This document shows, piece after piece, positions 1 to 64,000 of a stretch of 64,000 bases of DNA. This DNA is from Nocardioides jiangxiensis (GTDB lineage: Bacteria; Actinomycetota; Actinomycetes; Propionibacteriales; Nocardioidaceae): assembly GCF_030580915.1 (NCBI RefSeq), contig NZ_JAUQTA010000001.1:1550001-1614000 (forward strand). Reading direction: 5' to 3'. The notes beneath the pieces were generated by a model, which saw only the letters and a list, made by a program, of their open reading frames with translations, had not been told where the DNA came from and searched no databases. The number at the start of each line of letters is the position of its first letter. Position 1 is the stretch's first letter. Made by a program: the position numbers and the translations under genes.

Positions 1-470
1 TGGGCGTCGAAGTGGAGCAGTGCGACAGGACCGTGGCGACGCTTCATCTCGCGCAGCAGCGGCAGGGCGATGGTGTGGTCGCCGCCGATCGTGACGATCT
101 TCGAGCCGGCGTCGAGGAGGTTCGAGGCCCCCTCCTGCACGGCGTCGAGCGCCTCGGGGATGTTGTAGGGGTTGCAGGCGATGTCGCCCGCGTCGGCCAC
201 CTGCACGGCGGCGAACGGCGAGACGTCGAGACCCGGGTGGTAGGGCCGCAGCAGGCGGCTGGCCTCGCGGATCTGGGCGGGCGCGAAGCGGGCACCGGGC
301 CGGTAGGAGACACCGCTGTCGAACGGCACGCCCATGACCGCGATGTCGGCGCGGCCGACGTCCTCGAGGCGGGGCAGGCGGGCGAACGTCGCGATGCCGG
401 CGAAGCGGGGCGTCTTCGAGGAGTCGACGGGGCCGACCGGGGTGCTGGTCGGGGTGGACGGCTCGGACAT
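1..470 (-). CDS. speB: Agmatinase / ureohydrolase family, C-terminus cut by the window edge
   Basis: The gene runs off the left edge; the first 156 residues are present. They match the N-terminal half of the Mn-dependent ureohydrolase (arginase/agmatinase) fold: a [15 protein letters not shown] segment near residues 47-61, GGDHT at 129-133 (first metal-binding His), and the start of the HFDAH metal motif at 153. The family hydrolyses agmatine to putrescine and urea; guanidinobutyrase is an alternative because the deciding C-terminal half is missing. The ATG at 470 follows the XRE-cupin regulator by 42 bp on the same strand, so the two probably form one operon. With the putrescine and GABA genes elsewhere in the window, a polyamine role fits. 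Confidence 0.85.
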
Positions 471-512
471 GTCGGGGTCTCCGATCTGGTGGGTGGAACG
501 AGGGGCCGCGGC

Positions 513-1094
513 TCAGCCGCGTGCGGGCAGGGCGGGCGAGAAGACCCAGAGGACCTGGGTCGTGCCGGTCTCGAGGGTGCTGCGGAACGTGTGCTGGGCG
601 TGCGGCGCGAAGGTCAGGGTGTCGCCCTGCTCGAGGACGATCTCCTCGTCCTTCAGGGTGACGGCCAGGCGACCCGACACGACGAAGACGAACTCGACGT
701 CGGCCGGCAGGCTGTACGGCTCCTCGCCGCTGCCGCCGCCCGGCTCGATCTCGCTGAGGATCGCCTGGAGCCGCTGCTCTCCGCGCGGGGTCAGGAGGAA
801 CTCCGTCATCCCGACTCCGCCGAAGTTGATGGCCGGGTACGCCGCGCGGCGTACGACGTCGCCCGAGGGCGCGTCGAAGAGCTCGCCGACGGAGATCTGC
901 AGCGCCTCGCAGATCCGCATGAGGGTCGCGACCGAGGCGGTCGCCTGGTCGCGCTCGATCTTGGAGAGGAAGCCCTTGGTGATGCCGGCGGTGTCTGCGA
1001 CCTCCGCGAGCGTCATGCGGCGGGCCTGGCGCACGGCCTTGAGCTGTGCGCCGAGCTGGGCGCTCTCGGGCTGCCGGGCCTCGGTTGCCGTCAT
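513..1094 (-). CDS. XRE-family regulator with C-terminal cupin sensor
   Basis: 193 residues. An N-terminal helix-turn-helix (about residues 14-70, with TLAEVADTAGITKGFLSKIERDQ) is followed by a small cupin barrel (about 110-185). This two-domain layout is that of PuuR/SutR-type repressors, whose cupin senses a small metabolite. The reading frame extends to 1235, but the ATG at 1094 is preferred because GAGGAGG lies just upstream and the extension would cross the divergent ABC-transporter promoter. It precedes the agmatinase gene on the same strand and diverges from the importer operon, so it plausibly controls both. The ligand is unknown. Confidence 0.88.
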   Translation of the reverse strand: MTATEARQPESAQLGAQLKAVRQARRMTLAEVADTAGITKGFLSKIERDQATASVATLMRICEALQISVGELFDAPSGDVVRRAAYPAINFGGVGMTEFLLTPRGEQRLQAILSEIEPGGGSGEEPYSLPADVEFVFVVSGRLAVTLKDEEIVLEQGDTLTFAPHAQHTFRSTLETGTTQVLWVFSPALPARG

Positions 1095-1208
1095 GGCTCG
1101 CTCCTCCTCGTGGATCGCGTGCATCGCGTGTCTCCGGGGTCGACGACGTGACGGGCGCCACGTCGTGGTGACAGCATGAAACACCATCACCTCGTCAGGA
1201 AACAAGGG

Positions 1209-1238
1209 TTGACAGTCGGGAAACTCCCGGTACATGCT
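1209..1238 (+). promoter_or_regulatory. Promoter of the ABC importer operon with an operator-like palindrome
   Basis: A perfect -35 TTGACA (1209-1214) is followed after 16 bp by TACATG (1231-1236), or after 18 bp by CATGCT. The spacer holds a palindrome, CGGGA-AAC-TCCCG (1217-1229), well placed for a repressor to block RNA polymerase. The divergent XRE-cupin regulator is the obvious candidate. Sequence pattern only. Confidence 0.6.
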
Positions 1239-1333
1239 CGGGTGACCCAGGACACACGCCCCGCTGTCCGGTCCCCGCTCTCGGCACCCGCACCGCCCCC
1301 GGCTCCATCCCCGACACCCCGAGGTGAACCCGC

Positions 1334-2251
1334 ATGAACCCGCTCCTCAGCCGCCGCCCCGTCGCCCTGCTGGCCGCCGCGGCGGCCACCTGCGCCCTCG
1401 CCACCGCGTGCGGCAGCAGCGACTCCGCCTCCCCGAAGGCCGACTCCTCCATCGCGACGCAGAAGCAGGACGCGGCCCTCAACGCCAAGCTGCCGGCCGA
1501 CATCCGCAAGGCCGGCGTCATCAAGGTCGGCACCGAGGCGCAGTACCCGCCGTTCGAGTCGCTCGCCGACGACAACAAGACGATCGTCGGCCTCGACCCC
1601 GACCTCGCCGCTGCGATCGGCCAGGTGCTCGGCGTCAAGCTCGTCTACACCAACATCGCCTTCGACGGCCTGCTCCCGGCGCTCGACGCCGGCCGCTTCG
1701 ACATGATCCAGGCCGCCGTCACCGACACCAAGGTCCGCGAGAAGCAGTACGACTTCGTCGACTACTTCATGACCGGCCAGGCCATCGTCGTGAAGAAGGG
1801 CAACCCCGACGGCATCGGCGGTGTCTCCGACCTCTGCGGTCGCGCGGTCGCCGTGCTCAAGGGCTCGACCCAGCTGAAGATGCTCGACGGCTTCAACGAC
1901 AAGGAGTGCGCGGGCAACGCCATCAAGGTGACCGCGCTCCCCACCGACAAGGACGCCCTCCTCCAGCTGCAGACCGGCCGCGCGGACGCGACGTTCACCC
2001 AGGACGCGGTCGGCGCCTACAACGTGAAGAACATCGGCGGCGGCAACCAGTTCGAGATCGCCAACTCCGAGGCCCTGCTCCCGACCCCGGTCGGCATCGC
2101 CTTCACCAAGGCCGACACGCAGCTGCGCGACGCCGTCAGCGCAGCCATCGCCGAGGTCATCAAGAGCGGTGCGTACGACGAGATCCTCGCCAAGTACTCG
2201 CTGAGCGGTGGCGCGGTCGACGCGCCCGCCGTCAACGGCGCGGTCGACTGA
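1334..2251 (+). CDS. ABC transporter substrate-binding lipoprotein (family 3, polar amino acid type)
   Basis: 305 residues. The N-terminus is a lipoprotein signal with LATAC ending at Cys26, so the mature protein should be lipid-anchored outside the membrane. The rest is a two-lobe periplasmic-binding fold of the SBP_bac_3 family: [11 protein letters not shown] after residue 55, [11 protein letters not shown], and a closing [13 protein letters not shown] helix. Family members bind amino acids, opines or related cations. It is the first gene of a five-gene run with permease, ATPase, a 2-hydroxyacid dehydrogenase and a class II aldolase. The substrate cannot be read from sequence; the neighbouring agmatinase makes a guanidino or polyamine-like compound possible, though family 3 more often binds amino acids. 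Confidence 0.9.
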
Positions 2252-2277
2252 CCCCGACACCCAAGGACCCAGCAGCC

Positions 2278-3203
2278 ATGAGCACCACGTCCTCGCTCGA
2301 GACCCCGGGGGCGCCCGCTGCCGCCCGGGCTCCCGAGCCGATCAAGGCGGTCCCGATCCGCCACTACGGCCAGTGGGCCACCGCCGTCGTCGTCATCGCG
2401 GTCGTCGGTGGCCTGGCCTGGTCGGTCGGCACCAACGATGCGATCCAGTGGAACGTCGTCGGCGACTACATGTTCCGGCCCGAGATCTTCCACGGCATCG
2501 GCATCACGCTCGCCCTCACGGCGTTCTCGATGGTCGCCGGCGTCATCGGCGGCATCCTGCTGGCGGTCATGCGCCTCTCGGGCAACCCGGTCCTGCGCAC
2601 GGTCAGCGCCGGCTACCTGTGGATCTTCCGCGGCACGCCGGTGCTGGTGCAGATCGTCATCTGGTTCAACCTCGGCCTGGTCTTCCCGACGATCGGCATC
2701 GGCTCGTTCAGCGCGAGCACGAACGACCTGATCAGCCCCTTCGGCGCCGCGCTGCTCGCGCTGGCGCTCAACGAGGCGGCGTACATGGCCGAGATCGTGC
2801 GCGGCGGCATCCTCTCGGTCGACCCCGGCCAGACCGAGGCGGCCCACGCGCTGGGCTACAGCGGTCCGAAGACGATGCGGCTGATCGTCCTCCCGCAGGC
2901 GATGCGCGTGATCGTCCCGCCGACCGGCAACGAGGTCATCACGATGCTGAAGACGACGGCCCTCGTCTACGCGATCGGCGCGCAGGACCTCTTCACCGAG
3001 GCCTACAACTTCGGCAGCAAGAACTTCACCCTCTTCGAGATGTACCTGGTCGCCAGCTTCTGGTATCTCGTCATGACCACGGTCCTGACCACCCTCCAGT
3101 CGCGTCTGGAGAAGAAGTACGCCAAGGGCAGCCACGCCGTCACGACCCGCACCGGCGGCATCACCCGCCTGTTCTTCCTGCGCAACGCCGAAGGAGGCCT
3201 CCG

Positions 3204-3207
<4 letters not shown>
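2278..3207 (+). CDS. Amino acid-type ABC transporter permease
   Basis: 309 residues with a polar N-terminus of about 28 residues, one leading membrane helix, and a BPD_transp_1 domain. The cytoplasmic EAA loop is clear ([22 protein letters not shown] split around residue 190), and [12 protein letters not shown] is typical of His/Glu/Arg permeases. Only one permease gene is present, so the channel is probably a homodimer. The ATG at 2278 lies 26 bp after the binding-protein stop, and the gene overlaps the ATPase gene by ATGA, indicating translational coupling. Confidence 0.92.
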
Positions 3208-3968
<761 letters not shown>

Positions 3969-3970
3969 GG

Positions 3971-4915
3971 ATGGACCAGCGGCCGGTGGCGGTCTACGCG
4001 GCGCTCGACGACGACCTCGGGCCCGGCATCGCCACGCTCGAGGCGGCCGGCTTCCGGGTCGTGGTCGCCGGGTCCGACGAGCCGTCGGACCTGGCGGCCG
4101 CCGCCCCCGAGGCCGTGGCACTGCTGGTCGGCTACGGCCGGGTCGACGACGCGGTGCTCCGCGCGCTTCCCGCGCTGCGCGTCATCTCGCTGATGTCGCA
4201 GGGCCACGACAACGTGGACCTCGCGGCATGCACCCGCGCCGACGTCCAGGTCGCGCACCTGCCGCCGGTCGCGACCGAGGAGGTCGCCGTCCACGCCTGG
4301 GCGCTCAGCCTCGCGCTGGTCCGGCAGCTGCCGTTCTACGGACGGGCCACCGCGGCGACATGGCTCGACCGGCCCCGCTTCGCGCCGCGTCGTCTCTCGG
4401 ACCTGACCGTCGGCGTCGTCGGCACCGGCCGTATCGCCGAGCGGTACGCCGCCCTCGCGCGCGGCCACGTCGGGTCTCTGCTGAGCTGGTCGCGCAGCGG
4501 TCGCTCCCTGCCCGGTACTGCCTCCCTCGCGGACCTGCACGACCTGGCCGCGACCTCCGACGTCGTCTCGCTCCACCTGCCCCTGTCGGGCGAGACCCAC
4601 CACCTCGTCGACGACGCCTTCCTCGCCGCGATGAAGCCCGGCTCCTGGCTGGTCAACGTCGGGCGCGGAGGCCTCGTCGACTCCGCGGCGCTCGCCCGCG
4701 CCCTGGACAGCGGCCACCTCGCCGGTGCCGCCCTCGACGTCCTCGACGAGGAGCCGCCGTCGCCCGGCCACCCGCTCGCCGGCCGTGACGACGTACTCCT
4801 CACCCCGCACGTCGGCTGGTTCTCCGCCGAGTCCGAGCGCGGCTACGCCGTCGAGCAGGCGGCCAACGTCGTCGCCTGGCTGCGGACCGGCGCCGTCACC
4901 CACCCCGTTTCCTGA
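3971..4915 (+). CDS. D-isomer-specific 2-hydroxyacid dehydrogenase, NAD(P)-binding
   Basis: 314 residues. Rossmann motif VVGTGRIA lies near residue 150; the family signature is intact with NVGRGGLVD (catalytic Arg), DVLDEEPP (catalytic Glu) and TPHVGWFS (catalytic His). The N-terminal substrate domain is divergent, so the 2-oxoacid used is unknown. It lies 3 bp after the importer ATPase and 19 bp before a class II aldolase, suggesting that the imported compound is processed to, or through, a 2-oxo or 2-hydroxy acid. Confidence 0.9.
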   Translation: MDQRPVAVYAALDDDLGPGIATLEAAGFRVVVAGSDEPSDLAAAAPEAVALLVGYGRVDDAVLRALPALRVISLMSQGHDNVDLAACTRADVQVAHLPPVATEEVAVHAWALSLALVRQLPFYGRATAATWLDRPRFAPRRLSDLTVGVVGTGRIAERYAALARGHVGSLLSWSRSGRSLPGTASLADLHDLAATSDVVSLHLPLSGETHHLVDDAFLAAMKPGSWLVNVGRGGLVDSAALARALDSGHLAGAALDVLDEEPPSPGHPLAGRDDVLLTPHVGWFSAESERGYAVEQAANVVAWLRTGAVTHPVS

Positions 4916-4934
4916 CCCTCCCGAGGAGCACGCC

Positions 4935-5687
4935 ATGGACGCCACCGAGTACGACCTGCGCTGCCAGCTGGCGGCGGTCTACCGCCTCGTCGCGCACTAC
5001 CGGATGACCGACCTGATCTTCACGCACATCTCCCTGCGCCTGCCCGGGCCGGACCACCACTTCCTGATCAACCCCTACGGCCTGCTCTTCGAGGAGATCA
5101 CCGCCTCGAACCTGGTGAAGATCGACGTCTCCGGCGAGAAGGTCGAGGAGTCGCCGTACCCGGTCAACCCGGCCGGCTTCGTCATCCACTCGGCGATCCA
5201 CGCCGCGCGCGAGGACGCCCTGTGCATCCTCCACACGCACACCCGCGCCGGGTGCGCGGTGGCCGCGCAGAAGCACGGCCTGCTTCCGATCAACCAGATC
5301 AGCATGGAGTTCTTCGGCCGCACCGCGTACCACGACTACGAGGGCGTCGCCCTCTCCCTCGACGAGCAGGAGCGGCTGGTCGCCGACATGGGCGACAACG
5401 ACGTGATGATCCTGCGCAACCACGGTCTCCTCACCGTCGGGCGTACGCCGGGCGAGGCGCTGCTGCGGATGATCAACCTCGACAAGGCCTGCCAGATCCA
5501 GGTCGACGCGCTCGCCGGCGGCGCCGAGCTGGTGCTGCCGTCGGACGAGCTCGCGACCCGGACCGCGGCCCAGCTCGTCGGCCAGGACACCGAGGGCGAC
5601 GACTTCGTCGACACGATGGCGCTCGACCTCGCGTGGGAGGCGCTCTACCGCCAGGCCGAGCGGATCGGTCCGGACTTCCGCGACTGA
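4935..5687 (+). CDS. Class II aldolase/adducin family protein
   Basis: 250 residues, start ATG 4935 with GAGGAG upstream. The class II aldolase fold is recognised from THISLRLPG near residue 35, the metal-binding HTHTRAG near residue 98 and RNHGLLTVGRTP near 155. Family members cleave or epimerise sugar phosphates (L-fuculose or L-ribulose phosphates), but this sub-branch includes many proteins of unknown substrate. It ends the importer operon. Aldolase plus 2-hydroxyacid dehydrogenase could act on a hydroxylated carbon skeleton; that link is inference. Confidence 0.88.
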   Translation: MDATEYDLRCQLAAVYRLVAHYRMTDLIFTHISLRLPGPDHHFLINPYGLLFEEITASNLVKIDVSGEKVEESPYPVNPAGFVIHSAIHAAREDALCILHTHTRAGCAVAAQKHGLLPINQISMEFFGRTAYHDYEGVALSLDEQERLVADMGDNDVMILRNHGLLTVGRTPGEALLRMINLDKACQIQVDALAGGAELVLPSDELATRTAAQLVGQDTEGDDFVDTMALDLAWEALYRQAERIGPDFRD

Positions 5688-5716
5688 CCGGCCGGGCGGT
5701 CGGAGGTCTTCCGACC

Positions 5717-6601
5717 TCAGACCGGCTGGACGTCAGTGAGCGCCGCCTCCGCGGAGGTGCGCCGGCCGCCGCGCTGCGCCGCTGCACCGGCGAGCACCAC
5801 CACGGTGATGCCGACCAGCTGGCCGACCGACGGTGTCTGGTCGAGCAGGACCGCGCCCCACACCAGGCCGATCGCCGGCTCGAGCGCCATCAGCGTGCCG
5901 AACGCCGTGTGGGTCATCCGCCGCAGCGCCAGCAGCTCGAGGACGAAGGGCAGCACGGGCATGAGCAGGGCCAGCACCGCGGCCTCGGCCAGCAGGGCCG
6001 GCGTCAGGTGGGCAGCCGCCTTGGGTACGCCGACCACCGCGACCGTCAGCGCCGCGATCGGCACGGTCATCGACAGCGAGCCGATGCCGGTGAACCGGTC
6101 ACCGATCCGCTGGGTCAGCAGGATGTAGCCGCCCCACCCGCCGCCGGCGAGCGCCGCGAAGCCGAGGCCTGCGACGTCCACCTGCCCCCGCCACGGCTCG
6201 GTCATGAGCACCACCCCGACCAGGGCCAGGGCGGGCCAGACCAGCGCCCGGCGGTGCGGGCTGCGCACGGCGGCGACGGTGAGCGGGCCGAGGAACTCGA
6301 CCGCCACGGCCATGCCGAGCGGGATCCGGTCGAGCGCCTCCATGAACGCCACCGTCATGACGCCGGTGGCGATGCCGAGGGCCACCACGACCGGCACGTC
6401 GGTCCTGCGCAGCAGACCGAGCGGCGGCCGCTGCACCAGCACGAAGACGACCGCGCCCAGGGCGAGCCGGAGCCAGGCCGTGCCCGGCGCCCCGATCTCC
6501 CCGATCATCGGCACGGCGAGCGCGGAGGCGAGCTGCACCGAGAACATCGCCGACACCGCCAGCGCCCACGGCGGCACGACGTCGAGGCGGGGCTCACGCA
6601 T
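5717..6601 (-). CDS. EamA/DMT-family exporter (RhtA-like)
   Basis: 294 residues with ten predicted hydrophobic helices arranged as two EamA repeats; GPLTVAA, FAALAGGGWGGYILLTQR and ALEPAIGLVWG are typical of the RhtA (threonine/homoserine exporter) branch. Its start overlaps the end of the PaiB-like gene by 8 bp and it is last in a three-gene operon with that gene and an XRE-cupin regulator, so efflux of an amino acid or amine under that regulator is likely. Confidence 0.88.
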   Translation of the reverse strand: MREPRLDVVPPWALAVSAMFSVQLASALAVPMIGEIGAPGTAWLRLALGAVVFVLVQRPPLGLLRRTDVPVVVALGIATGVMTVAFMEALDRIPLGMAVAVEFLGPLTVAAVRSPHRRALVWPALALVGVVLMTEPWRGQVDVAGLGFAALAGGGWGGYILLTQRIGDRFTGIGSLSMTVPIAALTVAVVGVPKAAAHLTPALLAEAAVLALLMPVLPFVLELLALRRMTHTAFGTLMALEPAIGLVWGAVLLDQTPSVGQLVGITVVVLAGAAAQRGGRRTSAEAALTDVQPV

Positions 6602-7262
6602 GACCGCTCCGCCGCTTCTCCCACTCGCCCGCCTCGGCCAGCCGCCTCCGCTGCTGGCGCGCCGCGGCCCGGTCGAGGCCGGTGCCGCGCTCCTCCAGTC
6701 GCTGCGCGACGTCTTCGCGCAGGGCGGCCGGCTTGTGATCGTCGTACTTGAACTTCGCCTCGACCCGCACCGGCGTGAGCCGCAGCCCACGGATGCCCGG
6801 CAGCATCCGGGCGTACGGCGCCTCCTCGGTACTGACCGCCGCGTGGCGCCCCTCGGGCTGGAGGTCGTCCATCTGCGCGGTGAGGATCGCGGCCTTCCCG
6901 GCAGGGTCGTCGACGACCGTCGGCGTGCAGACGAACTGCACGGAGGCGTAGTAGCTCGTCGGGACGCCCTCCTCCTCGGGAGTGCCCTCGCCCGCCCGCC
7001 AGTACGACGGCACGAAGGCGTAGTCGCCGATGACGGTGAGGCGGACCTCGGTGCTGGCGGCGAGGTGGCTCCAGACCGGGTTGGGCCGGGCGAGGTGGAG
7101 CACGAGCTCGTCGCCGGAGACGGTGAAGTGGGTGGGCACGGTGACCGGCGCCTGCGCGGGGTCGGAGTTGTTGACCGCGAGCAGCCCGAAGCGGTCGCGG
7201 CTGGCCAGCCAGGCCTGCCACTCGGCCGGCTCGAGCGCGGCGTCCCAGGGGTGGACCAGCAC
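6594..7262 (-). CDS. PaiB-like FMN-binding protein
   Basis: 222 residues. The split-barrel FMN-binding fold of the PaiB / FMN_bind_2 family is recognised from LLAVNNSDPAQAPVTVPTHF, ARPNPVWSH, VPTSYYASVQ and the conserved MLPGIRGLRL near residue 155. Bacillus PaiB is described as a negative regulator of sporulation and protease genes beside the polyamine acetyltransferase PaiA; a catalytic flavoprotein role is equally possible here. It sits between the XRE-cupin regulator (1 bp gap) and the exporter gene (8 bp overlap), so all three are made together. Confidence 0.85.
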   Translation of the reverse strand: MLVHPWDAALEPAEWQAWLASRDRFGLLAVNNSDPAQAPVTVPTHFTVSGDELVLHLARPNPVWSHLAASTEVRLTVIGDYAFVPSYWRAGEGTPEEEGVPTSYYASVQFVCTPTVVDDPAGKAAILTAQMDDLQPEGRHAAVSTEEAPYARMLPGIRGLRLTPVRVEAKFKYDDHKPAALREDVAQRLEERGTGLDRAAARQQRRRLAEAGEWEKRRSGHA

Positions 7263-7263
7263 G

Positions 7264-7881
7264 TCAGCTCCCCTCTCCGTGGGTGGCGGGCTCGGCGGTC
7301 CGCGTCACGCCTACGCCGGGCTCGAAGACCGCGAGGGAGAAGCGTGCGGGTGTGCCCGCCTCGTGGGCGTAGGCGTGCGGGACGTCGCCGGCGAAGGTGA
7401 GGGCGTCGCCCTCGCCGAGGCCGACCTCCTCGTCGCCGACGGTCACCACGATCCGGCCCGCGTGGACCTGGAGCAGCTCGCGGGTGCCGGCCGTGTGCGC
7501 CTCGCTCTCGTGGCGCTCGCCCGGCCGGAGCTCCCAGTCCCACAGCTCCACCACGTCCGGGGGCTGCGTGCCGGCGACGAGCACGCCGCGTCCTCCGTTG
7601 TCGCCGCTCCACAGCGCGGCGCCCTCGCCGCTGCGCACGACCTTGACCGTGCGGTGCTGCGGCGGCTCGACGAGCGCGGGCAGCCCGATGCCGAGCGCGT
7701 CGCTCAGCCGGAGCAGCGAGCCGACGCTCGGGTTGACCGCGCCCTGCTCGACGTTGACGACCATGCGCCGGCTCAGCCCGGCCGCCTCGGCGAGCTGGTC
7801 GAGCGTCCAGCCGCGTGAGGTGCGCTCGTGGCGCACGCGCGCGCCGATGGCCTGGGCGAGGGCCGTGGTGCTGTCATCCAT
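7264..7881 (-). CDS. XRE-family regulator with cupin domain
   Basis: 205 residues from ATG 7881 (a GTG at 7890 is also in frame). The helix-turn-helix (about 10-65, WTLDQLAEAAGLSRRMVVNVEQG) is followed by a cupin (about 115-190). No Shine-Dalgarno is visible; instead a -10 element ends 7 bp before the ATG, so the message looks leaderless. An inverted repeat covers this promoter, which suggests that the protein represses its own operon with the PaiB-like protein and exporter. Confidence 0.88.
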   Translation of the reverse strand: MDDSTTALAQAIGARVRHERTSRGWTLDQLAEAAGLSRRMVVNVEQGAVNPSVGSLLRLSDALGIGLPALVEPPQHRTVKVVRSGEGAALWSGDNGGRGVLVAGTQPPDVVELWDWELRPGERHESEAHTAGTRELLQVHAGRIVVTVGDEEVGLGEGDALTFAGDVPHAYAHEAGTPARFSLAVFEPGVGVTRTAEPATHGEGS

Positions 7882-7916
7882 GCAGTGCACGATAGTGCGC
7901 GATCAGTGCACTGCAA
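7881..7916 (-). promoter_or_regulatory. Leaderless promoter overlapped by a 10-bp inverted repeat
   Basis: On the minus strand -35 TTGCAG (7916-7911), a 16-bp spacer and -10 TATCGT (7894-7889) place the transcription start at or next to the ATG at 7881. The repeats TGCAGTGCAC (7881-7890) and GTGCACTGCA (7906-7915) are perfect, 15 bp apart, and lie over the -10 and -35. The preceding PucR gene ends at 7922, so the whole promoter fits within 41 bp. Confidence 0.65.
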
Positions 7917-7921
7917 ATGGG

Positions 7922-9406
7922 TTATCGGTCGCGGTGCGCGCGCAGTGCCACCCACGCGTCGACGCGCACCTGGGGATCGGCGAGCGAGCGGCCGAGCAGC
8001 TCCTCGAGGCGCTGCACCCTGTGGCGGACGGTGTTGCGGTGGACGGCGAGGTCGTCGGCGACCTTGAGCACCGACCCGTGGTGCCGCAGGAAGCTGTCGA
8101 GGGTGTCGAGCAGGACCTCGTCGCCGTCGAGCGGAGCGAGCCAGGACGACGCGAACGCCTCGGCGCGACCGCCCTCCAGGAGCGTGAGGACGCCACCCCG
8201 GACGTGGTCGGCCCAGGCCGCGACCGGCACCGACGAGGAGGTCAGCGCCAGCGCCTCACCCGCGGTGACGTGGCTGGTGCGCAGCTCCTCGCGGCGTACG
8301 GGCTCGCCGATGCCGACGCGCAGGCCGGTCAGCCTCAGCCGGTCCGCGAGCTCGGTCGCATGGGCCGCCCGGACGACGGCGACCAGCTCCGCGACCTCAC
8401 CGGGCGCGATCGCCGCCAGCGCGGGGACTCCCTCGAGGAGCTCGAGCCCGTCCTCCAGCCGCGGGAGCGTGCCACGACAGCGGAGCACGACCGGAGTGCG
8501 CGGCAGCCGCGGCCGCGGGCCGGAGCCGGCACCGAGGAGCACCGCCGCGGTCCGCAGGTCGCCCGCCGCGAGCAGCTCGACGGCTCGCGTCCGCAGGCGC
8601 CGGTCGGTCTCGCGGCTCGCGCGGCGGCGCTGCTCGGCCAGGCCCAGCAGAGCGACGGCGGTGGCGACCGTGCTGCGCTCGGTCTCGGTCACGCGGCCGG
8701 CGAAGCCCGCGACGAGGTACTGCGTCGGACGGTCGCTGACCCCGATCGGCTGCACGAGCAGCGTGCCGGCCGGGGAGGAGAGGCTCGCAGCAGCGCGAAG
8801 CCCCTGCGGCCGCATCTTCACGACGGCGTCGTCGACCTGCGCGAGGTCGAGGAGGTCCGCGCGGTCGCCGAAGGGGCCGAGCACGAGCCCACCACGGGCA
8901 CCCACCACGGCGGCGAGGCCGCCGACCCCGGCCAGCTCGCGCACCAGCGCGGCCGGGTCGTCCTCGCGCAGCGCGGCCTGGGTGAGCGCGCGCTGGGACT
9001 CCAGCGCCGCGCGCGTGGCCGCGTCGTCCTCCTGCTGCAGGAGGGCGGCGAGTGCCCGGCTGATCGCGACGAAGCGCGTGTCACGCGGGACCTCGAAGAG
9101 GTCGACGCCATGTCCCCGGCACGCGCGGGCGAGTGCGTCCGGTACCGCGGCATAGGTCAGGCCGACGGCCACGCCGATGGCGACGACGCCGGCGTCGGCC
9201 AGGCGTCGCACGTAGCCGTCCCACTCCTCCGACCAGGCCGCGGTCTCGAGGCCCGTGGTGAGCAGCACCTCGCCGCCCTCGAGGAACGGCGCCGGGTCGT
9301 CGAGCTCGCTGGTCGCCACCCAGCGCACGTTCTCCCCGCGGCGGCGGTCGACGACGGGCACCAGGCCGAGGGAGCGGTCGTCGAGCAGGCGGGCGAGCGT
9401 GGCCAT
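7922..9406 (-). CDS. PucR-family transcriptional regulator
   Basis: 494 residues. The N-terminal PucR sensor domain (about 1-130) is followed by a GGDEF-like middle region and a C-terminal HTH_30 domain ending in FLRHHGSVLKVADDLAVHRNTVRHRVQRLEELLG, split here at about residues 435-470. Members commonly activate purine, proline or GABA catabolic genes. The gene is divergent from gabT across a 117-bp gap, as in many actinobacteria where a PucR/GabR-like activator governs gabT-gabD. It is the best candidate for GABA-responsive control of that operon. Confidence 0.9.
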   Translation of the reverse strand: MATLARLLDDRSLGLVPVVDRRRGENVRWVATSELDDPAPFLEGGEVLLTTGLETAAWSEEWDGYVRRLADAGVVAIGVAVGLTYAAVPDALARACRGHGVDLFEVPRDTRFVAISRALAALLQQEDDAATRAALESQRALTQAALREDDPAALVRELAGVGGLAAVVGARGGLVLGPFGDRADLLDLAQVDDAVVKMRPQGLRAAASLSSPAGTLLVQPIGVSDRPTQYLVAGFAGRVTETERSTVATAVALLGLAEQRRRASRETDRRLRTRAVELLAAGDLRTAAVLLGAGSGPRPRLPRTPVVLRCRGTLPRLEDGLELLEGVPALAAIAPGEVAELVAVVRAAHATELADRLRLTGLRVGIGEPVRREELRTSHVTAGEALALTSSSVPVAAWADHVRGGVLTLLEGGRAEAFASSWLAPLDGDEVLLDTLDSFLRHHGSVLKVADDLAVHRNTVRHRVQRLEELLGRSLADPQVRVDAWVALRAHRDR

Positions 9407-9428
9407 GGTGCCAGTCTCGCACAGGGAG

Positions 9429-9484
9429 CATATTCAGAATGTGCGGATCTGCCATGCCTTGGCCTGCCCGACCAGGCCTAGCGT
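9429..9484 (+). promoter_or_regulatory. PucR/gabT intergenic control region
   Basis: Two inverted repeats lie in this short gap: CATATTC-A-GAATGTG (9429-9443, one mismatch) and GGCCTG-N6-CAGGCC (9461-9466 and 9473-9478). The second sits just before a TAGCGT element (9479-9484) that is a plausible -10 for gabT; a TTGGCC at 9459 gives only a 14-bp spacer, as expected of an activator-dependent promoter. The first is a candidate PucR site. Pattern evidence only. Confidence 0.5.
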
Positions 9485-9523
9485 CGACGGCGTACCCCAG
9501 ACGTCGAATGCGCGGAGGACGCC

Positions 9524-10909
9524 ATGACCACCATCACCCCCGAGGCCACCTCGCCGGCCGCCACCACCGGCGGCCCCGCCCTTCCCCAGGAGCGGCGTCT
9601 CGTCACCGCGATCCCGGGCCCGAAGTCGCTCGAGCTGCAGGCCCGCAAGAGCGCCGCGGTCGCCGCCGGCGTCGGCACCACGCTGCCGGTCTACGTCACC
9701 GCGGCCGGTGGCGGCGTCCTCGTCGACGTCGACGGCAACTCGCTGATCGACCTCGGCTCCGGCATCGCCGTCACCACCGTCGGCAACGCCGCGCCCAAGG
9801 TCGTCCAGGCGGTCCAGGACCAGGTCGCGGCGTTCACGCACACCTGCTTCATGGTCACCCCCTACGCCGGGTACGTCGAGGTGGCCGAGGCGCTCAACCG
9901 GGTCGCCCCCGGTGACCACGAGAAGCGCAGCGCGCTCTTCAACTCCGGCTCCGAGGCCGTCGAGAACGCGGTCAAGATCGCCCGCAAGTACACCGGCAAG
10001 ACGGCCGTCGTCGTCTTCGACCACGCCTACCACGGCCGCACCAACCTGACGATGGCGATGACGGCGAAGAACATGCCGTACAAGGACGGGTTCGGCCCGT
10101 TCGCCTCCGACGTCTACCGCGTCCCGCTCTCCTACCCCTACCGCGACGCCGGTGCCGACGGTCCTGTTTCGGGGGCCGCTGCTGCCGCCCGCGCCATCGA
10201 CCAGATCGACAAGCAGGTCGGCGCGGGCAACCTGGCCGCGATCGTGATCGAGCCGATCCAGGGCGAGGGCGGCTTCATCGTCCCGGCCGACGGCTTCCTG
10301 CGCGGCCTGGCCGAGTGGTGCCGGGCCAACAACGTCGTCTTCGTCGCCGACGAGGTGCAGACCGGCTTCGCCCGCACCGGTGCGATGTTCGCCGTCGAGC
10401 ACGACGACGTCGTGCCCGACCTGATCGTCACCGCCAAGGGCATCGCCGGCGGGCTGCCGCTCTCCGCGGTCACCGGCCGCGCCGAGATCATGGACTCCGC
10501 CCACGTGGGCGGCCTGGGTGGCACCTACGGCGGCAACCCGCTCGCCTGTGCCGCCGCCCTCGCCGTCCTCGAGACGATCGAGTCCGAGGGCCTGGTCGAG
10601 CGCGCCGCGAAGATCGGCGACCTGATGAAGGGCCGCCTGCACGCGCTCCAGGAGCGCGACGCCCGGGTCGGCGACGTCCGTGGTCGCGGCGCGATGATCG
10701 CGGTCGAGCTGGTCAAGGCCGGCACGACCGAGCCCGACGCCGACCTCACCAAGCGGGTCGCCGCGGCCGCCCACGAGCGCGGTGTCGTCGTCCTCACCTG
10801 CGGCACCTACGGCAACGTGCTCCGCTTCCTGCCGCCGCTGTCGATCAGCGACGCGCTCCTCGAGGACGCCTGCGACGTGCTCGACGAGGTCTTCGAGGTG
10901 ACCGCGTGA
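9524..10909 (+). CDS. gabT: 4-aminobutyrate aminotransferase
   Basis: 461 residues, class III PLP aminotransferase of normal GabT length. Visible motifs: NSGSEAVENAVKIAR, FDHAYHGRTNLTMAMTAK, EPIQGEGGFIVP, DEVQTGFARTG, and the PLP lysine at residue 305 in TAKGIAGGLPLSAVTGR. It transfers the amino group of GABA to 2-oxoglutarate, giving succinate semialdehyde and glutamate. The ATG at 9524 has GGAGG 8 bp upstream. The stop overlaps the start of a glutamate-dehydrogenase-like gene (GTGA), and gabD follows, so the whole GABA-to-succinate segment is one operon. Confidence 0.95.
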   Translation: MTTITPEATSPAATTGGPALPQERRLVTAIPGPKSLELQARKSAAVAAGVGTTLPVYVTAAGGGVLVDVDGNSLIDLGSGIAVTTVGNAAPKVVQAVQDQVAAFTHTCFMVTPYAGYVEVAEALNRVAPGDHEKRSALFNSGSEAVENAVKIARKYTGKTAVVVFDHAYHGRTNLTMAMTAKNMPYKDGFGPFASDVYRVPLSYPYRDAGADGPVSGAAAAARAIDQIDKQVGAGNLAAIVIEPIQGEGGFIVPADGFLRGLAEWCRANNVVFVADEVQTGFARTGAMFAVEHDDVVPDLIVTAKGIAGGLPLSAVTGRAEIMDSAHVGGLGGTYGGNPLACAAALAVLETIESEGLVERAAKIGDLMKGRLHALQERDARVGDVRGRGAMIAVELVKAGTTEPDADLTKRVAAAAHERGVVVLTCGTYGNVLRFLPPLSISDALLEDACDVLDEVFEVTA

Positions 10910-12183
10910 CCGCCGTCGCCGACGCGCCGGCCATCGCGCCGGGCGCCTCCGTCCTCGCCGACGCACGGGCGCAGCTGAAGACCGCCACCGACGTGCTCGG
11001 CTACGACGAGAGCCTCTTCTCGATGCTCGCCACGCCGCGCCGCGAGGTCACCGTCTCCATCCCGCTGCGGCGCGACAACGGCACCTCGGAGGTCCTCATC
11101 GGCCACCGCGTGCAGCACAACTTCTCCCGCGGCCCGGCCAAGGGCGGCCTGCGCTACTCCCCCGACGTGACGCTGGACGAGGTCCGCGCGCTGGCCATGT
11201 GGATGACCTGGAAGTGCGCCCTGCTCGACGTGCCCTACGGCGGCGCGAAGGGCGGCGTACGGATCGACCCGCGCGAGCACTCGCAGCCCGAGCTGGAGCG
11301 TGTGACCCGGCGCTACACCTCCGAGATCTCCCCGCTGATCGGACCCGAGCGCGACATCCCGGCGCCCGACATCGGCACCGACGAGCGCACGATGGCCTGG
11401 ATGATGGACACCTACTCCGTCCAGCAGGGCCACACCGTCCTCGGTGTCACCACGGGCAAGCCGATCAGCCTCGGTGGCTCCCTGGGCCGGGCCACGGCTA
11501 CCTCGCGCGGCGTCGCCCACGTCGCGTTCGCCGCGCTCGCCGACCGGGGCATCACGGTCGCCGGCGCGACCGCCGCTGTCCAGGGCTTCGGCAAGGTCGG
11601 CCGGTACGCCGCCCGCTTCCTCGCCGAGGCCGGCATGAAGGTCGTCGCGGTGTCGGACCAGTACGGCGCGATCGCCGACGAGAAGGGACTCGACATCCCC
11701 GCACTCGAGGCGCACGTCGAGGCCACCGGCTCCGTCGTCGGCTTCGCCGGGTCCGACGAGCTCGAGGGCGCCGCGATCCTCGAGCTCGAGGTCGACCTGC
11801 TCGTGCCCGCCGCGGTCGAGGGCGTCCTGCACGCCGGCAACGCCGAGCGTGTGAAGGCGAAGGTCATCGTCGAGGGCGCCAACGGCCCCACCAGCCCGGA
11901 GGCCGACGAGGTCTTCCGCCGCAACGGCATCCTCGTCGCGCCGGACATCCTGGCCAACGCCGGTGGCGTGGTCGTCTCCTACTTCGAGTGGGTGCAGAGC
12001 AGCCAGGCGTTCTGGTGGTCGGCCGACGAGGTGGAGTCCCGCCTCGCCGCTCGCATGGACATCGCCTGGCGCGACGTCAACGCAGCCGCGCGCCGCCTCG
12101 ACCTGCCGCTGCGCGACGCCGCCACCGTCCTGGCCGTCGAGCGCGTCGCCCAGGCCCACCTGCAGCGCGGCCTCTACCCGTGA
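10906..12183 (+). CDS. Glu/Leu/Phe/Val dehydrogenase family protein, likely glutamate dehydrogenase
   Basis: 425 residues. FSRGPAKGGLRYSPDVT and the catalytic lysine segment PYGGAKGGVRIDP (near residue 115) define the dimerisation/substrate domain; VQGFGKVGR starts the Rossmann domain; ANAGGVVVSYFEWVQ is typical of hexameric GDHs. It probably oxidises glutamate to 2-oxoglutarate and ammonia with NAD(P). Its GTG start overlaps the gabT stop by four bases, so the two are made in fixed ratio; this would return the glutamate formed by GabT to 2-oxoglutarate. Substrate preference is inferred from context. Confidence 0.9.
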   Translation: MTAVADAPAIAPGASVLADARAQLKTATDVLGYDESLFSMLATPRREVTVSIPLRRDNGTSEVLIGHRVQHNFSRGPAKGGLRYSPDVTLDEVRALAMWMTWKCALLDVPYGGAKGGVRIDPREHSQPELERVTRRYTSEISPLIGPERDIPAPDIGTDERTMAWMMDTYSVQQGHTVLGVTTGKPISLGGSLGRATATSRGVAHVAFAALADRGITVAGATAAVQGFGKVGRYAARFLAEAGMKVVAVSDQYGAIADEKGLDIPALEAHVEATGSVVGFAGSDELEGAAILELEVDLLVPAAVEGVLHAGNAERVKAKVIVEGANGPTSPEADEVFRRNGILVAPDILANAGGVVVSYFEWVQSSQAFWWSADEVESRLAARMDIAWRDVNAAARRLDLPLRDAATVLAVERVAQAHLQRGLYP

Positions 12184-12227
12184 CGGTCTGACCTGTCCCT
12201 TCCCGCCCCGAACCCGGAGACTTCCCG

Positions 12228-13727
12228 ATGACGATCACCCCCAGCCGCACCGGCCTCGTGCCGGCCTCGGTCCACGCCACCATCACCCGCCTCGACCCGG
12301 AGCACGGCCAGCACATCGCCGGCGCCGGACTCGCCGCCGGATCGGGTGCCACCTTCGACGTGCTCGACAAGGCCACCGGTGACCACCTGGCCACCTTCGC
12401 CGACGGCGGGGCCACCGAGGCCACCGCTGCCGTCGACGCTGCTGCCGCGGCGTTCCCCGGGTGGGCCGCGACGGCCCCGCGGGTGCGCGCCGAGGCGCTG
12501 CGCACGGCGTTCGCCCTGATGGTGGAGCGCTCCGAGGAGCTCGCCGCACTGATCGCCGCGGAGAACGGCAAGTCGCTCGCCGACGCCCGCGCCGAGGTCA
12601 CCTATGCGGCGGAGTTCTTCCGCTGGTTCGCCGAGGAGGCGGTCCGGCCCGAGGGCGACTTCGCCGAGTCGCCGGCCGGAGGCACCCGCACGATCGTCAC
12701 CAGCCACCCGGTCGGCGTCGCCGCCCTCGTCACGCCGTGGAACTTCCCGGCCGCGATGGCGACCCGCAAGATCGGCCCCGCCCTCGCCGCCGGCTGCACG
12801 GTGGTCCTCAAGCCGGCCACGGAGACCCCGCTCACCGCGCTCGCCGTGGCGCGGATCCTCGAGGAGGCCGGCGTCCCGGCCGGCGTCGTCAACGTCGTCA
12901 CCGGCACCGACCCGGGCGCCATCGTCGGCACCTGGCTCGCCGACTCCCGGGTCCGCAAGGTCTCCTTCACCGGCTCCACCGGCATCGGCCGGCTGCTCCT
13001 CGGCCAGGCGGCCGAGCGCGTGGTCAACAGCTCGATGGAGCTCGGCGGCAACGCCCCCTTCGTCGTCGCCGCCGACGCCGACCTCGACGCCGCGGTGGCG
13101 GGCGCGATGATCGCCAAGTTCCGCAACGGCGGCCAGGCGTGCACCGCCGCCAACCGGTTCTACGTCCACGCCGACGTGGCCGACGCCTTCACCGCGAAGT
13201 TCGGTGCCGCCATCGAGGCGCTGCACGTCGGGTCGGCGTTCGAGGAGGACACGGCGATCGGCCCGCTCATCTCGGCGAAGGCGGTCACCAACCTCTCCGC
13301 GCTGGTCGAGGACGCCGTCGCGCGCGGCGCCCGGATCAGCCACCGTGCCGGGACCAGCCCGCTCGAGGGCCACTTCTACCCGCCGACGCTGCTCGTCGAC
13401 GTCCCCGCCGACGCCGAGATCGTGCGCACCGAGGCGTTCGGCCCGGTCGCCCCGATCGTCACCTGGACCGACGAGGCCGACCTGCTCACGCAGGTCAACG
13501 ACACCGAGTTCGGCCTGGCCTCCTACGTCTACTCGCGCGACCTGCGGTGGGCGCTCAAGCTCGCCGAGCGGATCGAGGCCGGCATGGTCGGCGTCAACCG
13601 CGGTGTCGTCTCCGACCCGGCCGCGCCCTTCGGTGGCTACAAGCAGAGCGGCATCGGTCGCGAGGGCGCCCGCGAGGGCGTGCGTGCCTTCACCGAGACG
13701 CAGTACTTCTCCGTGGACTGGAGCTGA
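12228..13727 (+). CDS. gabD: Succinate-semialdehyde dehydrogenase
   Basis: 499 residues, aldehyde dehydrogenase superfamily, GabD branch. TPWNFPAAMATRKIGPALAAG, KPATETPLTA, FTGSTGIGR, general base Glu271 in ELGGNAPFV and catalytic Cys305 in GGQACTAANRFY are all intact, as is the C-terminal GGYKQSGIGREG. It oxidises succinate semialdehyde to succinate, the last step of the GABA route. It starts 44 bp after the dehydrogenase gene in the same direction. Confidence 0.95.
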   Translation: MTITPSRTGLVPASVHATITRLDPEHGQHIAGAGLAAGSGATFDVLDKATGDHLATFADGGATEATAAVDAAAAAFPGWAATAPRVRAEALRTAFALMVERSEELAALIAAENGKSLADARAEVTYAAEFFRWFAEEAVRPEGDFAESPAGGTRTIVTSHPVGVAALVTPWNFPAAMATRKIGPALAAGCTVVLKPATETPLTALAVARILEEAGVPAGVVNVVTGTDPGAIVGTWLADSRVRKVSFTGSTGIGRLLLGQAAERVVNSSMELGGNAPFVVAADADLDAAVAGAMIAKFRNGGQACTAANRFYVHADVADAFTAKFGAAIEALHVGSAFEEDTAIGPLISAKAVTNLSALVEDAVARGARISHRAGTSPLEGHFYPPTLLVDVPADAEIVRTEAFGPVAPIVTWTDEADLLTQVNDTEFGLASYVYSRDLRWALKLAERIEAGMVGVNRGVVSDPAAPFGGYKQSGIGREGAREGVRAFTETQYFSVDWS

Positions 13728-13732
13728 TCCGC

Positions 13733-14113
13733 GTGCACGTCACCGACCGCCTGAGCGTCGCCGCCGACGACCTGCGCCGCGACACGGTGCTCCAGGCCTT
13801 CGAGCTGCTGCGGCGCCGGGTCGCCGTCGAGTGCACCGGAGCCCCCGGTGCCTCGGCGGGCTTCCCGTCGCTCCGCTTCCACGCCCTCCCGCAGGAGGCC
13901 GGCACCCTGCACGTGCGGGCACACGTCGTCGACGCGGGCAGCCGCTGGCAGCGCGTCGTCTACGACGCGACCTTCCGCCCGCTCGCCTCGACCGGTACGC
14001 CGGAGACGCAGCTCGTCGCCCGCGCTGTCGGGCAGACGTGCGCGCTGCCCGCCGGCACCCCGAGTGTCGTGCCGGCCCAGCGGTCGGGCCGGGAGCAGCT
14101 CGCCACCGCCTGA
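13733..14113 (+). CDS. Small conserved-looking hypothetical protein
   Basis: 126 residues from GTG 13733, 5 bp after the gabD stop. I do not recognise a family. It begins with an acidic/basic helix (VTDRLSVAADDLRRDTVLQA), has no signal peptide or membrane segment, and mixes beta-like stretches (TLHVRAHVVDAG, WQRVVYDATF). Third codon positions are strongly G/C while second positions are mixed, as in its coding neighbours, which favours a real gene. The 13-base-class spacing to gabD suggests co-expression. The stop lies inside a 10-bp tandem repeat. Confidence 0.55.
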   Translation: MHVTDRLSVAADDLRRDTVLQAFELLRRRVAVECTGAPGASAGFPSLRFHALPQEAGTLHVRAHVVDAGSRWQRVVYDATFRPLASTGTPETQLVARAVGQTCALPAGTPSVVPAQRSGREQLATA

Positions 14114-14140
14114 TCCCGCCTGATCCCGCCTGATCCCGCG
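14111..14140. repeat. Three tandem copies of a 10-bp unit
   Basis: TGATCCCGCC is repeated three times head to tail (the last base of the third copy differs). The first copy supplies the TGA stop of the 126-residue ORF and the array ends at the stop of the opposing PucR-like gene (14141). It fills the entire convergent gap and is probably a slippage product. Confidence 0.8.
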
Positions 14141-15340
14141 TCAGTCGCGGCGCGCCTCCAGCGCGAGGCAGAGCGCCGCGACGTCGCGCGGCCGGTCGAG
14201 CCGGCGCCCGGTCTTCTCCTCGAACCGGCGCAGCCGGTGCCGCACCGTGTTGGCGTGGCAGGAGAGCCGGGTGGCGGTCTTGGTGGCGGAGCCGCCGACC
14301 TCGACCCAGACCTCGAGGGTCTCCAGCAGCGTGTAGCGCTCGGCCTCGGCGAGGGAGTCCAGCGGTCCCAGCACGTCGTCGGCGACCCGGCCGAAGACGT
14401 CGCCGCTCGCGGCGACCGCGATGCCGACCGGGTCGTCGCCGAAGCGGAGCACCCCACCCGCTGCGGGTGCCGCCGCAGCCGAGAGCCGCGCCAGCTCCAG
14501 CGCGCGGGCCGCGCCGGTCAGGTCCTCGAAGACCGGGCTCACCCCTACCCGGGCACGTCCCTCGGCCTCGAGCACCTCGACCACGCGCTCCACGTGGACG
14601 GTGCCGGCGTCGATGATCCCGACCTGGACGTCAGGCAGCAGGCGCCAGGTCGACCGGCAGCCGACGCGCGCCAGCTCCGTCTCCACGCCCACCAGCGCCG
14701 AGCGACCCGGGGCCGGGAGGACGGCGGCCGCGACGACGTAGGTGCCGGCCACGGGCAGGCCGAGCAGGTCGGCCACCTCCCAGAGCGTGCGGCGGTCGAC
14801 CACCGTGCCGCTGAGCAGCGCCTCGACGAGCGCCGTCCGCTCCGCCTCCCGGCGGACCAGCTGCGCGGTCAGGGTGGCGTTGTACGCCGCCGACATCGCC
14901 TCGGTGAAGACGTCGTTGGCGACGACCGCGTCTGCCGCTGCGCCCACGACCAGCTCGGCCGGGATGCCCCGACGTGCGCACTCGTCGGCGACGTGCTCCC
15001 ACATCGTCCGGAACCCGACCCGGTACGCCGCGAGCACGGCCGGCAGCGGCACCCCCGCCTCGGCCCGTCGTACGCCGGTCGCGGCGGCGGGCGCCGGGTC
15101 GCCGACGACGCCGCGCGCCAGCCCGTCGATGACGAACCGGAGGTTCTCCTCGCAGCTCGCGGCCAGGTCGTCGAGGGTCACCACGCCGCTCTCGCGGTAG
15201 AAGTCGATCCGCTCGCGCACCTGGTGCGCCACCTCGACGCTCCGCTCGCGCAGCGTGCCGAGCAGGACCGCGGTGAGCCCGCCGAGCCGCTGCTCGACGG
15301 GGCCTGGTCCGGGGTCGACGGCATCGGTCGGGCTGGTCAT
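14141..15340 (-). CDS. PucR/CdaR-like transcriptional regulator
   Basis: 399 residues. The N-terminal two thirds are helical, with a GVPLPAVLAAYRVGFRTMWEH segment (about 95-115) found in PucR_1 / RsbR-like regulators of actinobacteria; the C-terminus carries the HTH_30 domain (VGGSATKTATRLSCHANTVR, then HRLRRFEEKTGRRLDRP). It diverges from the alpha-dioxygenase cassette across 184 bp that holds three related repeats, so it is the likely regulator of that cassette. The ligand is unknown. Confidence 0.85.
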   Translation of the reverse strand: MTSPTDAVDPGPGPVEQRLGGLTAVLLGTLRERSVEVAHQVRERIDFYRESGVVTLDDLAASCEENLRFVIDGLARGVVGDPAPAAATGVRRAEAGVPLPAVLAAYRVGFRTMWEHVADECARRGIPAELVVGAAADAVVANDVFTEAMSAAYNATLTAQLVRREAERTALVEALLSGTVVDRRTLWEVADLLGLPVAGTYVVAAAVLPAPGRSALVGVETELARVGCRSTWRLLPDVQVGIIDAGTVHVERVVEVLEAEGRARVGVSPVFEDLTGAARALELARLSAAAAPAAGGVLRFGDDPVGIAVAASGDVFGRVADDVLGPLDSLAEAERYTLLETLEVWVEVGGSATKTATRLSCHANTVRHRLRRFEEKTGRRLDRPRDVAALCLALEARRD

Positions 15341-15375
15341 GGCACGACAGGCTACGAGCCCGGCCCGGCGGCACG

Positions 15376-15469
15376 GACGCCGTTGTCACGATCCACAGCC
15401 AACGTGCCGTGCCGTTGTGAAAAGTGAACGGCGTCACATCTGTTCATGGTGCTCCGCGCTCCCTATTGT
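15376..15469 (+). promoter_or_regulatory. Repeat-rich promoter region of the alpha-dioxygenase cassette
   Basis: Three copies of a GCCGTT/AACGGC-type motif occur: GACGCCGTTGTCAC (15376-15389), GCCGTTGTGA (15411-15420) and, inverted, GTGAACGGCGTCAC (15424-15437). The last two form an inverted repeat with 10-bp spacing (15411-15432). TATTGT at 15464-15469 is a plausible -10 for the downstream gene. I infer binding of the divergent PucR-like regulator. Confidence 0.5.
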
Positions 15470-15524
15470 CGATGAGCGCGGCTGTGCCGCCTCTCGGACT
15501 CCTCGCTCACACCGGAAGGCGCCC

Positions 15525-16163
15525 ATGGACACCGACAGCACGGACCTCACCGCCGAGGAGCAGGTCGCCCGGTGGCGGGCGCTCGCCAGCACCCGGCCCG
15601 TCGACGCGGCCGCCGCCGCGTGGGACCGGATCCTCGAGCTCCAGGAGCTCGGTCGCAGCGACCGCAAGCAGGCCGACGCCCTGCTCAACGAGCTCTTCCG
15701 GGCCGGCTCGCCTGCCCGGGGCCTCGACGGTCCGACCGACGGGATCCTCGTGCTGACCACGACCACGGCGCTGACCGACGCGGCGCTCACCGCGCTCACG
15801 TCGGTGTGGATGCCGTGGGAGGGCAAGCGCTTCGACGCCGACACCCAGTCCGGCGACAACCGGATGACGGACGAGGCGACCGTGGTCAGCAAGGTGCTGT
15901 GGCCGCTGTACTCCATGAAGGACACCCCCGCCGGCAAGGTCGCCTTCAACTTCACGACGTACGTCGAGTCGGGCAAGGACGACCCCGACCGCGAGGTGAT
16001 GGTCATCGACTACGCCGACGTCAAGGACAACCCGCGGCTGCTGATCCGGAGCATCCGCGACGAGCTGGTCGAGCTGGTCGACGGCGCCTACCTCGGCAAG
16101 GTCCTCTACCGCCTGCCCACGCGCTCCTACGCGAAGCTCGGCTACTTCGCGCTCCGCACCTGA
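15525..16163 (+). CDS. Uncharacterised 212-residue protein, first gene of the alpha-dioxygenase cassette
   Basis: Family not recognised. No signal peptide or membrane helix. An N-terminal helical third (EEQVARWRALASTRPVDAAA) leads to a likely beta-barrel-like region: GILVLTTTTALTDAALTAL, SVWMPWEGKRFD near residue 90, KVAFNFTTYVESGKDD near 140, and IRDELVELVDGAYLGKVLYR near 180. The last segment resembles the closing part of lipocalin-like or calycin proteins that hold a hydrophobic ligand, which would suit a fatty acid or oxylipin carrier; this is a guess from pattern. GGAAGG precedes the ATG at 15525. It is 54 bp upstream of the dioxygenase gene. Confidence 0.8.
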   Translation: MDTDSTDLTAEEQVARWRALASTRPVDAAAAAWDRILELQELGRSDRKQADALLNELFRAGSPARGLDGPTDGILVLTTTTALTDAALTALTSVWMPWEGKRFDADTQSGDNRMTDEATVVSKVLWPLYSMKDTPAGKVAFNFTTYVESGKDDPDREVMVIDYADVKDNPRLLIRSIRDELVELVDGAYLGKVLYRLPTRSYAKLGYFALRT

Positions 16164-16217
16164 GCACCTGCACCCCCGCACGTCCGCCCGACCGAGTACA
16201 GCCCCCAGGAGACCCCG

Positions 16218-18050
16218 ATGAGCCCGAAGATCCCCAACCCGCTCGGCCTGCAGTGGTACCAGCACCCCTCGCTCACCCTGCAGCTCGCGGCCCTCTCCAA
16301 GGAGCGCGACGACCTCCGCGAGAAGAACCTGTTCGAGGGCGAGGGCATCCGCCCCGACAAGGACCTCGGCGAGGCACCCGAGGAAGCCCTCCGCGCGCGG
16401 ACGCCCGAGGGCGACTTCAACGACCTCGGCTGCCCGCACATGGGTGCGCGTGGCACCGGCTTCGGCCGCAACGTGCCGATCGAGAAGACCGTCGTCGACC
16501 GCAAGAACCTGCTCAACCCCGACCCGCGCGAGATCAGCCGGCGCCTGATGGCGCGCGACACCTTCAAGCCGGCCGGCATCCTCAACGCGCTCGGTGCCGC
16601 GTGGCTGCAGTTCGAGAACCACAACTGGTTCTTCCACGGCAACGGCGACCCGACGCGGTTCATCGAGATCCCGCTGCAGCCGGGCGACGACTTCCCCGAG
16701 AACCCCATGCGGATCCGCGACACCCTCCCGATGCACGGCGGGGAGATCAAGGACGGCTGCCCGGCACCGGTCTTCGCCAACGCCGAGACGCACTGGTGGG
16801 ACGGCTCGCAGATCTACGGCAGCGGCGCCGAGAAGCAGGCGACGATCCGTACCTTCAAGGACGGCAAGATCAAGGTCGACGACAACGGGCGCCTGCCGAA
16901 GAGCGACATCCCCGGTGTCGACCTGACCGGCATGCAGGAGAACTACTGGTTCGGCCCGGGCCTGCTGCACACCCTCTTCGCGCGCGAGCACAACGCCGTC
17001 GTCGACGCGATCAGGAAGTCCCACCCGGACCTCTCCGACCAGCGGCTCTTCGAGCTCGGCGTCCTCGTCGTCTCGGCCCTGATCGCCAAGATCCACACGG
17101 TCGAGTGGACGCCGTGCGTGCTGCGCCACCCGGCGCTGCAGATCGGCATGAGCGCCAACTGGTACGGCGCGCTGGGCGAGACGTTCCGCGACAAGGTCGG
17201 CCGGATCGGTGACTCCGAGGCCCTCTCCGGCATCGTCGGCTCCTCGACTGACCACCACTCCGCGCCGTTCTCGCTGACCGAGGAGTTCGTCTCCGTCTAC
17301 CGGATGCACCCGCTCATCCCGGACGACTGGTCCTTCTTCTCCCTGGCCAGCGGCGAGCACAAGTTCGACCGCTACTTCACCGACATCCAGGGCATGTACA
17401 CCCGGGACTTCATGGACAGCCTCGAGATGGGCGACATGTGGTACTCGATCGGCAAGGCGAGCGCCGGCGCGGTCTGCCTGAAGAACTACCCCAACGCACT
17501 GCGCAACCTGACCCGCATCGACGGCCAGGTCACCGACCTCGCGACGCTCGACATCGTGCGTGACCGCGAGCGCGGCGTCCCGCGCTACAACGACTTCCGC
17601 GAGGCGCTGCGCATGCCGCGGCGCAGGAAGTTCACCGACCTCACCCCCAACAAGGAGTGGGCCAAGGAGATCGCGGAGATCTACAACGGCGACATCGACG
17701 CCGTCGACCTCCAGATCGGCATGCAGGCCGAACAGCCGCCCAAGGGCTTCGGCTTCTCCGACACGGCGTTCCGGATCTTCATCCTGATGGCGTCACGCCG
17801 CCTCAAGAGCGACCGGTTCTTCACCAAGGACTTCACCCCGGCGACCTACACGAAGACCGGCTTCGACTGGGTCAACGACAACTCGATGAAGGACGTGCTC
17901 CTGCGTCACTACCCCGAGCTCGAGACGGTCATCGGCGACGTGGAGCGGGTCTTCGCCCCGTGGCACGAGCTCGGTGTCGCCGAGCCGGGCAAGAAGCCGA
18001 CGATCCTCCGCGCTGCCGACACCGTGAAGGCCTATCTGCCGTGGGGCTGA
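16218..18050 (+). CDS. Fatty acid alpha-dioxygenase-type heme peroxidase
   Basis: 610 residues, the length of plant alpha-dioxygenases (about 640). Similarity to Arabidopsis DOX1 runs through the chain: AAWLQFENHNWFFHG (distal His135, DOX1 has HDW), HWWDGSQIYG near 192, REHNAVVDA near 256, AKIHTVEWT near 290, MSANWYGALG near 311, LTEEFVSVYRMHPLIPD with catalytic Tyr361 and proximal His364 in YxxH, RDRERGVPRYNDFR near 455, and ASRRLKSDRFFTKDF near 530. The family inserts O2 at the alpha carbon of fatty acids, giving 2-hydroperoxides that decay to aldehydes one carbon shorter. No signal peptide is present, so it should be cytosolic. It sits 7 bp before the flavoprotein gene. The reaction is inferred from residue conservation. 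Confidence 0.88.
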   Translation: MSPKIPNPLGLQWYQHPSLTLQLAALSKERDDLREKNLFEGEGIRPDKDLGEAPEEALRARTPEGDFNDLGCPHMGARGTGFGRNVPIEKTVVDRKNLLNPDPREISRRLMARDTFKPAGILNALGAAWLQFENHNWFFHGNGDPTRFIEIPLQPGDDFPENPMRIRDTLPMHGGEIKDGCPAPVFANAETHWWDGSQIYGSGAEKQATIRTFKDGKIKVDDNGRLPKSDIPGVDLTGMQENYWFGPGLLHTLFAREHNAVVDAIRKSHPDLSDQRLFELGVLVVSALIAKIHTVEWTPCVLRHPALQIGMSANWYGALGETFRDKVGRIGDSEALSGIVGSSTDHHSAPFSLTEEFVSVYRMHPLIPDDWSFFSLASGEHKFDRYFTDIQGMYTRDFMDSLEMGDMWYSIGKASAGAVCLKNYPNALRNLTRIDGQVTDLATLDIVRDRERGVPRYNDFREALRMPRRRKFTDLTPNKEWAKEIAEIYNGDIDAVDLQIGMQAEQPPKGFGFSDTAFRIFILMASRRLKSDRFFTKDFTPATYTKTGFDWVNDNSMKDVLLRHYPELETVIGDVERVFAPWHELGVAEPGKKPTILRAADTVKAYLPWG

Positions 18051-18057
18051 TCCCCCG

Positions 18058-19983
18058 ATGACCGACGTGCAGCAGCGCGCAGACGCCGGCGTACTCGCCG
18101 TCCTCCTGGACGGCGAGTACGCCGCGTTGCGTGCCCGGGCCCGGGAGTTCCTCGTCGAGCACGCGGCGTTCCACGTCGAGGCCGAGTCGCTCGACCGCGA
18201 CGCCTACCGCGACCGGGTGCGCGACCTCGTGGTCGAGGCTGCTGCGCGGGGGCTGACGGCCTCCGGCTTCCCCGCCGCCTACGGCGGAAGCGAGGACTTC
18301 GGCGGCAACGTCGCCGCCTTCGAGACCCTGGCGTACGGCGACCTGTCGGTGCTGGTGAAGTTCGGCGTCCAGTTCGGGCTCTTCGGCGGCGCGATCCACC
18401 AGCTCGGCACCACCCGGCACCACGACGCCTGGCTCGCCGACATCGCCTCCGCCCGCCTGCTCGGCTCGTTCGCCATGACCGAGACCGGCCACGGCTCCAA
18501 CGTCCAGGCGATCCGGACCACCGCCACCTTCGACCCGGACACCGACGAGTTCGTCATCGACACCCCCGACGACGACGCCCGCAAGGACTACATCGGCAAC
18601 GCCGCGCGGCACGCGGAGGCGGCAGCGGTCTTCGCCCAGCTCGTCGTCGACGGCACCGGCCACGGCGTGCACGCGCTCTTCGTCCCGCTCCGCGACCCGA
18701 GCGGCGCGACGTTGCCCGGCGTACGGATCGAGGACTGCGGCACCAAGCTCGGCCTGCAGGGCGTCGACAACGGCCGGATCTGGTTCGACGGCGTCCGCGT
18801 CCCGCGGACCAACCTGCTCAACCGCTACGGCGACGTCTCCCCCGAAGGCGTCTACTCCTCGCCCATCGAGAACCCCGACCGCCGCTTCTTCACGATGCTC
18901 GGCACCCTCGTCCAGGGCCGGGTCTGCGTCGGCGGGGCGGGCATCACCGCGAGCAAGGTAGCGCTCACCATCGCCACCCGCTACGCCGCCGAGCGCCGCC
19001 AGTTCGGTGCGGCGGGCCAGCCCGAGACGGTCCTGCTCGACTACGGCCAGCACCAGCGACGGCTGCTGCCGCTGGTCGCCCGCACCTACGCCCTGCACTT
19101 CGCGCAGGAGCGGCTGGCCCGCGACTTCCACGAGGTCTTCACCGCCGGCGACGCCACGACCGAACGCCGCCGCCGCGCTCTCGAGTCGCGGGCTGCGGCC
19201 ACCAAGTCGCTGGCCACCTGGCACGCGACGCGGACGATCCAGGAGTGCCGCGAAGCCTGCGGCGGCGCCGGCTACCTGGCCGTCAACCGGTTCGCTGCGC
19301 TCAAGGCGGACACCGACGTCTTCACCACCTTCGAGGGTGACAACACGATCCTGCTCCAGCTGGTCGGCAAGGGCCGGCTGACCGACCTCAAGGACGAGTT
19401 CGGCTCGCTCGACGGCGTCGCGATGGCCCGCTACATCGGGCGCGAGGCGGCCGAGACGCTGGCCGAGAAGGTGATCGCCCGCTCCGTCATCGAGCGGGTC
19501 CGCGACGCGGCCCGCGGCCACGACGAGGGCGAGCCGGGTGGCGACCTGCTCGACCCGGCGTACCAGCTCCGGATGCTGCGTACCCGCGAGGAGCGGATCA
19601 CCGGCAGCGTCGCGCGCCGGCTGAAGGCCGGGATGGACGCCGGCGTCGACCCGGCCGAGGTGTTCAGCCGGTGCCAGCACCACCTGCTCGCCGCGGCGGC
19701 CGCCCACGCCGAGCGGATCGTGCTCGAGGCGCTGCTGACCAAGGTCGAGGCGATGCCCACCGGCCCCGAGCGCGACCTGCTCGCGAAGGTCGGTCACCTG
19801 CACGCGCTGTCCGAGATCGAGCGCGACCGGGCGTGGTGGATGGAGCACGGCCGGCTCTCGACCGAGCGTGCCAAGTCGGTGACCCGTGCGGTCGATACGT
19901 TGTGTCGCGAGCTCCGCGACGACGCCCTCACCCTCGTGGCCGCCTTCGGCGTCCCCGAACCCCTACTCACTCAGGAGATCTGA
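18058..19983 (+). CDS. Acyl-CoA oxidase/dehydrogenase family flavoprotein
   Basis: 641 residues, the length of acyl-CoA oxidases rather than short dehydrogenases (about 380). FAMTETGHGSNVQAIRTTATFD near 140 is the flavin-contact segment; GTKLGLQGVDNGRIWFDGVRVPR follows; ECREACGGAGYLAVNRFAALKAD and the catalytic base Glu426 in FTTFEGDNTILLQ are intact. It should introduce a 2,3 double bond into an acyl-CoA using FAD, with O2 (making H2O2) or another acceptor. Start ATG 18058 is 7 bp after the dioxygenase stop, and its TGA overlaps the P450 ATG by one base. Confidence 0.88.
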   Translation: MTDVQQRADAGVLAVLLDGEYAALRARAREFLVEHAAFHVEAESLDRDAYRDRVRDLVVEAAARGLTASGFPAAYGGSEDFGGNVAAFETLAYGDLSVLVKFGVQFGLFGGAIHQLGTTRHHDAWLADIASARLLGSFAMTETGHGSNVQAIRTTATFDPDTDEFVIDTPDDDARKDYIGNAARHAEAAAVFAQLVVDGTGHGVHALFVPLRDPSGATLPGVRIEDCGTKLGLQGVDNGRIWFDGVRVPRTNLLNRYGDVSPEGVYSSPIENPDRRFFTMLGTLVQGRVCVGGAGITASKVALTIATRYAAERRQFGAAGQPETVLLDYGQHQRRLLPLVARTYALHFAQERLARDFHEVFTAGDATTERRRRALESRAAATKSLATWHATRTIQECREACGGAGYLAVNRFAALKADTDVFTTFEGDNTILLQLVGKGRLTDLKDEFGSLDGVAMARYIGREAAETLAEKVIARSVIERVRDAARGHDEGEPGGDLLDPAYQLRMLRTREERITGSVARRLKAGMDAGVDPAEVFSRCQHHLLAAAAAHAERIVLEALLTKVEAMPTGPERDLLAKVGHLHALSEIERDRAWWMEHGRLSTERAKSVTRAVDTLCRELRDDALTLVAAFGVPEPLLTQEI

Positions 19984-21305
19984 TGGCCCTGGACTTCAAG
20001 CACGCCTCGATCGTCGAAGGCGTGCGGTTCACCGCCCAGGTCGGCGTCCCCAATGTCGTCCAGGGTCTCTTCAAGAAGCGTCCCGGAGTCGTCAGCACGG
20101 TCGGCAAGCTGCCCGCCGACGCCCTCGCGCACCGCCTGGTCGCCGGTCTCGCGGCGAAGTACGGCCCGGACCCGTTCTGGGTGCGGGTCGGCGGCGACGA
20201 GGCGCTGCTGGTCACCCACCCCGACGACCTCCGGATCGTGCTCGGTGGCAGCCCGTCGCCGTTCGCCTCCGACCCCGACGCGAAGCGCAAGGGCATGGCG
20301 GCGTTCCAGCCGACCGCGCTGACGATCTCGCGCGGCGACCTGTGGGCGGACCGACGGGCGTTCGCCGAGGCCGTGCTCCAGACCGCCTCGCCGCTCCACT
20401 CGCTGGCCGGCACCTTCGCCGCGATCGCCGCCGAGGAGGCCGATGCGCTCGCCACGTCGGGCGAGCTGACCTACGAGGCTCTCAACCTCGCCTTCCAGCG
20501 GCTCACCCGCCGCGTCGTCCTCGGCGACGCGGCCGCCGACGACACCGCGCTCACCGATGCGCTCGGAGAGCTGATGGCGGCGGGCAACAAGATGCCCGGC
20601 GCCCCCGCCGAGGGGTACGACGCCTTCCACGCACGCCTCGCCGCCTACGTCGCGGAGCCCGACGCCTCGGCACTGACCGGTCTGGTCGCTGGCGCTCCGA
20701 GCACGGCGGAGACCGACGTGCCCGGGCAGCTGATCCACTGGCTCTTCGCGATGGGCGACACCCTCCCGACCAACCTCTACCGCGCGCTCGCCCTCCTCTC
20801 GGCCCACCCCGACGCTCTCGCGCGGGTGCGTGCGGAGAGCGCCGGCGATGGTGGGGTCGAGGCGGTTGCCGGGTCGGCGTACCTCGCCGGGTGCATCCTC
20901 GAAGCCATGCGGCTGTGGCCGACGACCGCGCTCTTCGGCCGCGTCCAGGCGGAGGAGTACCGCTGGACCAACGGCCAGAAGACGCCGGTCGGCACCCAGC
21001 TCCTGATCCACAACCTCTTCAACCACCGCAACCCCGACCGGGTGCCGTTCGCGGACCGGTTCGCGCCGGAGGAGTGGAGCGAGGGCTCGGCCGGTGAGGA
21101 CTGGTCGTTCAACTTCTTCAGCCACGGGCCGCAGGGCTGCCCCGGCTACGGGCTGTCGATCTTCCTCGGCCAGGCGTTCCTGGGCCGGCTGCTCGCGCAG
21201 GTCACCCCGCGGATCACCCGCGGCACCGCGCTCGACGCCGGCAAGCCCCTGCCCTACGGCTGGGACGTGTACGCCGCGACGCTCGCGCTCGACCCGCTCG
21301 TCTAG
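19983..21305 (+). CDS. Cytochrome P450
   Basis: 440 residues. I-helix segment HWLFAMGDTLPTN keeps the acid-alcohol pair; the K-helix ExxR is Glu307-Arg310 (EAMRLWP); the heme ligand is Cys386 in FSHGPQGCPG. The usual arginine two residues before the cysteine in FxxGxRxC is Gln, a departure also worth noting for heme-propionate contacts. It has no N-terminal anchor, so it is soluble. It is the last gene of the cassette and starts at ATG 19983 inside the TGATG junction. It could act on the product of the dioxygenase or on a fatty acid; no redox partner gene is nearby. Confidence 0.9.
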   Translation: MALDFKHASIVEGVRFTAQVGVPNVVQGLFKKRPGVVSTVGKLPADALAHRLVAGLAAKYGPDPFWVRVGGDEALLVTHPDDLRIVLGGSPSPFASDPDAKRKGMAAFQPTALTISRGDLWADRRAFAEAVLQTASPLHSLAGTFAAIAAEEADALATSGELTYEALNLAFQRLTRRVVLGDAAADDTALTDALGELMAAGNKMPGAPAEGYDAFHARLAAYVAEPDASALTGLVAGAPSTAETDVPGQLIHWLFAMGDTLPTNLYRALALLSAHPDALARVRAESAGDGGVEAVAGSAYLAGCILEAMRLWPTTALFGRVQAEEYRWTNGQKTPVGTQLLIHNLFNHRNPDRVPFADRFAPEEWSEGSAGEDWSFNFFSHGPQGCPGYGLSIFLGQAFLGRLLAQVTPRITRGTALDAGKPLPYGWDVYAATLALDPLV

Positions 21306-21316
21306 TCGCCAACGCG

Positions 21317-21643
21317 TCAGTGCGCGCCTTGCAGGTTGAGGACCACGACGCCGGTGACGATCATCGCGAGGGCGGCGACCTTCGCGGCGTTGAGCGACTC
21401 CCCGAGCCAGAGCACACCGATCACCGCGACGAGCGCGGTGCCGAGACCCGACCAGATCGCATACGCCATCGAGACCGACATGTGCCGGATCACCAGCGCG
21501 AGCAGCCACGCCGAGAGGGCGTAGCCACCGAGCACCACCGCAGTCCAGACCGGGTCGCGGAAGCCGTCCGCCCTGGCGAGGGCGGAGGTCGCGGCGACCT
21601 CGAGGGCGATGGCGGCGATCAGCAGCGCGAACGCGGCGTACAT
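21317..21643 (-). CDS. Small multidrug resistance (SMR) transporter
   Basis: 108 residues, four membrane helices. The essential membrane glutamate is in ALEVAATSAL near residue 14, and MAYAIWSGLGTALVAVIG is the SMR signature, including the GLG dimer motif. SMR proteins exchange protons for quaternary amines, guanidinium or polyamines. It diverges from a TetR gene, with two 16-bp operators between. It ends 11 bp after the P450 stop on the opposite strand. Confidence 0.92.
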   Translation of the reverse strand: MYAAFALLIAAIALEVAATSALARADGFRDPVWTAVVLGGYALSAWLLALVIRHMSVSMAYAIWSGLGTALVAVIGVLWLGESLNAAKVAALAMIVTGVVVLNLQGAH

Positions 21644-21659
21644 GGTGGTCCTCCCGTCG

Positions 21660-21705
21660 TGTAGCAGGTGCTACACCCGAACTGTAGCACCTGCTACAGT
21701 TCGGG
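21660..21705. promoter_or_regulatory. Two TetR operators in inverted orientation
   Basis: TGTAGCAGGTGCTACA (21660-21675) and TGTAGCACCTGCTACA (21683-21698) are exact reverse complements; each is a 7-bp palindrome (TGTAGCA/TGCTACA) around a 2-bp centre. The second extends to 14-bp perfect arms (CCCGAACTGTAGCA, 21676-21689, and its complement, 21692-21705). They fill the gap between the SMR gene and the TetR gene, the normal position for a repressor of the exporter and of itself. Confidence 0.85.
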
Positions 21706-21726
21706 CACGACGACGAGGAGGTCACC

Positions 21727-22287
21727 ATCGCGAAGGACCCGCAGCGCCGCGCCGCCTGGACCGAGGTGGCCACGGACTACGTGCTCGCGCACGGGCTGAT
21801 CGGCCTGAGCCTGCGCCCGCTCGCCGCCGAGCTCGGCACCAGTGACCGCATGCTGCTGTACCACTTCGGCACCAAGGACGAGCTCGTCGCCGACGTGCTC
21901 CGCTGCTCCAACGACCGCGCCGCAGCGAGCATCGCCGCGCTGGCACCGTCGCGCGACCTCCGCTCCGCCGTCGAGAACCTGTGGGCCGCGGTGCAGTCCG
22001 ACCCCGTCGACCGCTGCACACGGATCTACGTCGAGGCCTCCGCGCTCGGCCTCTTCGGCCAGGAGCCCTATGCCGCTGTGGTCCGTGCCGCCAACGCCGT
22101 GTGGACCGCCGCCCTGGTCGCCCACCTGGTGCGCTCCGGTGTCGCCGACGACCTCGCGCCGCGGGCGGCCGAGCTGGTCGACGCCGCGTTCATGGGCTTC
22201 CAGCTCGACCTGCCCCTCGACGTCGACCCGGCTGCGCGGGCCCGCTCCGTCGCCGACCTGGCCGACACGGTGGCAGCGCTGGCCTGA
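21727..22287 (+). CDS. TetR-family regulator, apparent ATC start
   Basis: 186 residues if translation begins at the ATC at 21727. GAGGAGG (21715-21721) lies at ideal distance, no ATG, GTG or TTG is in frame between the upstream stop (21685) and 21766, and starting at the GTG of 21766 would remove helix 1 of the DNA-binding domain (AKDPQRRAAWTE). The HTH then reads LSLRPLAAELGTSDRMLLYHFGTKDEL. The C-terminal ligand domain is unassigned. It probably represses the divergent SMR gene. A sequencing error or true ATG-to-ATC change are both possible. Confidence 0.8.
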   Translation: MAKDPQRRAAWTEVATDYVLAHGLIGLSLRPLAAELGTSDRMLLYHFGTKDELVADVLRCSNDRAAASIAALAPSRDLRSAVENLWAAVQSDPVDRCTRIYVEASALGLFGQEPYAAVVRAANAVWTAALVAHLVRSGVADDLAPRAAELVDAAFMGFQLDLPLDVDPAARARSVADLADTVAALA

Positions 22288-22289
22288 CG

Positions 22290-23705
22290 TCAGCCGTGGG
22301 CGTGCATCACGTGCTTGATGCGCGTGTAGTCCTCCAGGCCGTAGTGCGACAGGTCCTTGCCGTAACCGCTCTGCTTGAAGCCGCCGTGCGGCATCTCCGC
22401 GACGAGCGGGATGTGGGTGTTGACCCACACGCAGCCGAAGTCGAGCTCGATCGAGCACCGGTGGGCAGTGCCGTGGTCCTTCGTCCAGACGCTCGACGCG
22501 AGGCCGAAGTCGACGTCGTTCGCCAGCTCGATGGCCTCGGACTCCGTCTCGAAGGTCTGCAGCGTCACGACGGGCCCGAAGGTCTCCTGCTGGACCACGT
22601 CGTCGTCCTGGCGTACGCCGGCCACGAGGGTCGGCGCGTAGTAGTAGCCCTTCTCACCGATCCGGGCTCCACCCGTGACGACGCGAGCGTGTGACGGCAG
22701 GTTCGCGACGACGGAGCTCACCCGGTCGAGCTGCTGGGCGTTGTTGAGCGGGCCGTAGAACGGGTCCTCCACGTCGGGCCCGGTGGTCACGTCCGCGATC
22801 GCCTCGACCAGCTTCGCCTCGAGCGCGTCGGCGATCGAGGAGTGCGCCAGGATCCGGGTCACCGCGGTGCAGTCCTGCCCGGCGTTGAAGAACGCCCCGA
22901 CGACGATGCCCTCGACCGTCGCGTCGAGATCGGCGTCGCCGAAGACGATGGCCGGAGCCTTGCCGCCGAGCTCGAGGTGGACCCGCTTCACGTCCGGTGC
23001 GGCCGCGGCCGCCACCTGCTTGCCGGCGCCGGTCGACCCGGTGATCGAGACCTGCGCCGCCGCGGGGTGCGCGACGACGAGCTTGCCGGTCTCACGATCA
23101 CCCGCGAGCACGTTGAGGACACCGGGCGGCAGGATGCCGGCGGCGATCTCCCCGACCAGCGCGGCCGAGCCGGGCGTGGTGTCGGACGACTTCAGCACCA
23201 CGGTGCAGCCGGCGGCCAGGGCGGGAGCCACCTTCCAGATCGCCATCATGAAGGGGTAGTTCCACGGCGCCACCTGGCCGACGACGCCGACCGGCTCGCG
23301 GCGCACGTAGGAGGTGTGACCGGCCAGGTACTCGCCGGCCGCGCTGCCCTCGAGCGACCGCGCCATGCCGGCGAAGTAGCGGAGCTGGTCGATGCCGACC
23401 GTGATCTCCTCGTCGCGGGTCAGCGCCTCCGGCTTGCCGGTGTCGCGCACCTCGGCGGCCAGCAGGTCCTCGGCCCGGTCCTCCAGCGCGGAGGCCAGCG
23501 CGAGCAGCAGCTTCTGCCGCTCGGCCGGCGTCGTGCGGCGCCAGGTGCGGAAGGCCTCCGTCGCCGCCTCGTACGCCGCGTCGACGTCAGCCGCGCCGGA
23601 GAGCGCCGCGGTGTCGTGCACCTCACCGGTGCGCGGGTCGATGATCTCGCTGGTGCGACCGTCGGCGGCCGGGACGACCTTCCCGTCGATGACGTTGCTG
23701 ATCAT
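22290..23705 (-). CDS. patD: Gamma-aminobutyraldehyde dehydrogenase
   Basis: 471 residues, aldehyde dehydrogenase superfamily. VAPWNYPFMMAIWKVAPALAAG near 145, Glu245 in LELGGKAP, catalytic Cys279 in NAGQDCTAVTR, and the C-terminal NTHIPLVAEMPHGGFKQSG then YGKDLSHYGLEDYTRIKHVM match the YdcW/PatD branch. It oxidises 4-aminobutanal (in equilibrium with 1-pyrroline) to GABA. It begins 12 bp after the putrescine oxidase stop, so the toxic aldehyde is consumed by a co-made enzyme. Confidence 0.93.
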   Translation of the reverse strand: MISNVIDGKVVPAADGRTSEIIDPRTGEVHDTAALSGAADVDAAYEAATEAFRTWRRTTPAERQKLLLALASALEDRAEDLLAAEVRDTGKPEALTRDEEITVGIDQLRYFAGMARSLEGSAAGEYLAGHTSYVRREPVGVVGQVAPWNYPFMMAIWKVAPALAAGCTVVLKSSDTTPGSAALVGEIAAGILPPGVLNVLAGDRETGKLVVAHPAAAQVSITGSTGAGKQVAAAAAPDVKRVHLELGGKAPAIVFGDADLDATVEGIVVGAFFNAGQDCTAVTRILAHSSIADALEAKLVEAIADVTTGPDVEDPFYGPLNNAQQLDRVSSVVANLPSHARVVTGGARIGEKGYYYAPTLVAGVRQDDDVVQQETFGPVVTLQTFETESEAIELANDVDFGLASSVWTKDHGTAHRCSIELDFGCVWVNTHIPLVAEMPHGGFKQSGYGKDLSHYGLEDYTRIKHVMHAHG

Positions 23706-23717
23706 GGTGGTGTCCTT

Positions 23718-25061
23718 TCAGGAGCCGAGGATGTTGCGGGCGAGGCGGGTGCCCATGCGCACCGCCCCGTCGACGTGCTGGAAGCCGAGGCCGGCGACGT
23801 CGCTGGAGCCGAACCGGATCGGACCGACCGGCTCGTGGAGCTTCGCGCCCCAGCGGGTCAGGCTGCCGACGTCGAAGCTGGTCGCGTAGGCGCCGCCGGT
23901 GAGCTCCTGGTGCTGCCAGTCGCTCTCGACGTACGTGCGCGGGGTGAGGGCGGCGTCGCCGAAGTACGCCGCGAGCGACTGCAGGATCGCGGCCCGCCTC
24001 TCGTCGGCGGGGAGACGGCCCATGGCGTCGGCGTTGACGTCGGAGACGAAGCCGACGAGCGTGCCGGTCTCCTTGCCGTGCAGGGTGTTGTCGTAGACCT
24101 CGTGCACGAGCTCCCACGGGCCGAAGCCGGTGCCCGACAGGCCCGCCGACCGCCAGAACGGGGTGTCGTACTCCACCTGCGCCTTGATGACCAGGCCGAA
24201 CGACTGGTGCTCGCGGGCGTGGCGGTGCTCGGCGGGGAGCCCGGGGGTGATCCGGATCCGGCGGACGTGCGTCGGGGGCAGCGCGAGGACGACGTTGCGC
24301 GCGCCGACCTGCTCGCCGTCGACCGTGACGACCGCGCCCTCGTCGTCCCAGGCGACGTGGGTGACGTCGGCCGAGAGGCGCACGCGGTCGCCGAGGCGGG
24401 CGGCCAGCGCGGCGGGCACCGAGGCGAGGCCGCCGACCACGCGCTTGTCGAGGATGAAGTCGGCGTCGACGAGGTGGGAGAAGGAGCCGGCGCTGGCGGA
24501 CATGAGCACCGCGGTCAGCGCGGAGAACGAGTGGGTCGGCTTGGTGAGCATCGCCGGGCCGAGGTAGAGGGCGATGTTGTCGCGGGCCTCGTCGTCTGTG
24601 GTCTGCGCGTCGAGCCACTGGGCGAAGCTGACCCGGTCCAGCTCGGCGGCCTGCGGATGCTCCCACGGGCGGTCGGGGTCCATCTGCGCGGCGAGGTCGT
24701 CGATGACGCCGATCAGGCGGTCGATCTCCTTGCCGGTCTGCTCCTCCACCGGGAGGTCCTCGCCGGTGAAGCGGCGGGCGGTGCGGGTGCGGTCGACGTA
24801 GAGCGAGTCGCCGTCGCGGAAGCGGGAGTAGGTCGCGAGGCCGAGCTCGTCGAGGAGGGCGATCAGCGCCTCCTGGTCGGGCGAGACCCACTGACCACCG
24901 ATCTCGAAGTCGGACCCGTTGTGATCCTCCGTGCGCAGCCGGCCGCCGACGCGGTCCCGCGCCTCGAGGACGAGGACGTCCTGGCCCGCCTCGGCGAGGC
25001 GCCAGGCGGCGGTGAGGCCGGTGACGCCGGCTCCGACGACGACGGTGTCGTAGCTCTTCAT
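23718..25061 (-). CDS. puo: Putrescine oxidase (flavin amine oxidase)
   Basis: 447 residues. The FAD Rossmann motif VVGAGVTGLTAA is at 8-19, GGR at 39-41, and IGGQWVSPDQEALIAL near 54. The C-terminal YATSFDVGSLTRWGAKLHE, VGPIRFGSSDVAG and FQHVDGAVRMG resemble actinobacterial putrescine oxidases (Micrococcus/Kocuria, Rhodococcus). It oxidises putrescine to 4-aminobutanal, NH3 and H2O2 in the cytosol. It leads the puo-patD operon. A TTTGAA-N5-TTCAAA palindrome lies just upstream. Other monoamine oxidases are the alternative call; the partner gene favours putrescine. Confidence 0.9.
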   Translation of the reverse strand: MKSYDTVVVGAGVTGLTAAWRLAEAGQDVLVLEARDRVGGRLRTEDHNGSDFEIGGQWVSPDQEALIALLDELGLATYSRFRDGDSLYVDRTRTARRFTGEDLPVEEQTGKEIDRLIGVIDDLAAQMDPDRPWEHPQAAELDRVSFAQWLDAQTTDDEARDNIALYLGPAMLTKPTHSFSALTAVLMSASAGSFSHLVDADFILDKRVVGGLASVPAALAARLGDRVRLSADVTHVAWDDEGAVVTVDGEQVGARNVVLALPPTHVRRIRITPGLPAEHRHAREHQSFGLVIKAQVEYDTPFWRSAGLSGTGFGPWELVHEVYDNTLHGKETGTLVGFVSDVNADAMGRLPADERRAAILQSLAAYFGDAALTPRTYVESDWQHQELTGGAYATSFDVGSLTRWGAKLHEPVGPIRFGSSDVAGLGFQHVDGAVRMGTRLARNILGS

Positions 25062-25077
25062 GATCGATGCCCAATCT

Positions 25078-25109
25078 TTTGAATGCTGTTCAAACTTGGA
25101 TCCACCGTA
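25078..25109 (-). promoter_or_regulatory. puo promoter with polyamine-regulon operator
   Basis: On the minus strand -10 TACGGT (25109-25104) is followed after 9 bp by the palindrome whose + strand reads TTTGAATGCTGTTCAAA (25078-25094). The same 9-bp spacing occurs at aguA. The operator therefore lies at the start of the transcript, 17 bp before the puo ATG. The arms TTTGAA/TTCAAA are perfect. Confidence 0.7.
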
Positions 25110-25148
25110 AGCCTCATCGATGTGGCGCGCAACACCCCGGCCGGAAAA

Positions 25149-26222
25149 TCAGCTCCCCGTCGTTTCACGGGAAACCGCCGCGACGAGTGCGTCGACGTCC
25201 TGCTCCGTCGTGTCGAAGCTGCACATCCAGCGCACCTCGCGCGTGGACTGGTCCCAGTCGTAGAAGCGGAAGCCACGTCCACGGAGCCGCTCTGCCACTC
25301 CCTCCGGGAGGGAGGCGAAGACGCCGTTGGCCTCCGTCGGCAGGCGCAGCCCGACCCCCGCGATGGTGCCGTCGGCCAGACCCGCGTCGATGGCGGTGCG
25401 CAGGCGCTGCGCCATCGCGTTCGCGTGCCTGGCGTTGCGCAGCCACAGGTCTCCGTCGAGCAGCGCGAGGAGCTGCGCCGAGACGAACCGCATCTTCGAG
25501 GCGAGCTGCATGTCGAGCTTGCGCAGGTAACGCAGCCCGCTCGACGCGTCGGGGTCGAGGACGACGACCGCCTCGCCCAGCATCGCGCCGTTCTTCGTCC
25601 CGCCGAGGCTGAGCACGTCGATGCCCACGTCCCGCGTGATCGCGCCGAGGCCGACGCCGAGCGAGGCGGCGGCGTTGGCGAGGCGCGCGCCGTCCATGTG
25701 CACGCGCATCCCGCAGGCATGCGCGTGGTCGGCGAGCGTCCGCAGCTCGTCCGGGGTGTAGACCGTGCCGACCTCCGTCGCCTGGGTGATCGAGACGACC
25801 AGGGGCTGCGCCCGGTGCTCGTCGCCCCAGCCCCACGCCTCGCGGTCGAGGAGCTCGGGCGTCAGCTTGCCGTCGGGCGTCTCGACGGGAAGCAGCTTGA
25901 TGCCGGCGACCCGCTCCGGGGCGCCGGCCTCGTCGGTGTTGATGTGGGCCGTCGCCGCACAGACCACCGCACCCCACCGCGGCAGCATCGACTGCAGCCC
26001 GACGACGTTCGCTCCGGTGCCGTTGAAGACCGGCCACGCCTCGGCGCCGGCGCCGAAGTGCCGGACGACCACCTCCTGCAGCCGCGCGGTGTACGCGTCC
26101 TCGCCGTAGGCGACCTGGTGGCCGTCGTTGGCGGTGGCGATCGCCGCCAGCACCTCCGGGTGGATCCCGGCGTAGTTGTCCGAGGCGAAGCCCCGCACGC
26201 GGGGGTCGTGGAGAGGGGTCAC
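25149..26222 (-). CDS. Threonine aldolase-type PLP lyase
   Basis: 357 residues, GTG start 26222 overlapping the DUF6421 stop by four bases. Beta-eliminating lyase fold: FASDNYAGIHPEVLAAI at 12-28, HINTDEAGAPERVAG near 93, the PLP-aspartate in HMDGAR (175-180), and the PLP lysine Lys210 in LSLGGTKNGAM. Low-specificity L-threonine aldolases cleave beta-hydroxy amino acids to glycine and an aldehyde; aminotransferase-like relatives exist. Its tight link to DUF6421 suggests a joint pathway. A parS-like sequence forms its VSRET near the C-terminus. Confidence 0.85.
   Translation of the reverse strand: MTPLHDPRVRGFASDNYAGIHPEVLAAIATANDGHQVAYGEDAYTARLQEVVVRHFGAGAEAWPVFNGTGANVVGLQSMLPRWGAVVCAATAHINTDEAGAPERVAGIKLLPVETPDGKLTPELLDREAWGWGDEHRAQPLVVSITQATEVGTVYTPDELRTLADHAHACGMRVHMDGARLANAAASLGVGLGAITRDVGIDVLSLGGTKNGAMLGEAVVVLDPDASSGLRYLRKLDMQLASKMRFVSAQLLALLDGDLWLRNARHANAMAQRLRTAIDAGLADGTIAGVGLRLPTEANGVFASLPEGVAERLRGRGFRFYDWDQSTREVRWMCSFDTTEQDVDALVAAVSRETTGS
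25162..25175. other. Degenerate parS-like site
   Basis: GTTTCACGGGAAAC differs from the parS core GTTTCACGTGAAAC at one base. It lies within the last codons of the threonine-aldolase gene and encodes VSRET, the same peptide that canonical parS sites encode in parA and rsmG here. It is 8 kb from the parAB genes. Binding by ParB is uncertain. Confidence 0.45.
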
Positions 26223-27652
26223 GGCAGCACCTCCGACGTGCCGACGATGCCGGCGGTCGACTCGATCACCGGCCGGATCTTCTTGTCGAGCGACTCGTAG
26301 AACATCGACAGCGGGAACTCGTCGTCGAGCACCGCGTCGGTGAACCCCTTCGGCGGACCGGCGAGCACCTCCTCGGGGAGACCACGCGCCCAGACGGAGG
26401 CGGGGTGCGGTGTCAGGGTGCTGCGGATCAGCTCGTACGCGGCGAGCCAGTGCGCCGTCTTCGGCCGGTCGATCGAGCGCCAGTAGAGATCGTCGATCGC
26501 CTCGCCGAGGGCGACCACCGCACCCGGCACGTCCGCCCAGTCGAAGGCGAGCGAGGTGTCGGTCCAGTGGAGCACCCCGCGCTGGTGCAGCCAGGCGAAG
26601 AGCAGCTGGCCGCCGAGCCCGTCGTAGTTGCGGACCCTCGAGCCCGTGATCGCGAACCGGAAGATGCGGTCGAAGAGCACGGCGTACTGGACCAGGCGCG
26701 CATGCTCGAGCGTCTCCGCGTCCTCGGTCGTCGCCTCGAGACGGACACATTCGCGGAAGGCGGTCAGGTCGCAGCGCAGCTCCTCGAGCGAGTAGAGGAA
26801 GTAGGGCATGCGCTGCTTGATCATGAACGGGTCGAACGGCAGGTCCCCGCGCATGTGCGTCCGGTCGTGGATCAGGTCCCAGAGCACGAACGTCTTCTCG
26901 GTGAGCGCCTGGTCCGCGACCATCCGCGCAGCGCCCTCGGGCAGTGCCAGGTCGGTCGTCGAAGCTGCCGCCGCCACGACGCGCCGGAAGCGCGCGGCCT
27001 CCCGGTCCTGGAAGATCGCGCCCCAGGTGAACGCCGGGGTCTCGCGGACCGCGACCGTCTCCGGGAAGAGCACCGCGCTGTTGGTGTCGTAGCCCGGCGT
27101 AAAGTCCAGGAGCCGCAGCGGGACGAAGAGCCGGTTGCCGTAGTCACCCGCCTCGAGGGTGGCCACGAACTCCGGCCAGATCACCTCGACGAGCAGCGCC
27201 TCGACGTGCCGGTCCGGCGAGCCGTTCTGGGTGTACATCGGGAAGACCACCAGGTGGCGGAGCCCGTCGACCCGCTGCTGCTGGGGCTGGAAGGCGAGGA
27301 GCGAGTCGAGGAAGTCGGGCACGCCGAACCCTTCGTTCGCCCAGCGCACGAAGTCCTGCACGCATGCGGCCAGGTAGGCGTCGTCGTGCGGGAACGACGG
27401 ACGCAGCTCCTCGACGGACTGCGCGATCGTCGCGACGAGCCCCCGCGCAGCATCCCGGTCGGCGGGATCGGACACGGACCCGTCCCGGGCCTGCAGGAGC
27501 TGCAGCGCAGTCGCTGCCTCCTTCAGGGCAGCCCACGCCGCGCTCGCCTCGACCCCCGCCGCCCGGGCCACGGCATCCTCGACGACCTCCGGCTCGCCGA
27601 TGACGGCCTGCGTCGGGCGGGGCGGGGTGGCGTCGAGCTGCTGCGTGGACAT
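26219..27652 (-). CDS. DUF6421 family protein, function unknown
   Basis: 477 residues resembling the actinobacterial family annotated DUF6421. No signal peptide or membrane helix. Conserved-looking polar clusters could bind metal: HDRTHMRGDLPFDPF (His262, His266) and SLEELRCDLTAF (Glu290, Glu291, Asp295), separated by a helix. LFVPLRLLDFTPGYDTNSAVLF near 175 and NYDGLGGQLLFAWLHQRGVLHW in the last third are other ordered stretches. Its stop overlaps the GTG of the threonine-aldolase gene, so the two are coupled, and an Lrp regulator is divergent. I infer a soluble enzyme of amino acid or aldehyde metabolism; no function is established. Confidence 0.8.
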   Translation of the reverse strand: MSTQQLDATPPRPTQAVIGEPEVVEDAVARAAGVEASAAWAALKEAATALQLLQARDGSVSDPADRDAARGLVATIAQSVEELRPSFPHDDAYLAACVQDFVRWANEGFGVPDFLDSLLAFQPQQQRVDGLRHLVVFPMYTQNGSPDRHVEALLVEVIWPEFVATLEAGDYGNRLFVPLRLLDFTPGYDTNSAVLFPETVAVRETPAFTWGAIFQDREAARFRRVVAAAASTTDLALPEGAARMVADQALTEKTFVLWDLIHDRTHMRGDLPFDPFMIKQRMPYFLYSLEELRCDLTAFRECVRLEATTEDAETLEHARLVQYAVLFDRIFRFAITGSRVRNYDGLGGQLLFAWLHQRGVLHWTDTSLAFDWADVPGAVVALGEAIDDLYWRSIDRPKTAHWLAAYELIRSTLTPHPASVWARGLPEEVLAGPPKGFTDAVLDDEFPLSMFYESLDKKIRPVIESTAGIVGTSEVLP

Positions 27653-27701
27653 GGGCGGGACCTCCGATACGGGAGTCGTCGTGACGTTTCCCTGCCAGCC
27701 T

Positions 27702-27776
27702 ACGGATACATTTTCCGTTTGATGGCTCCGGCTGCAGGAACTTTTCCGGTTCGTTATCCCGCGCGGCTGCTAGCCT
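27702..27776 (+). promoter_or_regulatory. Lrp/DUF6421 intergenic region with repeats and a leaderless -10
   Basis: Two inverted repeats with 7-bp spacers occur: ACGGA-N7-TCCGT (27702-27718) and GAAC-N7-GTTC (27738-27752), both containing TTTTCCG. This is AT-richer than its surroundings, as is usual for Lrp/AsnC targets. TAGCCT at 27771-27776 lies 7 bp before the Lrp ATG, indicating a leaderless transcript for that gene. Confidence 0.5.
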
Positions 27777-27783
27777 CGCGGTC

Positions 27784-28260
27784 ATGTCCGTGCCTGACGC
27801 GTCCCCGGCTCCCCTCGACGATCCGATCGACGAGGGCATCGTCCGTGCGATGTCCGCGGACGCCCGCGCGACGCTCGCGGACCTGTCGGCGGCCGTCGGC
27901 CTCTCCGTCTCGGCGGTGCAGACCCGCCTGCGTCGCCTCGAGGCACGCGGCGTGATCACGGGCTACCGGGCACTCGTCGACCCCGCGGCGGTGGGCAAGC
28001 CGCTCTCGGCGTTCATCGAGATCACGCCGCTGGACCCCGGCCAGCCCGACAACGCCCCGCAGCTCCTCGAGCACCTCACCGAGATCGAGGCGTGCCACTC
28101 GATCGCGGGCGACGCGAGCTACATCCTCTTCGTGCGCGTGGCCTCGCCGCGCCACCTCGAGTCGCTGATCCGCGACATCCGCAGCGCGGCCGCGGTGAGC
28201 ACGCGCACCACCGTCGTGCTGCAGACGTTCTACGAGGGCCGCCCGATCCTGCCGGCGTGA
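27784..28260 (+). CDS. Lrp/AsnC-family transcriptional regulator
   Basis: 158 residues. The N-terminal winged HTH (about 18-62, RATLADLSAAVGLSVSAVQT) is followed by the RAM/AsnC ligand domain (about 75-152, FIEITPLDPGQ, then CHSIAGDASYILFVRVAS). These regulators form octamers and sense amino acids. It is divergent from the DUF6421/threonine-aldolase pair, which it probably controls in response to an amino acid. A -10 element 7 bp before ATG suggests leaderless translation. Confidence 0.92.
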   Translation: MSVPDASPAPLDDPIDEGIVRAMSADARATLADLSAAVGLSVSAVQTRLRRLEARGVITGYRALVDPAAVGKPLSAFIEITPLDPGQPDNAPQLLEHLTEIEACHSIAGDASYILFVRVASPRHLESLIRDIRSAAAVSTRTTVVLQTFYEGRPILPA

Positions 28261-28268
28261 CGGCCCCG

Positions 28269-28299
28269 TGTCGGCACCACGGCCTCCGCGGCGCCGACA
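28269..28299. terminator. Bidirectional hairpin between the Lrp gene and aguB
   Basis: TGTCGGC (28269-28275) and GCCGACA (28293-28299) form a 7-bp stem with a 17-nt GC-rich loop in the 53-bp convergent gap. There is no T tract, as is common at high G+C. Confidence 0.45.
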
Positions 28300-28313
28300 G
28301 GCTGCCGGCCGGC

Positions 28314-29258
28314 TCAGCGCGGCTCGGTCAGGCTCGAGTACGTGTCCGGGCGGCGCGTGTCGAGGAACGGGAAGAGCGTCAGCCAGTCGCGACGCTGGTC
28401 CAGGTCCAGGGTCGCCACGAGGACGGCATCCCCTGCGCGCGGCGCCTGGGCGAGGATCCGGCCGTAGGGGTCGGAGATGAACGACGAGCCGTAGAAGTCG
28501 ACGCGCCCCTCGCTGCCCCACCGGTTGGGCACGCACATGAAGAGGCCGCTGGTGATCCCGTTGCCGACGATGACGTGCTGCCACAGCGGCTGTGTGTCGA
28601 AGTCGGGGTGGTCCGGCTCGGATCCGATCGCCGTCGGGTAGGCGAGAACCTCGGCGTCGGCCAGGGAGTAGGCGCGGGCCACCTCGGGGAACCACTCGTC
28701 CCAACAGGTCGGCAGACCCAGGCGCGGCGCACCGGGGAGGTCAGGCACGTGCACGGGGTAGGGCTCGACAGCCGGTCCGGGGCGGAAGAAGAGGTCCTCG
28801 AAGTAGCCCTCCGTCACCGGGATGTGCGTCTTGCGGGTCCGTCCGACCAGCTCACCGCCGGGGGCGACGAGGATCGCCGTGTTGTAGCCGAGCCCGTCGT
28901 CGCTGCCGTCGGGAGCGGGGGCCGCCTCGTAGAGGGAGGCGTGCACGAAGACGCCGTGCTCCGAGGCCATCTTCGCGACGAGTGTCCGGGTCGGTCCGTC
29001 CTCGAGGGACTCGGCGAGGTCAGCCGGACGGCCCGCCGGACGGAAGTCCGCCGGGTAGCGGGAGAGAGTGAGCTCGGGCAGGAACACGACCTGCGCGCCG
29101 GCTTCGGCCGCACGGCGTACGCCGGCGGAGAGGGCTGCGGCGTGGGCGGCCTCGTCGGCCTGCCAGTGCATCTGCACGACGCCGACGGTCAGGGTGCGGC
29201 CGGGCCCCCCGGATGCGCGGGCGAGCGAGGGCAGGTCGGGTGCGGTGATGAGTTCCAT
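28314..29258 (-). CDS. aguB: N-carbamoylputrescine amidase
   Basis: 314 residues, nitrilase-superfamily carbon-nitrogen hydrolase. The catalytic triad is visible: Glu62 in LPELTLSRYP, Lys143 in TRKTHIPVTEGYFED, and Cys185 in LPTCWDEWFPE, where CWDxWFPE is characteristic of AguB. It hydrolyses N-carbamoylputrescine to putrescine, CO2 and NH3. It follows the agmatine deiminase gene by 14 bp on the same strand, giving the two consecutive steps in one operon. The ATG at 29258 follows an AAGGACA element. Confidence 0.93.
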   Translation of the reverse strand: MELITAPDLPSLARASGGPGRTLTVGVVQMHWQADEAAHAAALSAGVRRAAEAGAQVVFLPELTLSRYPADFRPAGRPADLAESLEDGPTRTLVAKMASEHGVFVHASLYEAAPAPDGSDDGLGYNTAILVAPGGELVGRTRKTHIPVTEGYFEDLFFRPGPAVEPYPVHVPDLPGAPRLGLPTCWDEWFPEVARAYSLADAEVLAYPTAIGSEPDHPDFDTQPLWQHVIVGNGITSGLFMCVPNRWGSEGRVDFYGSSFISDPYGRILAQAPRAGDAVLVATLDLDQRRDWLTLFPFLDTRRPDTYSSLTEPR

Positions 29259-29272
29259 GAGGTGTCCTTGGG

Positions 29273-30343
29273 TCAGGGGTGGAGCAGGGGCTGTTGCTGG
29301 GTGATGCAGTGGATGCCGCCGCCACGAGCGAAGAGGGGACGGGCGTCGATCGCCACGACACGGCGACCCGGGTAGGCATCGGCGAGGACAGCCAGGGCCT
29401 CGCCATCGACCGGATCGTCGAACGAGCAGGCGATGACGGCGCCGTTGCAGACGAAGTGGTTCACGTAGCTGTAGTCGACCCAGCCCTCGTCGTCGCGCAG
29501 GGTCGCCGGAGCGGGGAGCCGGACCACCCGCAGTGGCTTGCCGTCGGCGTCGCGCTCGGCCTCGAGGAGCTCGATGAGCTCGCGCGAGACCTCGTGGTCC
29601 GGATGTGCGGGATCGCGCTGGTCGTGCACGAGGACGACGCCACGGTCGGCGAACGTGGCGACGATGTCCACGTGTCCGCGGGTGCCGAAGCGCTCGCTGT
29701 CCCGGGTCAGCCCCCGCGGCAACCAGATCACCTTGCGTGCCCCGAGCGTGCGGGCCAGCTCGGCCTCCACGTCGGCCCGGGTCCAGCCGGGGTTGCGGTC
29801 GGGGTCGAGCTGGACCGTCTCGGTGACCAGGAAGGTTCCGGCACCATTGGTGTGGATGCCGCCGCCCTCGTTGACCATCGGCGAGTCGATGCGGGTGGCC
29901 CCGGTCGCATCGACGGCGACATGGCTCGCGACGGCGTCGTGCTCCCAGCGCGCCCACTCCTGCTGGCCCCAGCCGTTGAAGACCCAGGTGACGGCGCCGA
30001 GGCTGCGGGTGGGCCCCTCGCCTTCGATGACGAACGTCGGCCCGATGTCGCGGTACCAGGCGTCGTCGAGCATCCGTTCGTGCACCCTGACGCGCGGGTC
30101 GAGGAACCGTGCTGCCTCGGCTCGCTCCGACGGCGGAACCAGGACGTGCACCGGCTCGAACTCGACGATGGCGTTCGCCACGGCGGCCCAGGTCGACCGT
30201 GCCTCATCGGCGTCGGCGGGCCTCTCCCCCAGCGTGTACGAGCCGGACGGCCACGCCATCCACGCAGCCTCGTGCGGCGCTGTCTCAGCAGGCATCAGGC
30301 GGTTCGGCTGGACGTACTGCCGATTTGAACGGTATTCAAACAT
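29273..30343 (-). CDS. aguA: Agmatine deiminase
   Basis: 356 residues, peptidyl-arginine-deiminase-like fold. RLMPAETAPHEAAWMAWP near residue 15, DDAWYRDIGPTFV near 105, the GGGIHTNG segment near 180, WLPRGL and GHVDIVATF, and the nucleophile Cys346 in GGGIHCITQQQP are all present. It converts agmatine to N-carbamoylputrescine and NH3. ATG 30343 is chosen because a -10 (TACCGT) ends 6 bp upstream, implying a leaderless message; an internal ATG at 30295 is the alternative. With the first start, the operator overlaps codons 2-7. Confidence 0.92.
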   Translation of the reverse strand: MFEYRSNRQYVQPNRLMPAETAPHEAAWMAWPSGSYTLGERPADADEARSTWAAVANAIVEFEPVHVLVPPSERAEAARFLDPRVRVHERMLDDAWYRDIGPTFVIEGEGPTRSLGAVTWVFNGWGQQEWARWEHDAVASHVAVDATGATRIDSPMVNEGGGIHTNGAGTFLVTETVQLDPDRNPGWTRADVEAELARTLGARKVIWLPRGLTRDSERFGTRGHVDIVATFADRGVVLVHDQRDPAHPDHEVSRELIELLEAERDADGKPLRVVRLPAPATLRDDEGWVDYSYVNHFVCNGAVIACSFDDPVDGEALAVLADAYPGRRVVAIDARPLFARGGGIHCITQQQPLLHP

Positions 30344-30355
30344 GACCCCACGGTA
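30324..30355 (-). promoter_or_regulatory. aguA promoter with polyamine-regulon operator
   Basis: On the minus strand -10 TACCGT (30355-30350) is followed after 9 bp by a palindrome whose + strand reads TTTGAACGGTATTCAAA (30324-30340). Arms match those at puo exactly, and the -10 to operator distance is the same, so the site sits at the very start of the message. Confidence 0.7.
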
Positions 30356-30411
30356 GGCCGCACCTTCCGGGACGTGCAAGGGCCCGCCGGGGATTTCTCG
30401 CGCGCAAGACA

Positions 30412-30452
30412 GCCCCGGCCCCTCCACCGCACAGGGGTGGAGGAGCCGGGGC
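30412..30452 (-). terminator. Strong hairpin after the TetR gene
   Basis: GCCCCGGC and CCTCCACC (30412-30428) pair with GGTGGAGG and GCCGGGGC (30436-30452), with one bulged A on the right arm. It lies 56-96 bp past the TetR stop and upstream of the aguA promoter, so it insulates the two units. Confidence 0.7.
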
Positions 30453-30507
30453 AGCGTCGACGAGCACGCAGGCGCGGCACGTCAGCCGGCGCGCGCGAAC
30501 GCCCGGC

Positions 30508-31107
30508 TCAGTGCGCGGCCACCGCCAGGTCCGCCGGCAGCAGCGCGCGGGCATGGTCGACGGCTGCGTCCACGCTGACGTCGTCCTCGCCGAGCACGAT
30601 CGCCACACTCAGGCCGTCGAGAAGCGCGCAGATCCGCCGCGAGAGGGCTGCGGCGTTCTCCGCTCCGGCTTCACCGAGAAGACGCGTGAGCTCATCCCGC
30701 CACACCGCATCCAGCTCTTCGTACGGCTCACGGAGCTCCTCGATGCGGAGGACGCGGGGCCAGACCTCGATCCAGACCAGCCAGCGAGGGTCGCCGAGTC
30801 CGCTCGGCATGAACTGTCGGCAGAAGAGGTCGAAGCGCTCAGCGAACGTCGCCTCCTCGGCCCGAGACTCCTCCCAGCGAGCCCAGAGCTGCGCCTCGCT
30901 CCATCGCAGCACCTCGAGCAGCAGACCGTCCTTGCTCCCGAAGTAGTAGAGCAGGTGTCCGGCACTGGTCTCCACGCGTCGACCGAGCTCCGCGAGCGTG
31001 AGATCGGCGAGGCCGCGCTCGATCAGGAGCTCCCAGGCGACCTCGAGCACTCGCTCGCGCGGCCGATCGAGACGACGATGGCGTCGTGGGGATTTTTCCG
31101 TGGTCAC
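30508..31107 (-). CDS. TetR-family regulator, proposed repressor of the polyamine regulon
   Basis: 199 residues. The HTH is at about 15-60 (ADLTLAELGRRVETSAGHLL, then YYFGSKDGL). The C-terminal domain (about 75-190) is helical and rich in Trp/Arg. GTG 31107 is preceded by TAGGGT with a 6-bp gap, so the message looks leaderless. It lies between the agmatine deiminase gene and a divergent APC permease, and a TTTGTA-N5-TTCAAA site is in the gap shared with the permease. It is the best candidate to bind the TTTGAA-N5-TTCAAA palindromes; ligand perhaps putrescine or agmatine. This assignment is inference. Confidence 0.85.
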   Translation of the reverse strand: MTTEKSPRRHRRLDRPRERVLEVAWELLIERGLADLTLAELGRRVETSAGHLLYYFGSKDGLLLEVLRWSEAQLWARWEESRAEEATFAERFDLFCRQFMPSGLGDPRWLVWIEVWPRVLRIEELREPYEELDAVWRDELTRLLGEAGAENAAALSRRICALLDGLSVAIVLGEDDVSVDAAVDHARALLPADLAVAAH

Positions 31108-31154
31108 CCCTTGACCCTAGTGGGAGGCGAGGTTCATAGTTCAGGACACCACAG

Positions 31155-31171
31155 TTTGTATGTTGTTCAAA
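31155..31171. promoter_or_regulatory. Third polyamine-type operator, TetR/permease gap
   Basis: TTTGTATGTTGTTCAAA matches the puo and aguA palindromes with one arm mismatch. It lies 20 bp before the permease ATG and 48 bp before the TetR start; TATGTT inside it (31159-31164) could be the permease -10, so binding would block it. Confidence 0.6.
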
Positions 31172-31190
31172 TCACAGTCTCGAGGTGACC

Positions 31191-32585
31191 ATGTCCACCC
31201 TGTCCGGCCCGACCGAAACGCCTGACCTGACGACAGCGAGCGGCCCTGCCGACGGGCCAGGGCTCAAGCCGGTCCTGACGCTGACTGCTGCCATCCTGCT
31301 CACGCTCTCCTGCGTCACCCCCGCATCCAGCCTCTTCATCATCGTTCCCGAACTGCTCGCGTCGCAGGGTTCCGGCGTCGTGATGACGCTGCTCGTCGGC
31401 GTCCTCATCTCCGCGGCAGTGGGCGCCTGTTACGCCGAGCTCGGTACGCGCACTCCCAGCAGTGGTGGTGAGTACGCGATGGTGACCCACACCCTCGGCC
31501 GCGCGACCGGCTGGCTGACCTTCGCCCTGACGTCGGCGACGCTGATCGTCATCCCGCCCGTCATCGCCCTCGGTACCGCCGACTACCTCGCGCCGATCGT
31601 GGGGCTGGACCGCGCCACCACCGGTGCCGTGGTCATGCTGCTCGCCACCGCGACCGGCCTGCTCGACATCAAGTCGAACGCGTACGTGACCGGGCTGTTC
31701 CTCATCGTCGAGACGCTGGCAGCCACTGCTGTGGCCTGGCTCGGGTTCGCGCACGCCGACCGCGGCGTCGACACGCTGTGGCACGCCCAGGTCAGCAACG
31801 GCACCTCGCTCTCGCCGTTCACGGCAGGCGTCCTGCTCTCCGGGCTCGCCGTCGCGATCTTCACCTGCTCGGGCTTCACCACTGCCACCTACCTGGCCGA
31901 GGAGATGGTCGCTCCGCGCCGCAACGTGAAGCTCGCCGTACTCGGCTCCCTCGCCCTCGGCGCCGCGATCATCGTCGTCCCGACGGCCGCGACCGTCCTC
32001 GGCGTCGGCTCGCTGAACGAGCTGGCCACGGGCACGTTCCCTGACTTCGTCACGGAGTGGGCAGGCAGCCGTACCTCGGCCGCGATCAGCGTCGGCATCG
32101 CCGTGGCGATCCTGAACGCCGTCATCGTGATGGTCATCCAGAACTCTCGCGTGGTCTACGCGACTGCACGTGACCGCGCCTGGCCCGACGCCATCAACAG
32201 CGCGCTCGCACGCCTCCACCCCCGCTTCGGCTCCCCCGTCCTGGCCACGATCCTGATCGGCGTACCCGGGGCACTGATGGCGTGGCTGATGGACATCGAG
32301 GCCCTGCTCGGCATCACGTCGGTGATCCTCGCGGGTGTCTACCTCGTGGTCGCGGTCGCTGCCCTCTTCGTTCGCCGCGCACCCCACGCCGGATGGAAGA
32401 TGCCCTTGTGGCCGGTCGCACCGATCGTGGTCATCGTGGGTGTCGGCTACGCGCTGAAGGAGTCCGCACTGAGCGACCTCCTTGCGGTAGGCGCACTGCT
32501 CGTCCTCGCGGCGATCTACTACGTGGCCTATCTCCGGCCCCGTTCTGGGACGCACTTCCTGGTGGACGACCGCGCGGACGCCTGA
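31191..32585 (+). CDS. APC-superfamily amino acid/polyamine permease
   Basis: 464 residues with about twelve membrane helices. Helix 1 has TAAILLTLSCVTPASSLFII; the EYAMVTHTLGRATGWL and FTCSGFTTATYLAEEMVAPRRNV segments are typical of the APC family. It probably imports an amine or amino acid by proton symport. The operator upstream and its position beside aguA and the TetR gene make putrescine or agmatine likely. ATG 31191 follows GAGG at good spacing; an in-frame GTG at 31185 is less likely. Confidence 0.88.
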   Translation: MSTLSGPTETPDLTTASGPADGPGLKPVLTLTAAILLTLSCVTPASSLFIIVPELLASQGSGVVMTLLVGVLISAAVGACYAELGTRTPSSGGEYAMVTHTLGRATGWLTFALTSATLIVIPPVIALGTADYLAPIVGLDRATTGAVVMLLATATGLLDIKSNAYVTGLFLIVETLAATAVAWLGFAHADRGVDTLWHAQVSNGTSLSPFTAGVLLSGLAVAIFTCSGFTTATYLAEEMVAPRRNVKLAVLGSLALGAAIIVVPTAATVLGVGSLNELATGTFPDFVTEWAGSRTSAAISVGIAVAILNAVIVMVIQNSRVVYATARDRAWPDAINSALARLHPRFGSPVLATILIGVPGALMAWLMDIEALLGITSVILAGVYLVVAVAALFVRRAPHAGWKMPLWPVAPIVVIVGVGYALKESALSDLLAVGALLVLAAIYYVAYLRPRSGTHFLVDDRADA

Positions 32586-32636
32586 CGCCGGCCGCGATCG
32601 CGGGTGGGGTCGTCACCGCGGGTGGCGGCCCCACCG

Positions 32637-32703
32637 TCATTTCGGCGACCGGCACCCGGGCTGCTCCGTCGGTTCGACGAGCCGCACTCGGTCGCCGAAA
32701 TGA
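32637..32703. terminator. 15-bp inverted repeat, first of two adjoining hairpins
   Basis: TCATTTCGGCGACCG (32637-32651) pairs perfectly with CGGTCGCCGAAATGA (32689-32703); the 37-nt loop can form a smaller stem. It lies in the 212-bp convergent gap between the permease and parB and could terminate from either side. Confidence 0.65.
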
Positions 32704-32750
32704 CTCAGCGCCTGGAGTCCCGATGTTTCACGGGAAACCAGGCGCTGAGT
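32703..32750. terminator. 13-bp inverted repeat enclosing a parS-like sequence
   Basis: ACTCAGCGCCTGG (32703-32715) pairs with CCAGGCGCTGAGT (32738-32750). The 22-nt loop holds a second stem (TCCCG/CGGGA), and across it runs GTTTCACGGGAAAC, one base from the parS core. The remaining 48 bp to the parB stop show nothing else. Confidence 0.65.
32725..32738. other. Degenerate parS-like site in the parB terminator
   Basis: GTTTCACGGGAAAC, one mismatch from the parS core, identical to the variant at 25162-25175. It lies 60 bp beyond the parB stop inside a hairpin. Confidence 0.45.
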
Positions 32751-32797
32751 GGCTTTGTCGACTTATCCGCTTGTCGCTCTACCGACTGAAGCCGGGC

Positions 32798-33865
32798 TCA
32801 GATGACGCGGTCGCTGCGGTTGCGCGGGTCCATGATGTCGGTGATCCGACGCAGGTCCTCGAGCGTCGCGAACTCGACGGTGATCCGGCCCTTCGACTTG
32901 CCGAGCTCCACCTTCACCCGCGTCTCGAGCCGGTCACTCAGCCGGTCGGAGATCTCGCCCAGGCCCGGTGCCGTCACCTTGGCCCGCTGCGAACGCTGCG
33001 GCGCACGACCGCCGTGCTCCCCCACGGCCACGATCTCCTCGAGGCCGCGCACGCTGATGCCCTCCGCGACGACCCGCTGCGCAAGACGATCCTGGACCTC
33101 CGGGTCCTCGACCGCGAGCAGGGAACGCGCGTGGCCCGCGGACAACACACCGGCGGCTACGCGTCGCTGCACGGCAGGCGAGAGCTTGAGCAGGCGCAGC
33201 GTGTTGCTGATCTGTGGACGCGACCGCCCGATCCGGCCCGCGAGCTCATCGTGGGTGCACCCGAAGTCGTCGAGCAGCTGGCGGTAGGCCGCAGCCTCCT
33301 CGAGAGGGTTCAGCTGCGAACGGTGGAGGTTCTCCAGGAGGGCATCCCGGAGCATGTCGTCGTCCTCGGTCTGCCGGACGATCGCCGGGATCAGGTCGAG
33401 GCCGACCTCCTGCGACGCCCGCCAGCGGCGCTCACCCATGATCAGCTCGTACGAGTCGGACCCGGTCTTGCGGACGACGATCGGCTGGAGCAGACCCACC
33501 TCACGGATCGAGTGGACCAGCTCGGCCAGCGCCTCCTCCTCGAAGACGGTGCGCGGGTTTCGCGAGTTGGGAACGATCTGCCTGATCGGGATCTCGGCGA
33601 AGTACGCGCCGCTCTCGATGGCGCCGCCGGCAACGGCGGCGGTGGCCTCCGCCACGCCCGCCGTTCCGGAAGCCGGAGAGGCCGCAGGAGCACCCGTGGG
33701 CGACGAGCCGGCCACATGGGCGGTCGAGACCCCGTTGCTCCCGCCAGCAGGTGCAGAAGGCGCCAGGCCGGACGCCCCACCGTTGACGCTGCTCTCCTCG
33801 GCCGGGGCCGTCGGGATCAGGGCACCCAGGCCACGGCCCAGTCCACGTCGCTGCTGGCCGCTCAT
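32798..33865 (-). CDS. parB: Chromosome partitioning protein ParB
   Basis: 355 residues. After the usual GRGLGALIP start and a low-complexity Ala/Gly/Ser linker (about 18-85), the CTP-binding N-domain follows ([23 protein letters not shown] and GERRWRA), then the HTH that reads parS ([20 protein letters not shown] near 210) and the C-terminal dimer domain ([16 protein letters not shown]). It loads at parS, spreads as a clamp and works with ParA to segregate origins. Its ATG overlaps the parA stop by ATGA. Confidence 0.97.
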
Positions 33866-34833
33866 CGGTCAGCTCCCTTCTTGGCCATCTCGCGGGCAGC
33901 CTCGAGGTACGAGAGCGCTCCGGGCGAGCCCGGGTCGTAGGTCATCACGGTCTGGCTGTACGAGGGCGCCTCCGAGACGCGAACCGAGCGCGGGATGTAC
34001 GTCTTGAGCACCGTGTCACCGAAGTGCTCCCGGACCTCCTCGGCGACGTTGGACGCGAGCCGCGTGCGGGCGTCGTACATCGTCAGGAGGATGGTGGAGA
34101 CCTCGAGCCGCTGGTTGAGGTGCTTCTTCACCATGTCGACGGTCTCGAGCAGCATGCCGAGACCCTCGAGGGCGTAGTACTCCGCCTGGATCGGGATGAC
34201 CATCTCCTCCCCCGCCACGAGCGCGTTGAGGGTGAGCAGCCCCAGCGACGGCGGGCAGTCGATGAACACGTAGTCGAAGCGTTCCTCACCGGCCTCAGCG
34301 GCGGAACCCACCCACTCATGGGCGCTGATCGCCTTCTGCAACCGGGACTCACGCGCGACGATCGACACCAGCTCGATCTCCGCGCCGGCCAGGTCGATCG
34401 TGGCCGGCACGACCCACAGGCCCGGCTGCTCGGGGCAGGGCTGCATGACATCGGCCAGCTTGTCCTCGTTGACGAGGAGGTCGTACGTCGAGGGGACACC
34501 GCGACGGTGCTCGATGTTGAGTGCGGTCGATGCGTTGCCCTGGGGGTCGAGGTCGATGACCAAGACTCGCTGCCCCAGCTGGGCGAGGGCTGCTGCGAGG
34601 TTGACCGTCGACGTCGTCTTGCCGACGCCACCCTTCTGGTTGGCCACGACCATGACGCGCGTGCGCGGCGGACGTGGCATAGCCGGCCGGTCCATGGCGC
34701 CGTGCCGAGCCAGCACGGTGTGCTCAGCCGCGCGCGCCAGCGGGGTGGTCTCGTCCGCGAAAGCCGGACCCGCATCAGCCAGATCGGCAGCGGTCCTGAC
34801 CACGAAACCCTGACCCGTTTCACGTGAAACCAC
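33862..34833 (-). CDS. parA: Chromosome partitioning ATPase ParA
   Basis: 323 residues. Deviant Walker A KGGVGKTT is at 67-74, with [12 protein letters not shown] and [16 protein letters not shown] for the other nucleotide motifs. The 60-residue N-terminal extension is typical of actinobacterial ParA. GTG 34833 is the start; codons 2-6 (VSRET) are a canonical parS site, so ParB can bind the first bases of the gene. The overlap with parB gives an operon parA-parB. Confidence 0.96.
34816..34831. other. parS site at the parA start
   Basis: CGTTTCACGTGAAACC holds the perfect 14-bp core GTTTCACGTGAAAC (34817-34830). It encodes residues 2-6 of ParA. Confidence 0.92.
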
Positions 34834-34846
34834 GAGGTCCTCTTCC

Positions 34847-34891
34847 TGTGGATGAATTGCCTCTGCCTGTGGATGACGCGCTCAGCGCGTC
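34847..34891. repeat. Paired DnaA-box-like repeats and palindrome upstream of parA
   Basis: TGTGGATGA occurs at 34847-34855 and 34868-34876, exactly two helical turns apart, each one base from the DnaA box TGTGGATAA. The second abuts the perfect 17-bp palindrome at 34875-34891. This could couple parAB expression to DnaA; a simple repeat is also possible. Confidence 0.45.
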
Positions 34892-35227
34892 CTCCCGACC
34901 GGTGGAAAACTCGGAAGCCGAGCCGTCGACCGCGGGCAGAACTTGGCCGTGCTGTGCGCGGAACCGAAGAGGTTCGCACGCGAGGTCCAAAACTACCGGG
35001 GACCACAGGACCTGCTCCAGTCGCGGTCCACAGTCGGATCATGGTCGAGACGGAGCTGCCGAATCGGCTAGCACGGCGCCAGCGCCGGCAGACCATCCGC
35101 GATGACGGCACCGCCACACCACGGAACCCTGGCGCAGCGCGCGGCCGTGGCCTTCAGGGGCTCACCATCGGCGTGTACTCGCACGTTCACCGAAACCACG
35201 CCACCCCGCGCTCCAGCGAGCCGTCTT

Positions 35228-35243
35228 CGTTTCACGTGAAACA
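35228..35243. other. parS site in the parA-rsmG gap
   Basis: CGTTTCACGTGAAACA, perfect core at 35229-35242, in non-coding DNA. Confidence 0.92.
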
Positions 35244-35700
35244 GCACGGGTCCTCATCCTCGGCCAGCCGCACAGACGAGGACCGCGGCCGCGCCGTGCG
35301 TCCCGCGCAGATGCCGGTACGGGCGAGCGCCCCGGGTCCACCGACTCCCGAAATCCCCCGAGCGCCTGTCGAGGCGTCACGGCGGCAGGATGCGCCCTTC
35401 CCTCCTGACCCGAAGGCAGCCATGGAGCGCACCTTGCGAGATCACGCCATCGGTGACCACCCGATCGACACTGGCCGCTCATCATGCGCGGGCGCAGCAG
35501 TATGCCCGGCTGAATGGTCCGCCAGCGCGTTGCTGCGCCTCCACGGCGCGGGCCAGAAGCGACCCGCCCGGAGTGATCCGCGACGGCTGGAACGAGTGCG
35601 GCCGACGCCTGTCGTCCGCCGGTGCCTGTCGTCAGGTGCGCCCACGTTGGGCCACGTCCCGCGTTCGTAACGACGCGCGAACCGCCCCGACGACGGGGCT

Positions 35701-35754
35701 CATGCCGCCTCGGCATGCAGAAGCGCCTCCGACCGCACCGGGCGATCGGAGGCG
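35701..35754 (-). terminator. Two hairpins downstream of rsmG
   Basis: Reading from rsmG, the stem TCGGAGGCG/CGCCTCCGA (35746-35754 with 35724-35732, 13-nt loop) comes first and then CATGCCG-CCT-CGGCATG (35701-35717). Together they probably end the rpmH-rsmG transcript. Confidence 0.65.
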
Positions 35755-35768
35755 TTTCACGTGAAACA
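35753..35768. other. parS site abutting the rsmG stop
   Basis: CGTTTCACGTGAAACA, perfect core at 35754-35767. It lies directly after the rsmG stop codon (35769) and before the hairpins. Confidence 0.92.
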
Positions 35769-36521
35769 TCAGGGGCGACGCTGGCGCCGTCGTGCAGCGG
35801 CGCCATTCGCCTTGCGACGACCTGACTGGGACTCGACCTTCATCAACCGGCCTGCTCTGGACGGGTCTGCCCAACACACGCGGACCGCAAGCGTCGGCTC
35901 GGGGATCAGGCCCTCCCCGACCGGTACGACCTCAGGCTCCGCGCAGCCGAACGCCGACAGCACCGAGCGCGCCTCCTCGATCTCCTCCGTGATGGCACTG
36001 CCCTTCAGAGCGATCAGTGCACCCTCCGCGGCGACCAGCGGCATCGACCAGGTCAGGAGACGCTCAAGCGGAGCGACCGCACGGGAGGTCACGACGTCGA
36101 AACGTTCCTTGCCGTGAACGGACTCAGCACGGCCGCGAATCACCGTGACGTTGTCGAGGCCCAGCTGGTCCGCGATCTCCTGGAGATACACCGTGCGGCG
36201 CAGTAGCGGCTCGATCAGCGTCAAGGTCAGATCCGGGCGCGCGATGGCGAGTACCAGGCCCGGCAGGCCCGCGCCGCTGCCTATGTCAGCGACGGACGAT
36301 CCCTCGGGCATGAGTCCTGCCAGAGCGCCACAGTTGAGCAGGTGGCGGTCCCACAGCCTCGGGACCTCCCGCGGTCCGATCAGCCCACGGACGACGCCGT
36401 CGGTCGCGAGCGACTCGGCGTACGCACGCAGGAGCGGGATGCGGGCAGACGCAAACACCCCCTGCACCGCAGCCGGGGGCTCGGGGAGTGCAGGGGGTGT
36501 TTCACGTGAAACGTCGTTCAC
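35769..36521 (-). CDS. rsmG: 16S rRNA (guanine(527)-N7)-methyltransferase
   Basis: 250 residues. The RsmG fold is seen from REVPRLWDRHLLNCGALAGL, the SAM-binding VADIGSGAGLPGLVLAI near residue 77, and VTSRAVAPLERLLTWS. It methylates G527 of 16S rRNA with S-adenosylmethionine; loss gives low-level streptomycin resistance in many bacteria. GTG 36521 begins VNDVSRET, where VSRET is read from a parS site. The basic C-terminal tail (about 230-250) is an actinobacterial feature. It is 14 bp after jag. Confidence 0.95.
   Translation of the reverse strand: MNDVSRETPPALPEPPAAVQGVFASARIPLLRAYAESLATDGVVRGLIGPREVPRLWDRHLLNCGALAGLMPEGSSVADIGSGAGLPGLVLAIARPDLTLTLIEPLLRRTVYLQEIADQLGLDNVTVIRGRAESVHGKERFDVVTSRAVAPLERLLTWSMPLVAAEGALIALKGSAITEEIEEARSVLSAFGCAEPEVVPVGEGLIPEPTLAVRVCWADPSRAGRLMKVESQSGRRKANGAAARRRQRRP
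36498..36513. other. parS site at the rsmG start
   Basis: TGTTTCACGTGAAACG, perfect core at 36499-36512, 15 of 16 positions of the consensus. It encodes VSRET in RsmG codons 4-8. Confidence 0.92.
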
Positions 36522-36535
36522 GAAGGTGATGCCCT

Positions 36536-37057
36536 TCAGGCCGGCAGGACGACGACGTAGCGACGCGGCTCGACGCCTTCCGACTCCGAGCTGAGTCCGG
36601 CCGCAGCGACCGCGTCGTGCACGACCTTCCGCTCGAATGGAGACATTGCCTTGAGCGAGACGGGGGCACCCGTCTCCTTCGCCTCGGCAACTGCCTGCTC
36701 GGCGACCTTGACGAGCTCCTCGCGCTGACGAGCGCGGTAGCCCGAGACGTCGAGCATGAGGCGGGACCGCTCGCCGGTCTCGCGGTAGACGGCCAGGCGC
36801 GTGAGCTCCTGGAGCGCGTCGAGAACCTCGCCCTTGGAGCCGACGAGCTGGTTGAGGTCGGCACCGACGATGGAGACCGCGGCACGGTCACCCTCGACAT
36901 CCATGTCCAGGTCGCCATCCAGGTCGGCGATGTCGAGGAGCTCCTCGAGGTAGTCAGCAGCGATGTCACCCTCGTTCTCGAGGCGCTCGACACGGCTCGG
37001 ACGCGACGGGGTGGCGGTCTCGGTCACGGTGGTCTCCGGAGTGGTCTCGTCGCTCAC
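36536..37057 (-). CDS. jag: RNA-binding protein Jag/KhpB
   Basis: 173 residues. An acidic N-terminus is followed by a KH domain (about 60-110, ADLNQLVGSKGEVLDALQEL) and an R3H domain (about 112-170, MSPFERKVVHDAV). The Jag_N domain found in Firmicutes is absent, as usual in actinobacteria. The protein binds RNA and is linked to cell-shape control. Its GTG start overlaps the yidC stop by GTGA. Confidence 0.93.
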   Translation of the reverse strand: MSDETTPETTVTETATPSRPSRVERLENEGDIAADYLEELLDIADLDGDLDMDVEGDRAAVSIVGADLNQLVGSKGEVLDALQELTRLAVYRETGERSRLMLDVSGYRARQREELVKVAEQAVAEAKETGAPVSLKAMSPFERKVVHDAVAAAGLSSESEGVEPRRYVVVLPA

Positions 37058-38025
37058 TTCTGGTCTCCCTGCGGGCGGTTGTTCTTCGTGCGCTGCGCGC
37101 GGGTCTGCTTCTTCGGCTGCTGGCGCGTCGGCGCCGGCTGCTCCGGAGCCTGGTCCTCGACGACTGCGGTGGTCGTGGCGACGGAGTGACCGTGGCGGGC
37201 CGCCTTGGCGGCGTCGCGCTTCGCCTTGGCCTCGGCCGCCGGCGTGCCGGGCACCGGGTTGTTGCGGATGACGTAGAACTGCTGGCCCATCGTCCAGAGG
37301 TTCGAGACGGTCCAGTAGATGAGGACACCGATCGGGAACGCGACGCCACCGATGGCGAAGACGACCGGCAGGACGTAGAGAAGGATCTTCTGCTGCTGCG
37401 CGTACGGGCCCTCGAGCGCCGACTTCGGCATGTTCTTGCTCATCAGCTGGCGCTGGGTGGTGAAGGTGGTGACGAGCATCGCGATGACCAGCGTCAGCGC
37501 CATGATCTGGATGCCGTGGTCACCGTGGGCACCGTTGAACGTCTTGGAGATCTGAACGCCGAAGAGCTTCGCGTGGTAGAGCTGGGTCGCCTGGGCGTCG
37601 GTCAGGATGCCCTTGCCCTGCTGGTTCTTGGCGGCGTGGTCGAGCAGGCGGAACAGGGCCAGGAAGATCGGCATCTGCAGCAGGATCGGAAGGCACGAGG
37701 CGAACGGGTTCGTGCCCGCGTCCTTGTACAGCTTCATCGTCTCCTGCGTGAGCTTCTCGCGGTCGTGCCCGTACTTCTTCTGCAGCTCCTTCACCTGGGG
37801 CTGCAGGAGCTGCATGTTGCGCGAGGCCTTGATCTGCTTCACGAAGAGCGGGATCAGGGCAGCCCGGATGACCAGCGTGAGGACGACGATGGACAGCGCC
37901 CACGCCGCACCGCTGGACGCGGGCAGGAAGGTGCTGACGGCCTTGTGGGCTCCGACCAGCACGATCGAGATCAGGTAGTACAGCGGCGTCATGATGAAGC
38001 TGCCGATGGCACCGAAGATGGACAC
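37054..38025 (-). CDS. yidC: Membrane protein insertase YidC
   Basis: 323 residues, GTG start. Five conserved membrane helices: after a first helix (about 5-30), the YidC core runs IVVLTLVIRAALIPLFVKQIKASRNM (split across residues 46-70; the Arg faces the groove), NPFASCLPILLQMPIFLALFRLL, VAFPIGVLIYWTVSNLWTMGQQ. The tail (about 265-323) is basic and binds ribosomes. It inserts membrane proteins alone or with SecYEG. It is 0 bp from yidD, whose stop is at 38026. Confidence 0.96.
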   Translation of the reverse strand: MSIFGAIGSFIMTPLYYLISIVLVGAHKAVSTFLPASSGAAWALSIVVLTLVIRAALIPLFVKQIKASRNMQLLQPQVKELQKKYGHDREKLTQETMKLYKDAGTNPFASCLPILLQMPIFLALFRLLDHAAKNQQGKGILTDAQATQLYHAKLFGVQISKTFNGAHGDHGIQIMALTLVIAMLVTTFTTQRQLMSKNMPKSALEGPYAQQQKILLYVLPVVFAIGGVAFPIGVLIYWTVSNLWTMGQQFYVIRNNPVPGTPAAEAKAKRDAAKAARHGHSVATTTAVVEDQAPEQPAPTRQQPKKQTRAQRTKNNRPQGDQK

Positions 38026-38277
38026 TCAGGCTCCTTGAATGGGGGCGGAGGGTGCAGCAGAACGAGTGGGGGGCACCGGGTCGTAGCCGCCGGCTGCCCA
38101 GGGGTGACAGCGTCCGAGCCGGCGTACGGCGAGCCAGCTGCCCCGCAGGCTCCCGTGCTGCTGCACCGCCTCGAGGGCGTACGCCGAGCAGCTCGGGTGG
38201 TAGCGACAGACCTGGCCGTAGAGAGGGCTGATGAGCAGCCGATAGAGCTTCAGGAGCCCGACCAGGACGTGCTTCAT
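38026..38277 (-). CDS. yidD: Membrane protein insertion efficiency factor YidD
   Basis: 83 residues. The hallmark [19 protein letters not shown] and [24 protein letters not shown] are intact, including the three cysteines. The amphipathic N-terminus ([14 protein letters not shown]) associates with the membrane. The ATG overlaps the rnpA stop by ATGA. Confidence 0.95.
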
Positions 38278-38609
38278 CGGCCGATCCGCTCCAGTGCCGA
38301 GTCGAGATCGCGACCGAGGTCGTCGTACGACGCCTCTGCAGCTGCGGGGAGCGCCCTGACGACGAGCACAGCAGAGCCCGGGAGCGACAGGAGTCGTTCC
38401 CGGGCCAGGTGTCGCAGCCGGCGCTTCACGCGGTTGCGGGTGACAGCAGGGCCGACGGCCTTGCTCACCACGAATCCGACACGAGCCGGCGACCCGCCCT
38501 CGGTGACCCAGAGGTGGGCGACCAGAGTGCGTGTGCCGGCTCGACGGCCTTGACGTGTCGCCTGCCGGAAGTCGTCACCGGAGACGAGCCGGTGCTCCCG
38601 GGGCAGCAA
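38274..38609 (-). CDS. rnpA: Ribonuclease P protein component
   Basis: 111 residues. [39 protein letters not shown] (RNR motif near residue 60) and LVVRALPAA define RnpA. It binds the RNase P RNA to process the 5' ends of tRNAs. The best start is TTG at 38609 followed by CTG; an ATG is not available in frame. It lies 24 bp after rpmH. Confidence 0.93.
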
Positions 38610-38633
38610 GGCCGATCGGATCCGTCGGCGAAC

Positions 38634-38771
38634 TCAGACGGCGATCTGCTTGCGGCCCTTGCTGCGGCGCGCGGACAGGATGGCGCGGCCGGCGCGGGTG
38701 CGCATGCGAAGGCGGAAACCGTGCTTCTTGTGACGACGACGGTTGTTCGGCTGGTAGGTGCGCTTGCTCAC
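38634..38771 (-). CDS. rpmH: 50S ribosomal protein L34
   Basis: 45 residues: the [20 protein letters not shown] start and [19 protein letters not shown] are the complete L34 sequence. The start is GTG at 38771, not ATG; a longer upstream frame has no family support. It heads the minus-strand operon rpmH-rnpA-yidD-yidC-jag-rsmG. Confidence 0.97.
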
Positions 38772-39318
38772 GACTGCTTCTCCGATGCGGGGAATTGATT
38801 CCAGGGATAGTCCACGTCCGGTGTGTGTCGGCAGGCAGCTCGAGTTCGGCTGGCACCGCCCACCCACGCCCACCCCCACGAGAGCGGGGGTGTCATGGAC
38901 ATGCGGCACCGGTCGACACCGGACAGACTGAGCAACGGTACGGGGTGGCGCTTCAGGGGGTCAAACCACCGAAGCCCTTCCCTGTGGATGAACCCTTGCT
39001 GCCTGCCGTTCCGCCGGGTTAGGTTCGCCCCCTGGCCGGAGGCGGATGACGTGTCCGATGCCGGCCTTCAGGGGCGGTGTGACGTGGGTCATGTGGATCA
39101 CTCAATCGGCCTCTGACCTGCAATGACACCTCTCGGGACCCGGTGCCGGGAGGCAGGTCCGACAGCTTCATCCACACCCCGTGCGCACGACTCACAACCT
39201 GTGGATAAAGTTGTGGAACGAAGTGGCACTCACGTCATCGACGGATGATGACGGGGGCGAGTGTGACGCAGGCGACCGTATGGGGCGGTCGCCACACGAG
39301 GTGAAGGATCGACGCACA
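38772..39318. other. rpmH-dnaA intergenic region, probable oriC part
   Basis: 547 bp without a gene between divergent rpmH and dnaA. DnaA-box matches: TGTGGATAA (39200-39208, perfect), TGTGGATGA (38983-38991), TGTGGATCA (39092-39100) and, in the other direction, TCATCCACA (39168-39176). Gene direction flips here (all genes left are minus, all right to gyrA are plus), as expected where bidirectional replication begins. No clear AT-rich unwinding element is visible. The rpmH and dnaA promoters must also lie here. Confidence 0.75.
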
Positions 39319-40749
39319 GTGGAGAACACCCAGGCGAGTCCTGACCTGGCGACCGTCTGGCGCAACCTGGTCAGCGATCTCCAGCCCAACCAGAGGGCCT
39401 GGCTGAGCACCAGCGAGCCCGTCACCCTCCACGAGACCACGGCGATCATCGCCGTTCCGAACGAGTTCACCCGGACCCAGCTCGAGGGACGTCTGCGTAC
39501 CCGGCTGGAGGACTCGCTGTCCGAGGCGTTCGGTACGAACATCCGGATCGCGGTGACCGTCAACCCCCAGCTCGACCACGGCATCAGCGCTGACGAGCTG
39601 CCGCCGCCGGGTCGCCACGTCGCGGACCCGGAGCCCGAGCCGGCACCGACTGCGCCCCCGTCGATGAGTGGATATGTCGACAACTCGACTTCCGAGGCAC
39701 CCAGTGCACTGGAGACCCGCCTCAACCCCAAGTACGTCTTCGAGAGCTTCGTCATCGGGTCGTCCAACCGCTTCCCGCACGCAGCGGCGGTCGCCGTCGC
39801 GGAGGCACCCGGCAAGGCGTACAACCCGCTGATGATCTACGGCGACTCCGGGCTCGGGAAGACGCACCTGCTCCACGCGATCGGCCACTACGTGCGCTCC
39901 CTCTACCAGGGGGCGAAGGTCCGCTACGTGTCGAGCGAGGAGTTCACCAACGACTTCATCAACTCGATCCAGAACGGCAAGCAGGGCCAGTTCCAGAAGC
40001 GCTACCGCGACATCGACGTCCTGCTCATCGACGACATCCAGTTCCTCGAGGGCAAGGAGCAGACGCAGGAGGAGTTCTTCCACACCTTCAACGCGCTGCA
40101 CAACGCCAACAAGCAGATCGTCCTGACCTCCGACCGCGCGCCCAAGCGCCTCGAGGCACTGGAGGACCGTCTCCGCAGCCGCTTCGAATGGGGCCTCATC
40201 ACCGATGTGCAGGCTCCCGACCTCGAGACGCGCATCGCGATCCTGCGCAAGAAGGCGGCCATGGACCGTCTCACCGCGCCGCCCGAGGTGCTCGAGTTCA
40301 TCGCGTCGAAGGTGCAGACCAACATCCGCGAGCTCGAGGGTGCGCTGATCCGCGTGACGGCGTTCGCCAACCTGAACCGCCAGGAGGTCGACATGACCCT
40401 GGCCGAGATCGTCCTCAAGGACCTCATGCCCGAGGGCGGCGAGCCCGACATCACCGCCGCACAGATCATCGCCCAGACCGCCGCGTACTTCGGGGTCACC
40501 ATCGACGAGCTGACCGGCCCGAGCCGCGGTCGTCACCTGGTCACCGGACGCCAGATCGCGATGTACCTGTGCCGTGAGCTCACCAACATGTCGCTCCCGC
40601 AGATCGGTCGCGAGTTCGGCGGCCGCGACCACACGACCGTCATGTACGCCGACCGCAAGATCAAGGACCTGCTCGCCGAGCGCCGTGCGGTCTTCAACCA
40701 GGTCTCCGAGCTCACCAACCGCATCAAGATGCAGACCAGGGCAGGTTGA
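39319..40749 (+). CDS. dnaA: Chromosomal replication initiator protein DnaA
   Basis: 476 residues from GTG 39319 ([18 protein letters not shown]); the frame continues upstream but that part has no DnaA similarity. Domain I is at about 1-85, a Pro-rich linker at 90-130, domain III AAA+ with Walker [10 protein letters not shown] and Walker [13 protein letters not shown], and domain IV with the DnaA-box signature [19 protein letters not shown] near the C-terminus. It binds oriC and melts it to start replication. GAAGGA lies 10 bp upstream of the GTG. Confidence 0.97.
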
Positions 40750-41203
40750 GATCCCGTTCCGCGGACAGCGCGCCCACCGAATGACAGGGAGTTCCACCGC
40801 CCTCGCGGCTGTGGAACTCCTGTCGTTCCAGGTCCGAATCACAAATGAGTGATCTGTGGACAACTGTGGGAACAACGCACAGCCGGCCGCCGAGACCACA
40901 GGCACCTGTCATTCGTCCCCGGTGAACCCACAGGGGATGTGGACTCAGATCCGGTGTCTGACCTGCAGAGACGCGGGTTCTCCACAGATTCCACGGAACC
41001 TACGACAACGATGAGACCTATCAAGCACCCATCGACCGTCCAACGACTTCCTGCTCCCTTTCTGGGGATGACGCTGCAGCGGAAGGTCGGCCGGCACTGC
41101 GCTGAGGAATGACAGGTTCGATGGCGGCCTCCCCATCACTCCACCCTCATGGCAGGATGCTCAGTCCAGACTTGTCGTTCCCCTGCACGGAGGCAGAAGA
41201 GAA
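40750..41203. other. dnaA-dnaN intergenic region with further DnaA-box-like sites
   Basis: 454 bp without a gene. TGTGGACAA (40855-40863) and TTCTCCACA (40978-40986) are one- and two-mismatch DnaA boxes, and several CTGTGG/CCACAG half sites are scattered. In Streptomyces and mycobacteria oriC lies in this gap, so part of the origin may be here. A terminator hairpin is at the left end; GGAGG at 41189-41193 is the dnaN ribosome site. Confidence 0.6.
40788..40820 (+). terminator. Hairpin after dnaA
   Basis: GGAGTTCCAC (40788-40797) and GTGGAACTCC (40811-40820) form a perfect 10-bp stem with a 13-nt loop, starting 38 bp after the dnaA stop. Confidence 0.65.
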
Positions 41204-42334
41204 GTGAAGTTCCGCATCGAGCGCGACGCCCTCGCCGACGCTGTTGCCTGGGCCGCGCGTTCCCTGCCTGTGCGTCCGAGCGTCCCCGTCCTCGCAGGTC
41301 TCCTCATCGAGGCGGGCCAGGAGGGTCTGGTCCTGTCGACCTTCGACTACGAGACGTCCGCTCGCGCGACGCTCGCCGCAGAGGTCGCCGACGAAGGCAC
41401 GGCCCTCGTGTCCGGTCGACTGCTCGCCGACATCTGCCGCAACCTTCCCGCGAAGCCGGTCGACGTCGTCCTCGACGGCGCCCGGGTCACGCTGACCTGC
41501 GGCTCTGCCCGCTTCTCACTGCAGACCATGCCCGTCGACGACTACCCCTCGCTGCCCGACATGCCGGCTGCCACCGGCTCCGTGTCGTCCGACGCGTTCG
41601 CCCAGGCGGTCAGCCAGGCGGTCACCGCTGCCGGGCGTGACGACATGCTCCCGGTCCTCACCGGCGTCCGCATCGAGATCGAGGGTGAGTCGGTCAACCT
41701 GCTGGCCACCGACCGCTTCCGCCTCTCGCACCGCGAGCTCGAGTGGAACCCCAACACGCCCGACGAGTCCGTGGCCGCCCTTGTGCCGGCCAAGGTGCTC
41801 GCCGACACTGCGAAGTCGCTCACCGCCGGCAGCGAGATCACCATCGCGCTCTCGGCCTCCGGCACGGGTGACGGGATCATCGGCTTCGAGGGCCAGGTCG
41901 CCGGCGGTGTCCGGCGTACGACGACGCGCCTGCTCGACGGAGAGTTCCCCAAGGTCCGGAGCCTCTTCCCCAACGAGCACCAGACCGTCGCCGTGGTGGA
42001 CAAGGCGCAGCTGATCGAGTCGGTCAAGCGCGTCGCCCTCGTGGCCGAGCGCAACACCGCCGTCCAGATGGCCTTCTCCGACGGCGTGCTCACGCTCGAG
42101 GCCGGCTCCGGCGAGGAGGCCCAGGCCTCCGAGGCGCTGGCCGCCGAGATCACCGGCGACGACATCACCACGGGCTTCAACCCGACGTTCCTCCTCGACG
42201 GCCTCTCGGCGATCGAGGAGCCGGTCGTCGAGCTCGCCTTCACGCAGGCGAGCAAGCCGGTCGTCATCAGCGGCAAGTCGGAGGGCCCGGCCGGGTTCCG
42301 CTACCTGCTGATGCCGCGGCGCCTGCTTTCCTGA
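41204..42334 (+). CDS. dnaN: DNA polymerase III sliding clamp (beta subunit)
   Basis: 376 residues, GTG start with GGAGG 10 bp upstream. The three clamp domains are present: VKFRIERDALADAVAWAARSL at the start, PVLTGVRIEIEGESVNLLATDRFRLSH in the middle, and the C-terminal FRYLLMPRRL. It forms the ring that tethers polymerase to DNA. It is 77 bp upstream of gnd. Confidence 0.97.
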   Translation: MKFRIERDALADAVAWAARSLPVRPSVPVLAGLLIEAGQEGLVLSTFDYETSARATLAAEVADEGTALVSGRLLADICRNLPAKPVDVVLDGARVTLTCGSARFSLQTMPVDDYPSLPDMPAATGSVSSDAFAQAVSQAVTAAGRDDMLPVLTGVRIEIEGESVNLLATDRFRLSHRELEWNPNTPDESVAALVPAKVLADTAKSLTAGSEITIALSASGTGDGIIGFEGQVAGGVRRTTTRLLDGEFPKVRSLFPNEHQTVAVVDKAQLIESVKRVALVAERNTAVQMAFSDGVLTLEAGSGEEAQASEALAAEITGDDITTGFNPTFLLDGLSAIEEPVVELAFTQASKPVVISGKSEGPAGFRYLLMPRRLLS

Positions 42335-42411
42335 CGGAGCGGATCCGGCGCGACCCGCCGGGTACCTCCCTGCCCACAACGGCTCAACCAACGCACCCGG
42401 AGGAACCAGCC

Positions 42412-43392
42412 ATGCAGATCGGACTCGTCGGCCTCGGCAAGATGGGCGGCAACATGCGCGAGCGCCTGCGCCGCGCGGGCCACACCGTCGTCGGCTACGA
42501 CCGCAACCCGGACATCGCCGACGTCGGCTCCCTGCAGGAGCTGGTCGACGCGCTCCCGTCCCCGAAGGTCGTCTGGGTCATGGTCCCGGCCGGTGACCCG
42601 ACGCACCAGACCGTCGTCGAGCTCACCGAGCTCCTCGGCGAGGGAGACCTCGTGGTCGATGGCGGCAACTCGCGCTGGACCTCGGACATCGAGCACGCTG
42701 CTCTCCTCGCGAAGAAGGGCATCGGCTTCGTCGACTGCGGCGTCTCCGGTGGCGTCTGGGGCCTCGAGAACGGCTACGCCCTGATGTTCGGCGGCTCGTC
42801 CGACGACATCGCGAAGGTGCAGCCCGCGTTCGACGCGTTGAAGCCCGAGGGCGAGTTCGGAGCTGTGCACGCGGGCAAGGTCGGCGCGGGTCATTTCTCG
42901 AAGATGGTCCACAACGGCATCGAGTACGCCCTCATGCAGTCCTACGCCGAGGGCTGGGAGCTGCTCGAGAAGGTCGACCTCGTCGACAACGTGACCGAGG
43001 TCTTCCGCTCCTGGCGCGAGGGCACCGTGATCCGCTCGTGGCTCCTGGACCTGCTGGTCCAGGCGCTGGACGACGAGCCGGGCCTGGAGAGCATCGCCGG
43101 CTACGCCGAGGACTCGGGTGAGGGTCGCTGGACCGTCGAGGCGGCCATCGACAACGCGGTGCCGGTTCCCGCGATCGCGGCGTCGCTCTTCGCGCGTTTC
43201 GTCTCGCGGCAGGACGACAGCCCCGCGATGAAGGCGATCGCGGCGATGCGCAACCAGTTCGGCGGTCACGCGATGAAGACCGAGGCTCCCGCCGGCGGTG
43301 ACGTCGAGGGCAAGCAGGGCGCACCCGAGGTCTCCGACACCGCAGCACAGGCCGGCGCCGGGTCGCCCGGTCGCGTCTCCGGCGAGAGCTGA
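42412..43392 (+). CDS. gnd: 6-phosphogluconate dehydrogenase, short (GndA-like) type
   Basis: 326 residues, much shorter than the 470-residue classical enzyme. GLVGLGKMGGNM at 5-16 binds the dinucleotide, VVDGGNSRWTSD near 80, GVSGGVWGLENGYALM near 110, and GHFSKMVHNGIEYALMQ near 160 holds the catalytic lysine. It decarboxylates 6-phosphogluconate to ribulose 5-phosphate; the short type usually prefers NAD. The C-terminal 35 residues are low complexity. Its place between dnaN and recF is standard in actinobacteria; recF starts at the next base. Confidence 0.94.
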   Translation: MQIGLVGLGKMGGNMRERLRRAGHTVVGYDRNPDIADVGSLQELVDALPSPKVVWVMVPAGDPTHQTVVELTELLGEGDLVVDGGNSRWTSDIEHAALLAKKGIGFVDCGVSGGVWGLENGYALMFGGSSDDIAKVQPAFDALKPEGEFGAVHAGKVGAGHFSKMVHNGIEYALMQSYAEGWELLEKVDLVDNVTEVFRSWREGTVIRSWLLDLLVQALDDEPGLESIAGYAEDSGEGRWTVEAAIDNAVPVPAIAASLFARFVSRQDDSPAMKAIAAMRNQFGGHAMKTEAPAGGDVEGKQGAPEVSDTAAQAGAGSPGRVSGES

Positions 43393-44562
43393 GTGCACGT
43401 CGCCCACCTGACCCTGCACGACTTCCGGTCGTACGCCGACCTGGACGTCGCGCTGGAACCGGGTCCGGTGGCCTTCATCGGCCGCAACGGACAGGGCAAG
43501 ACCAACCTCGTCGAGGCCATCGACTATCTCTCGCGCCTGTCCTCGCACAGGGTGGCGAGCGATGCTCCACTGGTCCGGGCCGGTGCGGGGCAGGCGATCA
43601 TCCGTGCTGCCGTCGTCCGGGACGGCCGCAGCGCCACCCTCGAGGTCGAGATCAACCCGGGCAAGTCCAACCGGGCGCGGATCAACCGCGCACAGCTGCC
43701 GCGGGCCCGTGAGCTGGTCGGCATCGTGCGCACCGTCGTCTTCGCCCCCGATGACCTGACGCTGGTGAAGGGTGACCCCGGGGACCGCCGCAAGTTCCTC
43801 GACGACCTCCTCGTGCTGCGTACGCCCCGGATTGCCGGGGTCCGCTCGGACTACGACCGTGTCCTGCGCCAGCGCAACACCCTGCTGAAGACCGCTGGAC
43901 TCGCCCGCGGCTCGGCCCGCGAGGGTGCGATCGCCACGCTGTCGGTCTGGGACGAGCACCTCGCCCGTGTCGGGGCCGAGCTGCTCGCGGCCCGGCTGCG
44001 CCTGGTCGCGGACCTCGCGCCGTACGTCGGGAAGGCCTACGCCACCGTGGCGCGGGGCGCGGGTCGAGACGACGCCGCGATCGAGTACCGGGCCTCGCTC
44101 CCCTCGGTGGCCGAGGACGGCACGTCCGACGGGGACCCGGTGATGGAGGCGGCCTGGCTCCAGGCCCGTCTCCTCGACGAGGTCGAACGCCGCCGCAAGG
44201 ACGAGCTGGACCGCGGTGTCTCCCTGGTCGGTCCCCATCGCGACGAGCTGTTGCTCACGCTCGGCAACGGGGAGCTGCGGCTCCCGGTCAAGGGGTACGC
44301 CAGCCACGGCGAGTCCTGGTCGTTCGCGCTGGCGCTCAAGCTCGCCTCCTACGACCTGTTGCGTGCGGAGGGCGACGACCCGATCCTGATCCTCGACGAC
44401 GTGTTTGCCGAGCTCGACGCCGGACGGCGCGAGCAGCTGGCGGACCTGGTGGCAGGTGCTGAGCAGGTGCTGATCACCGCGGCGGTCGCCGAGGACGTCC
44501 CCGTGGCGTTGGCCGGAGCCCGCTACGCGGTGGGCGAGGGAGTGGTGACGCGTGAGTCGTGA
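43393..44562 (+). CDS. recF: DNA replication and repair protein RecF
   Basis: 389 residues, GTG directly after the gnd stop. Walker [10 protein letters not shown] is at about 30-38, the signature region near 270 and Walker [17 protein letters not shown] near 330, as in SMC-like ABC ATPases. It loads RecA at single-strand gaps with RecO and RecR. It overlaps the DUF721 gene by 11 bp. Confidence 0.96.
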
Positions 44563-45151
44563 GGACGAGCCCGGCGTCGACGCGGTCGACGCCGGGTCGG
44601 CCGAGGTCGAGCCGAGCTCGGCCGGTGAGGTGGAGCACGACGCCACCGGACTCGACCTGGCCCGGACCATCGCCCGCTCCATGGCCGGTGCGGCGAAGAA
44701 CGCCCCGCGCGCGAAGCGCCGTTCGTCCGGTGCAGCCGCCGAGAAGGCGCGACGGACCGAGGGTCCCCGTGTCTCCGGTGCCCACCCCGACGAGCGAGAC
44801 CCGCAGCTCCTCGACTCCACGCTCGGACGGCTCGTCGCCGACCATGGCTGGAGCCTCGACCTCAAGGTCCACGCGGTCTTCGCCCGGTGGGCCGAGATCG
44901 TCGGCGCGGAGGTCGCGCAGCACTGCCAGCCGACGTCGTTCGCCGACGGGCGGCTCATCGTCCGGGCCGGGTCGACCGCCTGGGCGACCCAGCTCAGGCT
45001 CCTCGCGCCCACGCTGGTGCGCCGCCTCAACGAGGAGATCGGCCACGGATCGGTGACCGTCATCGACATCGAGGGACCGACGGCGCCGAGCTGGAAGAAG
45101 GGTCGGATCAGCGCCCGCGACGGCCGCGGTCCCCGCGACACCTACGGCTGA
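44552..45151 (+). CDS. DUF721/DciA-like protein
   Basis: 199 residues, GTG start inside recF. The first 80 residues are Ala/Glu/Arg-rich and probably disordered. The DUF721 domain (about 85-185) has [39 protein letters not shown] and [20 protein letters not shown]. DciA-type proteins of this family load the replicative helicase DnaB in many bacteria, which suits the neighbours, but actinobacterial members are only partly studied. Confidence 0.88.
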
Positions 45152-45408
45152 CCCGCGCCGCTCCCCAGCGGCGCCCGAATGCGGCCTGAAACGACCCGCC
45201 GCCCATAGGGGGACCCAGACAACCCCTGTTCGGGCCTCCCCGGGGCCCTGGAAGGCCTCTTTCGGGCCGATTTCTGCACAGATCTCCTCCGTTTCCGGAG
45301 CGGGAACCTCGCTACGCGTGCGTGCGCGGGTACCATGGGTGATCAAGGTCGCAACGCTCGCGTCGTGCGGCCTTCTGCATGTCTCGCCAGTTACGAAGAG
45401 GTTCCCGG
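45152..45408 (+). promoter_or_regulatory. gyrB upstream region
   Basis: 257 bp. TACCAT (45331-45336) is a plausible gyrB -10, and GAAGAGG (45395-45401) is the ribosome site. Upstream are GGGCC-rich imperfect repeats near 45225-45270 that could form hairpins after the DUF721 gene. No further gene is visible. Confidence 0.45.
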
Positions 45409-47466
45409 GTGTCGGAGCAGGACCAGGTCAACAACGAGTACGACGCTTCGGCGATCCAGGTCCTCGAGGGCCTCGAAGCCGTCCGCAAGCGCCCCGGCAT
45501 GTACATCGGCTCCACCGGTGTGCGCGGCCTGCACCACCTGATCTGGGAGATCGTGGACAACGCGGTCGACGAGGCCCTGGCCGGCCACTGCGACGAGATC
45601 CTCGTGAAGCTCAACGAGGACGGCTCCGTCAGCGTCGTCGACAACGGTCGCGGCATCCCGACCGACACCGCTCCCGGCCAGGAGCTCCCGGCCGCGACCC
45701 TCGCCCTCACCGTGCTGCACGCCGGAGGCAAGTTCGGCGGCGGCGGCTACAAGGTCTCCGGTGGTCTCCACGGTGTCGGCTCCTCGGTCGTCAACGCCCT
45801 CTCCACCACGCTCAAGCTCGAGATCAAGAACCGCGGCTACCTCTGGGAGCAGGAGTTCGACCTCGGCATCCCGCGCTACGCACTGCGCCAGGTCCGCCCC
45901 TTGGAGGAGGGCGAGCGCACGGGCACGACGGTGACCTGGTTCGCCTCCCCCGAGATCTTCGAGACCACGGTCTACAACCTCGAGACGATCACCACGCGCT
46001 TCCGCGAGATGGCCTTCCTCAACAAGGGCCTGCGGATCGTGCTGCGCGACGAGCGTCCGGAGGCTGCCGAGATCGCCGACGCGGTCGAGGACGACACGAT
46101 CGCCAACGACGTCGACGCCGCGCACGACGACCAGCCGCACCGCGAGGGCGAGGCGCTGGAGATCGTCTTCCAGTACGACCGGGGCCTGGCCGACTACGTC
46201 GACCACCTCAACAAGCGCAAGACGATCCTCTCCCCCGTCATCTCCTTCGAGGCGGAGACCGGCGACGACGCCCCCAACCCGATGAGCCTCGAGATCGCCA
46301 TGCAGTGGCAGGCGTCGTCGTACAACGAGTCGGTCCACACCTTCGCCAACACGATCAACACCCCGGAGGGCGGCACCCACGAGGAGGGCTTCCGTACGGC
46401 GCTCACCTCGCTGATGAACAAGTGGGGCGAGACCTGGGGCCTGATCAAGAAGAAGGAGGACCGCCTCACGGGCGACGACATCCGTGAGGGCCTCACCGCG
46501 ATCATCAGCCTGAAGATCTCCAACCCGCAGTTCGAGGGCCAGACGAAGGCGAAGCTCGGCAACACCGAGGCCAAGGGCTTCACGCAGGGTGTCGTCAACG
46601 AGCAGCTCGGCGACTGGCTGGAGCAGCACCCCACCGAGGGCAAGGACATCATCCGCAAGGCGCAGGCGGCGGCGACCGCGCGCATCGCCGCCCGCAAGGC
46701 GCGCGACCTGGCCCGCAACCGCAAGGGCCTGCTCGGCGGCGGCGGCCTCCCCGGCAAGCTGGCTGACTGCCAGTCCAACAACCCGGAGGAGTGCGAGGTC
46801 TTCGTCGTCGAGGGCGACTCCGCCGGTGGTTCGGCCAAGTCCGGCCGCGACCCGCGGATCCAGGCGATCCTCCCGATCCGCGGCAAGATCCTCAACGTCG
46901 AGAAGGCGCGCATCGACAAGGTCCTGGGCAACCAGGAGGTCCAGGCGATCATCTCCGCCCTCGGCACGGGCGTGCACGAGGAGTTCGACATCGCCAAGCT
47001 GCGCTACCACAAGGTCGTGCTGATGGCCGATGCCGATGTCGACGGCCACCACATCAACACCCTGCTGCTGACGCTGCTCTTCCGTTTCATGAAGCCGCTG
47101 ATCGAGCACGGCCACGTCTACCTGGCGCAGCCGCCGCTCTACCGGATCAAGTGGAACAAGCCCCACGACCACGAGTTCGTCTACTCCGACGCCGAGCGCG
47201 ATGCGGTGGTGGCCGACGGCCTGGCGCAGGGCAAGAAGCTCCCCAAGGACGGCTCGATCCAGCGCTACAAGGGTCTGGGTGAGATGAACGCCGACGAGCT
47301 GTGGGAGACCACGCTCGACCCCGACCACCGCGTGCTGCTGCAGGTGACGCTCGACGACGCCGCCCACGCCGACGAGATCTTCTCGATCCTCATGGGCGAG
47401 GACGTCGAGCAGCGTCGTTCCTTCATCCAGCGCAATGCCAAGGACGTCCGGTTCCTCGACATCTGA
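45409..47466 (+). CDS. gyrB: DNA gyrase subunit B
   Basis: 685 residues from GTG 45409; an upstream ATG at 45379 lacks the ribosome site. GHKL ATPase motifs: [79 protein letters not shown]. It hydrolyses ATP to drive negative supercoiling with GyrA. A linker at about 220-240 ([19 protein letters not shown]) is acidic and seems lineage-specific. gyrA follows after 56 bp. Confidence 0.97.
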
Positions 47467-47522
47467 TTCACGGATATCACGGAATCTAAGACGAGCACTA
47501 GACACGGTAAGAGAGACGAATC

Positions 47523-50155
<2,633 letters not shown>

Positions 50156-50156
<1 letters not shown>

Positions 50157-50665
50157 TGAGCGACGAGGCGCCGAAGCAGACGCTGGGTGAGCGGATCAAC
50201 AGCGCGATCTCGGCCGCCACGGTCGAGCACCGCGCCAACGCGAACCCGGAGTCGAAGGAGCACGCCGACGCGGCCGCCGAGACCTCGGGTCGGCGCCCGC
50301 GCCGTGCGCGGCTGCGCCTGACCCGGATCGACCCGTGGTCGGTGATGAAGACGTCGTTCCTGCTGGCGGTCGCCTTCGGCATCGTCACGGTCGTGGCGGT
50401 GGCCGTCGTCTGGACCGTGCTCGGCATCGCCGGCGTCTGGGACTCGATCAACTCCACCGTGGGTGGCGTGATGGGTGGCAGCGGTGACGGCTTCGACGTC
50501 AACAACTACCTCGGCACCACCCGTGTCCTCGGCTTCACGATGCTCGTCTCCGTGGTCGACACGGTGCTGATCACCGCGGTGGCGACCCTGACGGCGTTCC
50601 TCTACAACATGGCCGCGGCACTGCTCGGCGGCATCGAGGTCACCCTCGCCGAGGACGAGCGCTGA
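50156..50665 (+). CDS. DUF3566 membrane protein
   Basis: 169 residues. A disordered N-terminus (about 1-55), two membrane helices (about 67-90, VMKTSFLLAVAFGIVTVVAVAV; and about 125-155, LVSVVDTVLITAVATLTAFL) and a short C-terminus fit DUF3566, which follows gyrA in most actinobacteria. Mycobacterial members are linked to cell division and wall synthesis. ATG 50156 overlaps gyrA by one base; GTG 50153 is an alternative. Confidence 0.9.
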
Positions 50666-50763
50666 CGGTCGCGGACGCTCGCTGCTGGACCCCGTTTTGG
50701 TGCAGGGGCGGAGCCTCCGGTAACGTTCCGCCACGGTTCACACCACGGCCGCATGCGGCTGTC

Positions 50764-50837
50764 GCGCCTATAGCTCAGACGGTTAGAGCACCACACTGAT
50801 AATGTGGGGGTCGGAGGTTCAAGTCCTCCTAGGCGCA
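50764..50837 (+). tRNA. tRNA-Ile (GAT)
   Basis: Acceptor stem GCGCCTA (50764-50770) pairs with TAGGCGC (50830-50836). D-arm TAGCTCAGACGGTTAGAGC, anticodon stem CCACA/TGTGG with loop CTGATAA (anticodon GAT at 50798-50800), and T-arm GGAGG-TTCAAGT-CCTCC are all formed. The discriminator A50837 is followed by an encoded CCA. tRNA-Ile after gyrA is usual in actinobacteria. Confidence 0.97.
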
Positions 50838-50932
50838 CCACACACTCACCGCCCGCAGTCCTCCCGGACGCGGGCGGTGCGCTTTTCCGGCTCGTACGCC
50901 GGGGCGTTTTCCGGGAGGGTGGGCGGGGTTGG

Positions 50933-50938
50933 TAGCCT
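50933..50938 (+). promoter_or_regulatory. -10 element of the DLW-39 gene
   Basis: TAGCCT ends 8 bp before ATG 50947 and no ribosome site intervenes, so the message is probably leaderless. Confidence 0.5.
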
Positions 50939-50946
50939 CTCGCCTC

Positions 50947-51072
50947 ATGAAGAAGATCGTTCTCGTCGCCCTGGCCGCTGCCGCCGCCGTCTTCGCGAAG
51001 AAGAAGCTCGACGCGTCCCGTGAGGAGCAGGCCCTGTGGGCCCAGGCGACCGACCCGGTCACGCCTGCCTGA
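50947..51072 (+). CDS. DLW-39 family small protein
   Basis: 41 residues ([20 protein letters not shown], then [21 protein letters not shown]). One short membrane helix at the N-terminus followed by a basic cluster. The family is named for a conserved Asp-Leu-Trp; here the Asp is replaced by Ala (ALW), while the following Ala-Thr-Asp is kept. Position between tRNA-Ile and tRNA-Ala is the family's normal place. Function unknown. Confidence 0.88.
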
Positions 51073-51101
51073 CCTTCTTCCCTGCGCGTCCCACGCGCAG
51101 C

Positions 51102-51174
51102 GGGGCCTTGGCGCAATTGGTAGCGCACCTGCTTTGCAAGCAGGGGGTTAGGGGTTCGAGTCCCCTAGGCTCCA
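51102..51174 (+). tRNA. tRNA-Ala (TGC)
   Basis: Acceptor GGGGCCT (51102-51108) pairs with AGGCTCC (51167-51173) including one G-U. Anticodon stem CCTGC/GCAGG surrounds TTTGCAA with anticodon TGC (51135-51137). T-arm AGGGG-TTCGAGT-CCCCT is intact. Discriminator A51174; CCA is not encoded. Confidence 0.97.
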
Positions 51175-51181
51175 CGCCCGG

Positions 51182-51214
51182 ATGGGGCCCCTCCGCACGC
51201 CGGAGGGGCCCCAT
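51182..51214. terminator. 14-bp hairpin after tRNA-Ala
   Basis: ATGGGGCCCCTCCG (51182-51195) and CGGAGGGGCCCCAT (51201-51214) form a perfect stem around a 5-nt loop 7 bp after the tRNA. Confidence 0.85.
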
Positions 51215-51249
51215 CGGCATCTCCGCCCGCTGTCGAGCGGCGGAGCGCT

Positions 51250-51255
51250 TACCCT
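51250..51255 (+). promoter_or_regulatory. -10 element of the lipoprotein gene
   Basis: TACCCT ends 6 bp before GTG 51262; leaderless arrangement. Confidence 0.5.
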
Positions 51256-51261
51256 CGACCG

Positions 51262-52260
51262 GTGCGGATTCTTCTCGGGGCGGCATTGGCGGCCGTGGTC
51301 CTCAGCGGGTGTGGTGCTCCCGCCGAGCCGGCTTCCGCGCCGGCGCTGCCCAGCACGATCCCGTCCGGGCTGGCGATGCCGCGTCATCCGACCGGTGAGG
51401 CCTGGCGCGGGCTCGCCCTCGTGCCGGCGGACGCAGACGTCGTGACGCTCACCGACTACGACACGATCCGGGCCCGCTTCGGAGTGCCGGAGATGACGGC
51501 CGACGAGCCGGTGGCGGACCGGACAGCGTTCTGGGACCGGGTGCGATCGGACGCCGTCGTGCTGACCCAGGGAATCCTCGCCTCGAAGGACGCGCGATTC
51601 TGGCTCGACCACGGGTTCACCCGGGACGACGTGGACTGGGAGCTGCGGTTCAGCGGCCCGTCCGGCTCGGGGTACGTCGTCGCGTTCCGGCCCGACCTGG
51701 ACATGGCAGCGGTGACGCGCGCGCTCGGGAAGAAGCCACTGTCAGGCGCGCGCGTGATGTCAGAGGAGCACCTGCTGGTCAAGGGGGTGGCGTCGGAAGG
51801 TGAGCGCGTCTGGGCCTCGGACCCCGCCTTGCCCGCTCTCGTCGACGGCGGAGCGGAGTCGGCCTACCTGCGGCGGGGGTGTGTTCCGGTGCGGACCGCG
51901 CTGGGGGACGGCGCGACGGCGTCCGACCGGGGAAGGCTGGTCGGCGAGCTGGATCCGCGCAACCTCGGTGACCTGCCGGCGTTCTCGGTCTCCTTCGCCG
52001 ACGGCCTGGCGACCGCGCGGCTCGGAACGGGGCGAGACGACCTGGTCGAGCGCGCGGCGATCACGCGCGCGTGGCCAGTGACCAGCGGTGCTGCCGGCTT
52101 CACCGACGGGTTCGCGTCCGACGTGCTCGACGACCCGTCGACGGGCCGCATCGGGCTCCGCCCGAAGAAGCCGAACGCCGCCGCGGCGGTGACCCTCGAC
52201 GACCTCCTGCCGTTCGCCGTCTGCAACCGGACCGACTCGCTCCGGGAGCCGACCGGCTGA
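51262..52260 (+). CDS. Putative lipoprotein, function unknown
   Basis: 332 residues. Signal peptide with lipobox VLSGC (Cys17), then an Ala/Pro linker. The rest has no membrane helix; I recognise no family. Ordered segments include WRGLALVPADADVVTLTDYD, FWLDHGFTRDDVDWELRFSGP and GYVVAFRPDLDMAAVTRAL. Two cysteines (about 206 and 322) could form a disulfide outside the cell. Convergent with the metallo-hydrolase gene. Probably surface-anchored. Confidence 0.82.
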   Translation: MRILLGAALAAVVLSGCGAPAEPASAPALPSTIPSGLAMPRHPTGEAWRGLALVPADADVVTLTDYDTIRARFGVPEMTADEPVADRTAFWDRVRSDAVVLTQGILASKDARFWLDHGFTRDDVDWELRFSGPSGSGYVVAFRPDLDMAAVTRALGKKPLSGARVMSEEHLLVKGVASEGERVWASDPALPALVDGGAESAYLRRGCVPVRTALGDGATASDRGRLVGELDPRNLGDLPAFSVSFADGLATARLGTGRDDLVERAAITRAWPVTSGAAGFTDGFASDVLDDPSTGRIGLRPKKPNAAAAVTLDDLLPFAVCNRTDSLREPTG

Positions 52261-52336
52261 GTCAGCCCGTAGCCGCGGCGATCACCTGGGTGAGGCGCTC
52301 GTGCAGGTCACGCTCCTGCGCGCGGCGCTCGTGCCC

Positions 52337-53134
52337 TCACGCGAGGTGCTGGAACTCGGTCTCGTCGTGCGCCGAGAAGATGGTCACCTCAGGGTGGCCG
52401 GCGCGCAGCTCGCGCAGGCGCTCCTGGTTGGTGCGCCGCTCCTTCTCGTACACCGCCATCAGCTTCTGGAAGCCCACCAGCCCGTAGTTGTGCGCCGGGG
52501 GCCGCTCGAGCTCGCCGTGCCAGAAGTAGCTGTCGCCGGCGTGGAGGAGCCAGCCGCCCTCCGGCGTACGGACAGCGACGCCGGAGTGCCCACGGGTGTG
52601 GCCGCGCAGCGGGATCAGGACGACGTCGTCGCCCAGGGCGCGCACGCCGGTGAAGCCGAACCAGTCCTCGCCGCCTGCGCCGTGCAGCTGCCACTGCGGA
52701 CCGTGTGCCCACTGCGCGGGGATGTAGCGGCGCTTCTCCAGGAGCGACGCGGGCTCCATCGCAGCCCGGTGCTCCTCGGCAGACACGTGGACCCGCGCCT
52801 GCGGGAAGTCGCCGATGCCGCCGGCGTGGTCGACGTCCATGTGGGTGAGCACGATGTCGGTGACGTCCGCGACGTCGAAACCGAGGTCGACGACCTGTGC
52901 CCGCGCGGTCTGCTCAGGCGCCAGGTCCGGGCGGATGAGCGTGAGGAAGGGCCGGCCCAGGCGCTTGCTGTCGGCGAGGTCCGCGGTGCCGAAGCCGCTG
53001 TCGACGAGGACCAGGCCCTCCGGGCGCTCGACCAGCAGGCAGTGAGCGACCATGCGCCGCGGCATGAGCCGGCCGCCCGGGGCACCGAAGGGGTGCATCG
53101 TTCCGCAGTCGAGGTGGTGGATCCGCGTCGTCAT
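52337..53134 (-). CDS. Metallo-beta-lactamase-fold hydrolase
   Basis: 265 residues. Zinc ligands: HMDVDH (98-103) in THMDVDHAGG, LRGHTRGHSG near 183, HAGDSYFW near 205 and SAHD near 255. The layout resembles N-acyl-homoserine lactonase-like hydrolases, but substrates of this branch vary. Cytosolic, no signal. The same frame continues for 24 codons past the TGA (52339-52337) to a second stop at 52262 with coding-like base use, so the annotated C-terminus may be shortened. Confidence 0.88.
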   Translation of the reverse strand: MTTRIHHLDCGTMHPFGAPGGRLMPRRMVAHCLLVERPEGLVLVDSGFGTADLADSKRLGRPFLTLIRPDLAPEQTARAQVVDLGFDVADVTDIVLTHMDVDHAGGIGDFPQARVHVSAEEHRAAMEPASLLEKRRYIPAQWAHGPQWQLHGAGGEDWFGFTGVRALGDDVVLIPLRGHTRGHSGVAVRTPEGGWLLHAGDSYFWHGELERPPAHNYGLVGFQKLMAVYEKERRTNQERLRELRAGHPEVTIFSAHDETEFQHLA

Positions 53135-53144
53135 GCCCTGATCG

Positions 53145-53150
53145 TAGGCT
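53145..53150 (+). promoter_or_regulatory. -10 element of the SURF1 gene
   Basis: TAGGCT ends 6 bp before GTG 53157; leaderless arrangement, in the 22-bp gap to the divergent hydrolase. Confidence 0.5.
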
Positions 53151-53156
53151 GGCCGC

Positions 53157-53933
53157 GTGCCACCTGCCCCTGAACGACGGCCCCACCCGCTGTCGCCTCG
53201 CTACTGGGGCATCCACCTCGTCGCGGTGGTGCTCCTCGCTGCTGCCGTGATGCTCGGTGTGTGGCAGCTCGACGCGTGGAAGGCCAAGCGAGAAGCGGCC
53301 GTCCGCGACCTGACGACGGTCGCGGCGAAGCCCCTGGAGAAGGTCATCGGGCCTGACGATCCGTTCCCGGGGCAGTACGTCGGCCAGCCGGTCTCCTTCA
53401 CCGGGGAATGGTTGCCGAGGTCCACGTTCCTGGTGAGCGGCCGCGAGCGAGGCGACGTCGAGGGCTACTGGGTCGTCACCCCCGTGACGGTGGACGGCAC
53501 GAGGTCCGCGATGCCGGTCGTGCGTGGCTGGACCGCCTCACCGTCCTCCGTTCCCGCTGCGCCGTCGGGGACGGTGATGCTGGAGGGCTGGCTGCAGCCG
53601 GCCGAGGGCACCGGTGAGGTCGACACCGACACCACCGACGCCGTGCTGCCGCAGCTCCGGATCGCCGACGCCCTCCACTTCGTCGACGAGGACCTGTACG
53701 GCGCGTACGTCATCGCTGCGGCCACGGACCACGGGCTCGAGCGCGCCGACCTCGACCAGCTCCCTCCCGCCCCGCGCTTCTCGGCGATCCGCAACCTCTT
53801 CTACGCCGTCGAGTGGTGGTTCTTCGGCGGGTTCGTCGTCTTCATGTGGTGGCGCTGGCTCCAGGACGAGGTGCTGGCCGACCCGGACGGTGATGCCGAC
53901 CCCGAAGGTGACGAGGACGACGTACCGGCCTGA
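53157..53933 (+). CDS. SURF1 family cytochrome oxidase assembly protein
   Basis: 258 residues. Two membrane helices flank an external domain: about 20-42 (HLVAVVLLAAAVMLGVWQLDAW) and about 222-243 (WWFFGGFVVFMWWRW). GVWQLDAWKAKR, GQPVSFTGEWLP and VVTPV..VRGW segments are SURF1 signatures. It helps insert heme a into cytochrome oxidase. The last 20 residues are acidic. Confidence 0.92.
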   Translation: MPPAPERRPHPLSPRYWGIHLVAVVLLAAAVMLGVWQLDAWKAKREAAVRDLTTVAAKPLEKVIGPDDPFPGQYVGQPVSFTGEWLPRSTFLVSGRERGDVEGYWVVTPVTVDGTRSAMPVVRGWTASPSSVPAAPSGTVMLEGWLQPAEGTGEVDTDTTDAVLPQLRIADALHFVDEDLYGAYVIAAATDHGLERADLDQLPPAPRFSAIRNLFYAVEWWFFGGFVVFMWWRWLQDEVLADPDGDADPEGDEDDVPA

Positions 53934-53945
53934 GGTGGGCGCAGG

Positions 53946-53951
53946 TACCGT
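53946..53951 (+). promoter_or_regulatory. -10 element of the DUF3817 gene
   Basis: TACCGT ends 7 bp before GTG 53959; leaderless arrangement. Confidence 0.5.
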
Positions 53952-53958
53952 GGCGGCC

Positions 53959-54291
53959 GTGAAGCTCTTCCCCGTCTACAAGGTCCTCGCGTACGTCGTC
54001 GGCACGCTGCTGCTGGCGCTCACGATCGGGATGGTCTGCAAGTACCTCTTCCCGGAGGGCGGCACGATCCAGTCCTTCGGAGAGACGTTCACGCCGATCG
54101 TCGCCGTGGGCCACGGGTGGATCTACATGGCGTACGTCGTCGCGGCGCTGCTGCTCGCCATGCGTGCCGGCTGGAAGATGACCTTCCTCGGGCTCATGCT
54201 CCTCGCCGGCCTGGTGCCCGGCCTCATCTTCTGGGTCGAGCGCCGCGTCGAGACGAAGATCCGGACCGAGGCGCCCGCGCTCGTCGGCTGA
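53959..54291 (+). CDS. DUF3817 membrane protein
   Basis: 110 residues, three membrane helices (YKVLAYVVGTLLLALTIGMV, GWIYMAYVVAALLLAMRAGW, FLGLMLLAGLVPGLIFWVE). GHGWIYMAY and the closing FWVERRV are typical of DUF3817 proteins, often next to SURF1 in actinobacteria. GTG 53959 is preferred to GTG 53950 because the latter overlaps the -10. Function unknown. Confidence 0.87.
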   Translation: MKLFPVYKVLAYVVGTLLLALTIGMVCKYLFPEGGTIQSFGETFTPIVAVGHGWIYMAYVVAALLLAMRAGWKMTFLGLMLLAGLVPGLIFWVERRVETKIRTEAPALVG

Positions 54292-54310
54292 GCCGTGGTC
54301 GAGATCAGCC

Positions 54311-54631
54311 TCAGCCGAGGTCGGTCTCGACCTCTTCGGTCGGCTCCGGCGGGGTGACCTGCCAGTCAGAGCCTCCGCCGAGCACGCGGCGTACCGCCAT
54401 CACGAGCAGCGCTCCGATGCCGCCGACCACGACCAGCTTCCTGGTCAGCGCGCCCGCCGGGGCCTGACCGGCGTGCTTCTTCGGCACGGGGGCGCCCTTG
54501 GCCTTGGCGAGCTTGCGACCCTTCTTCATCAGCTTCGGGCCGCTGGTGGCCAGCTGCGTGAACGTCTTCTCGATCTGCGGGGCCCAGTCCTCGATGAGGT
54601 CGGCCAGGTCCTTGTCCGCGCGCTTCGCCAT
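54311..54631 (-). CDS. Small single-pass membrane protein, unknown
   Basis: 106 residues. A charged N-terminal helix (about 1-55, rich in Lys) is followed by one membrane segment (about 64-82, KLVVVGGIGALLVMAVRRVL) and an acidic tail. ATG 54631 has GGGAGG upstream. Divergent from the cyclophilin gene. No family recognised. Confidence 0.75.
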   Translation of the reverse strand: MAKRADKDLADLIEDWAPQIEKTFTQLATSGPKLMKKGRKLAKAKGAPVPKKHAGQAPAGALTRKLVVVGGIGALLVMAVRRVLGGGSDWQVTPPEPTEEVETDLG

Positions 54632-54674
54632 GCGGTGATCCTCCCGTACGCCGCGGGCTGTCGCCAGCCCCTTG

Positions 54675-54680
54675 TACGCT
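54675..54680 (+). promoter_or_regulatory. -10 element of the cyclophilin gene
   Basis: TACGCT, 34 bp before the ATG; here a leader with ribosome site (GAGAGG) is present, unlike the leaderless neighbours. Confidence 0.4.
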
Positions 54681-54714
54681 CAGGACGCATTGACTTCGAC
54701 CCCGAGAGGCAGCC

Positions 54715-55227
54715 ATGTCTGACCTGAAGGCCACCCTGCACACCACCAAGGGTGACATCACGATCAACCTCTTCCCCAACCACGCTCCCGCGACGGTGGA
54801 GAACTTCGTCGGCCTCGCCGAGGGCACCAAGGACTACACCGACGACGCCGGCCGCTCGGGCGAGAAGTTCTACGACGGTCTGATCTTCCACCGCGTCATC
54901 GACCAGTTCATGATCCAGGGCGGCTGCCCGCTCGGTCAGGGCATCGGTGGCCCCGGCTACAAGTTCAAGGACGAGTTCCACCCGGAGCTCTCCTTCAACA
55001 AGCCGTACCTCCTGGCCATGGCCAACGCCGGCCCGGGCACCAACGGCTCGCAGTTCTTCATCACCACCGTCGAGACCCCGTGGCTCACCAACCGCCACAC
55101 GATCTTCGGTGAGGTCGCCGACGACGCGTCCAAGGCCGTCGTGGACGCCATCGGCACGACGCCGGTCGGCGCCATGGACCGCCCGATCGAGCCGGTCGTC
55201 ATCAACTCCGTCGAGATCACCCGCTGA
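54715..55227 (+). CDS. ppiA: Peptidyl-prolyl cis-trans isomerase, cyclophilin type
   Basis: 170 residues, cytosolic (no signal). Active-site segments FHRVIDQFMIQGG (Arg near 61), LLAMANAGPGTNGSQFFIT and HTIFGEV are intact. It speeds proline isomerisation in protein folding. The gene lies between gyrA and the pkn cluster as in mycobacteria (ppiA). Confidence 0.96.
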   Translation: MSDLKATLHTTKGDITINLFPNHAPATVENFVGLAEGTKDYTDDAGRSGEKFYDGLIFHRVIDQFMIQGGCPLGQGIGGPGYKFKDEFHPELSFNKPYLLAMANAGPGTNGSQFFITTVETPWLTNRHTIFGEVADDASKAVVDAIGTTPVGAMDRPIEPVVINSVEITR

Positions 55228-55246
55228 TCCTGCGTTGGACGACTCC

Positions 55247-56152
55247 GTGACTCCCGCCCCGCAGTGCTACCGGCATGCGGGGCGGGAGACGCACATCTCC
55301 TGCCAGCGCTGCGGACGTCCGATCTGCCCGGACTGCATGCGCTCGGCTGCCGTGGGGTTCCAGTGCCCCGACTGCGTGAGGTCCGGCGCGCGTGAGACCC
55401 GCAGCGGCCGCACGGCGTACGGCGGGGCGCGGGTGGCCAACCCCGGCCTCACCTCCGGCGTCCTCATCGCGATCAACGCTGCGGTCTGGGCGCTGATCAC
55501 CGCCACGGGCGGCGCGGCCAGCCGCTGGGTCGACTGGCTCGCCCTGCGCCCGGAGGGCATCTGCGCGCGCGGACAGTACGCCTGGCCCAGCGCGACCCGG
55601 GCTGACTGCGCGGACCTCGGCAGCTGGCTGCCAGGTGTCGCCGACGGGGCCTGGTGGCAGCTCGTGACGAGCATGTTCACGCACATCGACGTGACCCACA
55701 TCGGCTTCAACATGCTCGCGCTCTGGGTGCTCGGGCCGCAGCTCGAGCTGGCGCTGGGTCGCGCGCGGTTCCTCGCTCTCTACCTGCTCTCGGGGCTCGG
55801 TGGCTCGCTGGCCGTCTACTGGCTCGCGCCGTCGTACACCCCGACTCTCGGTGCCTCGGGTGCCATCTTCGGCCTGATGGCCGCCCTGCTCGTCCTCGCC
55901 CTCAAGGTCGGCGGCGACGTGCGCAACATCCTGATGTGGATCGGGATCAACGCCGCGATCACCGTCGTCGGGCGCGGATCGATCTCCTGGCAGGGCCACC
56001 TCGGTGGCTTCCTCGGCGGCCTCGCCCTGATGGGCCTCCTCGCCTTCTCGCCCAAGGGTCCCCAGCGCGCCCGCTGGCAGTGGACGGGCGTCGTGGTCTA
56101 CGCCGCCCTCGTCCTCGCCGGCTGCGTCCTGCGCACCGTCGCGCTCGCCTGA
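55247..56152 (+). CDS. Rhomboid family intramembrane serine protease with N-terminal zinc-binding motif
   Basis: 301 residues from GTG 55247 (TTG 55235 is also possible). The first 45 residues hold a B-box-like zinc motif: CYRH, CQRCGRPICPDC, FQCPDC. Seven membrane-like segments follow; the catalytic serine is in LGASGAIFG (near 205) and the histidine in WQGHLGGFLGG (near 248). HIDVTHIGFNMLALW is the conserved rhomboid helix. It cleaves membrane proteins within the bilayer. Confidence 0.92.
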   Translation: MTPAPQCYRHAGRETHISCQRCGRPICPDCMRSAAVGFQCPDCVRSGARETRSGRTAYGGARVANPGLTSGVLIAINAAVWALITATGGAASRWVDWLALRPEGICARGQYAWPSATRADCADLGSWLPGVADGAWWQLVTSMFTHIDVTHIGFNMLALWVLGPQLELALGRARFLALYLLSGLGGSLAVYWLAPSYTPTLGASGAIFGLMAALLVLALKVGGDVRNILMWIGINAAITVVGRGSISWQGHLGGFLGGLALMGLLAFSPKGPQRARWQWTGVVVYAALVLAGCVLRTVALA

Positions 56153-56162
56153 GCAGACCCGA

Positions 56163-56236
56163 CGCCGAGACGGGGCCTGTGCCGCCAGCACGCGGCACGG
56201 GCCCCGTGTCACTGCGGCACAAGCCCCGTCTCGGCG
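56163..56236. terminator. Nested inverted repeat after the rhomboid gene
   Basis: CGCCGAGACGGGGC (56163-56176) and GCCCCGTCTCGGCG (56223-56236) are perfect 14-bp arms. Inside, GTGCCGC (56179-56185) can pair with GCGGCAC at 56192-56198 or at 56214-56220, allowing alternative folds. Confidence 0.65.
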
Positions 56237-56249
56237 CTTCACAGGCGAC

Positions 56250-56281
56250 TTATTCACACTGTGGATAAACCCTGTGGATAA
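56250..56281. other. Cluster of three DnaA boxes
   Basis: Two perfect boxes TGTGGATAA (56260-56268 and 56273-56281) lie in one direction and TTATTCACA (56250-56258, one mismatch) in the other. All three fit in 32 bp. The cluster is in the convergent gap between the rhomboid gene and crgA, flanked by hairpins, so it is not in a promoter for either gene. It is about 17 kb from dnaA. Confidence 0.8.
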
Positions 56282-56322
56282 CTTACACGCGTGTGATTCC
56301 GCAGGTCAGAAGCACAAATGCA

Positions 56323-56353
56323 GAACGCCCCGCTCACCGGGAGCGGGGCGTTC
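56323..56353 (-). terminator. Hairpin after crgA
   Basis: GAACGCCCCGCTC (56323-56335) and GAGCGGGGCGTTC (56341-56353) form a perfect 13-bp stem with a 5-nt loop, 15 bp past the crgA stop. Confidence 0.8.
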
Positions 56354-56368
56354 GCAGTACGGCGGGAG

Positions 56369-56869
56369 TCACTCCCACTTGGTGGCGTAGGTGAAGCCCA
56401 CGGCCATGAAGCCGATGCCGACCATGAGGTTGTACTGCTGGAGGTCGGAGAGGAGCCAGACGGAGCCGTCCGCACCGGGAGCCTTGTTGGCGAAGACGTA
56501 GAACGTGCAGATCCAGACCAGACCGATCAGGAAGCAGCCGAGCATGCCGACGACCGGGCCGCGGCCACGACCGAGGGGCGTCTTGCGGTGGGCGGCGAAG
56601 ACCAGACCGAGGAAGACCAGGCCGAAGCCGATGACCCAGTTCCAGTTGTCGAGCTTGCCGGTGCCCGGGATCAGGGCCTTCGGCGCGGTCTTGTCCTTGG
56701 CGGTCGGCGTCCAGTCGTAGCCCTGGTGGAGGTGGATCGTCCACAGGACGACCGCGGCGATGCCGGCCGCGATCAGGAGCAGGGACACGAGGAAGCGCAC
56801 CGAGAAGATCGGTCCCTTGAGCGGGTCGATGCCCTGCGGAGCCGTAGCGGTGGCCTTGCTCTTCGACAC
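56369..56869 (-). CDS. crgA: CrgA-like division protein with internal duplication
   Basis: 166 residues against about 85-95 for usual CrgA. Two halves each hold a two-helix CrgA-like unit: residues 22-95 (RFLVSLLLIAAGIAAVVLWT ... WNWVIGFGLVFLGLVFA) and 100-166 (VVGMLGCFLIGLVWICTFYV ... QQYNLMVGIGFMAVGFTYA then TKWE). The C-terminal half has the classical CrgA end. CrgA binds FtsZ and wall synthases at the septum. Location upstream of DUF881 and the pkn cluster is right for crgA. Confidence 0.85.
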   Translation of the reverse strand: MSKSKATATAPQGIDPLKGPIFSVRFLVSLLLIAAGIAAVVLWTIHLHQGYDWTPTAKDKTAPKALIPGTGKLDNWNWVIGFGLVFLGLVFAAHRKTPLGRGRGPVVGMLGCFLIGLVWICTFYVFANKAPGADGSVWLLSDLQQYNLMVGIGFMAVGFTYATKWE

Positions 56870-56917
56870 GTGTCCTCCAGTGGTCGGGGGCCGCTGCGAA
56901 CTTCACGCGGCCCCGGC

Positions 56918-56923
56918 TAGCGT
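56918..56923 (+). promoter_or_regulatory. -10 element of the DUF881 gene
   Basis: TAGCGT ends 7 bp before ATG 56931; leaderless arrangement. Confidence 0.5.
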
Positions 56924-56930
56924 AGTGGGC

Positions 56931-57668
56931 ATGACCACGACGCACCGACAGCGCCGCACGTGGGCCGTCGTCACCCCCGTGGTCTTCCTCCTCGCGGGTG
57001 GCCTCTTCGCCGTGAGTGCGGCCAACAGCGAGGGCACCGACCTGCGCCCCGGGCGCACGACGGACCTCGCCGGGCTGGTCCAGGTCGAGAACCGTCACCT
57101 GCGCGACCTCCGCGCGGAGAGCCGGTCGCTGACGAAGCAGGTGGAGGCGCTCAGCGCGACCAAGGACGACCTCGGCTCGCACCGTGTGCGCGACGCCGTA
57201 CGCCGGCTCAAGGGGCCGGCGGGACTGAAGAAGGTGACCGGCGAGGGGGTCACGGTGACGCTCTCCGACGCGCCGCGTGAGGTGCGGGACTCCAGCGACC
57301 AGGACATCAACACCCTCGTCGTCCACCAGCAGGACATCCAGGCGGTCGTCAACGCGATGTGGGCCGCGGGAGCAGAGGCCGTCACCATCGAGGGCCAGCG
57401 GGTCGTCACCACCACCGGCATCCAGTGCGCCGGCAGCACCGTCCAGGTCAACGGCCTCTACTTCCCGCAGCCCTACGAGATCACCGCGATCGGCGACGTC
57501 GACGCGATCGAGCAGCGGATCACCGACGACGGCTACCTGCAGGTCTACCGCGCACAGGCGGCCGAGCCCGACATCGCGATCGGCTGGGACATGCACTCCG
57601 GCTACGGCCTCGTCGCCCCGCCGTACACCGGACCGATCCGGGCGGAGTACGCCAAGCCCGTGAGCTGA
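56931..57668 (+). CDS. DUF881 family protein
   Basis: 245 residues. One N-terminal membrane helix (about 11-31), a coiled-coil (about 45-85, ENRHLRDLRAESRSLTKQVE) and the DUF881 domain (about 95-240): GEGVTVTLSDAPRE, VVHQQDIQAVVNAMWAAGAEAVTIEGQRV, GIQCAGSTVQVNGL. DUF881 proteins lie near division genes in many Gram-positives; function unknown. The protein faces outward. Confidence 0.88.
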   Translation: MTTTHRQRRTWAVVTPVVFLLAGGLFAVSAANSEGTDLRPGRTTDLAGLVQVENRHLRDLRAESRSLTKQVEALSATKDDLGSHRVRDAVRRLKGPAGLKKVTGEGVTVTLSDAPREVRDSSDQDINTLVVHQQDIQAVVNAMWAAGAEAVTIEGQRVVTTTGIQCAGSTVQVNGLYFPQPYEITAIGDVDAIEQRITDDGYLQVYRAQAAEPDIAIGWDMHSGYGLVAPPYTGPIRAEYAKPVS

Positions 57669-57714
57669 GTCGCGAGACGGCGTTCACCGCCCGGCCCGCC
57701 CGGGCCGATGACCC

Positions 57715-60883
<3,169 letters not shown>

Positions 60884-60887
<4 letters not shown>

Positions 60888-62344
60888 TTGTTGATCACCG
60901 CCTCCATGACCGCCTTGGCGATCGGTCCGGCGAGTCCGCCACCGGAGATCTCGCCGTTGGAGCGCTGGCTGTTCTGGATCATCACCGCGACTGCGACCTG
61001 CGGGTCGTCGGCCGGCGCGAAGGAGGTGAACCACGCGTAGTTGGAGATGTCGCTGCGTCCGGTCTGGGCGGTGCCGGTCTTGCCGGCGACGCGGATGCCG
61101 GGGATGGCCGCGGTGTTGGCGGTGCCCTCCTCGACGACGCCGACCATCATGTCCGTGAGCTGGCGCGCGACGGCGGAGCTGATCGCCCGCTTGTAGACCT
61201 CCGAGTCGGTCTTGCCGAGCGAGTCGAAGTCGGGGGACCGGAGCTCGTCGACGAGGTGTGGACGCATGAGGACGCCGTGGTTGGCGATGCCGGCCGCGAC
61301 CATCGCCATCTGCAGTGGCGTCGCCGCGACGTCGGCCTGGCCGAAGCCGGAGAGCGCGGTCTGCGGGCGGTTCATGGACGGGTAGCGGCTGCGCACCTGG
61401 CCGGTGAGGTCCTGCAGCGAGGTGTCGTTGAAGCCGAAGTTCTCGGCCATCTTCTTCATCTTCGCGTTGCCGAGCTTGTCGGCGATGGCCGCGAAGGCGG
61501 TGTTGCAGGACCACTCGAGCGCGTACTTCAGCGTGATCGTCGCCGGGTTGCACGCGCTGCCCGTGGAGTTGTGCACGATCGAGGTGCTCTCGGGCAGCTT
61601 GTAGCCGGCGCCGGCCGGGACCTGCGAGTCCTCGTCGTAGAGGCCGTTCTCGATCGCCGCGGCGGCGGTGACCAGCTTGAACGTCGAGCCCGGCGGAAGC
61701 GTCGTGCGGATCGCACGGTTGAGCTTCGGCTGCGCCGGGTCGCCCTCGAGCTGCTTGTCGGCGGCCGACACCTTCGACAGGTCGTGCGATGCGAGCCGGT
61801 TGGGGTCGTAGGAGGGCAGCGACACCATCGCCAGGATCCGGCCCGTGGCCGGCTCCAGCGCCACGACCGAGCCCTGGATCCCCGTGCCGAGCGCCTGCAG
61901 GCCGTCGTACGCCGCCTTCTGCGCGGCCGGGTTGAGGGTGAGCTCGACGCTGCCGCCCTTGGGCTGGCCGCTGCCGATCAGGTCGGCGAGCCGGGCGCCG
62001 AAGAGCCGCGGGTCGTCGCCGGAGAGCACCGAGTTCTCCGCGTGCTCGATGCCGGACTGGGAGAAGTAGGAGAACCACCCGGTCTCGTGGGCGTACAGGG
62101 CGCCCGCGGGGTAGCGGCGCTGCCACTTGTAGCGGTCGTCGGACTTCACCGAACGCGCGACGGGCTCGCCGTCGACGAGGATCGCGCCGCGCTCGCGGGC
62201 GAAGGACGCCTCGATGACGCGGCGGTTGAGCGAGCTCTTGTCGAGCGAGTCGGCCCGGAAGTACTGCAGGTACGTCGCGTTGCCGAGCAGGACGAGGAAG
62301 AGCAGGCCGCAGAAGAGCGACAGCGTGCGGATCGGCTTGTTCAT
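60884..62344 (-). CDS. pbpA: Penicillin-binding protein 2-type transpeptidase
   Basis: 486 residues, class B PBP. One N-terminal membrane helix (about 5-25), a short dimer domain and the transpeptidase domain with Ser220 in PPGSTFKL, SCN at 279-281, and KTG near 418 in RVAGKTGTAQ. It cross-links peptidoglycan for the SEDS partner RodA encoded 52 bp upstream. Standard order of the pstP-pknB operon. Confidence 0.95.
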
Positions 62345-62396
62345 CGGAGCCCCCGCTTTCCGGAGAGCGCAGCGAGGCGGAGGGTGGCGTGGCTCA

Positions 62397-63824
62397 TCAG
62401 GGACGGACCGCCTTGACGATCTGGGTGGTCTCGACCTCGGCCGGCTCCTCGAAGGAGAGGTCCGGAACCGGACGCCGGGCCTGGTCGGAGATGCGGAGCA
62501 CCAGCGCGATGATCACCCAGTTCGCGACGAGCGAGGAGCCGCCGTACGAGAGGAACGGGGTGGTCAGGCCGGTCAGGGGGATCAGGTCGGTGACGCCGCC
62601 GACGACGACGAAAACCTGCAGGGCGAAGATGACCGCGAGGCCTGTGGCGACCAGCTTGCCGAAGCCGTCGCGGCAGACCAGCGCAGCGCGGAGGCCACGC
62701 TCGACGATGAGGCCGTACATGAGCAGGACGGCCATGACGCCGGTCAGTCCGAGCTCCTCGCCGATGGCGCTCATGATGAAGTCCGACTCGGCGTAGGAGG
62801 TCCGCCACGGCTGGCCGTCACCGAGGCCGCGGCCGAGGAGGCCGCCCCACGACATGCCGAACAGCGAGTTGCCGACCTGCTGGGAGCCGGTCTCCCAGGC
62901 GCCGAACGGGTCGAGCCAGGTGACCACGCGGGCGTGGACGTGGCTCTCGACGAAGTAGGCGCCCACGGCACCTGCGACGAAGAGCAGTCCGCCCACGAAG
63001 AGCCAGCCGGGACGCTCGGTCGCGACGTACAGCATCGTGAGGAACAGGCCGAAGCAGAGCAGTGACGTGCCGAGGTCGCGCTGGAAGACCAGGATGCCCA
63101 TGCCGATCAGCCACATCGCGAGGATCGGACCGAGGTCGCGGCCCCGCGGCAGGTCGATGAAGAGGAACCGGCGCCCGGCCAGCGCGAGCGCGTCGCGGTG
63201 GACGACCAGGTAGCCGGCAACGGCGACGACCAGCAGCACCTTGGCGACCTCGCCGGGCTGGATGCTCATCGGCCCGATGTGCACCCAGATGCGGGACCCG
63301 TTCACCTCGCGTCCGATGAACGGGAACATCGGCAGCAGCAGGAGCACGATCGCCGCGAGTCCGCTCGTGTAGGTGTAGCGCTGCAGGACCCGGTGGTCGC
63401 GCAGCACGACGAGGGTGCCGATGAAGAGCGAGACGCCGATCGTCATCCAGACCAGCTGGTCGTTGGCGAAGACGTGCGGCGCCTTGCCGGTGCCCGCGGC
63501 CTGGTCGATCTGCGCGAGGTCGAGCCGGCGGATCACCGCGAGGCCGAGGCCGTTGAGCGCGGCCACCACGGGCAGCAGCACCGGGTCGGCGTACGGCGCG
63601 GCGATGCGGACCGCCACGTGGCACGCGACGATGAGGACCGCCAGCCAGCCGCCGTAGCCGACGATGTTCGTCGGCACGGCACCGTCGACACCGATGCCGA
63701 CGGCCGCGTAGCCGCCGATGCCGACGGCGAGCGCGAGGATGAGCAGGAAGAGCTCCGCGCCGCGGCGGCGGCGGTGCACGAAGCCTAGGAAACCCGGCTG
63801 GCCCGTGGGCGTGCGGCCCATCAT
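62397..63824 (-). CDS. rodA: SEDS glycosyltransferase RodA/FtsW
   Basis: 475 residues. About twelve membrane helices; LPMFPFIGREVNGSRIWVHI, IQPGEVAKVLLVVAVAGYLV, FQRDLGTSLLCFGLF and LPLTG-like IPLTGLTTPFLSYGGSSLVANW are SEDS signatures. It polymerises glycan strands from lipid II. ATG 63824 overlaps the pstP stop (TGATG) and has GGGAGG upstream; a GTG at 63827 is an alternative. Confidence 0.94.
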   Translation of the reverse strand: MMGRTPTGQPGFLGFVHRRRRGAELFLLILALAVGIGGYAAVGIGVDGAVPTNIVGYGGWLAVLIVACHVAVRIAAPYADPVLLPVVAALNGLGLAVIRRLDLAQIDQAAGTGKAPHVFANDQLVWMTIGVSLFIGTLVVLRDHRVLQRYTYTSGLAAIVLLLLPMFPFIGREVNGSRIWVHIGPMSIQPGEVAKVLLVVAVAGYLVVHRDALALAGRRFLFIDLPRGRDLGPILAMWLIGMGILVFQRDLGTSLLCFGLFLTMLYVATERPGWLFVGGLLFVAGAVGAYFVESHVHARVVTWLDPFGAWETGSQQVGNSLFGMSWGGLLGRGLGDGQPWRTSYAESDFIMSAIGEELGLTGVMAVLLMYGLIVERGLRAALVCRDGFGKLVATGLAVIFALQVFVVVGGVTDLIPLTGLTTPFLSYGGSSLVANWVIIALVLRISDQARRPVPDLSFEEPAEVETTQIVKAVRP

Positions 63825-64000
63825 CACTCGCCTCCCTGCTCGGCGGCGAGGTTCTGGATCACGTGGCGGGCGTCCTCGAGGGACCGGGCCTCTATGCCGT
63901 TCTCGACCGTGCCGCGGACGTAGTCGCTGAGGGTCGCGACGGCGAGGTCCGACTGCTCGTAGGCGGTGCCGAGCTCGACGCCGAGCAGCTCGCTGTCGAT
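63824..64000 (-). CDS. pstP: Phosphatase PstP, C-terminal fragment at the window edge
   Basis: Only the last 58 residues are present. AYEQSDLAVATLSDYVRGTVENGIEARSLEDARHVIQNL is split over residues that resemble the external C-terminal domain of actinobacterial PP2C phosphatases, and the gene order (before rodA-pbpA-pknA-pknB) supports it. PstP removes phosphate from PknA, PknB and targets. The catalytic domain lies outside the window. Confidence 0.78.
   Translation of the reverse strand: MDSELLGVELGTAYEQSDLAVATLSDYVRGTVENGIEARSLEDARHVIQNLAAEQGGE

Follow-up and report, generated by a model that had tools for sequence, protein, structure and literature searches.

The four co-directional genes described here are, with slightly better than even confidence on the sequence comparisons below, a fatty-acid alpha-oxidation cassette whose cytochrome P450 takes over the 2-hydroperoxide made by an alpha-dioxygenase (DOX). 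On the gene neighbourhoods compared, the DOX-P450 pair is the core of the cassette and ORF1 a frequent third part, and it is well supported that the P450 belongs with DOX. The DOX family itself was already known; what is new relative to known alpha-DOX is the set of companions around it, namely the P450, ORF1 and an acyl-CoA oxidase. Open reading frame calls on the window (the whole stretch of 64 kb analysed) placed all four genes on the + strand between 15525 and 21305, with the following features:

14141..15340, - strand: PucR/CdaR-type regulator, divergent from the operon (Pfam HTH_30, E 5.5e-20; GGDEF_2)
15416..15438, + strand: candidate operator TGTGA-N13-TCACA, between PucR and the operon
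15525..16163, + strand: ORF1, 212 aa, predicted three-helix N-terminus and lipocalin/calycin-like beta barrel, DOX companion
16218..18050, + strand: fatty-acid alpha-dioxygenase, 610 aa (PF03098, 310 bits; best PDB 4kvj/4hhr)
18058..19983, + strand: acyl-CoA oxidase family flavoenzyme, 641 aa (PF01756, PF22924; best PDB 5ys9)
19983..21305, + strand: cytochrome P450, 440 aa (PF00067), of the DOX-companion family, with Gln384 in the heme loop

Re-reading the junctions from the sequence gave the same operon layout as an earlier note on this DNA: 54 bp between ORF1 (stop 16163) and DOX (start 16218), 7 bp between DOX (stop 18050) and the acyl-CoA oxidase (start 18058), and a 1-bp overlap (TGATG) at 19983 between the latter and the P450. 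The window neighbours SMR pump and TetR look unrelated to the cassette.

DOX matched the Pfam family An_peroxidase (E 3.6e-92), and its best solved relatives were the alpha-DOX of rice (4kvj) and Arabidopsis (4hhr), with E ~1e-113 over residues 54-581, whereas COX and lactoperoxidase reached E 1e-16 at best. Ten active-site positions were examined and all ten are kept, including Y361, the proximal H364 and the distal H135, which align with the plant residues as had been claimed; the protein is thus an alpha-DOX by sequence. The residues that position the carboxylate and C-alpha (rice H311, T316 and R559; here H293, T298 and R528) and the Phe pair (F357, F521), whose roles are described in PMC8720084, are likewise retained. 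In an alignment of 106 DOX rows, some of them genes fetched twice, the catalytic Tyr and proximal His are found in 105 (one gap); the distal His is kept in 89 and replaced by Arg or Lys in 15, with two gaps, and H293, T298, R528, F357, F521, W297 and F518 are identical in every row having a letter. After partial, duplicate and near-identical rows were removed, the remaining 82 gave a tree, built without an outgroup, in which plants form one clade on a long branch. The label 'plant-type' given earlier is right for the family, whereas the closest relatives (73-92% identity in the best 120 of 7604 matches) are bacterial wherever named. Placement among non-oxygenating peroxidases was also checked: the residues, together with relatedness in the comparison with solved structures, put the enzyme with alpha-DOX and not with other peroxidases, and a peroxidase lacking oxygenase function is not favoured by the residue comparison. 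The DOX of loci L102 and L115 are of a long divergent form (27-29%).

The search for loci of the window's P450 family initially returned 79, from which nine Amycolatopsis loci (L116-L124) were removed, as they matched a part of the query at 25-29% and have Arg in the heme loop; the 70 counted are not all independent, because L086 and L087 share a genome, as do L107 and L109. DOX is present within the examined stretch in 63 of these 70 loci, spread over five phyla, and absent from seven; 57 of the pairs lie on the same strand, 52 of them with no more than 150 bp between the aligned parts. Accidental neighbourhood is rejected on this linkage, which is conserved beyond chance in the survey that the earlier note had called for. 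All non-actinobacterial cases of the DOX-P450 pair are MAGs. Distance matrices of DOX and P450 were correlated (r 0.80, 58 loci), a value that none of 2000 permutations reached; shared inheritance with the host would likewise yield such a correlation. Conversely, at 19 of 28 DOX places from a class sample the companion P450 family was not found nearby. All four genes occur together in 17/70 loci, and order and partners differ (DOX-P450, P450-DOX, divergent). This variation, like the unrelated-looking pump and TetR genes, is what common regulation or hitch-hiking on an island without a shared pathway might produce; we find that account hardly credible, as the pair stays linked over five phyla despite the changing order, the same enzyme class joined twice, and Antrihabitans cavernicola has an ORF1-DOX fusion (L094:7512-9986). 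Long frames overlap in L051 and L092, but DOX and P450 appear to lie there in different frames, and no DOX-P450 fusion gene was noticed in the loci read.

The acyl-CoA oxidase-like call made previously was borne out by ACOX, ACOX_C_alpha1 and acyl-CoA dehydrogenase domains (Pfam), the C-terminal ones passing curated cut-offs (PF01756, 66.6 bits against 22.1; PF22924, 147.8 against 27), and the best PDB match, 5ys9, is acyl-CoA oxidase 3. The window genome holds a paralogue with 63% identity (G000:C1:1897163-1899073). A single clade of cassette acyl-CoA oxidases was rejected by tree and AU test (p-AU 1e-6), and with it a four-gene operon of single origin with an orthologous acyl-CoA oxidase. 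The gene would therefore seem to have joined the cassette later, at least twice, from resident genes, or a resident copy may have replaced an older one. The two lineages with a cassette enzyme of separate origin are that of the window genome and the mycobacteria. The pathway proposed earlier thus keeps its alpha-oxidation theme and its real linkage, and is sharpened to a DOX-P450 core to which the acyl-CoA oxidase was added later and more than once. That an H2O2-making family joined in two lineages could also mean a peroxide-coupled cassette, in which the H2O2 would activate the DOX heme and drive the P450 as a peroxygenase (2-hydroxylation), DOX and P450 working in parallel and not in sequence. 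The odd P450 heme loop and the lack of a redox-partner gene among the annotated recurring neighbours of the P450 loci (representatives only) agree with this. We nevertheless hold it distinctly improbable, since the acyl-CoA oxidase is found in only 20/70 loci, contig ends cutting some of the 70, and most DOX-P450 pairs go without it.

Membership of the companion protein among the P450s rests on fold and Cys. Its Pfam p450 match (E 2.9e-16) covers the C-terminal half only; the AF2 model has a pLDDT of 94.6 and matches 7wzm in Foldseek with E 1.2e-16. Cys386 is invariant in the family alignment, and ExxR reads EAMR in the window, with Asp replacing Glu in some relatives. Two residues before Cys the canonical Arg/His is absent and Gln384 stands instead; of the 68 loci that could be read at this position, 66 have Gln too, L079 has His and L103 has Met. 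A heme-loop Arg/His is often conserved but is no requirement. The I-helix pair Asp259-Thr260 is kept, as in 66/70 loci; the other four have Ala-Asn and form one clade under purifying selection (dN/dS 0.12-0.18). The P450 tree was reduced from 97 to 89 rows, several having been removed earlier too. Members of the Ala-Asn clade are all MAGs. The window P450 most resembles ordinary P450s in fold and sequence (CYP184A1 with oleate, CYP97, CYP3A4, BM3), with neither CYP74 nor PGIS among the matches listed, and it does not carry the CYP74/PGIS-type mark of an absent Asp/Glu-Thr pair. That mark is not absolute for self-sufficient hydroperoxide P450s, because a self-sufficient fungal AOS retaining Thr exists (Oliw 2026, PMC13049297). 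The Kribbella-type P450s, which are related, have neither the Arg nor the Thr, and in 13 stretches of ~17-18 kb they had no DOX and no clear pathway; such losses are therefore no proof of hydroperoxide use. P450s without the I-helix Thr can still be monooxygenases, as in P450cin and EryF.

The Asp-Thr pair and the nearness to a P450 crystallised with oleate fit a catabolic alpha-oxidation of acids closed to beta-oxidation (e.g. 3-methyl-branched), with a normal monooxygenase P450 acting on the aldehyde or chain end. DOX would release C1 as CO2; either the P450 or an aldehyde dehydrogenase would then oxidise the aldehyde, and the acyl-CoA oxidase, which this account can accommodate in its two lineages of separate origin, would start beta-oxidation. 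An aldehyde dehydrogenase gene does lie near the window cassette (12228-13727), and an aldehyde-dehydrogenase-like gene follows DOX-P450 directly in L109, as suits an aldehyde product. As a steady cassette part it is rejected, however, relatives of the window gene occurring in only 6/70 loci, at 31-36% and mostly several kb off, and the Ala-Asn clade is hard to square with O2 activation. Neighbours in some relatives also speak for C2 and not the chain end: in genus g74 (one representative of each gene scanned for families, the others matched by tblastn), all five loci have, in this order, a benzoylformate-decarboxylase-like TPP enzyme, a GlcD-like FAD oxidase, the P450, an alpha/beta hydrolase and DOX, and genes of the same TPP and FAD kinds lie upstream of the P450 in the DOX-less locus L113. 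The occurrence of the P450 near such 2-oxoacid-decarboxylase-like and GlcD-like genes suggests chemistry at C2. The g74 P450s are 31-36% identical to that of the window, and in one of three readable I-helices Ser replaces the Thr; neither GlcD (34-38%) nor benzoylformate decarboxylase (28%) has a close counterpart in the window genome. We consider the catabolic account rather unlikely. Descriptions of Nocardioides mention 2-hydroxy fatty acids.

ORF1 had no Pfam family match, and neither a PDB sequence profile nor a Pfam search of 17 members that allowed hits up to E 10 gave anything convincing; its lipocalin-like nature is a prediction. The divergent PucR-like regulator reported earlier was confirmed by its HTH_30 match, and relatives with 38-78% identity lie inside the cassette in 7/70 loci (L046, L080, L054, L055, L085, L086, L088). 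TGTGA-N13-TCACA has a single match within the window, recurs in the corresponding gap of L046 (5403) and L080 (5367), and was not found in 16 other loci scanned; PucR would probably switch the cassette through this candidate site.

In the favoured reading, that of a P450 taking over the hydroperoxide, alpha-DOX would add O2 at C2 of a free fatty acid to give the 2-hydroperoxy acid, as its family and conserved active site suggest. The P450 would then take over this unstable product, most likely reducing or isomerising the hydroperoxide so that it ends as a 2-hydroxy, 2-oxo or diol product and does not decarboxylate; the ORF1 barrel may hold or hand over the lipid. Once the shortened or tailored acid is a CoA ester, the acyl-CoA oxidase would act on it; alternatively, this enzyme would supply heme-priming H2O2. 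Counted against this reading are Asp259-Thr260 of the window P450, its closeness to ordinary P450s and the many DOX loci without the P450. That versions of the cassette recur in many bacteria points to a route, not yet charted, by which fatty acids are shortened or tailored. The companion set makes the role of bacterial alpha-DOX testable, because P450, ORF1 and acyl-CoA oxidase can be co-expressed in E. coli: should the P450 handle the hydroperoxide with no reductase, it would represent a novel self-sufficient class with value as a catalyst; otherwise a bacterial fatty-acid alpha-oxidation route would be defined. With acyl-CoA oxidases from different resident genes placed next to one and the same pair in two lineages, nature offers an unusual experiment in how pathways are assembled.

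To our knowledge, plant alpha-DOX are stand-alone genes. Actinobacteria sequences already appear in the alpha-DOX tree of Kim et al. 2021 (PMC8720084), and published work describes three cyanobacterial enzymes in vitro and reports that little is known outside plants. The plant and cyanobacterial enzymes (4kvj, 4hhr; CalDOX, LepDOX, CsDOX) are of the same family, with near full-length homology, and share with the window DOX the Tyr, both heme His, the His/Thr/Arg carboxylate site and the Phe pair; unlike them, the window DOX comes with a P450, ORF1 and an acyl-CoA oxidase. The Calothrix gene is plasmid-borne; a GMC oxidoreductase and a patatin-like phospholipase lie close to it, no P450 is annotated within 8 kb, and DOX neighbours in Calothrix, Rhizobium and Qingshengfaniella gave no ORF1 match and, for the hypothetical ones, no informative Pfam. 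The jasmonate route employs a dioxygenase, an AOS P450, an AOC barrel and an acyl-CoA oxidase, and the window shares these four protein kinds (its lipocalin-like barrel being predicted); an OYE-family gene after the P450 in L101 also recalls that route. Both are analogies only, as alpha-DOX works at C2 and gives no jasmonate-type allene oxide. In P. aeruginosa the 10S-DOX/7,10-diol synthase operon (PA2077/PA2078; PMC4496055) is another bacterial case in which a fatty-acid dioxygenase stands in tandem with a heme enzyme that processes the hydroperoxide, and there the partner relieves hydroperoxide toxicity; both proteins are dihaem cytochrome-c-type proteins, in contrast to the peroxidase-COX family enzyme and P450 of the window, and two RoxA-like dihaem cytochromes of that class lie beside ORF1-P450-DOX in L115. 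The fungal linoleate DOX-CYP fusions (LDS, AOS, EAS; PMC13049297) similarly join a heme dioxygenase of the peroxidase-COX superfamily to a P450, but as a single polypeptide and in the 8/9/10-DOX branch, whereas the window has separate genes and the alpha-DOX branch; all LDS carry HxC in the P450 Cys pocket (Oliw 2026, PMC13049297), where the window has Gln. COX with prostacyclin or thromboxane synthase follows a similar logic, a peroxide-making enzyme and then a P450 needing no O2; these synthases show no special closeness to the window P450 among the matches listed, and the latter keeps Asp-Thr. Tentatively, and well short of even confidence, the cassette may be the alpha-DOX-branch bacterial counterpart of these fungal DOX-CYP and mammalian COX-P450 cascades, in which a barrel protein (DOX-fused in one genome) would pass the 2-hydroperoxy acid to a new class of self-sufficient Gln-loop P450 that rearranges it, and the defined C2-oxygenated product, then decarboxylated or CoA-activated and oxidised, would serve as a signal or special lipid and not as fuel.

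The four genes of the cassette, with the coordinates and junctions given for them in the earlier note, were all confirmed by reading the sequence, as was the PucR regulator gene divergent from ORF1. The source genome (3.0 Mb, two contigs, 99% complete) carries one An_peroxidase gene, three P450 genes (our own reading of four matches) and two acyl-CoA-oxidase-type genes, plus two weaker acyl-CoA dehydrogenase-like matches. The cassette and its flanks are as follows.

14141-15340, minus strand: PucR regulator
15525-16163, plus strand: ORF1, a 212-aa protein predicted to be a lipocalin-like barrel with a helical N-terminus
16218-18050, plus strand: fatty-acid alpha-dioxygenase (DOX)
18058-19983, plus strand: acyl-CoA oxidase
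19983-21305, plus strand: P450
21317-21643, minus strand, and 21766-22287, plus strand: SMR-type efflux gene and TetR-family regulator, a divergent pair
22290-26750, minus strand: aldehyde dehydrogenase, flavin monoamine-oxidase-like and threonine-aldolase-like frames in a row, named by reading the sequence

The motif TGTGA-N13-TCACA at 15416-15438 is the sole copy in the 64-kb window; it is repeated at the same position in two loci from other genomes (L046 and L080) and is absent from 16 other loci scanned. The G+C content is 67.5% across 16001-18000 (over the DOX gene) versus 74% and 72% in the flanking 2 kb on each side. Downstream of the cassette, the gap between the SMR and TetR genes (21660-21700) holds two opposed copies of TGTAGCA-NN-TGCTACA, probably an operator, and the gene row at 22290-26750 looks like amine catabolism.

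Among solved structures, the top matches of the DOX were the rice and Arabidopsis alpha-dioxygenases (alpha-DOX; E about 1e-113, residues 54-581), and COX and lactoperoxidase matched at 1e-16 or weaker. Ten positions, most of them with roles as given for rice DOX (Kim et al. 2021, PMC8720084), were tested in an alignment of 106 rows comprising the window, two plant chains and 103 loci (among the rows are two fragments and several repeats of a gene already included). Tyr361, His364, His293, Trp297, Thr298, Phe357, Phe518, Phe521 and Arg528 were invariant in all rows with a letter, and the distal His135 was replaced by Arg or Lys in 15 of the 106. Partial conservation of the distal His has already been noted for alpha-DOX, and sequences from Actinobacteria have already been shown (Kim et al. 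2021, PMC8720084). The structure matches and active-site positions uphold, at the level of sequence, the earlier assignment of the window peroxidase to the alpha-DOX family. Its nearest organism-named relative among the matches listed was from Nocardioides baekrokdamisoli (Nocardioidaceae; 91%). The DOX encoded by plasmid pCAL6303.01 (Calothrix sp. PCC 6303; 48.6% identity to that of the window over 94%) is probably the characterised CalDOX, since the CalDOX residue numbers checked against it fit in 8/8 cases; the designation PCC 6303 does not occur in the text of PMC8720084. Plasmid-borne alpha-DOX genes were seen in Calothrix (L234), Rhizobium phaseoli (L235, with a frame of about 940 aa) and Qingshengfaniella (L236). 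They lie beside either a GMC oxidoreductase and a patatin-like phospholipase or cytochrome c genes; near none of the three was a P450 annotated.

By scanning a genome collection with a P450 alignment we obtained 79 loci from the best 80 matches, and the removal of nine unrelated Amycolatopsis P450s left 70 loci of the companion-P450 family. A DOX was found within up to 10 kb either side of the P450 at 63 of them, on the same strand in 57 cases and with 150 bp or less between the aligned parts in 52. The stretch around the P450 contained no DOX at L050, L074, L095, L103, L104, L107 and L113; at L074, L095 and L103 the P450 starts less than 1.8 kb from the end of the stretch examined. The pair occurs in Actinomycetota, Verrucomicrobiota, Planctomycetota, Thermodesulfobacteriota and Pseudomonadota, outside Actinomycetota in MAGs only, and L102 and L115 have a long, divergent form of DOX. 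The variation in gene order (DOX-P450, P450-DOX or divergent) speaks for selection acting on the two genes together. The distances of DOX were correlated with those of the P450 across 58 loci (r 0.80; highest of 2000 permutations, 0.37), a correlation also expected from common descent alone, and some swaps were apparent. Eight changes of P450 label suffice on the DOX tree, versus 25.6 in shuffles. By computation, the P450 line is tied to DOX. Of the four-gene linkage pointed out earlier, the DOX-P450 pair is the core; all four genes were found together at 17/70 loci, with some of the 70 truncated by contig ends. At L111:10001-11060 and L114:10001-11216 the P450 gene beside DOX reads as two pieces.

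DOX itself does not require the companion P450, as many DOX places have none nearby. It was present in 15/198 genomes of a family sample and 28/394 of a class sample (the window's genome counted in both). At 14 places examined in the family sample, the companion P450 was with DOX in eight and missing in six. The class sample had 34 DOX places, of which 28 non-window places were examined and 5 left out; a companion P450 was nearby at 4, a distant P450 (31-36%) upstream at 5, and none at 19. Some of the contigs were short.

The other members of the cassette are less constant. PucR relatives lie within it at 7/70 loci and the acyl-CoA oxidase at 20/70, between DOX and P450 in the window, L046 and L080, and after the P450 in mycobacteria. 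The window's acyl-CoA oxidase shares 63% identity with the second copy of its own genome and 48-57% with the mycobacterial cassette copies. In a 31-sequence tree the cassette copies of Nocardioides and those of mycobacteria each grouped with the resident copies of their own lineage, so the gene entered the cassette at least twice, or a resident copy replaced it; such repeated joining hints at a place for its reaction in the pathway. Of five mycobacterial genomes with a cassette copy that were searched, four had this copy as the sole match at E 1e-60. A single clade of all cassette copies was rejected (cost of 321 log-likelihood units, p-AU 1e-6). Mycobacterial cassette loci also have a recurring 365-aa protein without clear family (L072:3786-4883 and 7 further loci) and a recurring short-chain dehydrogenase (L061:8417-9385 and 9 further loci). 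One fusion of ORF1 to DOX was found. A second kind of fusion is a GMC oxidoreductase of Solirubrobacter soli (L097:2757-4970, minus strand) whose C-terminal residues 601-728 resemble ORF1.

The P450 model has an ordinary P450 fold (pLDDT 94.6), nearest among the matches listed to CYP184A1 with oleate, CYP97, CYP3A4 and BM3. Two residues before the heme Cys the family has Gln in 66/68 readable loci, a place often occupied by Arg or His (Oliw 2026, PMC13049297). We lean, with some reserve, towards a reading in which DOX would form the 2-hydroperoxide of a fatty acid and the P450 would take it over at C2. Its main rival, which we consider rather unlikely, is catabolic alpha-oxidation with an ordinary P450. 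For O2 activation, ordinary P450s use an Asp-Thr pair. The I-helix Asp/Glu-Thr is kept in the window and in 66/70 loci, its relatives included. At L082, L083, L084 and L093, all MAGs, Lys-Ala-Asn stands in its place (GDTL to KANQ or KANE); these P450s form one clade on the P450 tree, with DOX and ORF1 still present. Their dN/dS of 0.12-0.18 (four pairs; one locus is a contig-end piece) indicates purifying selection, with Asp-Thr relatives in a similar range (0.11-0.20, from four pairs), so that the clade looks functional without the pair. Plant AOS and prostacyclin synthase have an Asn near the iron, and self-sufficient fungal AOS exist with Thr at that place (Oliw 2026, PMC13049297). In most members of the sister P450 clade (L023-L045 and L217-L229, mostly family f3, genus g28) Ala occupies the position of the heme-loop Arg, and in most the I-helix reads Asp-Ala-Ala; no DOX was found near P450s of this clade in 13 stretches examined.

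Gene neighbourhoods bear on the possible reactions. Genus g74 shows one gene order at each of its five loci (L171, L176, L178, L180 and L186): TPP enzyme, GlcD-like FAD oxidase, P450, alpha/beta hydrolase-like gene and DOX, which looks like a fatty-acid alpha-oxidation cluster. The L171 TPP enzyme scored 649 bits with the benzoylformate decarboxylase model (cut-off 493), and the FAD oxidase, with glycolate oxidase as best solved relative, scored 415 bits, below the cut-off of 568. Three of the five P450 I-helices were readable, with Asp-Ala-Cys in two and Asp-Leu-Ser in one at the place of the Asp-Thr pair. The same kinds of TPP and FAD genes lie upstream of the P450 in Mycolicibacterium sp. 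J2 (L113), a P450 that lacks a DOX inside 10 kb; at L095 there is a fragment of an FAD gene. The neighbours of this P450 line, a 2-hydroxyacid oxidase together with a 2-oxoacid decarboxylase, suggest an acid oxygenated at C2 as its product. The window's genome has no close relatives of the GlcD and TPP genes, so the end product of its own cassette may differ. At L109 an aldehyde-dehydrogenase-like gene (4142-5386; 31%) directly follows DOX-P450 and would fit an aldehyde product there. An OYE-family gene (L101:3449-4861) and a luciferase-like monooxygenase (L110:6818-8017) also lie next to DOX-P450 pairs.

At the gammaproteobacterial locus L115, a pair of RoxA-like dihaem cytochromes (L115:6410-9437) comes after ORF1-P450-DOX. 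Pseudomonas aeruginosa PA2077/PA2078, both of the RoxA-like dihaem class, comprise a fatty-acid dioxygenase and a hydroperoxide-using partner, and the partner relieves hydroperoxide toxicity (PMC4496055). Among the open-licence titles and abstract openings listed, with most subscription journals outside this scope, none described a bacterial alpha-DOX accompanied by a P450. Tandems of a dioxygenase and a hydroperoxide-handling heme enzyme are already represented by the fungal DOX-CYP and the P. aeruginosa pair.
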